Below, one piece after another: positions 1-46,297 of a stretch of DNA of 46,297 nucleotides. The notes beneath the pieces are model-generated. The model was not told the DNA's origin, did no database searches, and saw nothing but the letters and a program-made list of their open reading frames with translations. Every line of letters starts with the position of its first letter. The first letter of the stretch is position 1. Both the position numbers and the translations under genes were made by a program. Where the stretch lies: NCBI RefSeq assembly GCF_003859795.1, contig NZ_RQYI01000018.1:1-46297 (forward strand). Direction: 5' to 3'. Source of the DNA: Alloprevotella sp. OH1205_COT-284. Its GTDB lineage: Bacteria; Bacteroidota; Bacteroidia; Bacteroidales; Bacteroidaceae.

Positions 1-90
1 CCCCGGCCGCGAGGCAAACCCACGGTGTTTTTCATAGATTAGACCCATGAAAAACAAAACTATTTGTTGCACTTCGATTTTGAAAGTACA
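1..90. mobile_element. End of an unidentified insertion sequence
   Basis: TraP similarity stops abruptly at about position 91 (read on the minus strand, after the residues VFEGFM). The remaining 90 bases do not continue the primase. They carry a perfect 9-bp inverted repeat, GTTTTTCAT at 28-36 with ATGAAAAAC at 48-56, like the end of a transposase transcript, and a candidate terminal segment TTTGTTGCACTTCGATTTTG at 63-82. The layout fits the end of an IS inserted in traP, with the window or contig broken inside the repeat. The family is not established; an IS30-type end is a guess. Confidence 0.45.
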
Positions 91-678
91 CATAAAGCCC
101 TCGAATACGGAACATACGTCCGAGCCATTACGCTTCAAGGAAATGTCCTTCGGTGGTATGCAACCCTTGAAAAAGCGGTTGCGCAGTTCCAATCCTCCTG
201 CATTATTACGAAAGCCGATGGCATAATATCGTTTGCCATGCACACGGTATCGGACCTCCTCGCAGTTGGGTATGGCAACGTGGGCATTGATTCCTCGTTC
301 TTCCAGATAACCCAGCAGTCTTCTATTGAATAAGGGACGCTTCCAAATATCCTCAAAGACGGGTTCTTTCTCCACTTTTCTTTGCGGTTGCTCCAAAGCA
401 GGTAGCGGACACGCTCCGCTCTTTGCAATGAAAGCTGCCCGCAGGAGAAAATCACCGCTTCCGATAAACTCTCCCGCCAAGTCGAAGATGTCGCCCCCTT
501 TGCCGATTCCAAAGTCGAACCATACGTTTTTATTCGTATCGACCTTGAACGAGGGTGTCCGTTCCGTGCGGTAAGGGGCATTGTACCAAAGAATGTCGCC
601 TTTTTGCTTTTTGGGCTGAATCCCCATTGCGTTCAGGAAGCCCGCAATGGGGATTTCTCTCATCTGTTGCACGTCCAT
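91..678 (-). pseudogene. traP: TraP, CHC2-type DNA primase, interrupted
   Basis: The minus frame starting at 678 reads MDVQQMREIPIAGFLNAMG and continues with a zinc-finger/primase-like N-terminus (segments GDILWYNAPYRTERTPSFKV and FDFGIGKGGDIFDLAGEF), then the beginning of a Toprim-like domain ending VFEGFM. This matches the TraP primase of Bacteroidetes conjugative transposons, thought to prime the complementary strand in the recipient. The start overlaps the traO stop as TGATG, so the two are probably translationally coupled. After VFEGFM the frame runs into foreign sequence, so the Toprim domain and catalytic acidic residues are lost. Genes normally downstream (traQ, a lysozyme) are not seen because the window ends. 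Confidence 0.8.
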
Positions 679-1262
679 CAGTCCAGCATGATTTTCAGCC
701 CGACACCGTACTGCGTATGGAAACGTCCCGTAGAGCCTCCCCACAGGCAACGCTCCCTGCCATAGAGCAGTAACACGAATCTGTCCGTCAGATAGGTCTC
801 CGTCTGCAAGGTAACGGCACCACCGTAGATAAAGCCGTCCTTATTGCGCAGCGTCGAGCCGTCAAAGAGCCGTTTCTCTCCGCCATTGACCGTCTCATAA
901 CCCGCCAAAGCGGAAATGCCTGCGGAGAGGAAGAAGGTCTTGCTGCCGTCCGAAAGCACACCAAAGAAGAAACCTCCCTCGCCCGTGAACTGCTCCGTAG
1001 GAATACCGCTTTCCCGATAGGGTTCGTATCTACGGAGATACTCCGCCCCGAACACCCATTGGTGTCCGCCTTTCGTGTAGGTGGCAAGCGCAGCCCCGAA
1101 CGAGTATCCTGTCTCATTCTTTGAGGAAGCGGAATAAAAACCGTCCGCCATGCCTGCGGTCAGGCGTATGCCCTTCATCTTGGGCAGACAGCGTTGGGCG
1201 TGTGCCTGCCCTGCAAGGAGGGCAAGCATCACGATAAACAGGAAAAACAGATACTTTCTCAT
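678..1262 (-). CDS. traO: Conjugative transposon protein TraO
   Basis: 194 residues. A cleavable signal peptide of about 22 residues (MRKYLFFLFIVMLALLAGQAHAQ) is followed by a glycine- and aromatic-rich sequence with alternating polar/hydrophobic stretches, as in the outer-membrane beta-barrel-like TraO family of Bacteroidetes conjugative transposons. Its role in transfer is probably in the outer-membrane part of the mating channel; the exact function is unknown. It lies one base downstream of traN and overlaps traP by three bases, so it sits deep within the transfer operon. Length and position match the family. Confidence 0.88.
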   Translation of the reverse strand: MRKYLFFLFIVMLALLAGQAHAQRCLPKMKGIRLTAGMADGFYSASSKNETGYSFGAALATYTKGGHQWVFGAEYLRRYEPYRESGIPTEQFTGEGGFFFGVLSDGSKTFFLSAGISALAGYETVNGGEKRLFDGSTLRNKDGFIYGGAVTLQTETYLTDRFVLLLYGRERCLWGGSTGRFHTQYGVGLKIMLD

Positions 1263-1263
1263 A

Positions 1264-2184
1264 CTACTTCACTTTGAGTTCGTCAATTACTCTTGCACGC
1301 ACAAGGTCTTCATTCTCCACGACAAAGGATTGGTGTCTTCCTCCGTTCTTCTCGTGCATCTCCACAATGAGATGCTTGTCGTCGGGGATGGTGAACTTCT
1401 GAAGCGTGAACACCGTGCGGCCGCTCTTCTGTCCCGGCACACAGGTAACATAGTTGTAGGCACGCAGCGGAAGCAGCACCTGCTCCTGCATGGCGGTCTG
1501 CTTGGCGACCTTCTTGTCCACGATCTTGAAAGTGATGAAGTCGATGTCGAACGGTACGTTGGACTTGTTGCGCAGTTCCGTATGGAAGTATAGCAGTCCG
1601 TTGTGCGAGTACACCCCCTTGAGCAGGTACTGAATACCGAAGGACTTGCTGCCGATGTGCTTCACCGTCCGCCTGTCCTCCTTGTGAATGGATTTCATGA
1701 TGAGCCTTACCAGCATCGGGCTTTCGCTTCCGAGTTCCTTGAGATAGACCTCCATCGCGTTGTTCGGACGGTTTACGCCCGAACCGTCGTGGATGAAGTC
1801 CGCCATTTCCACATTCAGAAGCAACGGCTCATTGGCATACTTGACATTGAAGGTGTAAAATGCCCCGTCTTCGGTGATGACGCTCATGTTCGTCTCCTCA
1901 CGGAAGTCCTTGACCGTCGCTTTCACACGGATAACGTTTTCCGCTCCGTCCGCCTTTCCCGCAATGAGATTGGGCGAACCCAAATCGACATAGCGCACGG
2001 CAGACGGAAAGATGATGTGCACCGTCTTGTCGTAGGTGATTTCCAAGCCGTGGGGCGGTATCATCCGCTCGAAGGCAATCTTTCGGGTCAGCCCCTGATA
2101 GAGGTCTCCGCTTGAAGTCGTTTCCTGTGCGTTGGCACAGATTGCGCCCAGCATCAGGGCGATGGCTAAAACTGTTCTTTTCAT
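1264..2184 (-). CDS. traN: Conjugative transposon protein TraN (VirB9-like)
   Basis: 306 residues with an N-terminal signal peptide (cleavage near AICANAQ, residue 20). The body contains the TraN family pattern, including YDKTVHIIFPSAVRYVDLG near residue 50, which resembles the beta-rich VirB9/TrbG fold that forms the outer-membrane core complex of type IV secretion channels together with the VirB10-like TraM. The gene follows traM after a 38-base gap holding the element's recurring CACCACTttAATCCaaaGTAAAA leader. It is one of the best conserved tra genes of this element type. Confidence 0.92.
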   Translation of the reverse strand: MKRTVLAIALMLGAICANAQETTSSGDLYQGLTRKIAFERMIPPHGLEITYDKTVHIIFPSAVRYVDLGSPNLIAGKADGAENVIRVKATVKDFREETNMSVITEDGAFYTFNVKYANEPLLLNVEMADFIHDGSGVNRPNNAMEVYLKELGSESPMLVRLIMKSIHKEDRRTVKHIGSKSFGIQYLLKGVYSHNGLLYFHTELRNKSNVPFDIDFITFKIVDKKVAKQTAMQEQVLLPLRAYNYVTCVPGQKSGRTVFTLQKFTIPDDKHLIVEMHEKNGGRHQSFVVENEDLVRARVIDELKVK

Positions 2185-2208
2185 TTTTACTTTGGATTAA
2201 AGTGGTGA
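2185..2208 (-). repeat. Recurring leader motif before traN
   Basis: On the minus strand the bases directly before the traN ATG read CACCACTTTAATCCAAAGTA followed by AAA. This is one of seven copies of the motif CACCACTAAAATCC(n3)GTAAAA, mostly found just upstream of start codons in this window. Confidence 0.6.
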
Positions 2209-2222
2209 ATAATAAATATGAA

Positions 2223-3584
2223 TTACTTGTTTTCCGGTTGATAGAGCAATACCTTATAGCCTGCCTTCAAATGCACCTTGACGGTACGCATTTTCTTGGC
2301 GAAATACTGACTCGTTCCCTGTATCAGTCCCTTGCCGAGATCGGAGGCAAGCTGTGCCCCCGCATCGGTGGAGATGTTCACGCTGCTGCCTACGGACGTT
2401 CCCATGTTTGCGGCAATCTCCTTGGCGGCACTGCGCTCCATCGAGCCGGGAATGAATATCCCCGCCTGTCCGTCCGTGTCATAGACCGACAGCTCTACGG
2501 GTAGGATGTTCCCGCGATATTCCAGTGAGGTAATGAGTACGTTCAGACGTTCGCCCTGTACCTTTGCCACGCCGACGACAAGGGCATTACGCGGTATCTC
2601 CCTGTTTGACACCTGTATCGGTTCCAAGAGACGGAAACGCACTGTCTGACCTTCCATAACCGTCTGGTTGTTATGCACACAGGCTGAGATGGTGTTTCTC
2701 TCCGTCTGTGAGGCTGTCCCGATAGCAGTTTGAAATAGGAAATTTCTCTCCTTGACATATTCGGAGCGGAAAGTCGAGTCGCTCATCGGCTGCGCCAGAG
2801 CCGACACCACTTGCTCGCTCACAGGGGCAACGGGAAAAGCTGTCGCCTTGCCGTTTCGAGTGGTTGCAACCGCTTTCCTTTCGGAAGCCGTCTCCCCATC
2901 CGAAAGCAATGCCTTACTTGACAATTGCTGTCCACCGCCCGACGGCATATACTTTGCCGCCAACTGATAGGACTTTTCGAGCAGAGCCATCTGGTCGTTT
3001 ACAGTTATGGCAGGCGACTGCTGTTCACTGCTTATGCGGGCTTCTAACTCTGTCAATCGGGCACGCAGTTCCTCTTTTTCAGGGTCTTCTCTCGGTGCCT
3101 CATAGAAACTGCCGAGCGTGCGGTTGATGTCTTGATAGGCGGATGCAGAGGCGTGGAATCCGGCTTGCGAAGCAGCGGTGTGAGAGCCGAAGCCGTTATC
3201 TCTTTCTGATGCGTCTGCCTTCAAAGCCAACTCTTCGGAACTCTGTGCCGGTTGTCCTCCTGTCATTTCACCGAACATGGAACTGAGGCTTTGCATCGCC
3301 TGACTTCGTTCCTGTTCCTTCTGTTCCATTATCTCCTTCTCGTAGGCTTTCTTCTTGTCACCGATCAGTTCGGCTGCCATCGGGTCGGGCACTTCCGTGT
3401 TGAAGCCCTTTACCTGTTTCTCCTCTTCTTTCTTCGAAGGAGCAAAGATGAGCCACATGGAGCCTGCAAAAAGCAGGAACATCAGGGGATAAATGACAAA
3501 CTTCTTTCGCCTTTGTCTCTCTTCCTCCGTCAGCTCAGGTGAGGTGCTCGTATCGGAGGTTGTCTTTCTTTTGAATGGGTACAT
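2223..3584 (-). CDS. traM: Conjugative transposon protein TraM (VirB10-like)
   Basis: 453 residues. A short charged cytoplasmic N-terminus (about 1-28) precedes one membrane segment at roughly 29-48 (KFVIYPLMFLLFAGSMWLIF). A long, low-complexity periplasmic linker rich in E, Q, S and K follows, then a C-terminal domain from about residue 280 (NTISACVHNNQTVMEGQTVR) with the VirB10/TraM fold pattern. Such proteins span from inner to outer membrane and gate the transfer channel. The start overlaps the end of traL by 50 bases. No internal defects are seen. Confidence 0.92.
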   Translation of the reverse strand: MYPFKRKTTSDTSTSPELTEEERQRRKKFVIYPLMFLLFAGSMWLIFAPSKKEEEKQVKGFNTEVPDPMAAELIGDKKKAYEKEIMEQKEQERSQAMQSLSSMFGEMTGGQPAQSSEELALKADASERDNGFGSHTAASQAGFHASASAYQDINRTLGSFYEAPREDPEKEELRARLTELEARISSEQQSPAITVNDQMALLEKSYQLAAKYMPSGGGQQLSSKALLSDGETASERKAVATTRNGKATAFPVAPVSEQVVSALAQPMSDSTFRSEYVKERNFLFQTAIGTASQTERNTISACVHNNQTVMEGQTVRFRLLEPIQVSNREIPRNALVVGVAKVQGERLNVLITSLEYRGNILPVELSVYDTDGQAGIFIPGSMERSAAKEIAANMGTSVGSSVNISTDAGAQLASDLGKGLIQGTSQYFAKKMRTVKVHLKAGYKVLLYQPENK

Positions 3585-3867
3585 AATCGTAATACTTTAA
3601 TAGGTTGATACTGTCGTTGGGATAGAGCCGCCTTACTTCTGGGGCTTCTATATGCTTGATTATCGGTAGCGATTCCTCTTCGGAGTGTCCGTCACAGAAG
3701 ATGCGATACAAACCGTTGAAGAAAACATAGTTGGCAAGGATGGCGAAAAAGAGAAGCATCGTCAGGACGACACACAGCCTCAGATGAGTGGGGATGCGTC
3801 CGCACAGGCGACGGAGTCTTGCCTCCGCTCCCTCTTGCATCATTCGGAACAGACTTTTCTTTTTCAT
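3535..3867 (-). CDS. traL: Conjugative transposon protein TraL
   Basis: 110 residues with one strong membrane segment at about 30-52 (RLCVVLTMLLFFAILANYVFF) and a soluble tail containing YPNDSINLLKYYDYVP. This matches the small TraL protein between traK and traM in Bacteroidetes conjugative transposons, an inner-membrane component of unknown precise role. It overlaps traK by 4 bases (ATGA type) and traM by 50 bases, showing tight translational coupling. Confidence 0.85.
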   Translation of the reverse strand: MKKKSLFRMMQEGAEARLRRLCGRIPTHLRLCVVLTMLLFFAILANYVFFNGLYRIFCDGHSEEESLPIIKHIEAPEVRRLYPNDSINLLKYYDYVPIQKKDNLRYEHLT

Positions 3868-4487
3868 CGCTTACGGGTACTGATGTCCTTGTTCTCCACT
3901 ATCTCGAATCCCTCGATATTGAATCCGTTCGGATTGTCGTCGCTGCGGCTCGTATTCAGCAGGCGGCAGATGGTGACGAGACTGCGCTCGGTCACGTTGG
4001 TGGCACGGATAATCATTTGTCGGGCATACGTCCGTACCGCATAGGGATAGCGGTCGAAGTCGCAAAGCACGCTGTCCACCTGCACGACCTGATTGATGTT
4101 TCCCGCCACGATACGGTTGTAATACCCTTTCTCGGAGAAATCCCGATAATAGTTGTAGGCACTCTTGTCCGCCAAGAGCAGCGCACGGGAGATATTCCCC
4201 TCAATGGCACTCTTGTCAGGCGAAAGGGTGAAGAACAACTCATGGAAGCGGCGCACGTGCTCTTTTGCCTCAGCAGGTCTGTTCTGCGACAGATCCTGCG
4301 ACAGGGCGAGCATCAGCGACTTGCCGCCATCCAACACATAGATTTTCTGCCTCTGGGCTTCGGCAAAGGAGTAGGCACTCCATACCGAATAGCCCGCAAG
4401 GGCAGCACACAGGCAGATGACGACCAAGGTAAAGAGGCGTATCTGTCTGAAACTTGTTTCGATATTCTTTAATGACTTAAATTCCAT
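3864..4487 (-). CDS. traK: Conjugative transposon protein TraK (VirB8-like)
   Basis: 207 residues. One N-terminal membrane segment (about 17-38, RLFTLVVICLCAALAGYSVW) precedes a periplasmic domain. This topology and the sequence (for example YYRDFSEKGYYNRIVAGNIN) match the TraK family, considered the VirB8-like inner-membrane assembly factor of this transfer machine. It lies six bases downstream of traJ and overlaps traL by 4 bases. Confidence 0.9.
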   Translation of the reverse strand: MEFKSLKNIETSFRQIRLFTLVVICLCAALAGYSVWSAYSFAEAQRQKIYVLDGGKSLMLALSQDLSQNRPAEAKEHVRRFHELFFTLSPDKSAIEGNISRALLLADKSAYNYYRDFSEKGYYNRIVAGNINQVVQVDSVLCDFDRYPYAVRTYARQMIIRATNVTERSLVTICRLLNTSRSDDNPNGFNIEGFEIVENKDISTRKR

Positions 4488-4493
4488 AGTTTT

Positions 4494-5594
4494 TTAGTTT
4501 TGTTCCGATGGTTCGGATGATTGGTTTCCTCCCCGATGAAATAATTTCCCGGCTATCTCTCTTCCCTTGCTCCCTGCATAGTTCATCATGTTTCGTGCGT
4601 GTCCTCCGGCGAAACCGCCAATGGCTCCACCTACGGCACCTGCGATACCGGCGCCCTTTGCTGCAGCAAGTCCCACGTTCTTGCCGTAGTTACCTGCACC
4701 TCCTGCCTGTATCACCCAGCCCGCAACGGTCGGAATGGTAAAGTAACCGATAATACCGATAATCATGAAGACAAGGTACACGCCGTTCGAGGCATCTATC
4801 GTGTAGGTAGGGTCGTTTTGCAACTGTGTGATGTCGTGCTTGAGCATCAGTTCCTGTATCTTGGCCAGCATCGAGCTGAACAAGTCCGCCACCGGCAGCC
4901 ACAGATAGATGGAGATATACCTCGTAAACCACTGCGTGAGGGTACTCTGAAAACCGTCCCACACGGAGATGGCAAAGGCTATCGGTCCCAAGATGGAGAG
5001 GACAATCAGGAAGAATGTCCGAAGCGTGTCAATAAGCAGAGCGGCAGCGGCGAAAAGCAGTTCTAAAAGTTCCCGCACCATATTGCGAATCGATTTCTTC
5101 AGATTATACATACCTCGCTCCACATACATCCCCGCCATCGTTGCCATGTCCGAGGGAGCGATACCGAGTTCATCCAGTTTCTTGTCGAACTCCTCGTTGC
5201 TGACCAAATAGGCTGTTTCGGGATTTTTCACCATCGCCTCGTACTCCAGCTTGTCCCGTAACTTGCGGTATTCGTCCAAGCTGAAGGTCTGCTTTTCGAG
5301 CATCTTGTGTGTACCCTGTACAATGGGACTGAGCACTCCGTTGATGGTGTCCAAGACCATCGGGAAAAAGAGGATACAGAGACCGAGCGCAAACGGACGG
5401 AGCAACGGATAGACGTCAATGGGTTCGGCACGGGCAAGCGTCTGCCATACCCGAAGTGCCACATAGAAGAGTGCGCCCAAGCCCGCAATGCCTTTGGCGA
5501 CGCCTATCATGTCGCCGCACATCGGCATCATCTCCGTATAAAGAGTACGGAGAACTTGGTGCAGGTTGTCAAATTCCGCTCCCATACCTACCAA
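4494..5594 (-). CDS. traJ: Conjugative transposon protein TraJ (VirB6/TrbL-like)
   Basis: 366 residues with several hydrophobic segments, including KGIAGLGALFYVALRVWQTL, LLRPFALGLCILFFPMVL, LLFAAAALLIDTLRTFFLI, a segment with GPIAFAISVWDGF, and YLVFMIIGIIGYFTIPTVAG. The glycine/alanine-rich tail (AKGAGIAGAVGGAIGGFAGG) is common in the family. TraJ is the polytopic inner-membrane channel component equivalent to VirB6/TrbL. The start overlaps the 3' end of traI by seven bases. Confidence 0.92.
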   Translation of the reverse strand: MVGMGAEFDNLHQVLRTLYTEMMPMCGDMIGVAKGIAGLGALFYVALRVWQTLARAEPIDVYPLLRPFALGLCILFFPMVLDTINGVLSPIVQGTHKMLEKQTFSLDEYRKLRDKLEYEAMVKNPETAYLVSNEEFDKKLDELGIAPSDMATMAGMYVERGMYNLKKSIRNMVRELLELLFAAAALLIDTLRTFFLIVLSILGPIAFAISVWDGFQSTLTQWFTRYISIYLWLPVADLFSSMLAKIQELMLKHDITQLQNDPTYTIDASNGVYLVFMIIGIIGYFTIPTVAGWVIQAGGAGNYGKNVGLAAAKGAGIAGAVGGAIGGFAGGHARNMMNYAGSKGREIAGKLFHRGGNQSSEPSEQN

Positions 5595-6217
5595 TACCTT
5601 TCGTTATCCGTTCCATAGAGCGAGAGCACCCGGTCGGTGTCCTGCTGTTTCTTGGCTCTGAGATAGCTCACGGAGATGTTCTTGTTCGTGTAGTAACGCA
5701 CGAGATTGCGGTAGTCCCGTACCTCCTTGTAGCAGCGATCCACCACGTCCATACGCTCCTTGTCGGTCATCTTCAGCGTGGTGATGTTCACCACCTGCTT
5801 CAGTTCCTTGAGCAGGTTGTTGCTTTCTCCGAGCAGTTTGGTATAGCCGTTGGCGATGGCAACCAGCTCCTCCGGGCGGAAGTTCGGGTCGGAGAGCATC
5901 TTTTTGTAGTTGTTCACATAGATGTCGGAGATTTCCCCGACCATCAGGATGGTCTCTTTCACCCGTTGGGCATCCCGCACGAGGTCGTTCACCTTTTTCA
6001 GGGCATCGTAGTACTTCTTGCTCTCATTATAGAGTTTCTCCACCTCCTTGAAGTTGTCGAGCGTGTTTTTGACCGTCTTGGAGGTCTGCACGATCTCCTT
6101 GGTCGTGTTGATGATGCTCTGTGCAAGGTTGGTAGGGTCAGTGACTACCCATTGAGCGTGTGCGTTGCCTGCCAAGAGGCAACCGCACGTGATAAGCATT
6201 AAAATTCTCTTTCTCAT
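5588..6217 (-). CDS. traI: Conjugative transposon protein TraI (VirB5-like, DUF4141)
   Basis: 209 residues from the chosen start MRKRILMLITCGCLLAGNAHA, which gives a clear signal peptide ending around residue 21. A longer frame to 6421 has no start context, is arginine-rich and lies opposite the traG end, so it was not used. The mature part is helical and charged (TTKEIVQTSKTVKNTLDNFK and onward), like the periplasmic VirB5/TrbJ-type pilus-tip proteins. The ATG is directly preceded by the element's recurring leader motif. Confidence 0.88.
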   Translation of the reverse strand: MRKRILMLITCGCLLAGNAHAQWVVTDPTNLAQSIINTTKEIVQTSKTVKNTLDNFKEVEKLYNESKKYYDALKKVNDLVRDAQRVKETILMVGEISDIYVNNYKKMLSDPNFRPEELVAIANGYTKLLGESNNLLKELKQVVNITTLKMTDKERMDVVDRCYKEVRDYRNLVRYYTNKNISVSYLRAKKQQDTDRVLSLYGTDNERYW

Positions 6218-6240
6218 TTTACGTTGGATTTTAGTGTGAT
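6218..6240 (-). repeat. Recurring leader motif before traI
   Basis: Minus strand reads ATCACACTAAAATCCAACGT then AAA directly before the traI ATG. This is a close copy of the CACCACTAAAATCC(n3)GTAAAA motif seen before traN, mobA, topB and others. Confidence 0.6.
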
Positions 6241-6249
6241 TATTCTTTA

Positions 6250-8736
6250 CTATTCTTCTTCGGCGAGCTGCCTGACGGCAAGCTCCATGTTTCCGCCGAG
6301 TTGCCCGGCACGGGCGAGCACGCGCATCTTCTCGGTCTCTTCTGTCGTGTAGGTAAGGTATTCGGCTTTCGACACTTCGGTGGCATAGACGGCGGACTGC
6401 ACGCCACCGAGTCCGATCCACACCTCCTTGTACGACCGTGTGGCATCGTTGCTCTGGTTGATGGAGAGTATCTGTCCCCGTTCCTTGTCCGTCAATCCCA
6501 AGAGTGCCTGTATCTGATCGAACTTGTTCATGTACTTGCGCTGGTCAAGCAGTATCTTGCAGTCGGAATTGTTGATGATGGACTCCTTGACTACGGGAGA
6601 GGAGATGATGTCGTCCACCTCCTGTGTCACCACGACCGCCTCGCCGAAGAACTTTCTTACCGTCTTGTAGAGGTATTTTATATACCCTGCCATATTCGCA
6701 GACGCAATAGCCTTCCAAGCCTCTTCGATAAGGATGACCTTCCGTATTCCTTTCAATCGTCGCATCTTGTTGATGAACAGCTCCATAATGATGATGGTCG
6801 TGATGGGGAATAGGATGGGATGATCCTTTATCGCATCAATCTCGAAGACGATAAAGCGGGCGTTAAGCAGGTCAAGCTGCTTGTCCGAGTTCAGCAGATA
6901 GTCGTACTCTCCACCCTTGTAGTACGGCTCCAGCACGTTGAGAAAATTGGCCAAGTCAAAATCCTTTTCCCTGACTTTTTTCTCACGAAGCAGAGCCGAG
7001 TAATCGGTGGTGAGGTATTCGTAAAAGCTGTTGAACGAGGGTACGATGCCGTCGTCCGTCTTGATGCGCTCGATAAAGAGCGACACGGCATTGGAGAGGG
7101 CGACCTCCTCCGAACGGGTGGCAGGCTCGTTGTCCTTTTTCCAGAGGGTCAGCAGCAGGGTTTTGATGCTCTCCCGCTTCTCCACATCGAATACCTTATC
7201 CGTCGTATAGAACGGATTGAAGCTGATGGGACTCTCATCGGAATAGGTGAAGTAGACCCCATCCTCGCCCTGTGTCTTGTGGCGTATCATCTCGCACAAG
7301 CCCTGATAGCTGTTTCCCGTGTCCACCAATACGATATGGGTGTTCTGTTCCCAGTACTGCCTCAAGAGGTGGTTGGTGAAGAACGACTTGCCTGAACCTG
7401 AAGGACCCAAGATGAACTTGTTTCGGTTCGTGATGATGCCTTGCTTCATCGGCAGGTCAGAAATATCCAAATGAATCGGCTTGCCGCTACGGTCTGCCAT
7501 CTTGATGCCGAACGGCGAGAGTGAATCACGGTAGTTGGTCTCCTCGTTGAAAAAGCAGACCGCCTGCTCGATGAACGTGTAAAAGCTTTCTTCCGCGGGG
7601 AAGTCGGCTTCATTGCCGGGAATGCCCGCCCAAAAGAGCGTCGGCACATCTACCGTGTTGTGTCGTGGCTTGCACTCCATCAGTGCGAGCTGGCTGCCCA
7701 CGTCGTTGCGAATACGGCAGAGTTCCTCCTCGTCCTCGCTCCACGCCAAGACATTGCAATGGCAGCGGACAGAGGTAAGCCCGAAGCTGTGCGCCTCGTT
7801 CAGGTACTCGTCGATCCATTGCTTGTTGATTTGATTGGAGCGGCTGTAACGGGAGAGCGAGTGCATGTTCCGTGCGTTCTTCTCGAAGCGTTGCAGGTTC
7901 TCCGCACTGTCATCAATCAGCACATACTGGTTGTAGATATGGCTGCACGGCAACAACAGCCCCACGGGAGCGGCAAAGGAAAGGCGGCAGTCGCTGCGGT
8001 CGGTGGAGAGACGTTCGTAACGCATATCCGTACCTACCAGTCCGGGCAGGTCTTCCGTATCGGAGAGGGTATGCAGGCAGAGTCGTTTGTCGCCGATACG
8101 CATCCGGTCGGCTCTCAGGTCGATGTCCTCCAAGACCGTCGTGTCGGAAAGGGAGAGCGAGAAATACTTCTCTATCAGTCCCGGTTTTTCCTCCGTGCCG
8201 ACAATTTCTTCGTCCGTCAATCGAGTAAGGTGGACAAAACCGCTTTCGTTCATAATCCGCTCAAACTGCTCGGTCGCTTCGATGAACTTGCGGGCGGTAT
8301 CCCTGTCTCGTACCTCCTTGGGGATGATGTGCCCACGGCAGAGCGTGGAAAAATTACTCTGCTGCCGGCTACGGTTCTTGGTCGTCTTGGTCAGGAACAG
8401 GTAGCAGGCGTGGTTCAGGAAGGGTCGCTCGTTGAAGTGTCGCTCGAAACTGCGGGAGAGGAAACTCATATTCTCCTTCTGCAAGTCAGGACGATAGTCC
8501 TCCTTGACAAACCAGTCCTGCTTGTGTACGACACTGTAGGTCGGCAAGACCTTGATAGCCTTCACCCAAGCCGAGTGGATGGCGGCATACTCCGCGCTCG
8601 TTACCGTATAGAGTTCTGGCAAGTCCACACGGAAGGCGACCGTGATGTCGGCATCCTTTGAGAGGATGCAGCTCTCTTCGACGGCAAGCAGCGGGAAGCG
8701 GTTCTCCAGCGTGGTGGCTTTCAGTACGTTTCTCAT
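6250..8736 (-). CDS. traG: TraG, VirB4-like conjugation ATPase
   Basis: 828 residues. The Walker A motif GPSGSGKSFFTNHLL lies at about residues 441-455, and a Walker B-like segment KVILIEEAWKAIA near 660-672. Downstream comes VVTQEVDDIISSPVVKESII, the conserved region of VirB4/TraG ATPases. The N-terminal 400 residues are the typical VirB4 N-domain. This inner-membrane-associated ATPase powers pilus/channel assembly and substrate transfer. Its start overlaps traF by 4 bases (ATGA). Length matches the family, with no visible defect. Confidence 0.95.
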   Translation of the reverse strand: MRNVLKATTLENRFPLLAVEESCILSKDADITVAFRVDLPELYTVTSAEYAAIHSAWVKAIKVLPTYSVVHKQDWFVKEDYRPDLQKENMSFLSRSFERHFNERPFLNHACYLFLTKTTKNRSRQQSNFSTLCRGHIIPKEVRDRDTARKFIEATEQFERIMNESGFVHLTRLTDEEIVGTEEKPGLIEKYFSLSLSDTTVLEDIDLRADRMRIGDKRLCLHTLSDTEDLPGLVGTDMRYERLSTDRSDCRLSFAAPVGLLLPCSHIYNQYVLIDDSAENLQRFEKNARNMHSLSRYSRSNQINKQWIDEYLNEAHSFGLTSVRCHCNVLAWSEDEEELCRIRNDVGSQLALMECKPRHNTVDVPTLFWAGIPGNEADFPAEESFYTFIEQAVCFFNEETNYRDSLSPFGIKMADRSGKPIHLDISDLPMKQGIITNRNKFILGPSGSGKSFFTNHLLRQYWEQNTHIVLVDTGNSYQGLCEMIRHKTQGEDGVYFTYSDESPISFNPFYTTDKVFDVEKRESIKTLLLTLWKKDNEPATRSEEVALSNAVSLFIERIKTDDGIVPSFNSFYEYLTTDYSALLREKKVREKDFDLANFLNVLEPYYKGGEYDYLLNSDKQLDLLNARFIVFEIDAIKDHPILFPITTIIIMELFINKMRRLKGIRKVILIEEAWKAIASANMAGYIKYLYKTVRKFFGEAVVVTQEVDDIISSPVVKESIINNSDCKILLDQRKYMNKFDQIQALLGLTDKERGQILSINQSNDATRSYKEVWIGLGGVQSAVYATEVSKAEYLTYTTEETEKMRVLARAGQLGGNMELAVRQLAEEE

Positions 8737-9110
8737 TCTTTGTCCTCCTTTCCTTTGTTCGTTCTTTTACGCTCTCTCCTCTTTCGTCTCGGCAGCTCCT
8801 TGTGTCGCAGCAGACGGGGAATGCGTCGTCGGTTGATGAGGTAGCGGGGATGGCTGTGCAGCGCGGAACGCTTCATCAGCCCGTGTTCCCCGTACTTCCT
8901 GTTCAGGGAGAAGGTCTGCCACACCAGAACGGATGCGGCAGTCCCTCCGAAGCCGATACAGATCCATTGATTGACACCCGCCATGTAGAGGATGACAAAC
9001 AGCACGAAAAGGGCGAGCAGCCCTCCTGCGAAGATGAACAGGTATTGGCTTTTGAGTCCCTGAAACTCTACCGAGCGGCCGATTCCCTTGTTGATGGGAT
9101 AGGTCTCCAT
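8733..9110 (-). CDS. traF: Conjugative transposon protein TraF (DUF4133, VirB3-like)
   Basis: 125 residues. It starts METYPINKGIGRSVEFQGLKSQYL, the hallmark of the DUF4133/TraF family, followed by two membrane segments at about 25-70 (FIFAGGLLALFVLFVILYMA and WICIGFGGTAASVLVWQTF) and a very basic tail. It is the small VirB3-like inner-membrane partner of the VirB4 ATPase; in many systems these two genes are adjacent or fused, and here they overlap by 4 bases. traE ends four bases upstream. Confidence 0.9.
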   Translation of the reverse strand: METYPINKGIGRSVEFQGLKSQYLFIFAGGLLALFVLFVILYMAGVNQWICIGFGGTAASVLVWQTFSLNRKYGEHGLMKRSALHSHPRYLINRRRIPRLLRHKELPRRKRRERKRTNKGKEDKE

Positions 9111-9114
9111 AGGC

Positions 9115-9414
9115 TTAGAGGAAGAAACTACGAAGAATGGTGGCTGCCACGATGAGGAAAATACATGCCCCGAACCAGCTTGCGGCGGTCTTCGAGGTGT
9201 CGGGATCGCCGGACGAGAACTTTGAGTAGACCTTTACCCCTCCGATAAGTCCCACGACCGCACCGATGGCATAAATGAGTTTCGTGGCAGGGTCGAAATA
9301 ACTCGTCACCATGTTGGTGGCTTGGTTGATGCCCGACAAGCCGTTGCCTTGGGCAAAGGCAGAGGAAATGGAAAGCAGCAGGACGGCTGCGATTAGAAAA
9401 TGTCTTTTGGTCAT
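9115..9414 (-). CDS. traE: Conjugative transposon protein TraE (DUF4134, VirB2-like)
   Basis: 99 residues. A signal peptide (MTKRHFLIAAVLLLSISSAFAQ) is followed by two hydrophobic helices separated by a short polar loop (KLIYAIGAVVGLIGGVKVYS and WFGACIFLIVAATILRSFFL). The layout is that of a VirB2/pilin-like protein and matches DUF4134. It probably forms the major pilus or channel subunit. A 172-base gap separates it from the traD-like gene upstream, and this gap contains a copy of the recurring leader motif. Confidence 0.88.
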   Translation of the reverse strand: MTKRHFLIAAVLLLSISSAFAQGNGLSGINQATNMVTSYFDPATKLIYAIGAVVGLIGGVKVYSKFSSGDPDTSKTAASWFGACIFLIVAATILRSFFL

Positions 9415-9470
9415 AAATCTTTGTTTTGTGCCGAGAGGATTGGATAGGTCCTCCCGACGGATGAATACTG

Positions 9471-9498
9471 TTGTTACTTTCGGATGTTAGTGGTGGCT
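9471..9498 (-). repeat. Recurring leader motif upstream of traE
   Basis: Minus strand reads GCCACCACTAACATCCGAAA then GTAAC, starting about 85 bases before the traE ATG. It differs from the other copies in standing well upstream of the start codon rather than touching it. Confidence 0.5.
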
Positions 9499-9586
9499 CT
9501 TTTAGGGTCAGCCGTACTCTTTTTCTTTCATTGCCTGTTGTATTAAAGGGTTCATACTATTGGGTCAAGACCGTTCGGAAGAGACG

Positions 9587-10177
9587 TTATGCCTTTTCGC
9601 CGCTGTAAAGTTCCTCGAAACGGGCACGGACGATTTCATCGATCGTGGCCGAGCGTTTCGCGTCGCTTCGGAGCGTTTCCATCAGGTGAGTTCCTTCCAA
9701 TTCTTTCAGCGTATCGCCGGTCCTCTGTCGCTCTGCTTCGGTATGGGCGTGGCGGTGAATGACCGACAAGGCTTCCAGTACCCGTTCAAAATCAATTCCC
9801 GTGGCATATTCGCTTTCTCCCTGTATGGGAAGTTCCTCGTCCTCCTCTTCAAAGGGTGGAGAATCGGAGGACTCATACGTTAAAGGAATCTCATCTATGT
9901 CGGGCTGTTCATCCGGATCTTCCGATGGATCTTGTCCGTTTTCAGGAGCAAAAGTAGAAGCCTTTTTTGCTTCTGCCTCACCTTTTGGATAACTGCGTAC
10001 TTGTGGCTTCGAGTGGCTGAGCTTGAAGCGACTTTTACCGATGATTTCAGCGTCACTGACCGTTTGGCAAGGCTTTTTCTTAATTGCTCTGTTCTTTCTT
10101 TTTCCTCGTTCATACAAGAGAAAAAGCAGCAGCCACAAAAGGTAGAGCAAGAGAAGGACAAGGACTATTCGGAACAT
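9587..10177 (-). CDS. TraD-like conjugative transposon membrane protein
   Basis: 196 residues. One N-terminal membrane segment (about 3-22, RIVLVLLLLYLLWLLLFLLY) precedes a basic stretch, then a long acidic, disordered-looking middle (PEDSDEQPDIDEIPL-like residues 85-120) and a helical C-terminus (ATIDEIVRARFEELY). Position between the ParA-like gene and traE suggests TraD of the CTnDOT scheme, but the symbol is not certain. It overlaps the ParA-like gene by 13 bases. Its codons for PQVRSY contain the 16-bp regulatory sequence seen at three promoters. Confidence 0.7.
   Translation of the reverse strand: MFRIVLVLLLLYLLWLLLFLLYERGKRKNRAIKKKPCQTVSDAEIIGKSRFKLSHSKPQVRSYPKGEAEAKKASTFAPENGQDPSEDPDEQPDIDEIPLTYESSDSPPFEEEDEELPIQGESEYATGIDFERVLEALSVIHRHAHTEAERQRTGDTLKELEGTHLMETLRSDAKRSATIDEIVRARFEELYSGEKA
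9949..10007 (-). promoter_or_regulatory. Candidate internal promoter/operator for traE-traP
   Basis: Minus strand carries GCCACAAGTACGCAGT (10007 to 9992), then 35 bases, then TACTTTTG (9956 to 9949), which fits the Bacteroidetes -7 box TAnnTTTG. The same 16-mer is placed 36 bases from such a box at three other promoters. It lies inside the traD-like gene and points toward traE and later genes. The coding constraint of traD could explain part of the match, so function is an inference. Confidence 0.5.
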
Positions 10178-10902
10178 AGGCGCTGCAGGATTTCGTGAAG
10201 TTCATCGCCCAACCCGTTGCATAGCTGACTCAACTTTCCTCCGTGAGGAGGGAAGAGGGTACATACTCCTCTTTTGCGTTCGGAAAGGAAAGGACGATAC
10301 AAACGGGAGTGGCTCAATGAAGTCTGCATCAGCAAAGCTCCTGTTTCATCGGCAAGGGTGCGACAGCGTTCATCGGCATCCTCGCATTCCCAAGCCTGTA
10401 TCATATTGCGGAGCAGGTAAAGTTCACGGATATTGCCCTTGCCCATCGTCAGTATCTGTTCTCCCAAGATGTCGATGAAATGGCGGACAGCTTCCATATC
10501 CATCGGACTGCCCGTAACGGGAAAGACGACGGCATCCATTGCTGAAAGCAGCTCTACTGTTCCTTCGGTACGCATCAATGGAGGGAGGTCGAAGAGGATG
10601 CAGCGAGGAGGATTGTCCGCACAGTGTCGCTCCACCCTGTTCAGGGCTTCCCGCACCGGAGTACAGATAATCGGATAAGGGGCATAGGCTGTCCGATGTT
10701 TCAGGCGCATCAGCCTTTGAGGATTCAGTTCTTCCGACTCTTGCTGCCGCAGACGGGCAATTGTATAGACGGGATGGTTGCAATCCACGACGACATCGTA
10801 TCCTCTGTGGTAATGCAGAATGCTTGCGGCAAGTACCGTAAGCGAGGTTTTGCCGACACCTCCCTTGAGGGAAGCGATGGCGAGATAGATGGGGTTACTC
10901 AT
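10165..10902 (-). CDS. Second ParA/MinD-type ATPase of the transfer operon
   Basis: 245 residues. It opens with the deviant Walker A motif ASLKGGVGKTSLTVLAAS (about 9-26), and has a Walker A'-like VVVDCNHP and Walker B-like ILFDLPPLM near residue 105, as in ParA/MinD P-loop ATPases. It differs from TraA (12307-13089) and has a Cys/His/Arg-rich tail. Such proteins position DNA or membrane complexes at the cell pole or nucleoid. It ends 13 bases into the traD-like gene and begins 29 bases after the upstream gene. A second ParA in the tra operon is less usual than the single TraA. Confidence 0.82.
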   Translation of the reverse strand: MSNPIYLAIASLKGGVGKTSLTVLAASILHYHRGYDVVVDCNHPVYTIARLRQQESEELNPQRLMRLKHRTAYAPYPIICTPVREALNRVERHCADNPPRCILFDLPPLMRTEGTVELLSAMDAVVFPVTGSPMDMEAVRHFIDILGEQILTMGKGNIRELYLLRNMIQAWECEDADERCRTLADETGALLMQTSLSHSRLYRPFLSERKRGVCTLFPPHGGKLSQLCNGLGDELHEILQRLCSE

Positions 10903-10931
10903 ACTTTCTCTTTGCTTTGAGTGGGTGAATA

Positions 10932-11522
10932 CTATGTCTTGATAAATCGTTTGTAATCGAAGTTACCTGACTGAACCTCTTTCGGAGCTTCTTCGGCAAC
11001 GCGCTCCAGCAGTTCGCGGACACGTTCTCCTGCCGCTTTCTTAATCGCTTGGAACATCGGGGAGTCATGTATCTTATAGATGGTTTCGGCGGCTTTCGCG
11101 GCTTCTTCTATCGGAGCATTCTTACAGGAGAGGACACTGCCCATTTGTTGCAATTCTTCTGCTGTGATGCTTTCCGAAAGGGAGTGGCTTTCACCTTGGA
11201 CTTCCACCAGTACAGATTCCTCTTCTTCGGGAATAGTTGGAGAGGTCGCTTCGGGCACTTCTGTTTCAGGACTCTGTTTTTGTTGTTGAGCTTCTTCAAT
11301 GGGCAATTCAGCTAAAAGGACATTCTCCTCTCGGGAGGATTCCTTTTGGGGGATGCGGATGGTAACAACGACTTTCCCCTTGCCTCGTTCCCTGAAAAAG
11401 AGTTGCAAGTCACGGTAGAGTCTCACGGCACTCCGATAGCGTCCGTACAGGAAGCAGGCGATCTGCACGCTGCCGAGATAGGCTAAGCCTACCGACAGCA
11501 GAATAAAGATGACCTGCTTCAT
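10932..11522 (-). CDS. Hypothetical membrane-anchored tra-operon protein
   Basis: 196 residues. A single N-terminal membrane segment (about 4-28, VIFILLSVGLAYLGSVQIACFL) is followed by a basic patch, an acidic glutamate/glutamine-rich linker (about 60-110) and a helical C-terminal domain ending GNFDYKRFIKT. Domain layout resembles the traD-like neighbour. The start overlaps the preceding DUF3408 gene by 4 bases, supporting it as a real operon member. No firm family assignment; probably one of the TraC/TraD-region proteins. Confidence 0.7.
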   Translation of the reverse strand: MKQVIFILLSVGLAYLGSVQIACFLYGRYRSAVRLYRDLQLFFRERGKGKVVVTIRIPQKESSREENVLLAELPIEEAQQQKQSPETEVPEATSPTIPEEEESVLVEVQGESHSLSESITAEELQQMGSVLSCKNAPIEEAAKAAETIYKIHDSPMFQAIKKAAGERVRELLERVAEEAPKEVQSGNFDYKRFIKT

Positions 11523-11893
11523 CGCTCGAAACGTTTACGGAACTGTTGCTCGAACAAGGCATCTATCTCATCGCGATGGGTGTCAAGATGATGACGGATG
11601 ATGTTGTCGATGTAGGCGGAGAGAGGCAGGCTGTTGCCTGTGATTGTGCCCACGATGCAGGCAATCTCATCCTTGATCTGTTGGGAAACATAGACGGACA
11701 CTCCCTTTTCCATGATATGCCGTTTCAGGAAGGTCTCCTCGTAATCGTTTGTTTCCGGTTTTTGCTTTTCCTTTCCTGTTTCCGAACGCTCTATCAGCGT
11801 GGTGGAATTACGGATAGTCACCTTGGAGGATACACTCTTGTTTTCCATGCGGGCTGTCTGCCCTGCATTCTGTCTTACGTTTTGCTTTTTCAT
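11519..11893 (-). CDS. DUF3408-family protein
   Basis: 124 residues from MKKQNVRQNAG. A longer frame to 11923 exists but would overlap the upstream gene's end by 29 bases, whereas this ATG sits one base after that stop. The C-terminal half (EKGVSVYVSQQIKDEIACIV and LPLSAYIDNIIRHHLDTHRD) is the ribbon-helix-helix-like DUF3408 module found in TraB/TraC-region proteins of conjugative transposons. It likely binds DNA as partner of the ParA protein. It is a paralogue of the next gene upstream. Confidence 0.8.
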   Translation of the reverse strand: MKKQNVRQNAGQTARMENKSVSSKVTIRNSTTLIERSETGKEKQKPETNDYEETFLKRHIMEKGVSVYVSQQIKDEIACIVGTITGNSLPLSAYIDNIIRHHLDTHRDEIDALFEQQFRKRFER

Positions 11894-11894
11894 C

Positions 11895-12323
11895 TTACAA
11901 TAGTTTTTTGAATTTGAGTTCATTTAATCTGTTTATTTCGTCCTTATAGACTTCAAAGTGATGGAGGATGATGTTCTCGACATAGATACCGATGGTCATC
12001 TCCCTGTTTTTCATCGACATGACTATCTCTGCCAGCTTTTCCTGCAATTCTCTGGCGACATAGATGGTCTTACGGTCTTTCAGGTCGTTGCGGTAGATGA
12101 ACAGGGATTCATAGTCTCCCTTCGGTATTCTGCGACGTGCACGGGAAAGAGGTCGTTTCACCTCCTCGGAAAGTTCTCTCTCTTCCTCCTGAGTTTCTTC
12201 GACAGACTCCTTTTCCTCGCAAGAAGCAGAGGGGGAACCCTCTTTCCGTCTCATGGGAATGCCCTGCGAGATCAGCTCCCTGATAGCATCAGGGTTTATT
12301 TTTTCTTTATGCTTCTCTGCCAT
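11895..12323 (-). CDS. traB: DUF3408-family protein (TraB-like)
   Basis: 142 residues. A charged N-terminal half (EEKESVEETQEEERELSEEV) is followed by a DUF3408 domain (FIYRNDLKDRKTIYVARELQ, MTIGIYVENIILHHFEVYKD). The domain resembles a ribbon-helix-helix DNA binder. It overlaps the end of the ParA gene traA by 17 bases, the usual traA-traB arrangement, and may act as the ParB-like partner. The symbol is by position and family. Confidence 0.78.
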   Translation of the reverse strand: MAEKHKEKINPDAIRELISQGIPMRRKEGSPSASCEEKESVEETQEEERELSEEVKRPLSRARRRIPKGDYESLFIYRNDLKDRKTIYVARELQEKLAEIVMSMKNREMTIGIYVENIILHHFEVYKDEINRLNELKFKKLL

Positions 12324-13089
12324 ACGCTTCCGGTTTTACAATGGACAGGATTTCTTCCACAAGTTCTTTCAGACGGCTGCCTCTGAGCAGCGTGCGGGAG
12401 GCGGGAAAGATGGTCGAACGGAAGAGGGTCGTACCCTCATCCATGATCTCCTTTTTGTAGCGGGTCGTGTTGGGGACTGCCGTCTTTAGGATGGGAAGTC
12501 CCAACTCGGCAATGACTTTCTCATACATCGCATAGAGGGGTGTTTTCTCTCTGCCGTCCACCATGTTCCAGAAGAGGAAAATCCCCTTGTTATCCGTATC
12601 CGCATTGTCAGTGACCGCCTGCTTGATAACGGCTGAAAAGCTCAGCGTGCTTTCCAAGGAGATACGGTCGGAAGAGATAGGCGTGAAGATGTAGTCCATC
12701 CCGGCAAGCGTGTCGATGACGCCCCTCGTGTTGATGGTACCCGGCAAATCGAAAAACACGAAATCTGTTTCCGATTCATTGTGTTCCAGATAATCCTGTA
12801 CGACGCCTATGGCTTCGTCCGAGGTCGTACAAAGGATGTTGTAGGTAGGCTTTTGAAGCCGGGAGAATTGGGCGACCGCCAATTCCTGTAGCGAGCTGTT
12901 TGTTTCCAAGCCTTTGGCATCCCGTTTTCTCATCTCGTTGATGCTGAACTGCGGGTAGTCGCAATCCACGACAAGGACATTGTATCCGCAGACATAGTGC
13001 AGATAGCTTGCCGTCAGGACCGTAAAGGTCGTTTTGCCGACGCCTCCCTTCTGGGTGGAGAAGGCGATAAAAACAGGTTTCTTTTTCAT
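12307..13089 (-). CDS. traA: TraA, ParA-type ATPase
   Basis: 260 residues. Deviant Walker A FSTQKGGVGKTTFTVLTAS at about 9-27, VLVVDCDYPQFS at about 39-50, and FVFFDLPGTINTRGVIDTLA near 109-128 mark it as ParA/Soj family. TraA is the first main gene of the Bacteroidetes tra operon and is thought to organise the transfer DNA or machinery in the donor. Its ATG overlaps the stop of a short upstream frame (ATGA). The promoter predicted at 13471-13478 would leave a leader of roughly 375 bases. Confidence 0.9.
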   Translation of the reverse strand: MKKKPVFIAFSTQKGGVGKTTFTVLTASYLHYVCGYNVLVVDCDYPQFSINEMRKRDAKGLETNSSLQELAVAQFSRLQKPTYNILCTTSDEAIGVVQDYLEHNESETDFVFFDLPGTINTRGVIDTLAGMDYIFTPISSDRISLESTLSFSAVIKQAVTDNADTDNKGIFLFWNMVDGREKTPLYAMYEKVIAELGLPILKTAVPNTTRYKKEIMDEGTTLFRSTIFPASRTLLRGSRLKELVEEILSIVKPEAYGREA

Positions 13090-13283
13090 TGTCTTTTAGA
13101 GTTTTGTTCTACATATGCTTCATCACGGGAATCTGCCCGTGTCAGTTGATTCATTCCAATACCGGTCTCCTCATCCGTTCGGATGTCCCGACGTTCGGGG
13201 AACTCTGTTTGTGCAGAGGGATATGTGCCGATGATGACGGCTGTCCCCGCCTGCATAAAAAGTGGAGTTGTCCATCCCTTCAT
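13086..13283 (-). CDS. Short upstream frame coupled to traA
   Basis: 65 codons, starting MKGWTTPLFMQAGTAVIIGT and ending in an ATGA overlap with traA. The overlap and the location in the tra leader suggest it may be translated and couple to traA. No family is recognised, and the C-terminal half is strongly polar (RTDEETG, RADSRDEAYVEQNS). It could equally be a chance frame in a regulatory leader. Confidence 0.4.
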   Translation of the reverse strand: MKGWTTPLFMQAGTAVIIGTYPSAQTEFPERRDIRTDEETGIGMNQLTRADSRDEAYVEQNSKRQ

Positions 13284-13318
13284 TCAGGAATCCTATCGCG
13301 GATTTCCCTCTGCCTGCG

Positions 13319-13447
13319 TCAGGACAATTGTACCGTCGTTCGCAGATACATCCCTTCGATTGCATTGTCGAAGTTCCATACGTATTCGCTGTACATACCC
13401 TCGAAAAGGAACGCATCCCAATCAGGGACTTTTGCGATGGCGGACAT
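13319..13447 (-). CDS. Possible leader peptide of the tra operon
   Basis: 42 codons, starting MSAIAKVPDWDAFLFEGMYS, located about 25 bases after the -7 box of the predicted tra promoter. In CTnDOT-type tetracycline elements a leader peptide controls downstream regulatory genes, so a coding leader here would be in keeping, but only position supports it. No similarity recognised. Confidence 0.28.
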   Translation of the reverse strand: MSAIAKVPDWDAFLFEGMYSEYVWNFDNAIEGMYLRTTVQLS

Positions 13448-13470
13448 CTTCGATTTGCTCTTCGACGGGG

Positions 13471-13555
13471 CAAATATAGATGCCTTCAAAGCTCTTTTCC
13501 CACCCTTTTTGCTAACTGCGTACTTGTGGCTCCGATTTGCGTATTTGTGGCTCCG
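13471..13555 (-). promoter_or_regulatory. tra operon promoter with tandem operator
   Basis: On the minus strand two copies of GCCACAA(G/A)TACGCA lie 21 bases apart (13551-13539 and 13530-13518). The second belongs to the 16-mer GCCACAAGTACGCAGT (13530-13515). Exactly 36 bases later follows TATATTTG (13478-13471), a Bacteroidetes -7 box. The same 16-mer with the same 36-base spacing occurs at 24739-24798 and 35323-35382. This is the likely switch for conjugation genes. A 21-base direct-repeat phase is typical of LytTR regulator sites, but the true binder is unknown. Confidence 0.7.
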
Positions 13556-13587
13556 TAAGAGGTAAGTGATTTAGGCACAAGGCTTAG

Positions 13588-13595
13588 TAACTTTG
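13588..13595 (+). promoter_or_regulatory. Candidate mobilization operon promoter -7 box
   Basis: TAACTTTG fits the TAnnTTTG box and lies about 260 bases before mobA. It is divergent from the tra promoter, on the far side of the tandem operator. No good -33 TTTG box is visible at the expected distance, so the call is weak. Confidence 0.35.
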
Positions 13596-13639
13596 CACCC
13601 AAGCGGTAAACCGAAGTTTTCGAGGCATGAAGCGTTCTT

Positions 13640-13790
13640 TCTTGAGAGATTGGACTTCCGTCCTTTGCGGACGGATTTATTTGCGTCGAAGCAAATAGCA
13701 AGATATGTCCTGCGTTACTCGAAATAAATTCGGTAACTCAGAACTCTTGCTCTTGCAGAGGGCTGAAAAAACTCCGAAGTCGTTTTTTCT
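13640..13790. other. Candidate oriT region with three hairpins
   Basis: Directly upstream of the relaxase operon lie three perfect inverted repeats: CCGTCC/GGACGG (13658-13663, 13669-13674), ATTTGC/GCAAAT (13679-13684, 13691-13696) and AAAAAAC/GTTTTTT (13766-13772, 13782-13788). Transfer origins usually sit beside the mob genes and contain inverted repeats near the nick site. No nick motif is recognised, so the assignment is positional. No convincing gene is seen from 13596 to 13854. Confidence 0.4.
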
Positions 13791-13835
13791 TGGAAGAGAG
13801 AATGCCTTGTCTTGAATGCCGGTGATGCCGTGAAA

Positions 13836-13854
13836 CATTAAAATCCAAAGTAAA
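13836..13854 (+). repeat. Recurring leader motif before mobA
   Basis: ATTAAAATCCAAAGTAAA directly precedes the mobA ATG. It matches the 3' part of the CACCACTAAAATCC(n3)GTAAAA motif. Confidence 0.55.
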
Positions 13855-14268
13855 ATGACAAAGAGACATGTGGGGAGACCCCTTAAAAGAGAGAGAGCAA
13901 GCCATTGCTGTATGGTTCGGTTTACGGACACGGAGTTTGCGCGTTTCCTGACGCTTTATGAACAGTCAGGAGTCCCGAAAAAAGCGCTTTTCATCAAAGC
14001 AAGGGTCTTTGATGAGACTTTCCGGGTGATAAAAGTAGACCGTTCACTGCTCGATTATTACCAAAAACTGACGAATTTGTACGGGCAGTTTCGCAGTGTT
14101 GGAGTGAATTATAACCAAACTGTAGTCGCTTTGAAGAGTAATTTCACCGAGAAAAAAGCCTTCGCCATGCTTGCCCAATTGGAGAAACTAACACTCGAAT
14201 TGGCAGCCATCGGAGGTGAAATCGTACAACTCACCCGTGAATTTCAGGAAAAATGGTCGCAAAGATAA
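13855..14268 (+). CDS. Mobilization accessory protein (MobA/BmgB-like)
   Basis: 137 residues. A basic N-terminus (MTKRHVGRPLKRERAS) leads into a segment MVRFTDTEFARFLTLYEQSG typical of ribbon-helix-helix mobilization proteins, followed by VGVNYNQTVVALKSNF, the conserved helix of MobC-type relaxosome proteins. It should bind oriT and help the relaxase load. It overlaps the relaxase gene by 16 bases. Called mobA or mobB in different elements, so no symbol is given. Confidence 0.85.
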   Translation: MTKRHVGRPLKRERASHCCMVRFTDTEFARFLTLYEQSGVPKKALFIKARVFDETFRVIKVDRSLLDYYQKLTNLYGQFRSVGVNYNQTVVALKSNFTEKKAFAMLAQLEKLTLELAAIGGEIVQLTREFQEKWSQR

Positions 14269-15485
14269 ACTATGGAAGCTCCCTTTACGGCGCGTTGGCG
14301 TACAACGGAGAGAAGGTAAACGAAGGTGTCGCGAAGATTTTGGAGACCAACAAAGTGTTCTCTCCGGCTGATGGAACACACGATATATCCGCCTGTATAC
14401 AGGACTTTATGGCATATATGCCAAGTCATGTCCTTACTAAAAAACCGGTTATACACATCTCCTTGAATCCGCATCCCGATGACACCCTTACCGATGAGCA
14501 GTTCTCTGCCATCGCACGGGAGTATATCGAAAAGATGGGCTACGCTAATCAACCCTTTATCGTTTATAAGCACGAGGACATAGACAGGCATCACCTGCAT
14601 ATTGTCACCTTAGCCGTCGATGAACGGGGAAAGAAGATTAACGACGGGAATAATTTCTATACCAGCACCCGTATTCTCAAAGAACTGGAACAGAAATTCG
14701 GTTTAATTCCTGCACAAATGCGGAAGGAAAAAGAAGCATTTTGGCTGAAAAAAGTCTGCTACGGCGACGGAGAGAATCTTAAAAAACAACTCGCTTCGGT
14801 TATCAAACCGGCAGCGAAGTTCTACCATTGTCCGAGCTTCAAAGAATACCGAGCCTTACTCTCCACCTATAATATATGCGTGGAGGAGGTCAAGGGGGAG
14901 GTAAACGGAAAGACTTATATGGGACTTCTCTACTTTGCCACGGATAACAAGGGGAATAAAGTCGGGAAAGTGTTCAAATCCTCTCTCTTTGGGAAGTCTG
15001 TCGGATATGAAGCCCTGCAAAACAGGTTCAAGGCTTCAAAGGAGAAACTGAAAGAAAAGCATCTTGCTCCCAAGACCAAAGCGGTCGTAGTCGGAGCATT
15101 GAGGCGTTCTGCTACGAAAGAGGATTTTCGGGCGAACCTCCATCGCAAGGGTGTTGATGTACTCTTCCGAGAGAACGAGGAAGGTCGGCTTTACGGCATC
15201 ACCTTCATAGACCACAACAACGGCTGTGTGGTCAATGGCTCACGATTAGGCAAGGAACTTTCAGCAAACGCCGTTGCCGAATGGTTCTCTTGTCCGCATC
15301 CCGAACTGTCTACTCCTATACAGCAGAGTGAGAAAGGCAGTATTCCCCAAACTCAGACTTCGGACGGAGATTCCGTCTTGGGCGGTTTACTTGACCTGCC
15401 CTTGGAGACACACGGAACAGATTGGGAGGAAGAACAGTTCCGCAGACGGATGCAGCGTAAGAAAAGAAAACAACGTAAACTCTAA
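14253..15485 (+). CDS. Relaxase/mobilization nuclease (MOBP-like)
   Basis: 410 residues. The N-terminus MVAKINYGSSLYGALAYNGE is characteristic of relaxases of Bacteroidetes conjugative transposons. The metal-binding histidine motif is HEDIDRHHLHIVTLAVDERG at about residues 107-126. It nicks oriT and leads the transferred strand through the channel. The C-terminal third is basic and less conserved (RRMQRKKRKQRKL at the very end). It overlaps the accessory gene by 16 bases and is followed 14 bases later by the coupling protein, forming a three-gene mobilization operon. Confidence 0.92.
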   Translation: MVAKINYGSSLYGALAYNGEKVNEGVAKILETNKVFSPADGTHDISACIQDFMAYMPSHVLTKKPVIHISLNPHPDDTLTDEQFSAIAREYIEKMGYANQPFIVYKHEDIDRHHLHIVTLAVDERGKKINDGNNFYTSTRILKELEQKFGLIPAQMRKEKEAFWLKKVCYGDGENLKKQLASVIKPAAKFYHCPSFKEYRALLSTYNICVEEVKGEVNGKTYMGLLYFATDNKGNKVGKVFKSSLFGKSVGYEALQNRFKASKEKLKEKHLAPKTKAVVVGALRRSATKEDFRANLHRKGVDVLFRENEEGRLYGITFIDHNNGCVVNGSRLGKELSANAVAEWFSCPHPELSTPIQQSEKGSIPQTQTSDGDSVLGGLLDLPLETHGTDWEEEQFRRRMQRKKRKQRKL

Positions 15486-15499
15486 AAAACAGAAAGATT

Positions 15500-17512
15500 A
15501 TGTCACAACAAGAAGACGATTTGAGGGCACTGGCGAAAATCATGGATTTTCTGCGTGCCGTAAGTATTATATTGGTAGTAGCCCACCTCTATTGGTATTG
15601 CTATGAAGCGATACGGTTATGGGGAATGAATATCGGTGTGGTGGATAGGATTCTGATGAACTTCCACTGCACAGCGGGACTATTTGGTAATATGCTTTAC
15701 ACCAAACTCTTTGCATTGGTACTGATGGGGCTTTCCTGTCTGGGCACGAAGGGCGTTAAAGAGGAGCATATCACGTGGTCGAAAATATGGGTATTTATGG
15801 GCATTGGCTTTGTCTTTTTCTTCCTCAATTGGTGGATACTTGCCTTGCCACTACCCATTGAAGCCAATGCAGCGCTCTACACCTTTACGATAACCATAGG
15901 GTATGTATGTCTGCTGATGGCGGGACTCTACATGAGCCGCCTCTTGAAGAACAACCTGATGGAGGATGTCTTCAATCAGGAGAACGAATCCTTTATGCAA
16001 GAAACAAGGCTCTTGGAAAACGAGTACTCGGTCAACCTTCCGACTCGTTTCTATTACCGAAAAAAGTGGAATAAAGGATGGATAAATGTGGTCAATCCTT
16101 TCCGTGCGGTATCCGTCTTAGGAACACCAGGCAGCGGTAAGTCCTATGCCATCATCAATAATTTCATCAAACAGCAAATTGAAAAAGGTTTTGCCATCTA
16201 CTGCTACGACTTCAAGTATCCCGACCTCTCCACGATTGTTTACAACCATCTGCTGCATCACTCGGAAGGATATAAGGTCAAACCGAAGTTTTACGTGATC
16301 AACTTCGACGACCCTCGTCGGTCGCACCGCTGCAATCCGATACACCCCGATTTCATGAGCGACATTTCAGATGCCTACGAGTCGGCGTACACCATCATGC
16401 TCAACCTCAACAAGACGTGGGTGCAGAAACAAGGAGATTTCTTTGTGGAGTCGCCAATCGTACTCTTTGCCGCTATCATTTGGTATCTCCGCATTTTCGA
16501 GGGAGGAAAATATTGTACCTTTCCGCACGCTATTGAGTTTCTCTGCCGTAAGTATGAAGACATTTTCCCAATACTGACTTCTTATCCCGAATTGGAGAAT
16601 TACCTTTCTCCTTTTATGGACGCTTGGCTCGGAGGGGCGGCTGACCAGTTGCAAGGGCAGATAGCCTCCGCCAAGATACCCTTGTCAAGGATGATCAGTC
16701 CGCAGCTCTATTGGATTATGACAGGAGATGATTTCACACTCGACATCAATAATCCCAAGGAGCCTAAAATCCTATGCGTAGGAAACAATCCCGACAGGCA
16801 GAATATCTACGGAGCAGCATTGGGATTGTATAATTCGCGTATCGTCAAGCTCATCAATAAGAAAGGGATGCTGAAAAGTTCTGTGCTCATTGACGAGCTG
16901 CCTACCATATACTTCAAAGGGCTTGACAATCTGATCGCCACCGCGCGAAGCAACAAGGTGGCGGTATGCTTGGGCTTTCAGGACTTCTCCCAGTTGAAGC
17001 GGGATTATGGCGACAAGGAGGCTGCCGTGGTGATGAATACCGTCGGAAACATCTTCTCCGGTCAGGTCGTCGGAGAAACGGCAAAAACCTTATCGGAGCG
17101 TTTCGGCAAGGTGCTTCAGAAACGGCAGAGCATGAGCATCACCCGCAATGACAAGACGACCTCCATATCTACGCAGATGGACAGCCTTATACCACAGAGC
17201 AAGATTTCCACGCTCACGCAGGGTATGTTCGTGGGAGCAGTTGCCGACAATTTCTCAGAACGTATCGAGCAGAAGATATTCCACTGTGAGATTGTGGTGG
17301 ACAATGCAAAGGTGGCAAAGGAAACAGCCGCCTACCGACCGATACCCATTCTGACGGACTTCACAAATGAAAACGGAGAGGATATGATGGAGCAGGAAAT
17401 CAAGGCGAATTATGAACGGGTAAAGACGGAGGTGCGGGAAATCGTGGAACGGGAGTTGCAACGGATTTCCGACGACCCGGAACTCTCCAAACTACTCAAT
17501 ACCAAGAAATAA
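15500..17512 (+). CDS. mobC: VirD4/TraG-type coupling protein (MobC)
   Basis: 670 residues. Three to four membrane segments fill residues 15-155, followed by a cytoplasmic ATPase domain with Walker A LGTPGSGKSYAIINNF at about 207-222 and a Walker B-like segment SSVLIDELPTIYFKGLDNL near 456-474. GFQDFSQLKRDYGDKEAAVV is the conserved third motif of TraG/VirD4 coupling proteins. It links the relaxosome to the transfer channel. Length is usual for the Bacteroidetes MobC/TraG family. A hairpin (CCAAGAAa...TTTCTTGG, about 17502-17527) overlaps its stop codon. Confidence 0.93.
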   Translation: MSQQEDDLRALAKIMDFLRAVSIILVVAHLYWYCYEAIRLWGMNIGVVDRILMNFHCTAGLFGNMLYTKLFALVLMGLSCLGTKGVKEEHITWSKIWVFMGIGFVFFFLNWWILALPLPIEANAALYTFTITIGYVCLLMAGLYMSRLLKNNLMEDVFNQENESFMQETRLLENEYSVNLPTRFYYRKKWNKGWINVVNPFRAVSVLGTPGSGKSYAIINNFIKQQIEKGFAIYCYDFKYPDLSTIVYNHLLHHSEGYKVKPKFYVINFDDPRRSHRCNPIHPDFMSDISDAYESAYTIMLNLNKTWVQKQGDFFVESPIVLFAAIIWYLRIFEGGKYCTFPHAIEFLCRKYEDIFPILTSYPELENYLSPFMDAWLGGAADQLQGQIASAKIPLSRMISPQLYWIMTGDDFTLDINNPKEPKILCVGNNPDRQNIYGAALGLYNSRIVKLINKKGMLKSSVLIDELPTIYFKGLDNLIATARSNKVAVCLGFQDFSQLKRDYGDKEAAVVMNTVGNIFSGQVVGETAKTLSERFGKVLQKRQSMSITRNDKTTSISTQMDSLIPQSKISTLTQGMFVGAVADNFSERIEQKIFHCEIVVDNAKVAKETAAYRPIPILTDFTNENGEDMMEQEIKANYERVKTEVREIVERELQRISDDPELSKLLNTKK

Positions 17513-17523
17513 TGGCTGTTTTT

Positions 17524-17554
17524 CTTGGCTCTAAGGCTGGATTTTCGTACTTTT
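17524..17554 (+). promoter_or_regulatory. Promoter of the zinc-binding membrane protein gene
   Basis: A TTGG element at about 17524 lies about 20 bases before TACTTTTG (17548-17555), which fits the Bacteroidetes TTTG / TAnnTTTG promoter pattern. The downstream gene begins at 17577. Confidence 0.45.
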
Positions 17555-17576
17555 GAACACACAAAATGATGACACT

Positions 17577-18020
17577 ATGAATTGTTTTAATCATACCCAA
17601 AAACCGGCGGTAGCCCAGTGTTCCGATTGCGGAAAGGGGCTGTGTCCCGAATGTGCGGAAAGGTATCAGCCGATACTCTGTACACCTTGTTTTCAGAAGA
17701 GGAAACGCAGTGAAATTTGGCGTAGCATCTTTAGCCTGTTGTTTCTCATCGCTTTGTTTTCCATAGGTTTCAAGTGGAACTTTTTGGCAACCAAAGGTTT
17801 TGAGGATATGAGATGGATGTCCGGATATGTGCTGATGGCGATATGGTCGGGCTATCTCTTCGTGGAGAAGTTCATTCCCTATAAGATGGTTGCTGGAACA
17901 AATGGACAGTGGATTGTTTACTATATTGTCAAACTGCTCCTCTTTGTCGTCATAGGAGTCTTCACCGCACCTTTCACCTGCCTGTGGGCAGTGTTCAGGG
18001 TAATAAAGGCTTTTCGGTAA
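17577..18020 (+). CDS. Small zinc-binding membrane protein (B-box-like)
   Basis: 147 residues from ATG MNCFNHTQKP; an upstream TTG start at 17553 is possible but less likely. The first 40 residues carry paired cysteines/histidines (CFNH, CSDCGKGLCPEC, CTPC) as in B-box/zinc-ribbon domains. Three hydrophobic segments follow (SIFSLLFLIALFSIGFKW, MSGYVLMAIWSGYLFVEKF, VYYIVKLLLFVVIGVFTAPF). Function unknown. It lies just after the coupling protein and ends before a perfect 14-bp hairpin. Confidence 0.72.
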   Translation: MNCFNHTQKPAVAQCSDCGKGLCPECAERYQPILCTPCFQKRKRSEIWRSIFSLLFLIALFSIGFKWNFLATKGFEDMRWMSGYVLMAIWSGYLFVEKFIPYKMVAGTNGQWIVYYIVKLLLFVVIGVFTAPFTCLWAVFRVIKAFR

Positions 18021-18026
18021 GAGATG

Positions 18027-18057
18027 GTAATTCTCCAACTATTAGTTGGAGAATTAC
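18027..18057. terminator. Perfect 14-bp hairpin after membrane protein gene
   Basis: GTAATTCTCCAACT, loop ATT, AGTTGGAGAATTAC: a perfect stem six bases after the stop codon. There is no strong T-run, so it may be a processing or stabilising hairpin as much as a terminator. Confidence 0.6.
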
Positions 18058-18099
18058 GAATCAACATTTTATGGACAGAATGAAAAACTTATAGAAAAA

Positions 18100-18131
18100 T
18101 TTTGGCGGATAAAAAGAAATGCTTACCTTTG
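18100..18131 (+). promoter_or_regulatory. Promoter of the NYN-domain gene
   Basis: TTTTGG at 18100-18105 and TACCTTTG at 18124-18131 form a good Bacteroidetes -33/-7 pair with 18 bases between. Transcription would begin near 18137, just before the folded leader. Confidence 0.6.
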
Positions 18132-18145
18132 CATCAGATTATCGC

Positions 18146-18204
18146 CCTTAGGTGGAAAAGACTAAGGCTCGCCACTTCAGAAATGGGGTGGCTTATTTTT
18201 TTAT
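18146..18204 (+). ncRNA. Folded leader with terminator-like hairpin before NYN gene
   Basis: The short leader contains CCTTAG/CTAAGG (18146-18151, 18162-18167) and GCCAC/GTGGC (18171-18175, 18188-18192), the second followed by TTATTTTTTTAT, as in an intrinsic terminator. GGTGG at 18151-18155 in the first loop could instead pair with the CCAC of the second stem. This is an attenuator-like or small-RNA-like layout directly before the start codon. No known RNA family was recognised; function is inferred from structure only. Confidence 0.5.
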
Positions 18205-18855
18205 ATGGAAGTTATGGAAACAAAAGAAAAGCAAAGAGTTATCGTCTATATCGATGGATTCAACTTTTACTATGGACTGAAATCGACCACACGATGGCGG
18301 AAATATTATTGGCTTGACATTGTTAAATTATTTGAGAGTTTCATGCGACCCAATCAGGAATTGATTGCAGTAAAATACTTCTCTGCCAGACCTGATGATA
18401 TAGAACAAAGCCGACGGCAGAATGCTTTTTTTCAGGCGAATAAAGAGAATCCGAAATTTCGTTTGATCTTGGGCAAATATCTAAAAAAAGAGATTACCTG
18501 CTTCAAGTGTGGGAATGTAATACATACTCACGAGGAAAAAGAAACAGACGTGAGAATTGCAACACAAATTGTTGCAGACGCCTATCAGAAAAACTGTGAT
18601 GTGGCTATTGTCGTTTCTGCTGACAGCGACATGATTCCGGCAATTGAACTTGCGACACAGGCACGGCAGAAAGTGTTCGTGTATTTTCCTCCCAATCAGT
18701 ATTCAAGCAACTTGGCTTCAATGGGTATCGGACAACCGACGCAATTGAAGCGTTACGAAAATCGGTTTCGCCAAAGTCTTTTACCTGATACCATCCATCT
18801 TGCCGTTTCTGACTATGACTTACAGATACCAGAAAAGTGGAAAGCGTATCAATAA
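18205..18855 (+). CDS. NYN-domain (PIN-like, LabA/DUF88) nuclease-fold protein
   Basis: 216 residues; a second ATG at 18214 is also possible. Conserved acidic motifs of the NYN fold are visible: VYIDGFNFYYGL (about 12-23), EKETDVRIATQIVADAY (about 113-129) and VSADSDMIPAIELA (about 138-151). A Cys pair and His (CFKCGNVIH) may bind metal. Such proteins are predicted Mg-dependent RNases; some act in RNA decay or toxin-like defence. The gene has its own promoter, folded leader and terminator, so it is an independent unit inserted between mob and rteC. Target unknown. Confidence 0.85.
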   Translation: MEVMETKEKQRVIVYIDGFNFYYGLKSTTRWRKYYWLDIVKLFESFMRPNQELIAVKYFSARPDDIEQSRRQNAFFQANKENPKFRLILGKYLKKEITCFKCGNVIHTHEEKETDVRIATQIVADAYQKNCDVAIVVSADSDMIPAIELATQARQKVFVYFPPNQYSSNLASMGIGQPTQLKRYENRFRQSLLPDTIHLAVSDYDLQIPEKWKAYQ

Positions 18856-18910
18856 CAAGCAAAGTATAAGAACAAATTCTGCGACTATTGGTTGCAGAAA
18901 ACGATGTAAA

Positions 18911-18945
18911 AAGGGAGACGCGGAACAATTCGGCGTCCCCCTTTT
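18911..18945 (+). terminator. Terminator of the NYN gene
   Basis: GGGAGACGC...GCGTCCCCC with CTTTTGCTTT after it forms a GC-rich hairpin with a T-rich tail, about 60 bases after the stop codon. Confidence 0.65.
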
Positions 18946-18961
18946 GCTTTAATATGAGGAT

Positions 18962-19336
18962 TTACCGCTTCTTGAACTTGCCGCCTTTCAGGTCGCTCTC
19001 CACCATACGCTTGTTAAGTTTCTCTCGAAGTTCATCAAGGAAATAGGTACGGCTGTCATGCTTGCGACGCTTCATGTTCATATAGACATTGTAGCAGTTC
19101 TTGATTTCTATACCAAAGATTTAAGAAAAGGCGTCTGCCAATTCCTCCACTCCGATTTCTCCATCGTTGATACAGTCACAGGTGTCAAGGGCATAGAGTA
19201 GTTCCACTAAATCTACTACTTCGTCTGTCCAGCGAAACTTCTTGGCAGGAATGAGGGGAACGGTAGGTAAAACTCCCTGCATCCGCATATTCAACAGTTC
19301 CAGTTCTGTATCAATGACAGACAATAGCTCTGCCAC
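18962..19336 (-). pseudogene. rteC: RteC C-terminal remnant with internal stop
   Basis: The minus frame reads FRWTDEVVDLVELLYALDTC, then ...ELADAFS, an in-frame TAA at 19121-19123, then FGIEIKNCYNVYMNMKRRK and DSRTYFLDELREKLNKRM to a stop at 18962. This is the conserved C-terminal half of RteC, the CTnDOT-family activator of excision genes. The N-terminal half is missing, replaced upstream by the LytTR cassette, and the stop splits the rest. Loss of RteC means excision and transfer genes must be controlled differently here. Confidence 0.8.
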
Positions 19337-19607
19337 ATTTTTCCCCCGCCCTATCCGATGAGGGTTTATCTTGCAGAGATTGCAATCGGAAACGGGTATA
19401 ACGAAGAATACGGAGTATAAAAATGTTATCGTTCTCTTCCGTGTTCAATTTAATGATCTCTTTTATCAAGTTATCAGTTGCATTCCGCTGCTCGTCAGCG
19501 GACGATTCATTCGAAGAGAGTACTCTGAATGAAAATGTCTTAACTAATCTTTCCATATGCATTCGATTTTGAATTGTTGATTGGTATATAGCAAAGTCAA
19601 CTATCAT
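19311..19607 (-). CDS. Hypothetical 98-residue protein after the LytTR gene
   Basis: The frame begins ATGATAG, overlapping the response-regulator stop by four bases (ATGA). It encodes a mostly helical, charged protein (residues MERLVKTFSFRVL, then TDNLIKEIIKLNTEENDNIF and LRILRYTRFRLQSL). The last 8 or so residues run into the rteC remnant, so the natural C-terminus may be lost. No family is recognised. Coding is supported by the coupled start and smooth amino-acid composition, not by similarity. Confidence 0.45.
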   Translation of the reverse strand: MIVDFAIYQSTIQNRMHMERLVKTFSFRVLSSNESSADEQRNATDNLIKEIIKLNTEENDNIFILRILRYTRFRLQSLQDKPSSDRAGEKCGRAIVCH

Positions 19608-20320
19608 GTCATGAGCCTTTTGTAGAAATCTTCTTTGTAAGTATTGCCGATACCGATTTCATATTTTCCGATGAATACGTCGTTGGTGTCGAACGATTCT
19701 ATTTTCTCTAAGTTCACAACATAGGATTTGTTGATGCGGAAGAAAACAGACGGAGGCAGAAGTTCATGGATAGTGCGCAGGTACATCTTGGTAATGATGC
19801 GTCGATTTTCTGTTTGTATGATTACATAATCCTTTAAGCCTTCTATAAAGAGGATGTCGTCATATCTGATTTTGAAATATCTACGCTCTGATTTCACGAA
19901 GAAGAAATCCACATCTGCCTCCACACTTTCTTTCTCTGCATTGATGAGTAGGGTGTGATAGGCAGAAACCTTTTCCACTGCTTTACGGAAACGTTCTTCC
20001 TCGATGGGTTTGACGAGGTAATCGGTAGCGTTTACCTCATAGCTGTCCAATGCGTATTCTGAATAGGCTGTGGTAAAAACGACAAGTGTTTGTTGTGGGA
20101 TTTTACGGGCAAAATCAAGCCCGTTTGTTCCAGGCATCTCGATATCAAGGAATATTAAATCCACAGGATTATCTTTTATGTATTCAGTCGCAGATTCTGC
20201 AGACTCAAAATTGCCGACAAGTTCCAGCATTGGACTCTTGCGTACCAACCTTTCCAATCCTTCTCGGGCGATAGGTTCATCATCGACGATAATACATTTT
20301 ATAGGTTCACACATAAGCAT
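19604..20320 (-). CDS. LytTR-family response regulator
   Basis: 238 residues. A receiver domain holds the acidic pair DD at 13-14, the phospho-acceptor Asp in LIFLDIEMPG at about residue 59, and the conserved FTTAYSEYALDSYEVNATDY with Lys in LVKP. A LytTR DNA-binding domain covers about 135-238 (FFFVKSERRYFKIRYDDILF, MYLRTIHELLPPSVFFRINK). LytTR proteins bind two direct half-sites about 21 bases apart upstream of promoters. It follows the kinase gene with a 22-base overlap, forming a two-component pair. Whether it controls its own cassette, the transfer promoters, or chromosomal genes is not shown. Confidence 0.93.
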   Translation of the reverse strand: MLMCEPIKCIIVDDEPIAREGLERLVRKSPMLELVGNFESAESATEYIKDNPVDLIFLDIEMPGTNGLDFARKIPQQTLVVFTTAYSEYALDSYEVNATDYLVKPIEEERFRKAVEKVSAYHTLLINAEKESVEADVDFFFVKSERRYFKIRYDDILFIEGLKDYVIIQTENRRIITKMYLRTIHELLPPSVFFRINKSYVVNLEKIESFDTNDVFIGKYEIGIGNTYKEDFYKRLMT

Positions 20321-21357
20321 ACAGTATATTTATTTTCTTCTTCCGTAATGGATAAGGTATAAGACTTTCCGAATAGCAATTCTAGTCTCCGTTTGATGTT
20401 TTTCAACCCCAAACCTCCGTAATGATTCGATGTACGAGAAGCGGCCTTGGTGTTTTCGCACTGGAAGTGCAGTTGGTTTCCGAATGCGGCAAACGTGATG
20501 TGTATGTTTGTCTTTCCTTTGACTTCAACACTATGCTTGACCGCGTTTTCTACAAAGGGAATAAATAGTAATGGATATATAGATATATCTTCCACCACGC
20601 CCTCTGTCTTGATTTCGTAATACAAGTTTCCGTGACGTGTACTTTCCAGTTCCAAATAGTCATGCAAGAAGGAAATTTCATTCCGTATCAGAACTTTTTC
20701 TTGCGAGGATTCGGACAACTGATAGGCCAACAAATTTTCAAGCCGGGAAAGAATGGCATATGCCAGTTGTGGTTCTTGCTCTGCTTTAATGTTGGCATTA
20801 TTGAGCGTGTTGAAAAGAAAGTGCGGATTTATCTGGCTTTTCAGTTGTTGCAATTCTGCTTCTGCCGTCGTCTTTTCCAATTCCGATACTCGACGGCTGT
20901 TTTCAGCCCAGCAACGAAACAGTGGTACTACTGAAGTAGAGGCTATCGTCAATCCCAACAATAACATATTTCCTGCGATATTGAAACAAAGAGAGGTCAG
21001 CCTGTAACTTTTGGGAACATCGTACAGGGTGTTTTGCACCAGTATGATAAAAAGCATCAACAGAAATACGCACAAACCGATTGAAGCGAAATATCCTGAC
21101 AACTTATTGCGCAACAGGAAACGAGGAACCAGCAGGCGGGCGTTGGTATATACGGTGCAGGTGAAGACAATGAAATATGCCATCCATTCGTAAAACCTTG
21201 CATTCGTGAGCCGTTCGTGTACACTGCCAGTGTTATAGACCATTTCCATTGTCAAGACAACTATAATGCAAAGTAAAAGCAGGTTTCCCATTCTATGGAA
21301 TCCTCCTGTTTGGATTTGTGTTCCAATCTTTTTATTTATCTCTTTCAATAATGCCAT
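20299..21357 (-). CDS. LytS-like membrane sensor histidine kinase
   Basis: 352 residues. Four hydrophobic segments lie at about 24-42, 57-74, 88-110 and 123-145. The His_kinase domain follows with phospho-acceptor His at 179 in QINPHFLFNTLNNANIKAE. The ATP-binding N box is FIPFVENAVKHSVEVKGKTN and the G box GGLGLKNIKRRLELLFG. This is the catalytic sensor paired with the LytTR regulator. No extracellular sensor domain is seen, so the signal is probably detected in the membrane. Preceded by the degenerate kinase-like gene. Confidence 0.92.
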   Translation of the reverse strand: MALLKEINKKIGTQIQTGGFHRMGNLLLLCIIVVLTMEMVYNTGSVHERLTNARFYEWMAYFIVFTCTVYTNARLLVPRFLLRNKLSGYFASIGLCVFLLMLFIILVQNTLYDVPKSYRLTSLCFNIAGNMLLLGLTIASTSVVPLFRCWAENSRRVSELEKTTAEAELQQLKSQINPHFLFNTLNNANIKAEQEPQLAYAILSRLENLLAYQLSESSQEKVLIRNEISFLHDYLELESTRHGNLYYEIKTEGVVEDISIYPLLFIPFVENAVKHSVEVKGKTNIHITFAAFGNQLHFQCENTKAASRTSNHYGGLGLKNIKRRLELLFGKSYTLSITEEENKYTVCLCVNL

Positions 21358-21414
21358 TCGATTCTTTATGTTTATTAATTCCCAAAAACTTTATCGAAAA
21401 ATTTCTTGGAAAGC

Positions 21415-22422
21415 TTAGGAACTTTTCAAACTCGTTTTGTGTGAAGCGTTTTCTGGTCTTCTTGAGATGGTAAAAATGCGCTTACCCGTTTTGGGAGGAT
21501 TGCTATTGTTTGTACAGGTACAGACAAGCGTGTCGGCGCATATTTCAATCTCAATTTCCATTCGGTCTTTTCCCGGTGAATTGAATAGATGTTCTTCTAC
21601 AAACGATAGTAACGTCAATGGAGGAATAAAACAAATACCAGTCCTCATTTGGCAAGAGAGTGTGAAATCGGTGAGAGCCCCGCACTTCTTTTCCAAATTC
21701 AGGTAGTCTTTAAGGATTTTAATTTCGGAATTGAGTGGTACAACCGGATTGCTGCAATCGTATAGGCGATAGCGTACAATCCGGCTCAGTGTCAATAATA
21801 GCGGAGATACTTCCGGAGGTTCGGTCAGGCATAGTGCAGTTGCTTTTTTCAATTTAGCCAAAAGAAATTCCGATCCGATATTGTTTCTCAAATTTTCCAA
21901 CTCAACGGTTAGTCTGCGAGTTCCGATTTGTTCCTCCATCTCTGTCATCTGAATCCAATGTTTGTAAAAGACGATTACAGTAATACTCGTCACCGACAAT
22001 GCCAGTACCGAGAAATCGGAGAAGAAATCGACTGCTTTATTGCGTCCGTCAGAAAAAAAAGAATATGGACCGAAAGGTATTTGATACTTAAAATGAATGT
22101 AATACTCCAAGCCGATATTCGCTATCACGAATGTGAATATTGCAGCGAGCAAGACAGCTGCATATTGCACATACCTTTCTTGTTGTAGCAATTTAGGAAT
22201 GAAGGTGTACATATTCAGATATATCAGCAACAGATAAGCTACTATATGCACAAATATAATACCACAAACATCTCCGCCTCGAATCTGTTCTCCATAGGTA
22301 ATAAAAATATGGTTTGTGGAGATAATGCCGATGGAGATGATAAGCAGGAAATGGCGAGTCCATCTGTATTTCTTCTCCATAAGAAAATCATATAATACGC
22401 TTTGTTTCTTTCTCTCTTGCAT
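21415..22422 (-). CDS. Kinase-like protein lacking the phospho-accepting His
   Basis: 335 residues. It has the same layout as the next gene: four hydrophobic segments in residues 25-155, then a His_kinase-like region. Where the active kinase has INPHFLFN, this one has IGSEFLLA, so the histidine is Glu (about residue 185). The N box is degenerate (LSFVEEHLFN) and no GxGLxN box is present. It is probably a pseudokinase, acting as a sensor or regulatory partner of the neighbouring LytS-like kinase. It lies 57 bases upstream of the active kinase and 10 bases after the serine hydrolase gene. Confidence 0.85.
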   Translation of the reverse strand: MQERKKQSVLYDFLMEKKYRWTRHFLLIISIGIISTNHIFITYGEQIRGGDVCGIIFVHIVAYLLLIYLNMYTFIPKLLQQERYVQYAAVLLAAIFTFVIANIGLEYYIHFKYQIPFGPYSFFSDGRNKAVDFFSDFSVLALSVTSITVIVFYKHWIQMTEMEEQIGTRRLTVELENLRNNIGSEFLLAKLKKATALCLTEPPEVSPLLLTLSRIVRYRLYDCSNPVVPLNSEIKILKDYLNLEKKCGALTDFTLSCQMRTGICFIPPLTLLSFVEEHLFNSPGKDRMEIEIEICADTLVCTCTNNSNPPKTGKRIFTISRRPENASHKTSLKSS

Positions 22423-22432
22423 ATATATACTA

Positions 22433-23560
22433 TTACTTTTTTGCCAAGTCTTCCATTATTTCAAAACACAATGCGTCTACATTTTTCGCATGAGGATGCA
22501 GAAAAGAAACATTGGAAAGAATAATGACTCCACTCTTTTCATTCATATCGAATACCATAGAGGAAGAAAAACCGCCCGTACCACCATTGTGCCAATATAA
22601 ATCGTTTCCGTTATCTGCCTTTACGATATGCCATCCAAGTGCTACGCTAAGTTTGTCGTTTACTTTGAAAGTCGGTTTTCTTGTCATTGCAAGTTCTTTG
22701 TTGCCCATATCAAATTGAGCCTCTAAAAAACATGCCATATCGTTTGCAGAAGAAAGAATGCCACCGGCTCCTAAAAACACATCCGAATCCCATATCCAAT
22801 TGCCGATAGGAACACCTGTGCGGCTTATTCCTTTGACAAGACCGGTTTCTACTAATCTTGCATCTGTATATGAATTGTTCATTTTGTACTTTTTGAAGAT
22901 TTTATTGGAAACGAGTTCCGTGAAACTGCATTTTTCCATTTGACATAACGTATATCCCAACAAACCTGTTCCCAAATTTGAATACAGATATTCTTTCCTA
23001 TCGGAAGAACAACATAATTGCAACTGATTTCTGAGGTAATACTCTAATTCAGAGTCGCTGTATTTCTGAAAAGGATTTTCCCGCTCTGCTTTTGTGCTGT
23101 CTGCCAGAAACTCTGAAAGTTGCAAATTGGAGGGATTTTCTCCCAATCCGGATGTATGATTTGACAGGCTTTCAAAAGTTATCCGCACATCATCCTTGAA
23201 CGTATAAGGGTAAAATTTGTTTATGTCGTCTGTCTGTTTAATCTTCCTTTTAAGTATTGCATCGGCGAGTAATGTCGCCGTAAAGACTTTTGAAATTGAG
23301 CCAATCTCAAAAATCTTATCTTTGTTCTCAATATTTTTAATCGTGTCATTTTGCTTTATAATTCCATAAAAATGGGATATCCCATTTTTTATGAGCACGA
23401 TGGATAGTTGAGTTTCATTAGACAAATCCTTTGTCTTTTCAAATATTTTTTGCGTCAGGTTTTCTCTCAAACCAGTTAAATCATTTACGACATTCTGTGA
23501 AAAAGTTATTCCATGTCCAAACAGGGTTATCAAAAGGAATAGCGCGATTTTTATTGTCAT
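22433..23560 (-). CDS. Beta-lactamase-family serine hydrolase
   Basis: 375 residues. N-terminal signal peptide (about 1-21, ending ITFSQ). The catalytic set of class C beta-lactamase/DD-peptidase-like enzymes is complete: SISK (Ser88, Lys91), YSN (Tyr193-Asn195) and HNG in DLYWHNGGTGGFSS (His324-Gly326). It would work in the periplasm on a peptide, ester or beta-lactam. Real beta-lactamase activity cannot be told from sequence; many such genes are esterases or peptidases. It sits in one operon with an outer-membrane protein and a two-component system, so it may respond to or act in envelope stress. AT-rich compared with the element. Confidence 0.88.
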   Translation of the reverse strand: MTIKIALFLLITLFGHGITFSQNVVNDLTGLRENLTQKIFEKTKDLSNETQLSIVLIKNGISHFYGIIKQNDTIKNIENKDKIFEIGSISKVFTATLLADAILKRKIKQTDDINKFYPYTFKDDVRITFESLSNHTSGLGENPSNLQLSEFLADSTKAERENPFQKYSDSELEYYLRNQLQLCCSSDRKEYLYSNLGTGLLGYTLCQMEKCSFTELVSNKIFKKYKMNNSYTDARLVETGLVKGISRTGVPIGNWIWDSDVFLGAGGILSSANDMACFLEAQFDMGNKELAMTRKPTFKVNDKLSVALGWHIVKADNGNDLYWHNGGTGGFSSSMVFDMNEKSGVIILSNVSFLHPHAKNVDALCFEIMEDLAKK

Positions 23561-23600
23561 ATAATCTTATAATGTATTAAACGTTATACTTGAGCATTTA

Positions 23601-24506
23601 TTATAATCCGTATCGGATACCTATTGAAAAATAGGGAGATACGCCGAAATGTGGGTAGTTGTCTTTGCTGCTGAAGAAAGCCTTCAATGTCCGTGAACGA
23701 AAATAAGCTTCTCTTGATGCAACAATTCCTCCGACAATGGGGATAGAAATATATTGCCCAATTCTGAACTCTGGTTGAATACCTATATAACCATACTGCA
23801 TCACGAAATACTTCTTGCTGCCATTTTTTTCTACTGCAGCCATAAGCCCTTTGGATTCTGCATGTATTCCCAGATAGAAACTCTTACTAAATCGTGTGCT
23901 GATTTCTGCCTCGAATGTATTATACATGGATAATTTGAATTTGTATTTTCCCTCTATTTTCCAATCCAGATATAAGGACGGAAAAATCATTGGATACCCC
24001 AGCGCATTATTCAACGCGATACCAGCCCCCCAGTCCAAATTCTTGTTTGCGTGTCTGATAAATAATACACCTCCCTGACCGAGAAACGAGCTGCCCGATA
24101 TTTTGTTCAGATCGGATGTGTACATTCCAGCTCCTAAAATAGCGAGTATAGACCATTTCTCATTAAGTGGTCGCAGATGCATAACTCCCATTTGAGCATT
24201 CATAAGTTCTTTCTCTGTAAAATCCGATGGCATTTCTTTATTTTTCATGGAAGCGTATGTACCACCCAAAGCAACAATCCAAGCCGTCAGTCTCCCGTTT
24301 TCATTCTTTCTTACATATAAAGGAAGTCTCGCTGAGCCTTCAAAGGTCTGCAAGTTTCCTTCACCACCGATTTTATTGCCATTCTCATCTTTATATACAG
24401 ATGAAGCAATATATTCTGACTTTAATTGAATCTGGGCAAACATATTCGCTTTTCCCGATAATAGGAACAGCATAAAAACATATATCCTAATTATTCTTTG
24501 ATCCAT
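23601..24506 (-). CDS. Outer-membrane beta-barrel protein (DUF6268-like)
   Basis: 301 residues from MDQRIIRIYVFMLFLLSGKA, giving a signal peptide ending near NMFAQ; a longer frame to 24575 lacks a good start and was rejected. The mature protein has alternating polar/hydrophobic strands rich in G, Y, F (LGQGGVLFIRHANKNLDWGA, SPYFSIGIRYGL at the end), and the C-terminus ends in the hydrophobic/aromatic pattern of barrel proteins. It resembles DUF6268 outer-membrane proteins of Bacteroidetes. First gene of the five- to six-gene minus-strand cassette, with its own promoter. Confidence 0.72.
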   Translation of the reverse strand: MDQRIIRIYVFMLFLLSGKANMFAQIQLKSEYIASSVYKDENGNKIGGEGNLQTFEGSARLPLYVRKNENGRLTAWIVALGGTYASMKNKEMPSDFTEKELMNAQMGVMHLRPLNEKWSILAILGAGMYTSDLNKISGSSFLGQGGVLFIRHANKNLDWGAGIALNNALGYPMIFPSLYLDWKIEGKYKFKLSMYNTFEAEISTRFSKSFYLGIHAESKGLMAAVEKNGSKKYFVMQYGYIGIQPEFRIGQYISIPIVGGIVASREAYFRSRTLKAFFSSKDNYPHFGVSPYFSIGIRYGL

Positions 24507-24524
24507 AATAGTGTTATTTTGATA

Positions 24525-24532
24525 CAAAGATA
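24525..24532 (-). promoter_or_regulatory. -7 box for the LytTR cassette operon
   Basis: Minus strand TATCTTTG fits TAnnTTTG about 20 bases before the ATG at 24506. The -33 TTTG element is not obvious. Confidence 0.5.
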
Positions 24533-24717
24533 CCGTATAAAACAATATGCTTTGAAGAAAATAGACAAACAGCAAGTTTTCAACATATGAAATGCTGATT
24601 CATGATATACAAGTTTTCTTTGTTGTTTGAATTATATACTTTTACCGATATGTATTGTTTAGGTATATTTAGATTATCCACATCTTTAGAAACTAATGGT
24701 AGTCTTTATCCATAATA
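24533..24717. other. AT-rich intergenic region
   Basis: No gene seen. Contains two direct copies of CAAGTTTTC 37 bases apart near 24572 and 24609, of unknown meaning. The cassette's upstream control region is probably here; the right border of the AT-rich cassette appears to lie between here and 24720. Confidence 0.4.
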
Positions 24718-24798
24718 GCCACTTCTATCCATATCGACGCCACAAGTACGCAGTTATTTCTAACTACTAACATGCACATTTTCTTTGATTTACCTTTG
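24718..24798 (+). promoter_or_regulatory. Promoter/operator of the DUF3945-topoisomerase operon
   Basis: GCCACAAGTACGCAGT at 24739-24754 is followed after exactly 36 bases by TACCTTTG at 24791-24798. A partial second copy starting GCCAC lies 21 bases upstream (24718). The arrangement duplicates that of the tra promoter (13471-13555) and the xis-region promoter (35323-35382). Confidence 0.7.
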
Positions 24799-24837
24799 TT
24801 CGTGCACCGCTGTTGGTGCCATTAAATACATTGTAAT

Positions 24838-26232
24838 ATGGATGAAAAAATCAAAGACCAAGAAGTCCTTTTGGTCAAGGATCAGAAGGGCGAAAACCTC
24901 AAAGCCGTCACAGGTACGGACGAGAAAGGTGGGCTGAAAACCGTTCCGCCCACCGCCGAGCATGAACAGAGCTTCCTGAAGTTCGACAAGCACAGCAATG
25001 CGCTGGAGAATTTCCTTTCCAATTTCATGCGGCAGTTCAAGAACCCCACACCGCTGACTTTCTTCAAGGTTCCCTTTGAGAGTGCCGTAGCCAGTGCCCG
25101 CGTACTCTCGGAGATGCTCAAAGCACCGGATGTCCCATCCAATAAGGAGATGCTGGACTCCGCCCGTGTCAATCCTTCCGACTATGCGGAAGAGCAGAAA
25201 CAGTCTTTTCAAGGCATCGACCCCGATAAGGTGAAGTGGGAGCAGTTCGAGCAGATGGGCGTAAGCCGTGAAAGTCTGGAAAAAGGCAAGCATCTTGATG
25301 ACCTGCTTCAATACAGAAAGACTCCACTTGTTCCCATCAGCATCAAAATCGGGGAAGTCTCCCTCTACACCGATGCCCGTCTTTCTCTGAAAGCCTCAGG
25401 AGACGGGACATTCATTCCCGTTGTCCATGCCATCCGCAAGGAGCCTCAATTGGAGCGTGAGTTCTTCGGGCATACCTTTACCGATGAGGACAAGAAAGCA
25501 CTCAAAGAAACGGGCAACCTCGGCCGTACCGTGGAGCTGAACTTTCCCGGCAAAGAGGAGCCTACCCGAAGTTTCGTAAGCATCGACCGCCTGACGAATG
25601 ACATCATCGCCCTGAGTGCCGACCGGGTACGCATCCCCGATGAAATCAAGGACGTGAAGCTGAGCGACGAGCAGAAAAAGGAACTCTCGGAAGGCAAAAG
25701 CATCTACGTGGAGGGTATGACCTCCAAAACAGGAAAGCATTTCAATGCCAACCTCCAATTCAATGCCGACAAGCGGTCGATTGAATTTCGTTTCGGCTCT
25801 CCCAAACAGGAACAACGTCAAAGACAAGCCCCCGAAGGGCAGGAGCAAACGGAGCAGAAAGAACTGCGTGTCCCCAAGAAGATGCTGGGACGCGACATCT
25901 CTCCCGAAGAGCAGGCAAAGCTCAAAGCCGGAGAAACGGTCTATATGACCGGGCTTATCGACAAGAAGGGAGAGCCTTTCAATGCCTATGTACGTCCGAA
26001 CTTCGAGAAGAACAAGTTCGACTTCCTCAAATGGAATCCCGACAAGTCCCAAGCCAAAGAGGTAACTCCCGACAATGCTTCCCGCACGCAAGTCGCCGTC
26101 AATTCCGAAGGCAAGACCAACGAGGCTACCAAGCATGTGAAAGAGCCACTCAAACAGGGGCAGACAGAACCTACCGCCCAGCAGGAACAAAAGGAAGAAG
26201 AGAAGAAGCGTTCCAAGGGAATGAAAATGTAA
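24838..26232 (+). CDS. DUF4099/DUF3945-type repeat protein
   Basis: 464 residues, highly charged, no signal peptide. Residues 105-200 (FQGIDPDKVKWEQFEQMGVS, PLVPISIKIGEVSLYTDARL) match the DUF4099 module. From about 210 there are three repeats built on a pattern of F/L/I-(T/S)-x-E-(D/E)-x-K-x-L, then a turn and TGK/KGEPFNA (for example LSDEQKKELSEGKSIYVEGM and ISPEEQAKLKAGETVYMTGL). This repeated module occurs also at the C-terminus of the next gene, topoisomerase. Likely a DNA-processing partner carried by conjugative transposons. First gene of the operon driven by the conserved operator at 24739. Confidence 0.8.
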   Translation: MDEKIKDQEVLLVKDQKGENLKAVTGTDEKGGLKTVPPTAEHEQSFLKFDKHSNALENFLSNFMRQFKNPTPLTFFKVPFESAVASARVLSEMLKAPDVPSNKEMLDSARVNPSDYAEEQKQSFQGIDPDKVKWEQFEQMGVSRESLEKGKHLDDLLQYRKTPLVPISIKIGEVSLYTDARLSLKASGDGTFIPVVHAIRKEPQLEREFFGHTFTDEDKKALKETGNLGRTVELNFPGKEEPTRSFVSIDRLTNDIIALSADRVRIPDEIKDVKLSDEQKKELSEGKSIYVEGMTSKTGKHFNANLQFNADKRSIEFRFGSPKQEQRQRQAPEGQEQTEQKELRVPKKMLGRDISPEEQAKLKAGETVYMTGLIDKKGEPFNAYVRPNFEKNKFDFLKWNPDKSQAKEVTPDNASRTQVAVNSEGKTNEATKHVKEPLKQGQTEPTAQQEQKEEEKKRSKGMKM

Positions 26233-26235
26233 TCC

Positions 26236-26260
26236 GCCACCACTAACATCCCAAAAGTAA
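26236..26260 (+). repeat. Recurring leader motif before topB
   Basis: GCCACCACTAACATCCCAAA then AGTAA lies just upstream of the topoisomerase ATG (26267), matching the CACCACTAAAATCC(n3)GTAAAA motif. Confidence 0.6.
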
Positions 26261-26266
26261 GAACGA

Positions 26267-28396
26267 ATGAAAGTCATCATAGCAGAAAAGCCGAGCGTCG
26301 CTCGTGAAATCGCCCGTGTCGTTCGGGCAACCAACAAGAAAGAGGGTTATATCGAAGGAGGCGGCTATGCCGTCACGTGGGCATTGGGACACCTGATAAC
26401 GGCAGCCATGCCCGAAGCCTACGGCATCAAGGGTTTCCACAAAGAAAACCTGCCGATTCTTCCTCCCGTCTTTACCCTTATTCCCCGTCAAATTAAGGAT
26501 GGAAAAGGCTACAAGACTGATCCGAGTGCCGTTGCCCAATTGAAAGTCATCGAAAAACTATTCCGAGCGTGCGAAGGCATTATCGTAGCCACCGATGCAG
26601 GAAGGGAAGGTGAGTTAATCTTCAGGTTCATCTACGAGTATCTCGGCATTGCCAAACCCTTCGACCGCTTGTGGATCAGCTCACTCACGGACAAAGCCAT
26701 CAAAGAGGGGCTTGCCCGTCTGCAAAGCGGCGCAGCGTATGACAACCTCTATTATGCCGCCCGTGCCCGCAGCGAAGCCGACTGGCTGGTCGGCATCAAT
26801 GCCACACAAGCCATATCCATTGCAGCAGGAAGAGGTACTTACTCATTAGGCAGGGTACAGACCCCGACCCTCTGTATGGTCTGCTCCCGTTTCTTGGAGA
26901 ACAAGAAGTTCGAGCCACAGCCATTCTGGCAACTCAGCCTTGCCGTAAGGGAAGGTGATGAGAGCTTCCGCTTCTCCTCTGCCGACCGCTGGTTCGATAA
27001 GACGGAAGCCACCGCCCTGTACGAGAAACTCAAACAAGCTCCTTATGCCACTGTTGAGACCGTTGTGCGTAAGGAGACCAAACAGGAACCACCGCTTCTG
27101 TATGATTTGACCACTCTTCAGAAAGAAGCGAACAGCCGGTTCGGCTATTCGGCGGAACAGACCCTTTCCTTGGCTCAGAAACTCTATGAAAAGGCATACA
27201 TTACCTACCCACGCACGGGCAGCCGCCATATCCCCGAAGATGTCTTTGCCGAAATTCCAGCTTTGATAGCATTTTTGCACGACCATTCCGTCTGGGGTGT
27301 CCATGCCCGCCGACTGACCGAACCGAATGCACATTCGGTGGACGGCAAGAAAGTAACCGACCACCACGCCCTGCTCATTACGGGCAAGAAGCCGATAGAC
27401 GTGTTTGGAGAGGAAGCGGTCATTTACGATATGATAGCCGGACGTATGCTCGAAGCCTTCTCCACCCGTTGCGTAAAAGATGTCAGCACGGTTACTGCCG
27501 TCTGTGAAGAGGTGAAGTTCATCATCAAAGGCGAAATCATCAAGGAAGAGGGATGGCGCGCCATCCTCAAAAACAGCAGAAAAAAAGACAAGGAGCAGGC
27601 GGAAGCCGAAGAACGGGAAAGTCGGGAGAATGGAGAAGGCATCATCATCCCACAATGGGAGGAAGGCGAGCAACTTCCGCTCTGTGCCTGTTCGTTGGCA
27701 CAGGGTACGACCAAGCCCAAGCCTCTGCACACGGAAAGTTCGCTGTTGGCAGCAATGGAGACGGCAGGCAGAGAGTTGGAGGACGAGGAACTGCGTGCGC
27801 AGCTCAAGGATTGCGGCATCGGCACGCCCGCTACCCGTGCCGCCATCATCGAAACCCTCTTTGCACGCGAGTACATGGTGCGCCAAAAGAAATCGCTCGT
27901 CCCTACGGAGAAAGGACTTGCCGTCTATTCCATCGTCAAGGAGATGAAAATCGGCAATGCCGAGATGACCGGACAGTGGGAAGCGGACTTGGCGAGAATC
28001 GAACGGGGAGAATTGAAAGAGCGGGATTTCCGCAAGGGCATCGAAAGCCATGCCACACAGATTACCGACGAACTCCTCTCCTCCAAAATCCTCTTTCCAA
28101 AGAAACAGAGCGACATCCATTGCCCCAAGTGCGGCAAAGGGTCATTGGTCTTCTATCCCCGATGTGCCAAATGCTCGGATGCCGATTGCGGGCTGACGCT
28201 TTTCCGCAGCGTGGCAGGCAAGAACCTCACGGACGAGCAACTGACGCAGTTGGCGGTGAACGGGGAGACAGGCATCATCAAGGGCTTCACCACCAAAGCG
28301 GGCAAGAGCTTTGAGGCTTCGCTCTCCTTGGACGGAGAGTTCAAGACAGTCTTTGTCTTTCCCGAACGCAAGAAAACGGGCAAATCCCGAAGGTAA
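26267..28396 (+). CDS. topB: Topoisomerase III (type IA), exc-type
   Basis: 709 residues. The Toprim domain starts at residue 1 (KVIIAEKPSVAREIARVV) and includes the acidic motif TDAGREGELIFRFIYEY (about 108-124). The active-site Tyr lies in KAYITYPRTGSRHIP at about 313. The central type IA fold includes GRGTYSLGRVQTPTLCMV. A Cys4-like zinc module (CPKCGKG...CAKCSDADC, about 620-645) and a repeat shared with the upstream gene end the protein. Topoisomerases of this type (Exc of CTnDOT) assist excision and transfer DNA handling. Preceded 34 bases by the DUF3945 gene. Confidence 0.93.
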   Translation: MKVIIAEKPSVAREIARVVRATNKKEGYIEGGGYAVTWALGHLITAAMPEAYGIKGFHKENLPILPPVFTLIPRQIKDGKGYKTDPSAVAQLKVIEKLFRACEGIIVATDAGREGELIFRFIYEYLGIAKPFDRLWISSLTDKAIKEGLARLQSGAAYDNLYYAARARSEADWLVGINATQAISIAAGRGTYSLGRVQTPTLCMVCSRFLENKKFEPQPFWQLSLAVREGDESFRFSSADRWFDKTEATALYEKLKQAPYATVETVVRKETKQEPPLLYDLTTLQKEANSRFGYSAEQTLSLAQKLYEKAYITYPRTGSRHIPEDVFAEIPALIAFLHDHSVWGVHARRLTEPNAHSVDGKKVTDHHALLITGKKPIDVFGEEAVIYDMIAGRMLEAFSTRCVKDVSTVTAVCEEVKFIIKGEIIKEEGWRAILKNSRKKDKEQAEAEERESRENGEGIIIPQWEEGEQLPLCACSLAQGTTKPKPLHTESSLLAAMETAGRELEDEELRAQLKDCGIGTPATRAAIIETLFAREYMVRQKKSLVPTEKGLAVYSIVKEMKIGNAEMTGQWEADLARIERGELKERDFRKGIESHATQITDELLSSKILFPKKQSDIHCPKCGKGSLVFYPRCAKCSDADCGLTLFRSVAGKNLTDEQLTQLAVNGETGIIKGFTTKAGKSFEASLSLDGEFKTVFVFPERKKTGKSRR

Positions 28397-28450
28397 ATCC
28401 CCGTAAATTGCTAATTTTGCCACTGAAAGATGCGGTCATAAACAATCATC

Positions 28451-28479
28451 TTGTTTTTACTGCGGATTTTAGTGGTGGC
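28451..28479 (-). repeat. Inverted copy of the recurring leader motif
   Basis: Read on the minus strand the sequence is GCCACCACTAAAATCCGCAG then TAAAAACAA. This is a close copy of the leader motif but opposite to the surrounding genes. It abuts the hairpin at 28477-28502. Confidence 0.5.
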
Positions 28480-28502
28480 ACTCGGCGGGGACGTCGAGTG
28501 CC
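28477..28502. terminator. Hairpin between topB and DUF1896 gene
   Basis: GGCACTCG (28477-28484) and CGAGTGCC (28495-28502) form a perfect 8-bp stem with a 10-base GC-rich loop, followed by TTTGC. It may terminate topB transcription, or be a regulatory structure. Confidence 0.55.
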
Positions 28503-28535
28503 TTTGCATTATATACCTCACTAAAATCATTCAAA

Positions 28536-28967
28536 ATGACAGCCATTCATTTTTCATACTACGAGCTTTCCCTGCTCTCTTTTCTTCGGGAAAGCCATCC
28601 CGAAAAAGCCGGTGACATCCCTTTTGTCAAAGAACGTGCGGCAGCCGCTTCCGAAGCCTATGCCGAAGCCTTTAATGCCGGTCTTCCCATAGCCGAATGT
28701 ATCGGCATCGCCAATAAGACACTCTATGCGGGTCTGCACTTCTCCCGCCACGATACCATCTCTTCCGTGCTTTGGAACGAGTTCTCCGCCGAAGTGCCGC
28801 TCGAAGCGGTCAGGGAGACCGCCATCCGCCTACGTCCTCTCATCGAAGAGATATTCGCCAAGTATCCGATTTCGGACGAGTTCGCTTATACGCCCGAATA
28901 CAACTCCCTCTATACGGAGATTACGGGTTTTGTTCAACTAAAACTCGAAGAAGATGGCAAGCTATAA
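28536..28967 (+). CDS. DUF1896-family protein
   Basis: 143 residues. Segments [39 protein letters not shown] and [20 protein letters not shown] are the DUF1896 signature. The family is found almost only next to the large methylase/helicase of Bacteroidetes conjugative elements, and overlaps it here by 14 bases. Soluble and mostly helical; function unknown. Probably co-translated with the helicase. Confidence 0.88.
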
Positions 28968-31900
28968 CAAGAAGGAACATCTAAGGGCAAACATAGAAGC
29001 CATCAAGACGGTCTTTGCCCTGCATCGGGAACAGCGCACGGCAACACCTGAAGAGCGCACGATATTGGAAGCCTATATGGGCTTCGGTGCATTGAAGTGT
29101 ATCCTCTCTCCTGCCAACACGATGGAAGACATTGCCCGATGGAACAAGTCGGAGCTGGAGCTATTCCCCTTGGTGATGGAACTGCATCGCACCATTCGGG
29201 ACAACACCACCTCCGAGTCGCAATACAAGAGCTATATGCAGAGCCTGAAAAACTCCGTGATGACCGCTTTTTATACTCCTGCGCCCATAGTGCGGGAGAT
29301 GGCCGCTTCCTTACAGGAGGCAGGCATCGTCCCCAAGCGAATTCTTGACCCCTCGGCGGGGATGGGTGAGTTCATCCGTTCTTTTGATGGCATTGCAGCC
29401 GAAGGGCATACGACCTTCGGTTTTGAGAAAGACATCCTTACGGGACAGATGCTCTCCGCCCTGCATCCCGAAGACAAGATACGCATCCGGGGCTTCGAAG
29501 AAATCGAATCCAAGCTCAACGGTTCCTTCGATGTGGTCAGCAGCAACATCCCTTTCGGAGATGTAGCCGTCTTCGACCCTGTTTTCAGCAAGACGGACGA
29601 ACCAGCCCGAAAGGTCGCCCGCACGTCCCTGCACAATTACTTTTTCGTCAAGGGGGTAGATATGCTCCGTGAGGGCGGCGTGCTGGCGTTCATCACCTCG
29701 CAAGGCGTCATGAATGCCCCGACGAACGAGCCTGTACGGGAGTGGCTGATGAACCATACCCGCCTTGTTTCGGCAGTTCGTCTGCCCAACAATCTCTTCT
29801 CGGAGAATGCAGGAACGGAAGTGGGTAGTGACCTTATCGTCCTGCAAAAGCAGAGCGAAAAGACAAGTCTGACCGAAGAGGAACAGCGTTTCATCAAGAG
29901 CGAGAAACGCCCCAGCGGAGTGCTGTTCAATACCTATCTGCGAAGTATGTCGCAAATCGTGCATACCGAATGGAAGCAGGATACCGACCCTTACGGCAAG
30001 CCTGCCATTCTGTTTCATCACAACGGTGGAGCGGAAGGCATCGCCACCGATATGGGAAAAATCCTGCGGGCGGATTTAGCCAAACGCTTGGATATGGCGT
30101 TGTACCAAAAGCATATCTTCATTCAGGAGCAACCCAAAGTTCCCGTTTCCATTTCTCCCGAAGTCAAGCAGGAAGAGCCAACGCTTACGCCTGCCACTTC
30201 GCAAGAAGAGCAACCACATCAAGAGGTGGTGCAACCGAGAGAGGAACTGACTGCGGAGCAACCCCGAAGCAGAGTCGCACCGCAGGTACAACTGCTCGAC
30301 CTTTTCGGCAATGTTATCCCGGAGAAAAAGCCCAAACGAAAAACCGCCACTGTGAAACGTGCTGTGGTTTCCACTCCTTCTCCCACTATCGAAATAAAGC
30401 CACAAGAAACTGCTATGGGGTTACGGGACACGGGAGAGCTGTGGTGGCAGCAGGATAAGGAGAAAGGAATGCTGGCACGTCCCTATGAGGGAGTATGGCA
30501 CGAACACCTCAGAGAGGGCTCTCTGCTTGCCTCGGACTTTCAAGTCGGAATGCTTGTCCTCGATATGGAGGACAACCGAATGTTCCAGCCCATAGACCTC
30601 CCGTCCCAAGAACGACAGAAAATGCTGCTCTACATAGACCTGCGTGACGCCTACCACGCCCTCTATGACTATGAAGCGGAACGTAAGGTGGCAAATGAAT
30701 CCTTGCGACAGAATCTCAATGAACTGTACGACCGTTTCGTGCGACTGTACGGGCATCTGAACGACCGCAAAAACCACGAGCAGATCCTGATGGATGCCGG
30801 TGGTAGGGAGATCCTTTTCTTGGAACGGAAGGTGGATAAAGAAACGCTCAAAGCCGATATTTTCCATCAACCCGTTTCGTTCAGCCTGCACGAAGTGACA
30901 GAGGTGAGCAATGCCCAAGAAGCTCTCTCGGCTTCACTCAATAAATTCGGCACGGTGGACATCGAGTATATGCTGTCATTGCTTCCCGAAAGTTCCGAAG
31001 AGGAAATGCTCTCCGAGCTGCGTGGCAGGATTTACTACAATCCCTTGGAGGGAGAGTATGAAATTGCCGAGAAGTTCATATCGGGCAATGTGGTTGCCGC
31101 ATCGGAGCGTATCGAACAATATCTCTTGGAGCATCCGGAGGACGCAAGGGCGCAAGCCTCCTTGCAGGCACTGAAGGATGCTATCCCCGAACCGATACCC
31201 TTCACAGACTTGGATTTCAACTTCGGGGAGCGATGGATTCCTGTAAATCTCTACTCCGATTATGCCTCGCACCTCTTCGACACGGAGGTGACGATACGCT
31301 ACAATTCAAGTGCGGACGAATACTCCGTAGACGCACGGATGCACAATGCCAACATTTGGGACAGATTCTGTGTACGGGGACAGCATCGTCGCTACGACGG
31401 TATTGCCCTGATGAAGCACGCCCTGCTGAATACAACGCCCGACATCACCAAGAAAATCATGGTCGGTGACAAGGAGGTCAAGGTACGGGATACCGAAGCC
31501 ATACAGATGGCAAACGCCAAAATCGACGAGATACGAAACGGCTTCACCGATTGGCTGAACGAGCAGAGCGATGAGTTCAAGCAGCGGCTGGAGAAACTCT
31601 ACAATGATACTTTCAATTGTTTTGTGCGTCCTCAGTATGATGGTTCCCATCAGACATTCCCCGACCTTAATCTGAAAGGCTTGGGCATCGAAAGCCTGTA
31701 CGACAGTCAGAAAGATGCCGTGTGGATGCTCAAGCTCAATGGAGGAGGTATCTGCGACCATCAGGTGGGAGCCGGAAAGACGCTTATCATGTGCACCGCT
31801 GCGTATGAGATGAAGCGACTCGGCTTGGCGAACAAGCCGATGATACTCGCTCTTAAAGCCAACGTGCAGGAGATAGCACAGACTTTCCAAACGGCTTACC

Positions 31901-34446
31901 CGAATGCCAAGCTGCTCTATCCGGGCAAGAACGATTTCACGCCTGACAAGCGGCAGCGGATTTTCCACGACATCAAGAACAACAACTGGGACTGCATTGT
32001 CCTCACGCACGACCAGTTCGGCATGATACCGCAGTCGGACGAGATACAGCAGAAAATCCTTCAGGACGAGTTGGACAGCGTGGAAGAGAACTTGGAAGTT
32101 CTACGTCAGCAGGGACGCAGCATTTCCCGTGCGATGGAGAAAGGGCTTGTCAAGCGGCAGATGAACTTACGGGCGAAGCTGGATGAAATCAAGTTCAAGA
32201 TAGAGAACCGCAAGGACGATATAGTGGATTTCAAGACAATGGGTATTGACCACCTTTTCGTGGACGAGTCGCACACGTTCAAGAATCTGATGTTCAACAC
32301 CCGCCACAACAGAGTGGCAGGGCTTGGCAACAGCGAGGGCAGCCAAAGAGCCTTGAATATGCTCTTTGCTATCCGAACCATTCAGGAGCGGACGGGGAAA
32401 GACTTGGGAGCCACTTTCCTTTCGGGTACGACCATATCGAACTCACTCACGGAGTTGTATCTGCTGTTCAAGTACCTGCGTCCCCAAGCCCTCGAAGCAC
32501 AGCATATCAAGACCTTTGACGCGTGGGCTGCCATCTTCGCCAAGAAGTCGGTGGATTATGAGTTTTCCGTTACTAACGAAATTGTACAAAAAGAGCGTTT
32601 CCGCTATTTTATCAAAGTACCGGAGTTGGCGGCGTTCTATGCTCAAATCACTGATTACCGGACGGCGCAGGACATAGGCATAGACCGACCCGAAAAGAAT
32701 GAGATTATGCACAATATACCACCCACACCTGAACAGGAGGAGTTCATTGCCAAGTTGGTGGAATTTGCCAAAACGGGGAATGCGGAATTATTGGGACGAG
32801 AGAAACTCTCCGATAGAGAGGAGAAAGCCAAGATGCTCATAGCAACGGATATGGCTAGGAAGATGAGCTTGGATCTGAGGCTCATTGACCCGAACAAGTA
32901 CGGGGATCATGTGGATAACAAGGCTTCCCACTGTGCCGCCAAGATAGCGGAGTATTACCGCAAGTTTGACGTACAGAAAGGGACGCAATTTGTATTCAGT
33001 GACCTCGGCACTTACAAGCCCGGTGAATGGAATCCCTATAGCGAAATCAAGCGCAAGCTGGTGGAAGACCACGGCATACCCGCTCAGGAGATACGCTTCA
33101 TTCAGGAAGCAAAGACCGATAAGGCTCGAAAGATGCTCATCGCAGGTATGAATGAAGGTTCAATCCGAGTGCTTTTCGGCTCTACGAGTATGCTCGGCAC
33201 AGGTGTGAACGCCCAGAAACGTGCCGTGGCCATTCATCATCTTGACTGTCCCTGGCGTCCTTCCGACTTGGAGCAGAGGGATGGCAGAGCCGTGCGTAAA
33301 GGTAATGAGGTTGCCAAGTTCCATGCCGACAACAAGGTGGATGTCATCATCTATGCCGTAGAGAAGTCGCTTGACAGCTATAAATTCAACTTGCTGCACA
33401 ACAAGCAACTCTTTATCGAACAGCTCAAAAACAACCGTATGGGCAGCCGTACCATCGACGAGGGAAGTATGGACGAGAAGTCGGGAATGAATTTTTCCGA
33501 ATATGTTGCCATCCTCTCCGGAAATACCGATTTGTTGGAAAAGGCAAAGTTGGAGAAAAAGATTGCCGGTTTGGACAGCGAACGACAGGCGTTCATTCGC
33601 AGCAAGTCATCCTCCCGAAGCCGATTGGATGAAGTCGTGCGGACGGTGGACGGCAACAAGGAGTTGATTGCCCGTTTCCAAAGTGACTGGGATTTGTACC
33701 AAAGCCGTGTGCAGAAGGATAAAGACGGCAATATTCTTAATCCGATAACGCTCAAAGGGGTGGAAGGAAGCGACCCGAAACGCATTGCTGCCAAACTCGC
33801 GGAAATCAACGAGAAAGCCTGCACACGGGGAGAGTATTTCAATATCGGAACACTCTACGGATTTAACCTCGTGGTCAAGACGGAGTCTTCCTCCAAAGAT
33901 CTTTTCGATCTTTCGCAGAACAAGTTCTTCGTGATGGGAGAAAGCGGAATGAAGTACAGCTACAACAACGGCAGGATAGCGGCAGACCCGCAACTAGCCT
34001 GTATGAATTTCCTGAATGCCTTGGAGAAAATACCCGGCTTGATTGAGAAGTTTAAGGCGGACACGGAAAAGATAGCCAAGGATATTCCTGTTTTGCAGGA
34101 GGTGGTGAATGGTTCTTGGAAGAAGGAAGAGCAGCTCAAAGACCTCAAAACGGAACTCGCCGCCCTTGACCGCAAGATACAGCTTTCCCTAAAACCGATT
34201 GAGCAGGGAGAGAGTGAGCAAGAAGGTGTGGATATGATGCAGGACAGCGAGAGAAAGACGGAAGAAATGGAACGGTCACGTCCGATTGAGCCGACTGTCA
34301 CCGCTCCCTCCGTCAGCACCTCTGCGGCTCAAACCGACAAACCGTTGGAAAGCAGCGGGCAGAGTATCTCCGCTACACAGCCCTCGATGGACGGACTGCC
34401 GCCGTCTTTGGCGGAAAAGGTGTTCGTTGTCAGACCGAAAATATAA
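28954..34446 (+). CDS. Giant DNA methylase/SNF2-like helicase
   Basis: 1830 residues, one frame. An N-terminal adenine-methylase-like domain has motif [15 protein letters not shown] (about 131-144) and a catalytic-site-like [17 protein letters not shown] (about 195-211), where NIPF replaces the usual NPPF/Y. A long charged linker follows ([15 protein letters not shown] and onward). The SF2 helicase has Walker [17 protein letters not shown] (about 929-944), motif [11 protein letters not shown] (about 1103) and motif [18 protein letters not shown] (about 1440). C-terminal part is coiled-coil-like, ending in a disordered tail. Thought to protect or process transferred DNA; role in conjugation unproved. 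Confidence 0.93.
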
Positions 34447-34476
34447 TCTGTAATGTTATCATCACATTCAAACGGC

Positions 34477-34514
34477 AGCCCCCGACTTGTCATTACGACA
34501 AAACGGGGGCTTTG
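34477..34514. terminator. Bidirectional terminator after the helicase
   Basis: AGCCCCCG (34477-34484) pairs with CGGGGGCT (34504-34511), with inner TTGTC/GACAA pairing and TTTGCTG after it. It separates the plus-strand helicase from the minus-strand xis-like genes. Confidence 0.7.
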
Positions 34515-34534
34515 CTGTTGCGTAGAATCCATAT

Positions 34535-34855
34535 CTACGTGTCTTTGGGTAATCTCTTCCTCTTGCGTTTGAGGTTCTCCGTAAAGTGAGTTTGCATAAA
34601 GGCGAGGATTTCCGATTCCAGATACCACGTCTTGTGATAGACGATATGGTAAGGAAGGGTTCCCGAATCTCGGTAGCGTTGCAGGGTGCGCTTGCTCACT
34701 TGAAGCATCATGCACACCTCTTGGTTATCCAGCAGCGGTTCTCCGTCTATCATCGGACGTTGGGGGATGTCGGGAGCCGTCTGTTTTAGGTCATCGAAAC
34801 GCTTCATGATGCGTTCCATCCATTCAAGGAAGGTCGCTCTATCCAATAGTTCCAT
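34535..34855 (-). CDS. Xis-like helix-turn-helix protein 1
   Basis: 106 residues. The HTH_17/excisionase-type core is PLLDNQEVCMMLQVSKRTLQ, then RYRDSGTLPYHIVYHKTWYLES (about 40-80). This is the winged-helix-like MerR/excisionase fold seen in Xis2c/Xis2d of CTnDOT. The start overlaps the end of the next gene upstream by 17 bases. A basic tail (NLKRKRKRLPKDT) suits DNA binding. Confidence 0.82.
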   Translation of the reverse strand: MELLDRATFLEWMERIMKRFDDLKQTAPDIPQRPMIDGEPLLDNQEVCMMLQVSKRTLQRYRDSGTLPYHIVYHKTWYLESEILAFMQTHFTENLKRKRKRLPKDT

Positions 34856-35192
34856 CCTTTATCCTCCTGCTTTTAAGTTCGAAGTTATGCCGTAGCTCTT
34901 TCAGGTTCTGAGGATTGCAGTACAGGCTCTTGTTCCGTATCGCCTCCTCGATGTCATGCAGGGCGTAGTAGCAACGCCCGTAGATCATCTTATAGCTGAT
35001 TCTGTCCGCACTGCGCATACGCTGGAGGGTACGTTTGCTGATACCGAGTATCTCGGCTAACTCATCATTGGTGACAAGACGGTTCTCATACTCTATCTTT
35101 GCCTTTTCCTCTTTCTCCACATATCGGAGGATTTTCTCAATTTTGCCCATCAGTTCATGGTAGGCTTTGCTTTCGATTGTTATGACATCCAT
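34839..35192 (-). CDS. Xis-like helix-turn-helix protein 2
   Basis: 117 residues from ATG MDVITIESKAYHELMGKIEK; a longer frame to 35387 runs into the divergent promoter and was rejected. HTH core RLVTNDELAEILGISKRTLQ at about 43-62. The N-terminus resembles that of the divergent gene at 35414 (MEVITIEKKTYEAMMERF), so the two are paralogues. Operon with the 106-residue gene downstream. Confidence 0.82.
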   Translation of the reverse strand: MDVITIESKAYHELMGKIEKILRYVEKEEKAKIEYENRLVTNDELAEILGISKRTLQRMRSADRISYKMIYGRCYYALHDIEEAIRNKSLYCNPQNLKELRHNFELKSRRIKDGTIG

Positions 35193-35301
35193 GACGCTTT
35201 GAATTTGATTATGCTGCAAAGTTCGGGAGTTAAAACCGTTCGGATTGTATGCTAAATATGTACTGAATAGAGATTTTTCTGTCTGCGTCCAAAAGCCACA
35301 C

Positions 35302-35382
35302 GACAAAAGCATCCATATCGAAGCCACAAGTACGCAGTAAAGGAAATGTTGGTTTTGAATACTTACTCCGTAAGTACATTTG
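35302..35382 (+). promoter_or_regulatory. Operator/promoter between divergent xis-like genes
   Basis: GCCACAAGTACGCAGT at 35323-35338 is followed after exactly 36 bases by TACATTTG at 35375-35382, a -7 box. GTTTTG near 35352 could serve as -33 element. The spacer includes an inverted repeat ACTTAC/GTAAGT. The upstream 21-base half-site is weak (GACAAAAGCATCC), unlike the tra copy. Confidence 0.65.
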
Positions 35383-35413
35383 CACAAAGTGTAACATTAA
35401 AACGGACAAGAAT

Positions 35414-35692
35414 ATGGAAGTAATAACAATCGAGAAGAAAACGTATGAAGCCATGATGGAACGTTTTCTCATTTTGACCGCCAAAGTCGATGCCCTGTGT
35501 CGGGAATGCGACGAAAAGCGTATGGGCAGGTGGCTGGACAATCAGGATGTCTGCCAAATCCTGAACATCAGTTTGCGTACCCTGCAAACTTACCGCAGCA
35601 ACCGAATGCTGCCCTATACGCAAATAGGGTATAAGATGTTCTACAAGCCGGAGGATGTCGGGAAACTGCTCGAACAATCCTCCGCTTTATGA
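35414..35692 (+). CDS. Xis-like helix-turn-helix protein 3
   Basis: 92 residues, MEVITIEKKTYEAMMERFLI at the start, HTH core RWLDNQDVCQILNISLRTLQ then TYRSNRMLPYTQIGYKMFYK. Excisionase-type DNA-binding protein and paralogue of the divergent gene. It is transcribed from the conserved operator-bearing promoter and is followed 37 bases later by a fourth member. Confidence 0.82.
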   Translation: MEVITIEKKTYEAMMERFLILTAKVDALCRECDEKRMGRWLDNQDVCQILNISLRTLQTYRSNRMLPYTQIGYKMFYKPEDVGKLLEQSSAL

Positions 35693-35705
35693 CCAATGAA
35701 TAGTA

Positions 35706-35729
35706 TCACCACTAAATCCGATGTAAAAT
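35706..35729 (+). repeat. Recurring leader motif before fourth xis-like gene
   Basis: CACCACTAAATCCGATGTAA then AATAT lies directly before ATG 35730, matching the CACCACTAAAATCC(n3)GTAAAA motif with one base missing. Confidence 0.55.
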
Positions 35730-36032
35730 ATGGACAACGATGTAAAGACCAAGAACAACGAAGAGATTGCGCACTTTCTCAACGCGACCGACCGCATGAT
35801 AAAGGGAATAGATGTCCTGCGGAAAAAGAACAGACCTCTGCTTAACGGGCATCGCTATCTGACGGACGATGAACTGTCCCGCCTGTTGCATATCAACCGG
35901 CGCACGTTACAGGATTATCGCAACATGGGAAGAATCTCCTTTATCAAGTTAGGAGGAAAGGTACTCTACAGGGAAGAAGATGTGGAAAAACTATTACAGG
36001 AGAATTATCGCCCTCGGTTTGAGAAGCCTTGA
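35730..36032 (+). CDS. Xis-like helix-turn-helix protein 4
   Basis: 100 residues. HTH core HRYLTDDELSRLLHINRRTL then QDYRNMGRISFIKLGGKVLY, with REEDVEKLL after it, the same fold as the three neighbours. A typical HTH_17/excisionase protein of Bacteroidetes conjugative transposons. It ends ten bases before a terminator hairpin. Confidence 0.83.
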   Translation: MDNDVKTKNNEEIAHFLNATDRMIKGIDVLRKKNRPLLNGHRYLTDDELSRLLHINRRTLQDYRNMGRISFIKLGGKVLYREEDVEKLLQENYRPRFEKP

Positions 36033-36037
36033 CAGAG

Positions 36038-36077
36038 AAACAGACAGTAAGAAATTCTTCTCTTACTGCCTGTTCTT
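36038..36077. terminator. Repeated-type terminator, copy 1
   Basis: ACAGACAGTAAGA...TCTTACTGCCTGT forms a hairpin directly after the xis-like operon. Very similar hairpins occur at 37023-37062 and 40767-40810. Between 36078 and 36150 nothing else is seen. Confidence 0.6.
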
Positions 36078-36150
36078 GCTGAAACGTAAGACATACTGTC
36101 TATAGCAATCTTTTTTTCAATTAAGGCTCACAGAAGAAGCTATTGACGGA

Positions 36151-36465
36151 TTACAAATTCTCCATACCGAATTTGGCTATCTCATCTATAATCGGCAAGA
36201 CTTTCTCTCCCAAGGGTGTAAGGGAGTATTCCACTCTGGGTGGAACTTCGGGATATTGTTTTTTCTTAATCAATCCCTTGCTACAAAGGAATTTTAATTC
36301 ATCAATAAGCATTTTCTCGCTGATTCCGGGAATAGCACGTTTGAGTTCTCCGTAACGGATTATCCTGTGGTTGATTTGAAAGATAATAAGCAATGTCCAT
36401 TTACCTGCAAAAATCTGCATCGATTTTCTTACCGGACATTCTTCATCTGAAATTTTCCTCTCCAT
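36151..36465 (-). CDS. HxlR-family transcription regulator
   Basis: 104 residues. CPVRKSMQIFAGKWTLLIIF, YGELKRAIPGISEKMLIDEL and PPRVEYSLTPLGEKVLPIID match the winged-helix HxlR family, in which the N-terminal Cys (here Cys10) often senses electrophiles or oxidants. It is divergent from the SnoaL-like gene, with a perfect palindrome between them, so it probably represses that gene and itself. Confidence 0.9.
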   Translation of the reverse strand: MERKISDEECPVRKSMQIFAGKWTLLIIFQINHRIIRYGELKRAIPGISEKMLIDELKFLCSKGLIKKKQYPEVPPRVEYSLTPLGEKVLPIIDEIAKFGMENL

Positions 36466-36502
36466 AGCAAACTTTTTTATTCTTGATAATCAATAATTCT
36501 AA

Positions 36503-36529
36503 CAATATAGTATGTATCATACTATATTG
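36503..36529. promoter_or_regulatory. Palindromic operator for the HxlR regulator
   Basis: CAATATAGTATG and CATACTATATTG are perfect inverted 12-mers around a central TAT, between the divergent HxlR and SnoaL-like genes. The position and symmetry fit an HxlR dimer site. Confidence 0.75.
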
Positions 36530-36597
36530 TATGTACTTGTATATTGTAGTGCAAAGATATAACTTTGCAGTGATTTCAACAATTAAAATACAGATTT

Positions 36598-37002
36598 ATG
36601 GAAAAGAAAACAGAAAAAGTGAGCCAATTCTATACAGCTTTGGCACAGGGTGATTTTGAAACGATGGGGGCATTGCTCTCCGATGATTTGGTATGGCATC
36701 AGCCGGGAAAGGGTGCATTGTCGGGCATCTACAACGGTAAGCAGAATGTCTTTGCCCATTTGGGAAAGATGGCTCAATTGAGTAATGGGACATTCGCTAT
36801 CGACCAAGTGGATTACGTAACGGAAAACGGAGATTTGGTCGTGGCATCTATCGGATTTGCTGTATCGGCAAGCGGACATTCGATGGAGATGAAGGGAGTA
36901 GATCTTTTCCGTTTTGAGAATGACCTGATAAAGGAGGTTTGGCTGTTCTCTGAACGAATTGGTGAAGAAGACCGATTCTGGACAGCTCTGGCACAAGGCT
37001 GA
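36598..37002 (+). CDS. SnoaL/NTF2-like protein
   Basis: 134 residues, full-length frame. KVSQFYTALAQGDFETMGAL, LLSDDLVWHQPGKGALSGIY and VDLFRFENDLIKEVWLFSER match the SnoaL-like/nuclear transport factor 2 fold of small ligand-binding or isomerase-like proteins. The partner is the divergent HxlR regulator, so it is probably induced by reactive compounds. A cargo gene. Ends before a 14-bp terminator stem. Confidence 0.85.
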   Translation: MEKKTEKVSQFYTALAQGDFETMGALLSDDLVWHQPGKGALSGIYNGKQNVFAHLGKMAQLSNGTFAIDQVDYVTENGDLVVASIGFAVSASGHSMEMKGVDLFRFENDLIKEVWLFSERIGEEDRFWTALAQG

Positions 37003-37022
37003 TTGTTTATTCAAATTCACTA

Positions 37023-37062
37023 AAAACAGGCAGTAAGAAAAATGCTTTTTACTGCCTGTTTT
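37023..37062. terminator. Repeated-type terminator, copy 2
   Basis: AAAACAGGCAGTAA (37023-37036) and TTACTGCCTGTTTT (37049-37062) form a perfect 14-bp stem between the convergent SnoaL-like and RhuM-like genes, serving both. Confidence 0.75.
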
Positions 37063-37067
37063 CATAT

Positions 37068-37430
37068 TTAGTTGTACCATCCGCCTTTGGTATAGCACAT
37101 GAGTAGCGGAGGACTTGTTCTCTTCTCTTCGGTCACTCTTCCGATTATCCATTTACGGAAGTTCTTGGCTTCTGTAGAGGCAAATCGAAACGACAGCATC
37201 GTAATCATTTCAAGGTTGTATAAATCCACCGCACCGCCTTTGGAAAATAAGGTGCACATCACCTCGTCTTCCCTGAACAAACCCTCTTTGAAGATAGACT
37301 TGATGTGGCTGTTTATCTTACCGGAAAATACGCCGAGCAGGTCGGCTATTTCACAAGCCGACATCCAAACGGGAGTTGTCGGGATATGTACTTTTCCGTT
37401 CTCTCCAATGGTTATGATTTCTCTTTTCAT
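37068..37430 (-). CDS. RhuM-like protein, copy 1
   Basis: 120 residues. ACEIADLLGVFSGKINSHIK, IFKEGLFREDEVMCTLF and VDLYNLEMITMLSFRFAST resemble the RhuM/virulence-protein family, with a possible DNA-binding N-terminus. It ends PPLLMCYTKGGWYN. A close homologue lies at 40403 in opposite orientation. It follows an integrase remnant by 15 bases, as the other copy follows a full integrase by six. Function unknown. Confidence 0.7.
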   Translation of the reverse strand: MKREIITIGENGKVHIPTTPVWMSACEIADLLGVFSGKINSHIKSIFKEGLFREDEVMCTLFSKGGAVDLYNLEMITMLSFRFASTEAKNFRKWIIGRVTEEKRTSPPLLMCYTKGGWYN

Positions 37431-37445
37431 CGCTCCTCCTCCTTA

Positions 37446-37665
37446 TTATATCGTGATACCATTGAACTGCTCTATCTTACTCAGTTTATCGGAGAGTGCC
37501 GCCATGTCCCGACTTTCCTTTTCGTGGGTAATTTTGGCGTAAATCTGCGTGGTGCGGATATTTGTGTGTCCGAGCATCTTGGAAAGGGTTTCGATGGGAA
37601 CGCCGTTGGTCAGGCAGATTTCCGTCGCCATAGTATGGCGGGCGAGGTGGAAAATACTTTCCATT
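37446..37665 (-). pseudogene. C-terminal fragment of a tyrosine recombinase
   Basis: Encodes FHLARHTMATEICLTNGVPI then ETLSKMLGHTNIRTTQIYAK, the final catalytic block (Arg-His, His, Tyr) of a phage-type integrase, without the first ~330 residues. Upstream the same frame shows no integrase similarity and meets a stop. It is a remnant of an earlier element end. Confidence 0.82.
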
Positions 37666-37938
37666 CGAGGAATTGGAAGAATGTAGAGAATAAACCTGTA
37701 ACGTGTTGTGAATTAGTTGATTTTCTATATTCTGCGAGTATGATAGGAAAGCAGTTCGACACGGAATATTGAATCCTTTCGGTTACCAAACCGTTATCCG
37801 TTGGTTTCCCTAGTGTGGTGAGGTAACGAAAAAAAGGAGAGATTTCTATGGAGAGGTTTCTATCTCACTATTCCACAATGTTTTGCTTGTCAAAGAACGC
37901 TTTAACAACGGGTAATTTTGTCCATAAAATTAAAGCGT
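37666..37938. other. Non-coding gap with nested inverted repeat
   Basis: No gene seen. GTTACC (37782-37787) pairs with GGTAAC (37822-37827), and AAACC (37788-37792) with GGTTT (37803-37807). It lies just upstream of the integrase gene, where CTnDOT-type elements have attachment or Xis sites. TAATTTTG at 37913-37920 is a possible -7 box for the integrase. Confidence 0.4.
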
Positions 37939-39168
37939 ATGACAATAGAGAAATTCAAGGTATTGCTCTACCTCAAAAAGAGCCGATTGGACAAGTCGGG
38001 CAAAGCTCCCATCATGGGACGTATCACCGTCAACCGTTCGATGGTGCAGTTCAGTTGCAAAATCTCCTGTACGCCCGATTTATGGAATCCTCGAGAAAGC
38101 CGTCTGAAAGGCAAGAGCCATGAAGCCGTGGAGACCAATGCGAAGTTGGACAAGCTGATGCTCTCCATCCACACGGCATTCGACACGCTTGTGGGAAGAA
38201 ATGCGGACTTCGATGCGGAAGCCGTCAAGAACCTATTTCAGGGAAGCCTCGAAACGCAGATGACCCTGTTGGGAATGACGGACATCGTCTGTGAGGAACT
38301 GAGAAAGCGTATCGGGATAGACCGGGCAAAAGGGACTTACCCTGCCTATTTCTACACCCGGAGAACCTTGGCAGAGTTCATCGAAAAGGAGTTTCGCACC
38401 AAAGACGTTGCTTTCGGTCAGATGACGGAACAGTTTATCCACGATTACCAGAGTTTCATTTTGGACGAGAAAGGACTTGCCGTAGATACCTGTCGCCACT
38501 ATCTGGCTATCGTCAAGAAAGTATGCCGAAAAGCCTACAAGGACGGTTATGCCGACAGATGTTTTTTCGCTCATTTCAGTCTCCCCAAACAAAAGGAGAA
38601 GACACCAAAAGCCCTAAGCCGGGAATCCTTCGAGAAAATCCGTGACTTGGTAATCCCCGAACATCGCGCCTCCCACATTTTGGCAAGAGATCTCTTTCTC
38701 TTTGCCTGCTATACGGGAACAGCCTACGCCGATGCAGTTTCCGTTATGCGTGACAATCTGTTCACGGATGACAATGGCGAGCTGTGGCTTAAATACTGCC
38801 GCAAGAAAAACGAGCTTCGTGCCTGTGTCAAGCTGCTGCCCGAAGCCCTTGACCTGATAGAGAAGTACCGGGATGATGCTCGTCCGACCCTCTTTCCAAT
38901 GCTGTACCATCCCAACCTTCGCCGTCTGATGAAAAGCCTTGCGGTTCTTGCGGGCATTAAGGAAGACCTGACCTACCATGCCGGCAGGCACTCATTCGCA
39001 TCGCTGATTACCTTGGAAGCCGGCGTTCCTATCGAGACCATCTGCAAGATGCTGGGACACTCCAACCTCCAGACCACACAGGTATATGCAAAGGTCACGC
39101 CCAAGAAACTCTTCGAGGATATGGACAAATATATCGAAGTGACAAAAGATTTGAAACTTGTATTATAA
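37939..39168 (+). CDS. Tyrosine recombinase (IntDOT-like) 1
   Basis: 409 residues from ATG MTIEKFKVLLYLKKSRLDKS; the frame continues 21 bases upstream through a TTG. SAM-like arm-binding domains occupy about 1-215. The catalytic domain carries LTYHAGRHSFASLITLEAGV (His, Arg, His near 345-350) and nucleophile Tyr in TTQVYAKVT (about 381). The usual Arg I motif (TGLR) is TGTAYAD here, without Arg, as known for IntDOT-type enzymes. It is likely the element's integrase, ending 25 bases before a second one. Confidence 0.92.
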   Translation: MTIEKFKVLLYLKKSRLDKSGKAPIMGRITVNRSMVQFSCKISCTPDLWNPRESRLKGKSHEAVETNAKLDKLMLSIHTAFDTLVGRNADFDAEAVKNLFQGSLETQMTLLGMTDIVCEELRKRIGIDRAKGTYPAYFYTRRTLAEFIEKEFRTKDVAFGQMTEQFIHDYQSFILDEKGLAVDTCRHYLAIVKKVCRKAYKDGYADRCFFAHFSLPKQKEKTPKALSRESFEKIRDLVIPEHRASHILARDLFLFACYTGTAYADAVSVMRDNLFTDDNGELWLKYCRKKNELRACVKLLPEALDLIEKYRDDARPTLFPMLYHPNLRRLMKSLAVLAGIKEDLTYHAGRHSFASLITLEAGVPIETICKMLGHSNLQTTQVYAKVTPKKLFEDMDKYIEVTKDLKLVL

Positions 39169-39193
39169 CACCCCATAGATAATAAATGAATTT

Positions 39194-40396
39194 ATGCGTA
39201 GCACATTTTCTTTACTACTCTATATCAATCGCAACAAGGTACGTGTGGATGGTACAACTTCCGTACTTTGCCGAATCTCCATCGACGGGAAAAGCACGAC
39301 GATAACCACGGGTATTACTTGCAATCCCAAACAATGGAATGCAAAAAAAGCAGAGACCGCGGACGTGCGGACGAACAACCGCCTGAAAGAGTTTCGAAAG
39401 TATGCGGAGCGGCTCTATGATGAAATGCTCAAAGAGCAGGGTGTGGTCAGTGCCGAACTATTGAAAAACAGGATAGCAGGTCAGGCGGTCATTCCTACCC
39501 ATCTGCTCCAAATGGGAGAAAGGGAACGGGAATGCCTTGCCGTCCGTTCCAAGGAAATCGACTCCACTTCGACCTACAGGAGTTCTCGGTATTACCAGAG
39601 CTATATCCGTGAGTTCTTGGACTCGAAAGGCAAGGCGGACATTGCCTTTTCGGACATCACCGAGGAATTCGGACGGGAATATAAGGTCTACCTGAAGCGG
39701 TACAAGAACTTCGGGGCATCGCAGACCAACCATTGCCTTTGTTGGCTGAACAGACTGATATATCTTGCCGTAGACCATGAGATTATCCGTGCCAATCCTT
39801 TGGAAGAGTTGGAGTATGAGAAGAAACCGCCCTCCAAACGAATGCACATCAGCAAAGCGGAACTCAAACAACTGCTAGAACTGAAACTGCCCGCCAATGA
39901 CCCATTGAAGGAATTGGCTCGCAGGGCTTTTATCTTCTCCTGTTTTACGGGACTTGCCTATGTCGATACCCAACTGTTGTATCCACACCATATCGGGCGG
40001 ACTGCCGACGATAGAAGATACATTCGCATCAACCGTAAGAAGACGAAAGTGGAGTCATTTATCCCTCTGCATCCGATAGCGGAGCAGATACTTGATTTGT
40101 ACAATACGACCGATGACACGCAGCCGGTCTTCCCTTTGCCAAGCAGAGACATGATGTGGTTTGAGATACACGAACTGGGCGTCATTATCGGACGCAAAGA
40201 GAATCTGTCCTACCATCAAGCCCGGCACAGTTTCGGATCGTTCTTGATTTCCGAGGGGATTTGTACGGAGAGCATTGCCAAGATGATGGGACATGCCTCC
40301 ATCACCAGCACGCAGACCTATGCGAAGATTTCAGAGAAGAAGATTGCAGAGGATATGGATAAGTTAATCGAAAGAAGAAAAAACAATGAATATTGA
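39194..40396 (+). CDS. Tyrosine recombinase (IntDOT-like) 2
   Basis: 400 residues. N-terminal arm-binding fold (LYINRNKVRVDGTTSVLCRI), core-binding domain, and catalytic residues in LSYHQARHSFGSFLISEGIC (about 338-357) and STQTYAKIS (Tyr near 376). Arg I is replaced (CFTGLAYVD). Sequence is clearly different from its neighbour. Tandem recombinases may cooperate or belong to stacked elements. It is followed after six bases by the RhuM-like copy 2. Confidence 0.92.
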   Translation: MRSTFSLLLYINRNKVRVDGTTSVLCRISIDGKSTTITTGITCNPKQWNAKKAETADVRTNNRLKEFRKYAERLYDEMLKEQGVVSAELLKNRIAGQAVIPTHLLQMGERERECLAVRSKEIDSTSTYRSSRYYQSYIREFLDSKGKADIAFSDITEEFGREYKVYLKRYKNFGASQTNHCLCWLNRLIYLAVDHEIIRANPLEELEYEKKPPSKRMHISKAELKQLLELKLPANDPLKELARRAFIFSCFTGLAYVDTQLLYPHHIGRTADDRRYIRINRKKTKVESFIPLHPIAEQILDLYNTTDDTQPVFPLPSRDMMWFEIHELGVIIGRKENLSYHQARHSFGSFLISEGICTESIAKMMGHASITSTQTYAKISEKKIAEDMDKLIERRKNNEY

Positions 40397-40402
40397 ATTA
40401 CT

Positions 40403-40760
40403 ATGAAAAGAGAATTCATAACCATTGAGAAGAATGGGAACGTACACGTTCCTACGACTTCCATTTGGATGTCGGCTTGCGAAATAGCCGATTTATTCGG
40501 CGTATTTTCCGGCAAAGTAAACAGCCACATCAAGTCTATCTTCAAAGAAGGATTACTCAGAGAAGATGAGGTGATGCAAACGCTATTGTTTAAGGGTGGT
40601 GCAGTGGATTTATATAATATTGAAATGATAACGATGCTGTCATTTCGTTTTGCTTCTCCACAAGCCAAAAGTTTCCGTAAATGGATAATCAGAAGACTGA
40701 CCGAAAAGAACAAGTCCTCCGCTACTTGTGTGTTATGGCAAAGGTGGATGGTACAGTTGA
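40403..40760 (+). pseudogene. RhuM-like copy 2, frameshifted near the C-terminus
   Basis: The first ~100 codons are very similar to the copy at 37068 (ACEIADLFGVFSGKVNSHIK, VDLYNIEMITMLSFRFASPQ). Near 40709 a short deletion shifts the frame: the original reading TSPPLLVCYGKGGWYS ends at 40760, whereas the open frame continues to 40891 with an unrelated tail that runs into the antisense of the ABC gene. The N-terminal part could still be made. Inverted duplicate of the other copy. Confidence 0.65.
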
Positions 40761-40766
40761 ATATGA

Positions 40767-40810
40767 GAACAGGCAGTAAGATAAATACGTCTTACTACCT
40801 GTTCTTTTTT
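40767..40810. terminator. Repeated-type terminator, copy 3
   Basis: GAACAGGCAGTAAG (40767-40780) pairs with CTTACTACCTGTTC (40791-40804) with one mismatch, followed by TTTTTT. It lies between the RhuM-like copy 2 and the convergent ABC operon. Confidence 0.75.
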
Positions 40811-40817
40811 AGCGATC

Positions 40818-42515
40818 TTACTGCATCGACAGCAGTTTGCAATACATTCCGCCTTTTGCTTCGAGTTCGGCGTGCGTACCCTTCTCCATAAGTTGTCCCT
40901 TGTCCATCACGATAATCTGGTGGGCGTTGCGGATGGTTTGCAAGTGGTGAGCAATGACCAAGACCGTGCGGTTTCGGATAAGCGCAGACATTGCTTGCTG
41001 TATTTTGTACTCATTGACGGGATCGACATTACTTGTTATCTCGTCCAAAAGAAGGATCGGAGCATCCTTGAGGAAGGCTCGAGCGATGGAGAGGCGTTGC
41101 TTCTGTCCGCCCGACAACCCCAAGCCATTCTCCCCAATTTTCGTTTCGTAACCATCGGGCAAACTGACGATGAAGTCGTGTATCATCGCCCGACGTGCGG
41201 CTTCCTCGATTTCCCCCTGTGTGGCATTGCGGTTGCCAACCTTGATATTGTTGGCAATGGTGTCGGAAAAGAGGATAACGTTCTGCATTACCACACTGAT
41301 TTTGCCGAGCAGATAATCGTAGTCCATTTCCAGTATGTCCACTCCGCCGATACAGATACAGCCCGCCTGCGGTTCCCAAAAGCGGAGCAACAGATTGGTA
41401 ATGGTGGTTTTCCCCGACCCTGACGAGCCGACAAGAGCCGTTACCGTCCGTTCGGGTACGTTGAACGTGAGGTCTTTCATCTCGAACCCCTCTTTTTCAT
41501 AGTGGAAACCGACACCATCAAACGAGAGGTCGAAGCGTTCCGCCGTTTTCGGTTGGTCGGGATCGATGATCACGGGAGCATCCAACAGACGGGAAATGCG
41601 TTCGTAGCTGTCCTTTACCTTGATGTAGTTCAGCCAATGACTCTCCATATTGACAAAAGGTTTGTAGAGCTCCTTCGAGACGATGACGAACATCAGGTAA
41701 GCGAAAAGGGAAAGTTCTCCACGCCAAGTCCACCAAAGACCAAGCGTTGCCATCAGAGCGAAAGCCAGTTCAATGAGAAAGGCATACCTGCCTACGCTTG
41801 CAGCTGCCTGCCGTGAGGTCTTCTTGCTGCTCTCTCCGAACTCGCTGACAGAACGGTCGAGCCTGTCACGGAACATTCCTTTTCCTCCGAAGACTTTCAG
41901 CACAGGTATGCCCTTGACGTATTCAACGAAGAGACTGACCATATCCGCCAGACCGTCCTGCGCCTCCTGCTGCGCTTTCGTCCCCGAACGGATGCCCCGA
42001 TACAAGGAGAAGAGGGCAATAGGAAGGATGGCAATCATCGCCAACCCCATGTGCCAGTCCACACAGAACAGTCCGATGCCGAGTATCAGCGCCACGATGA
42101 AATCGGCGGACATCCGCGTCCAAAGGTGCCCCACAACCATTTCCATATTATCCACGTCTTTGTGTATGACGGTGCTTATCTCGCCCAGACGCTCATTGGT
42201 GTAGAAACCGAGCGAGAACATTTTCAGTTTCAATATGATTTTCTCGCGGATGCGTTCCACGAGGTCGAAGCCGGCAAAGTGTTTACTCATATCGGCTATG
42301 GCATTGGATATGGTTTTCATAACCAGCAGACCAACGAGTATCCACGCCGCCGAGACAAGCGAAACGCTTTCGCCCGAAACGTGGCGGTCGATAAGGAACA
42401 GGACAGTGAGCATTATCGCTGTGCCGCAAAGGGCATAAACCACGAAAAACAGTGCGGAGATTATCAGATGCCGCACTCCGCGAGCGGTCAATTCATTCAA
42501 TATCTTGCGTATCAT
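40818..42515 (-). CDS. ABC half-transporter (exporter fold) B
   Basis: 565 residues. Membrane domain with six segments (about 17-310), then an ATPase domain with Walker A VGSSGSGKTTITNLLLRF (about 362-378), signature LSGGQKQRLSIARAFL (about 470), Walker B ILLLDEITSNVDP and H-loop IAHHL. Similar to the YbtP/YbtQ-type inner-membrane pair that imports siderophore complexes, though the exporter fold cannot fix direction. It starts four bases after the partner gene ends, so they form a heterodimer. Near the conjugative element end, as cargo. Confidence 0.9.
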   Translation of the reverse strand: MIRKILNELTARGVRHLIISALFFVVYALCGTAIMLTVLFLIDRHVSGESVSLVSAAWILVGLLVMKTISNAIADMSKHFAGFDLVERIREKIILKLKMFSLGFYTNERLGEISTVIHKDVDNMEMVVGHLWTRMSADFIVALILGIGLFCVDWHMGLAMIAILPIALFSLYRGIRSGTKAQQEAQDGLADMVSLFVEYVKGIPVLKVFGGKGMFRDRLDRSVSEFGESSKKTSRQAAASVGRYAFLIELAFALMATLGLWWTWRGELSLFAYLMFVIVSKELYKPFVNMESHWLNYIKVKDSYERISRLLDAPVIIDPDQPKTAERFDLSFDGVGFHYEKEGFEMKDLTFNVPERTVTALVGSSGSGKTTITNLLLRFWEPQAGCICIGGVDILEMDYDYLLGKISVVMQNVILFSDTIANNIKVGNRNATQGEIEEAARRAMIHDFIVSLPDGYETKIGENGLGLSGGQKQRLSIARAFLKDAPILLLDEITSNVDPVNEYKIQQAMSALIRNRTVLVIAHHLQTIRNAHQIIVMDKGQLMEKGTHAELEAKGGMYCKLLSMQ

Positions 42516-42518
42516 TGT

Positions 42519-44261
42519 TTATACCTCCTCTTTCAGTTGCCATTTGCTTACTCGTTCCTGTGTTTCCGTCATATTGCGATATAGTGGGCAGTTGTCCATC
42601 AATTCTCCGTGCGTTCCCGTCGCCACGATCTGCCCCTTGTCCATCACGACAATACGTTCCATCTCCTGAATAGTGTTGAGACGGTGGGCGATGGTGATGA
42701 CGGTCTTGTTACGCTGCAATTCATCCAAAGCCTCTTGAATAAGTTTTTCATTTTCTCCGTCCAAAGCAGCGGTGGCTTCGTCGAGAATGACAATCGGCGA
42801 GTCTTTGAGCAACATCCGGGCAATAGAAATACGCTGTTTTTCTCCGCCGGAGAATTTTACGCCCGCTTCGCCTGCCAAGGTATCGTAACCATTGGGGAGT
42901 TCCACGATAAAGTCGTGTATGCGCGCCCTTCGCGCCACCGTTTCCACCTCCTCTTGCGTGGCGGAGGGCTTGCCGATACGGATATTGTCCCGAATGCTCG
43001 TGTTGAAAAGGAATACCTCCTGTTGCACCATCGAGAAGAAATCGGCAATGTTTCGTTCGGAGAGTTCCGCAAGGTTCTCTCCGCCCAGACGGACGGTTCC
43101 TGACTGCGATTGCCAGAAACCCATCATCAGACTTGCCAGTGTGCTTTTGCCTGACCCCGATTCTCCCACAATAGCCGTATGGCTGCCCTTGGGGAATTGC
43201 AAACTGACATCGGATAATGCACTGTCTTTCTTATTCGGGTAGGCGAATGTAACGTGCTCGAAACTGACATCGGTCTGTATAGCGTCCGTATCCTTATCCG
43301 CTGTGTCCTTTACCGGTACTTCGGTAATAGACTGCACCTTTGCCAGCGATTGCCCATAGACGATTCGAAAATGTTGGAACGTAGCCAGTTTGGCAAAGGA
43401 AGACGAGAACAGTCCTCCCAATATCAAGGCAAGAATGAAACGTGCCACGGTCAGTTCGCCCGAACTCATCAGCCATAGACCGACAAGAGTCATTACCACG
43501 ATACCGCCCTCCAAGAACATCGTGATGAGCGTCATCGGTACGGTAACGCTGAACATACTCCGCTTCACCCAGCGGATATAATCGCGCATATTGCCAAGTA
43601 CTCGTTCCGTGCGTGTTTCCTCGTGGCTGAATGCCTTGATAACCGGTATTGTAGCCACATATTCCAGGAGGTCTTCCGACATCTTCTGCGTACTTTCCAT
43701 AAAGTGTTGGAAGCTCTTGCCCCAAAGCGTTTTGACTGCCATCTGCAAAAGAAACGCCAACGGTAGCAGCGATACGAGTGCCAGCCCCAGCCGCCAATCC
43801 AATACCATAACAATTCCCCATAGCAAGGTGGGGAAAAGCGTTGCCGATAGGATTTCGGGCAGTCCGTGTGCCAGATAAATCTCGATTTGCTCCACGTCGT
43901 GGTTGATGATATTCACCAAATCGCCCACCTTGCGCTCCTGAAAGAAACCGAGTGGCAACCGTTGCAAGTGGTTTACAATGCGCAACCTCAACCGTGTGAG
44001 GGCATTGTAAGCCGAGCGGTGCGCCCGCCAAATCGAAGTTCCGTAAAACACACTGCGAAGCAGGGCAAGCAGCACCATCGCCACTCCAGCAATCCAAATC
44101 ATAGCAGAAGTGAGCGTACCATCCATCAGCCTGTCTACCGCCCATACCACAAGCAGCAGAGGCAGTGTGCCGAAAACAAGATGCAGTATGACCACCGCAT
44201 TGGAGAGCAGGCTACGACTCTCCCGTTCCTCATCGAGAGGCTTGATTTTTTGTTTATCCAT
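42519..44261 (-). CDS. ABC half-transporter (exporter fold) A
   Basis: 580 residues. Transmembrane half 1-330, ATPase with Walker A VGESGSGKSTLASLMMGF (about 363-380), signature FSGGEKQRISIARMLL (first Leu and Gln replaced by Phe and Glu), Walker B VILDEATAALDGEN and H-loop IAHRL. YbtP-like member of the pair with the downstream gene. Divergent from the TonB-dependent receptor, suggesting a joined iron, heme or metal uptake locus; substrate unknown. Confidence 0.9.
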   Translation of the reverse strand: MDKQKIKPLDEERESRSLLSNAVVILHLVFGTLPLLLVVWAVDRLMDGTLTSAMIWIAGVAMVLLALLRSVFYGTSIWRAHRSAYNALTRLRLRIVNHLQRLPLGFFQERKVGDLVNIINHDVEQIEIYLAHGLPEILSATLFPTLLWGIVMVLDWRLGLALVSLLPLAFLLQMAVKTLWGKSFQHFMESTQKMSEDLLEYVATIPVIKAFSHEETRTERVLGNMRDYIRWVKRSMFSVTVPMTLITMFLEGGIVVMTLVGLWLMSSGELTVARFILALILGGLFSSSFAKLATFQHFRIVYGQSLAKVQSITEVPVKDTADKDTDAIQTDVSFEHVTFAYPNKKDSALSDVSLQFPKGSHTAIVGESGSGKSTLASLMMGFWQSQSGTVRLGGENLAELSERNIADFFSMVQQEVFLFNTSIRDNIRIGKPSATQEEVETVARRARIHDFIVELPNGYDTLAGEAGVKFSGGEKQRISIARMLLKDSPIVILDEATAALDGENEKLIQEALDELQRNKTVITIAHRLNTIQEMERIVVMDKGQIVATGTHGELMDNCPLYRNMTETQERVSKWQLKEEV

Positions 44262-44289
44262 ATATGTATCGTTTTGATTTTCTAAGGTG

Positions 44290-44297
44290 CAAAAGTA
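44290..44297 (-). promoter_or_regulatory. -7 box for the ABC transporter operon
   Basis: Minus strand TACTTTTG fits TAnnTTTG, about 30 bases before the ABC gene start at 44261. Confidence 0.5.
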
Positions 44298-44320
44298 CGG
44301 AGACGCACAGGGGTAAAATA

Positions 44321-44347
44321 ACCCGAATGAACATTACACTACCCGAA
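44321..44347. promoter_or_regulatory. Direct repeat ACCCGAA in the ABC-TonB gap
   Basis: ACCCGAA at 44321-44327 and 44341-44347, exactly 20 bases apart, with an inverted TCGGGT at 44422-44427 at the receptor's -7 box. Possible operator for a regulator of the divergent uptake genes, AraC-type by spacing, but no such regulator is seen in the window. Confidence 0.4.
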
Positions 44348-44426
44348 AACGATAACCTGACACATATAAAACTCAATAGGGGTATAGGTCTGGATAGTAG
44401 GGATATTTCTTTATTCGATAGTCGGG

Positions 44427-44434
44427 TAATTTTG
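44427..44434 (+). promoter_or_regulatory. -7 box for the TonB-dependent receptor
   Basis: TAATTTTG fits TAnnTTTG about 27 bases before ATG 44461. The inverted TCGGGT overlaps it. Confidence 0.5.
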
Positions 44435-44460
44435 CACGAGTTTTCATAAACAGATAAGAT

Positions 44461-45885
44461 ATGTCAATCGACTCAATAGTTCATTTATACAAAAGAGTGC
44501 TCATCGTCAGCTCCCTATTGCTGTGGGCCTATCCGATGTTTGCACAACTGCATTCCATCGAAATAAAAGTTATTGATGCAGAGAATGGAAACAGTATAGA
44601 ATTTGCCACGGTGCAATGGAAAGGTCTGAACGAACCTTCGTACAAGAACGGTACAACCACCAACAGAAAAGGGGTGGCGAAACTAAATATACCTGCCCAT
44701 CAAAAACTGGTACTAAAGGTGAGTTATGTAGGTTATCAGACAATTACCGACACGATTACGGCAAATGAGAAGCGTCATACCCTGAAGTTACGTCCGGAAT
44801 CGACGGAATTGGCAAATGTGGTAGTCTTCGGAAAAACAAAAGCACAGGTTATCAGAGAGTCGCCCGAAGCGATTTCAGTGATAAACGCAAAGGAATTGCA
44901 AGGTCGTTCCGTTTCTTTAGAAACCATCTTGAACAAAACCATCGGCTTGAAGGTCGGGCAGACAGGTGGATTGGGAAGCAGTTCGAGGATTATTGTTCAC
45001 GGTTTGGAGGGAAACCGTATTCAGATTCTTTGGGATGGTATTCCGATGAATACTTCAGACGGAGCCTTTTCGCTTGATGAAATTCCGATAGACATTATCG
45101 AACGGATAGAGGTCTATAAAAGCATTATCCCTGCACGTTTCGGTTGCGATGGCTTGGGTGGTGCCGTCAATATCGTCACGAAGGAGTTCAGCACGGACTA
45201 TTTGGATGCTTCGTACGAACTTGGTTCTTACCAGACACACAAGGGAAGTGTCTTCTCGCGCAAGAACTTTCCGAAGAGCGGTATTCTGCTCGGTGCGGGA
45301 GGGTATTATGCTTCTGCAAAGAATGATTACTCATTTAGAGTTCCCGAAAGAGAAAACCTGTTGGTGAAGCGTGACCACGACCGTTTTCGTTCGTATATGC
45401 TGAAAGGGAAAGTCGCTTTCACGAAACTTTGGTTCGATGAGATTAGTACCGAGTTCGGGTATTACAACCGTTTCAATGAGATACAAGGAGTATTGAAGAA
45501 TATCCAGCACGCTGAAAACAAATCCGGGATGTTTATGCTCGAAAACAAGCTGATGAAAAGCGGGATGCTGAACAACCGCCTTAACTTCGAGTCGCATTTC
45601 TCCCTATCGCATACAACGAACAATTTTGTGGATACGGCACGGGTGAATCACGATTTCGAGGGAAACATATATCCGAGTCCAAACGGGCAGGGAGAAACGG
45701 GAGATGTCCCCCACAGCTCAAATGACAAAGGTTTGGAAATCAACGAACGCATTAACCTTGATTGCAGATTGTCCGCCAATTACGAAACGGGCTACTATAC
45801 CTACAATACCAAGACGGGCGAATGCTCCCAAACACCCATCATCACTACCGTGGGAGTACCTTCAAGTTTAGTCGCGTTTGAGTAA
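44461..45885 (+). pseudogene. TonB-dependent receptor, truncated
   Basis: Signal peptide (LIVSSLLLWAYPMFAQ, cleavage near 29), a carboxypeptidase-like regulatory domain (about 30-115), plug domain (SRIIVHGLEGNRIQILWDGI near 180-200; RIEVYKSIIPARFG), and the first barrel strands. The family usually exceeds 650 residues, but this frame stops at 474, and the last ~35 residues (after about 45785) do not look like receptor. The barrel is cut off, so it is probably non-functional. It was the outer-membrane partner of the divergent ABC pair. Confidence 0.78.
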
Positions 45886-45953
45886 CCAAATACGATATAC
45901 GGAAGAACTCATAAGAAACCCATCAAAATCACCTAAGCTTTCAGCTGATTACA

Positions 45954-45987
45954 CCTAAGCTTTTATTCAAAAGCTTAGGAGCTTTTT
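45954..45987 (+). terminator. Hairpin terminator upstream of the HU-like gene
   Basis: CCTAAGCTTTT (45954-45964), loop ATTC, AAAAGCTTAGG (45969-45979), then AGCTTTTT: a perfect 11-bp stem with T-run. A direct copy of CACCTAAGCTTT occurs about 20 bases upstream. No gene is seen between 45886 and 46093. Confidence 0.75.
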
Positions 45988-46000
45988 ATAATAAATCAAG

Positions 46001-46008
46001 TACATTTG
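46001..46008 (+). promoter_or_regulatory. -7 box of the HU-like gene
   Basis: TACATTTG fits TAnnTTTG, about 90 bases upstream of ATG 46094. An unusually good Shine-Dalgarno AGGAGG occurs at about 46074-46079. Confidence 0.5.
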
Positions 46009-46093
46009 CGTTATCGAACAAGAAGCCTTTGTCGAAAGTCAATACCTCCGAATTCGGCAGGGGGGAAGTAAAAGGAGGAAAAACTATTGAACT

Positions 46094-46297
46094 ATGGCTA
46101 ACAAACCATTACAGTTCGTTCTTGTAGAACGCAAATTGAACGTCGGCGCAAATGCCGGTAAAGTCGTGCAAATCGCCCAACCAACGGGTAGACATCGAGT
46201 GAGTTTCCGCAATTTTTGTGAGCGTGTGGCGAAATCGACCACATTCAACCGTCAGGAAGTGGAAGCCGTATTGAACTACGCCACCGAGATTGCCAGA
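46094..46297 (+). CDS. HU-like DNA-binding protein, partial
   Basis: First 68 codons only; the window ends. MANKPLQFVLVERKLNVGAN then AGKVVQIAQPTGRHRVSFRN and VAKSTTFNRQEVEAVLNYAT match the HU/IHF-like (HU-HIG) DNA-binding domain common in Bacteroidetes. The last segment is the start of the dimerisation helices. It has its own promoter and follows a strong terminator, so it is a unit separate from the receptor remnant and may be chromosomal. Confidence 0.85.
   Translation, partial: MANKPLQFVLVERKLNVGANAGKVVQIAQPTGRHRVSFRNFCERVAKSTTFNRQEVEAVLNYATEIAR

Follow-up and report, generated by a model that had tools for sequence, protein, structure and literature searches.

The window analysed here is the whole of a 46,297-nucleotide stretch of the Alloprevotella sp. 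OH1205_COT-284 genome (contig C10), in which a 16-mer, GCCACAAGTACGCAGT, occurs in four exact copies, designated A to D. Three of these had been located by an earlier sequence-only reading, at 13530-13515 (minus), 24739-24754 (plus) and 35323-35338 (plus), and all were confirmed, together with the claim of fixed spacing, since the −7 boxes of A, C and D start after 36, 36 and 36 bases. A fourth exact copy, at 10007-9992 (minus), had been missed. The features on which the analysis relies are as follows.

9949-9956, minus: TACTTTTG, a possible −7 box, 35 bases after copy B
9992-10007, minus: operator copy B, exact 16-mer, within the open reading frame 9587-10177 (minus), upstream of traE
12307-13089, minus: ParA-like gene, the first gene of a known family behind copy A
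13471-13478, minus: −7 box TATATTTG of the tra promoter, gap 36 from copy A
13515-13530, minus: operator copy A (downstream half-site), tra promoter, exact 16-mer
13536-13551, minus: upstream half-site of operator A, 21 bp away, 3 mismatches, half-site score 22.3
13855-14268, plus: MobC, start of the divergent mob operon
18965-19607, minus: rteC region, two frames, one in-frame stop
24718-24733, plus: upstream half-site of operator C, score 17.0
24739-24754, plus: operator copy C, DUF3945/topoisomerase/methylase operon, exact 16-mer
24791-24798, plus: −7 box TACCTTTG of operon C, gap 36 from copy C
24838-26232, plus: DUF3945/DUF4099 protein, first gene of operon C
26267-28396, plus: topoisomerase (Exc-like), operon C
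34535-34855, minus: Xis2d-like HTH_17 protein (HTH_17, 1.8e-10; 45% to its homologue in G364), preferred candidate reader
34839-35192, minus: Xis2c-like HTH_17 protein (HTH_17, 5.3e-11 for the longer reading frame), candidate co-reader
35247-35268, plus: conserved block ahead of the xis2c-like gene, proposed RteC target
35302-35317, plus: upstream half-site of operator D, score 15.3
35323-35338, plus: operator copy D, ahead of the plus-strand HTH_17 pair, exact 16-mer
35375-35382, plus: −7 box TACATTTG of operon D, gap 36 from copy D
35414-35692, plus: HTH_17 protein a, first gene of operon D
35730-36032, plus: HTH_17 protein b (excisionase-family domain), operon D

With up to 3 mismatches allowed, the window holds 5 matches to the 16-mer against 0.24 expected, and the maximum among 100 shuffles was 2. 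Apart from these four copies and the half-sites preceding A, C and D, no position in the window scored above 12.4. In the rest of the genome, contig C20 carries one exact copy and one with 1 mismatch, and contig C46 one with 2 mismatches (the reversed pattern, used as a control on the same genome, gave 3 matches at up to 2 mismatches); exact copies are thus confined to C10 and C20. A −7 box of the form TANNTTTG, as judged by the Bacteroidota −33/−7 promoter criterion, is present at A, B, C and D. Copy B has a gap of 35, one base shorter than the others, and the class of sites upstream of traE to which it belongs lacks an upstream half-site in register; its function is uncertain, and it is possibly a duplicate of A. 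Copy A sits in the mob-tra interval. Directly upstream of operator A, at 13552-13590 (minus), lies a block (ttactaagc.ttgtg...) common to several tra loci and to loci of the MobC/DUF3408 class described below that adjoin MobC, a possible oriT.

The lone 16-mer had been taken as the unit, in surroundings that share little. The second statement holds for the 36 bp that follow the 16-mer at these three promoters (11, 12 and 6 of 36 identical pairwise) but not for the 21 bp upstream, where 13, 13 and 14 of 21 positions are identical and where random 21-mers of the window reach at least 11 matches in 0.8% of cases. At A, C and D alike the 16-mer is preceded, at a distance of 21 bp, by a near copy, so the unit is a tandem repeat. 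Over five site classes, 14-mer matches peak at this very offset, with a mean of 9.3 of 14 as against 2.4 to 5.3 at the other 26 offsets; the tandem is absent from the traE-upstream class. These alignments show the 16-mer to be the downstream half, nearer the promoter, of a proposed tandem operator with half-sites 21 bp apart. Conservation in both halves, weighted by class, is at least 95% at G1, C3, A4, C13 and A14, and the CA steps of the tandem are phased by 10, 11 and 10 bp, which would fit proteins bound head to tail. Promoters of Bacteroidota follow a −33/−7 consensus. A TTG at the −33 spacing, 18 to 21 bp before the −7 box, was found in 0 of 97 distinct operator promoters, and these promoters therefore look activator-dependent.

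To see how far the arrangement extends, as the sequence-only reading had suggested, the contigs of other genomes were scanned for GCCACAAGTACGCA followed, after a free gap of 23 to 53 bases (31 spacings), by TANNTTTG; since the −7 box belonged to the query, the scan tests the spacing alone. The 113 stretches recovered (L022-L134) hold 121 matches, distributed over gaps of 28 (1 match), 34 (1), 37 (24), 38 (92), 39 (2) and 42 (1), where a gap of 38 equals 36 after the full 16-mer. The expectation was borne out in many elements, 116 of the 121 matches lying at the predicted spacing or one less, or 116 of 117 when only matches within element contexts are counted. Of the five matches off the peak, those in Nocardia, an actinomycete bin, Lysinibacillus and a Paludibacteraceae bin lie outside element contexts, look like chance and were excluded from the classes below; the fifth, with a gap of 34, is a Porphyromonas site. 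The 117 sites were assigned by sequence and by the genes behind each site, eight of them by hand, to tra (16), the traE-upstream position (16), DUF3945 (33), the HTH_17 pair of conjugative elements (class D, 11), the HTH_17 pair of mobilizable elements (class E, 19) and the MobC/DUF3408 interval (class F, 22). Their hosts are Prevotella-type genera, Porphyromonas, Bacteroides, Tannerella, Capnocytophaga and relatives. The gap of 36 was also kept in five further class D loci with differing letters (L278-L282; four distinct promoters). Among DUF3945 homologues sought in 250 genomes of one family, matches occurred in 27 genomes, and the three full-length ones (81 to 97% identity, L200-L202) all have the operator; none was seen in the upstream stretches read for the other homologues, several of which were in the wrong orientation. 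Nothing convincing was found ahead of tra in the G322 element. In viral contigs the 16-mer occurred in 6 stretches, none with a −7 box at 23 to 53 bases, which was taken as background, and the RteC profile found no relative there.

A set gathered blind to the motif was obtained by collecting the promoters of HTH_17a homologues by protein from 60 genomes of one genus, giving 30 loci. TTTG[CT] was present near the start in 17 of them and absent in 13. Within the 17, the hexamer GC[CA]A[CA]A lies 55 to 56 bp before TTTG in 11 (9 distinct; L230 is also in the pattern set) and is missing in 6, and the only other hexamer offset observed is 77, that is, 56 + 21.

A second lineage is formed by five conjugative elements whose TraG is 73 to 77% and whose RteC is 38 to 42% identical to the reference proteins, and which we take to be CTnDOT-like from their gene order and the CTnDOT map; two of them, G364 and G354, look like near copies. 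There the operator is respelled. The new spelling, defined ahead of HTH_17a, where it occurs in all five, recurs before tra in four of five, with 3 to 4 mismatches of 20 to that HTH_17a spelling, the uncounted element being G331, whose stretch stops short of the tra side. It is also found upstream of traE in three of five (4 mismatches), with none found in G346 at this place, and the −7 box of tra is TTTATTTG, not TANNTTTG. Three other respelled matches (3 to 4 mismatches) lie elsewhere in these elements without a TTTG at the right distance. Sites within one element are more alike than homologous places across the two lineages, suggesting that the reader changed along with its sites; operator and reader seem to have changed together.

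The operator is also carried by mobilizable elements. Behind 17 of the 19 class E sites lies an HTH_17 gene of one subfamily. Six class E loci (L184-L189, 20 kb each) hold integrase genes, but nothing in them matched RteC or the tra proteins of the window; in the two of the six whose neighbours were scanned there is a primase-type gene with a Mob_Pre or NikA/MobA-type relaxase. The class E hosts G303, G314 and G321 gave no RteC match at all, and G323 just one at 42%. Because the search pattern itself picked out the oral class E elements, any oral mobilizable elements spelled differently would be missed. Two gut mobilizable elements found by protein (L276, L277) have a spelling close to that of the CTnDOT-like tra site, and the 20 kb read for each holds no RteC or Xis2c/Xis2d match. 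NBU1 and elements like it are described in PMC5704250 as needing helper regulators for expression of their excision genes; the shared operator would be the DNA basis of such helper-dependent expression here. The class F loci L190, L192, L194, L195, L197 and L198, from several genera, combine MobC, operator and DUF3408, with rteC in five of six and no match to the window's type IV secretion genes in the stretches read.

What protein, then, reads the operator? The single activator at a fixed position proposed in the sequence-only reading fits these data: that one shared trans-acting activator would read all copies is well supported by the fixed spacing, the lack of a −33 TTG, the recurrence before homologous operons and the respelled sites. 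The further proposal that it turns on transfer, DNA processing and excision together stands in part. Operators do lie at the tra and topoisomerase operons, but the third promoter, described as that of a xis-like gene, drives a second HTH_17 pair. The gene at 35414 (plus) does encode an HTH_17 protein; by gene order, however, the xis2c/xis2d counterpart is the divergent pair at 34535-35192 (minus). An assignment of the 35414/35730 pair as Xis2c and Xis2d was dropped, because gene order in the CTnDOT-like elements favours the divergent pair. Control of excision would thus be indirect.

We consider it somewhat better than an even chance that the operator is read by Xis2c/Xis2d, an HTH_17 pair of excisionase type, whose targets would be tra, the topoisomerase operon and the second HTH_17 pair. 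The activator would be encoded by the element and, at these promoters that lack a recognisable −33 box, would be placed upstream of RNA polymerase. RteC would turn on the xis2c promoter, leading to synthesis of Xis2c and Xis2d (34839-35192 and 34535-34855), which would in turn act on tra and the plus-strand HTH_17 pair and, in this clade, also on the DUF3945-topoisomerase-methylase operon, which lies apart. Where a mobilizable element has the operator but neither rteC nor tra, the activator of a co-resident element would switch it on in trans. The CTnDOT excisionases are reported also to act as transcription factors, with Xis2d binding in the mob-tra interval (PMC9956884), and PMC5729914 describes excision proteins that regulate the transfer operon, with RteC acting via excision functions including Xis2c. 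These published roles, the position of copy A and a Porphyromonas endodontalis element together make Xis2c/Xis2d the preferred candidates. In that element the RteC C-terminal part shares 68 to 69% identity with those of two relatives, and another sequence takes the place of the block before xis2c, whereas every one of its four copies of the 16-mer is exact and Xis2d and Xis2c are kept at 92% and 85%; divergence of RteC and its block beside an unchanged operator counts for Xis over RteC. Several observations count against Xis. The two lineages differ in their operators but hardly in the recognition helices of the Xis2c- and Xis2d-like proteins; class F loci carry the operator, mostly with rteC, in genomes without clade Xis2d; and G312 and G322 hold the operator and clade rteC but gave neither an HTH_17a match at E≤1e-12 nor an Xis2d match at E≤1e-15. 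The stray respelled matches, the near copies and the differing tra −7 box of the second lineage, the atypical copy B, the six motif-blind promoters lacking the hexamer and the apparently broken rteC of the window also weigh against the proposal as a whole. Clade Xis2d (at least 85% identity) and clade HTH_17a (at least 86%) occur in the same 14 of 33 genomes, so that co-occurrence cannot separate the two.

The main rival, unlikely in our estimate but to be taken seriously, is direct control by RteC, which would read the 16-mer and activate tra, topA and the HTH_17 pair without an intermediary. The pairing of operator and rteC in class F speaks for it, as does clade RteC, matched at E≤1e-40 in 26 of 30 operator genomes; in the remaining four, every exact operator is of class E. 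Moreover, an RteC match was present in all eight elements first compared, the C-terminal part is strongly conserved in 14 loci, and RteC is reported to control excision and transfer genes of CTnDOT in PMC1976400. Against it, besides P. endodontalis, stands a candidate RteC target elsewhere. In the five CTnDOT-like elements a palindrome occurs once per element, before xis2c, where the operator is not in matching register, and the window's clade has another conserved block at that place; RteC target half-sites are inverted. RteC is reported to act on the excision operon (PMC10865816). The predicted structure of the RteC C-terminal part (mean pLDDT 59) was left unused, and no convincing relative was found by sequence in the PDB (best E 0.77).

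Less probable still is that the plus-strand HTH_17 pair (35414, 35730) of each element reads its own promoter and the other copies. The pair does adjoin operator D in conjugative and mobilizable elements, including gut L276 and L277. However, protein b of the oral mobilizable elements is about 37% identical to that of the window and yet goes with the same operator, whereas proteins at 44 to 45% (CTnDOT-like) and 47 to 48% (gut mobilizable) go with other spellings, a comparison biased by the oral elements having been found by the operator pattern. It is very improbable that the copies arose by recent duplication or form a repeat with no role in regulation: A and B look alike also downstream of the 16-mer, but the 36 bases that follow it differ among A, C and D, the position is kept over many elements, and the respelled set lies at homologous places. 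A host regulator, for which the occurrence in several genera might speak, we regard as equally far-fetched, given that exact copies in the own genome are restricted to two contigs, that a match with up to 1 mismatch was found in 7 of 295 genomes sampled from the order, and that spelling goes with element type. The LytTR response regulator encoded at 19604-20320 was rejected as reader, its relatives of 63 to 98% occurring in just 3 of 30 operator genomes and the next reaching at most 44%.

Under the preferred Xis2c/Xis2d reading RteC would act at the top of the circuit. Clade rteC usually lies in two overlapping frames that meet at a purine run ending in at least 5 A (for example GGGGAAAAAA before T). 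All 24 pattern-fetched loci with BLAST hits to both rteC parts (19 distinct junctions) agree in having a +1 (or −2) frame relation, and split loci include the window (18965-19607, minus), L100, L065 and L083. In 16 of the 24 the second frame opens just 9 to 30 nt earlier, without ATG, GTG or TTG, and expression of the DNA-binding part therefore seems to need a frameshift or slippage. Exceptions are L149 (Prevotella oral taxon 376), with another frame relation, P. endodontalis, without the run, and P. crevioricanis L153, with one open frame. The window's rteC has in addition one in-frame TAA, within 18965-19357 (minus), whereas many relatives have C-terminal parts free of stops. Given this stop and the frame split, the window's element may be uninducible on its own; its operators are intact although its rteC looks broken.

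Other parts of the window's element vary. Between the mob/traD genes and the DUF3945 operon, at 19604-24575 (minus), lie a LytTR regulator, two histidine kinases, a beta-lactamase-fold protein and DUF6268; the L149-L151 element has other genes at this place, including an AraC-type hybrid kinase, and the LytTR gene is cargo. At 37918-40396 (plus), two integrases are 42 to 52% identical to the pair of mobilizable elements, 91 to 94% to the L198 pair and about 35% to the single integrase of L151, by which likeness the right end appears to be a mosaic. At 42519-45885, one ABC transporter gene (94%) and a TonB-type gene (96%) resemble genes near rteC in the class F locus L197 of P. loveana.

The circuit resembles the CTnDOT cascade (RteC, then Xis2c/Xis2d/Exc, then tra), with corresponding genes by homology and gene order. 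Copy A falls within the mob-tra interval, the reported binding region of Xis2d (PMC9956884), and CTnDOT-like elements have the respelled operator at homologous places, including this interval in four of five. There are also differences. The xis2c-xis2d-orf3-exc genes of CTnDOT form one operon. The window does have xis2c- and xis2d-like genes, whose homologues precede DUF3945-topA in CTnDOT-like elements, but its DUF3945-topA (24838-28396, plus) is a separate operon with its own operator, away from xis2c/xis2d at 34535-35192 (minus), and the element was therefore not filed as a CTnDOT-type member. Furthermore, tetQ, rteA and rteB were none of them among the window's open reading frames scanned, and its rteC is two-framed and interrupted. 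As with SetCD/AcaCD, where one helper activator switches on the excision genes of dependent mobilizable islands (passages of PMC5704250), one regulator would serve several elements, yet the proteins and hosts are others and the activator proposed here is of the excisionase type. The mobilizable elements share a relaxase, a primase-type gene and integrases with the NBU1 type, but the oral ones have the exact operator before an HTH_17 pair and mostly two integrase genes. LytTR-type sites are direct repeats about 21 bp apart, like the 21-bp repeats of the operator, although the LytTR gene is not kept with it. Outside the central CTnDOT papers, a literature search, including the operator letters, found no description of the operator; the CTnDOT tra site may already be mapped.

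Overall, the operator is real, conserved and element-wide, and the circuit is a variant, resolved in more detail, of a control scheme already known, clearly linked to mobilizable elements. More tentatively, and short of what we would call probable, one respellable operator could define an element-wide regulon across Bacteroidota conjugative elements, in which an excisionase would be the master activator of transfer, topoisomerase/methylase and accessory genes, mobilizable families would carry the local spelling to excise in step, and RteC would be gated by programmed frameshift or transcript slippage. As a searchable sequence, the operator can indicate which operons join the transfer programme and which mobilizable elements listen; it makes the synchrony of helper and hitchhiker testable and predicts where CTnDOT's own activators would act on the tra and HTH_17 promoters.
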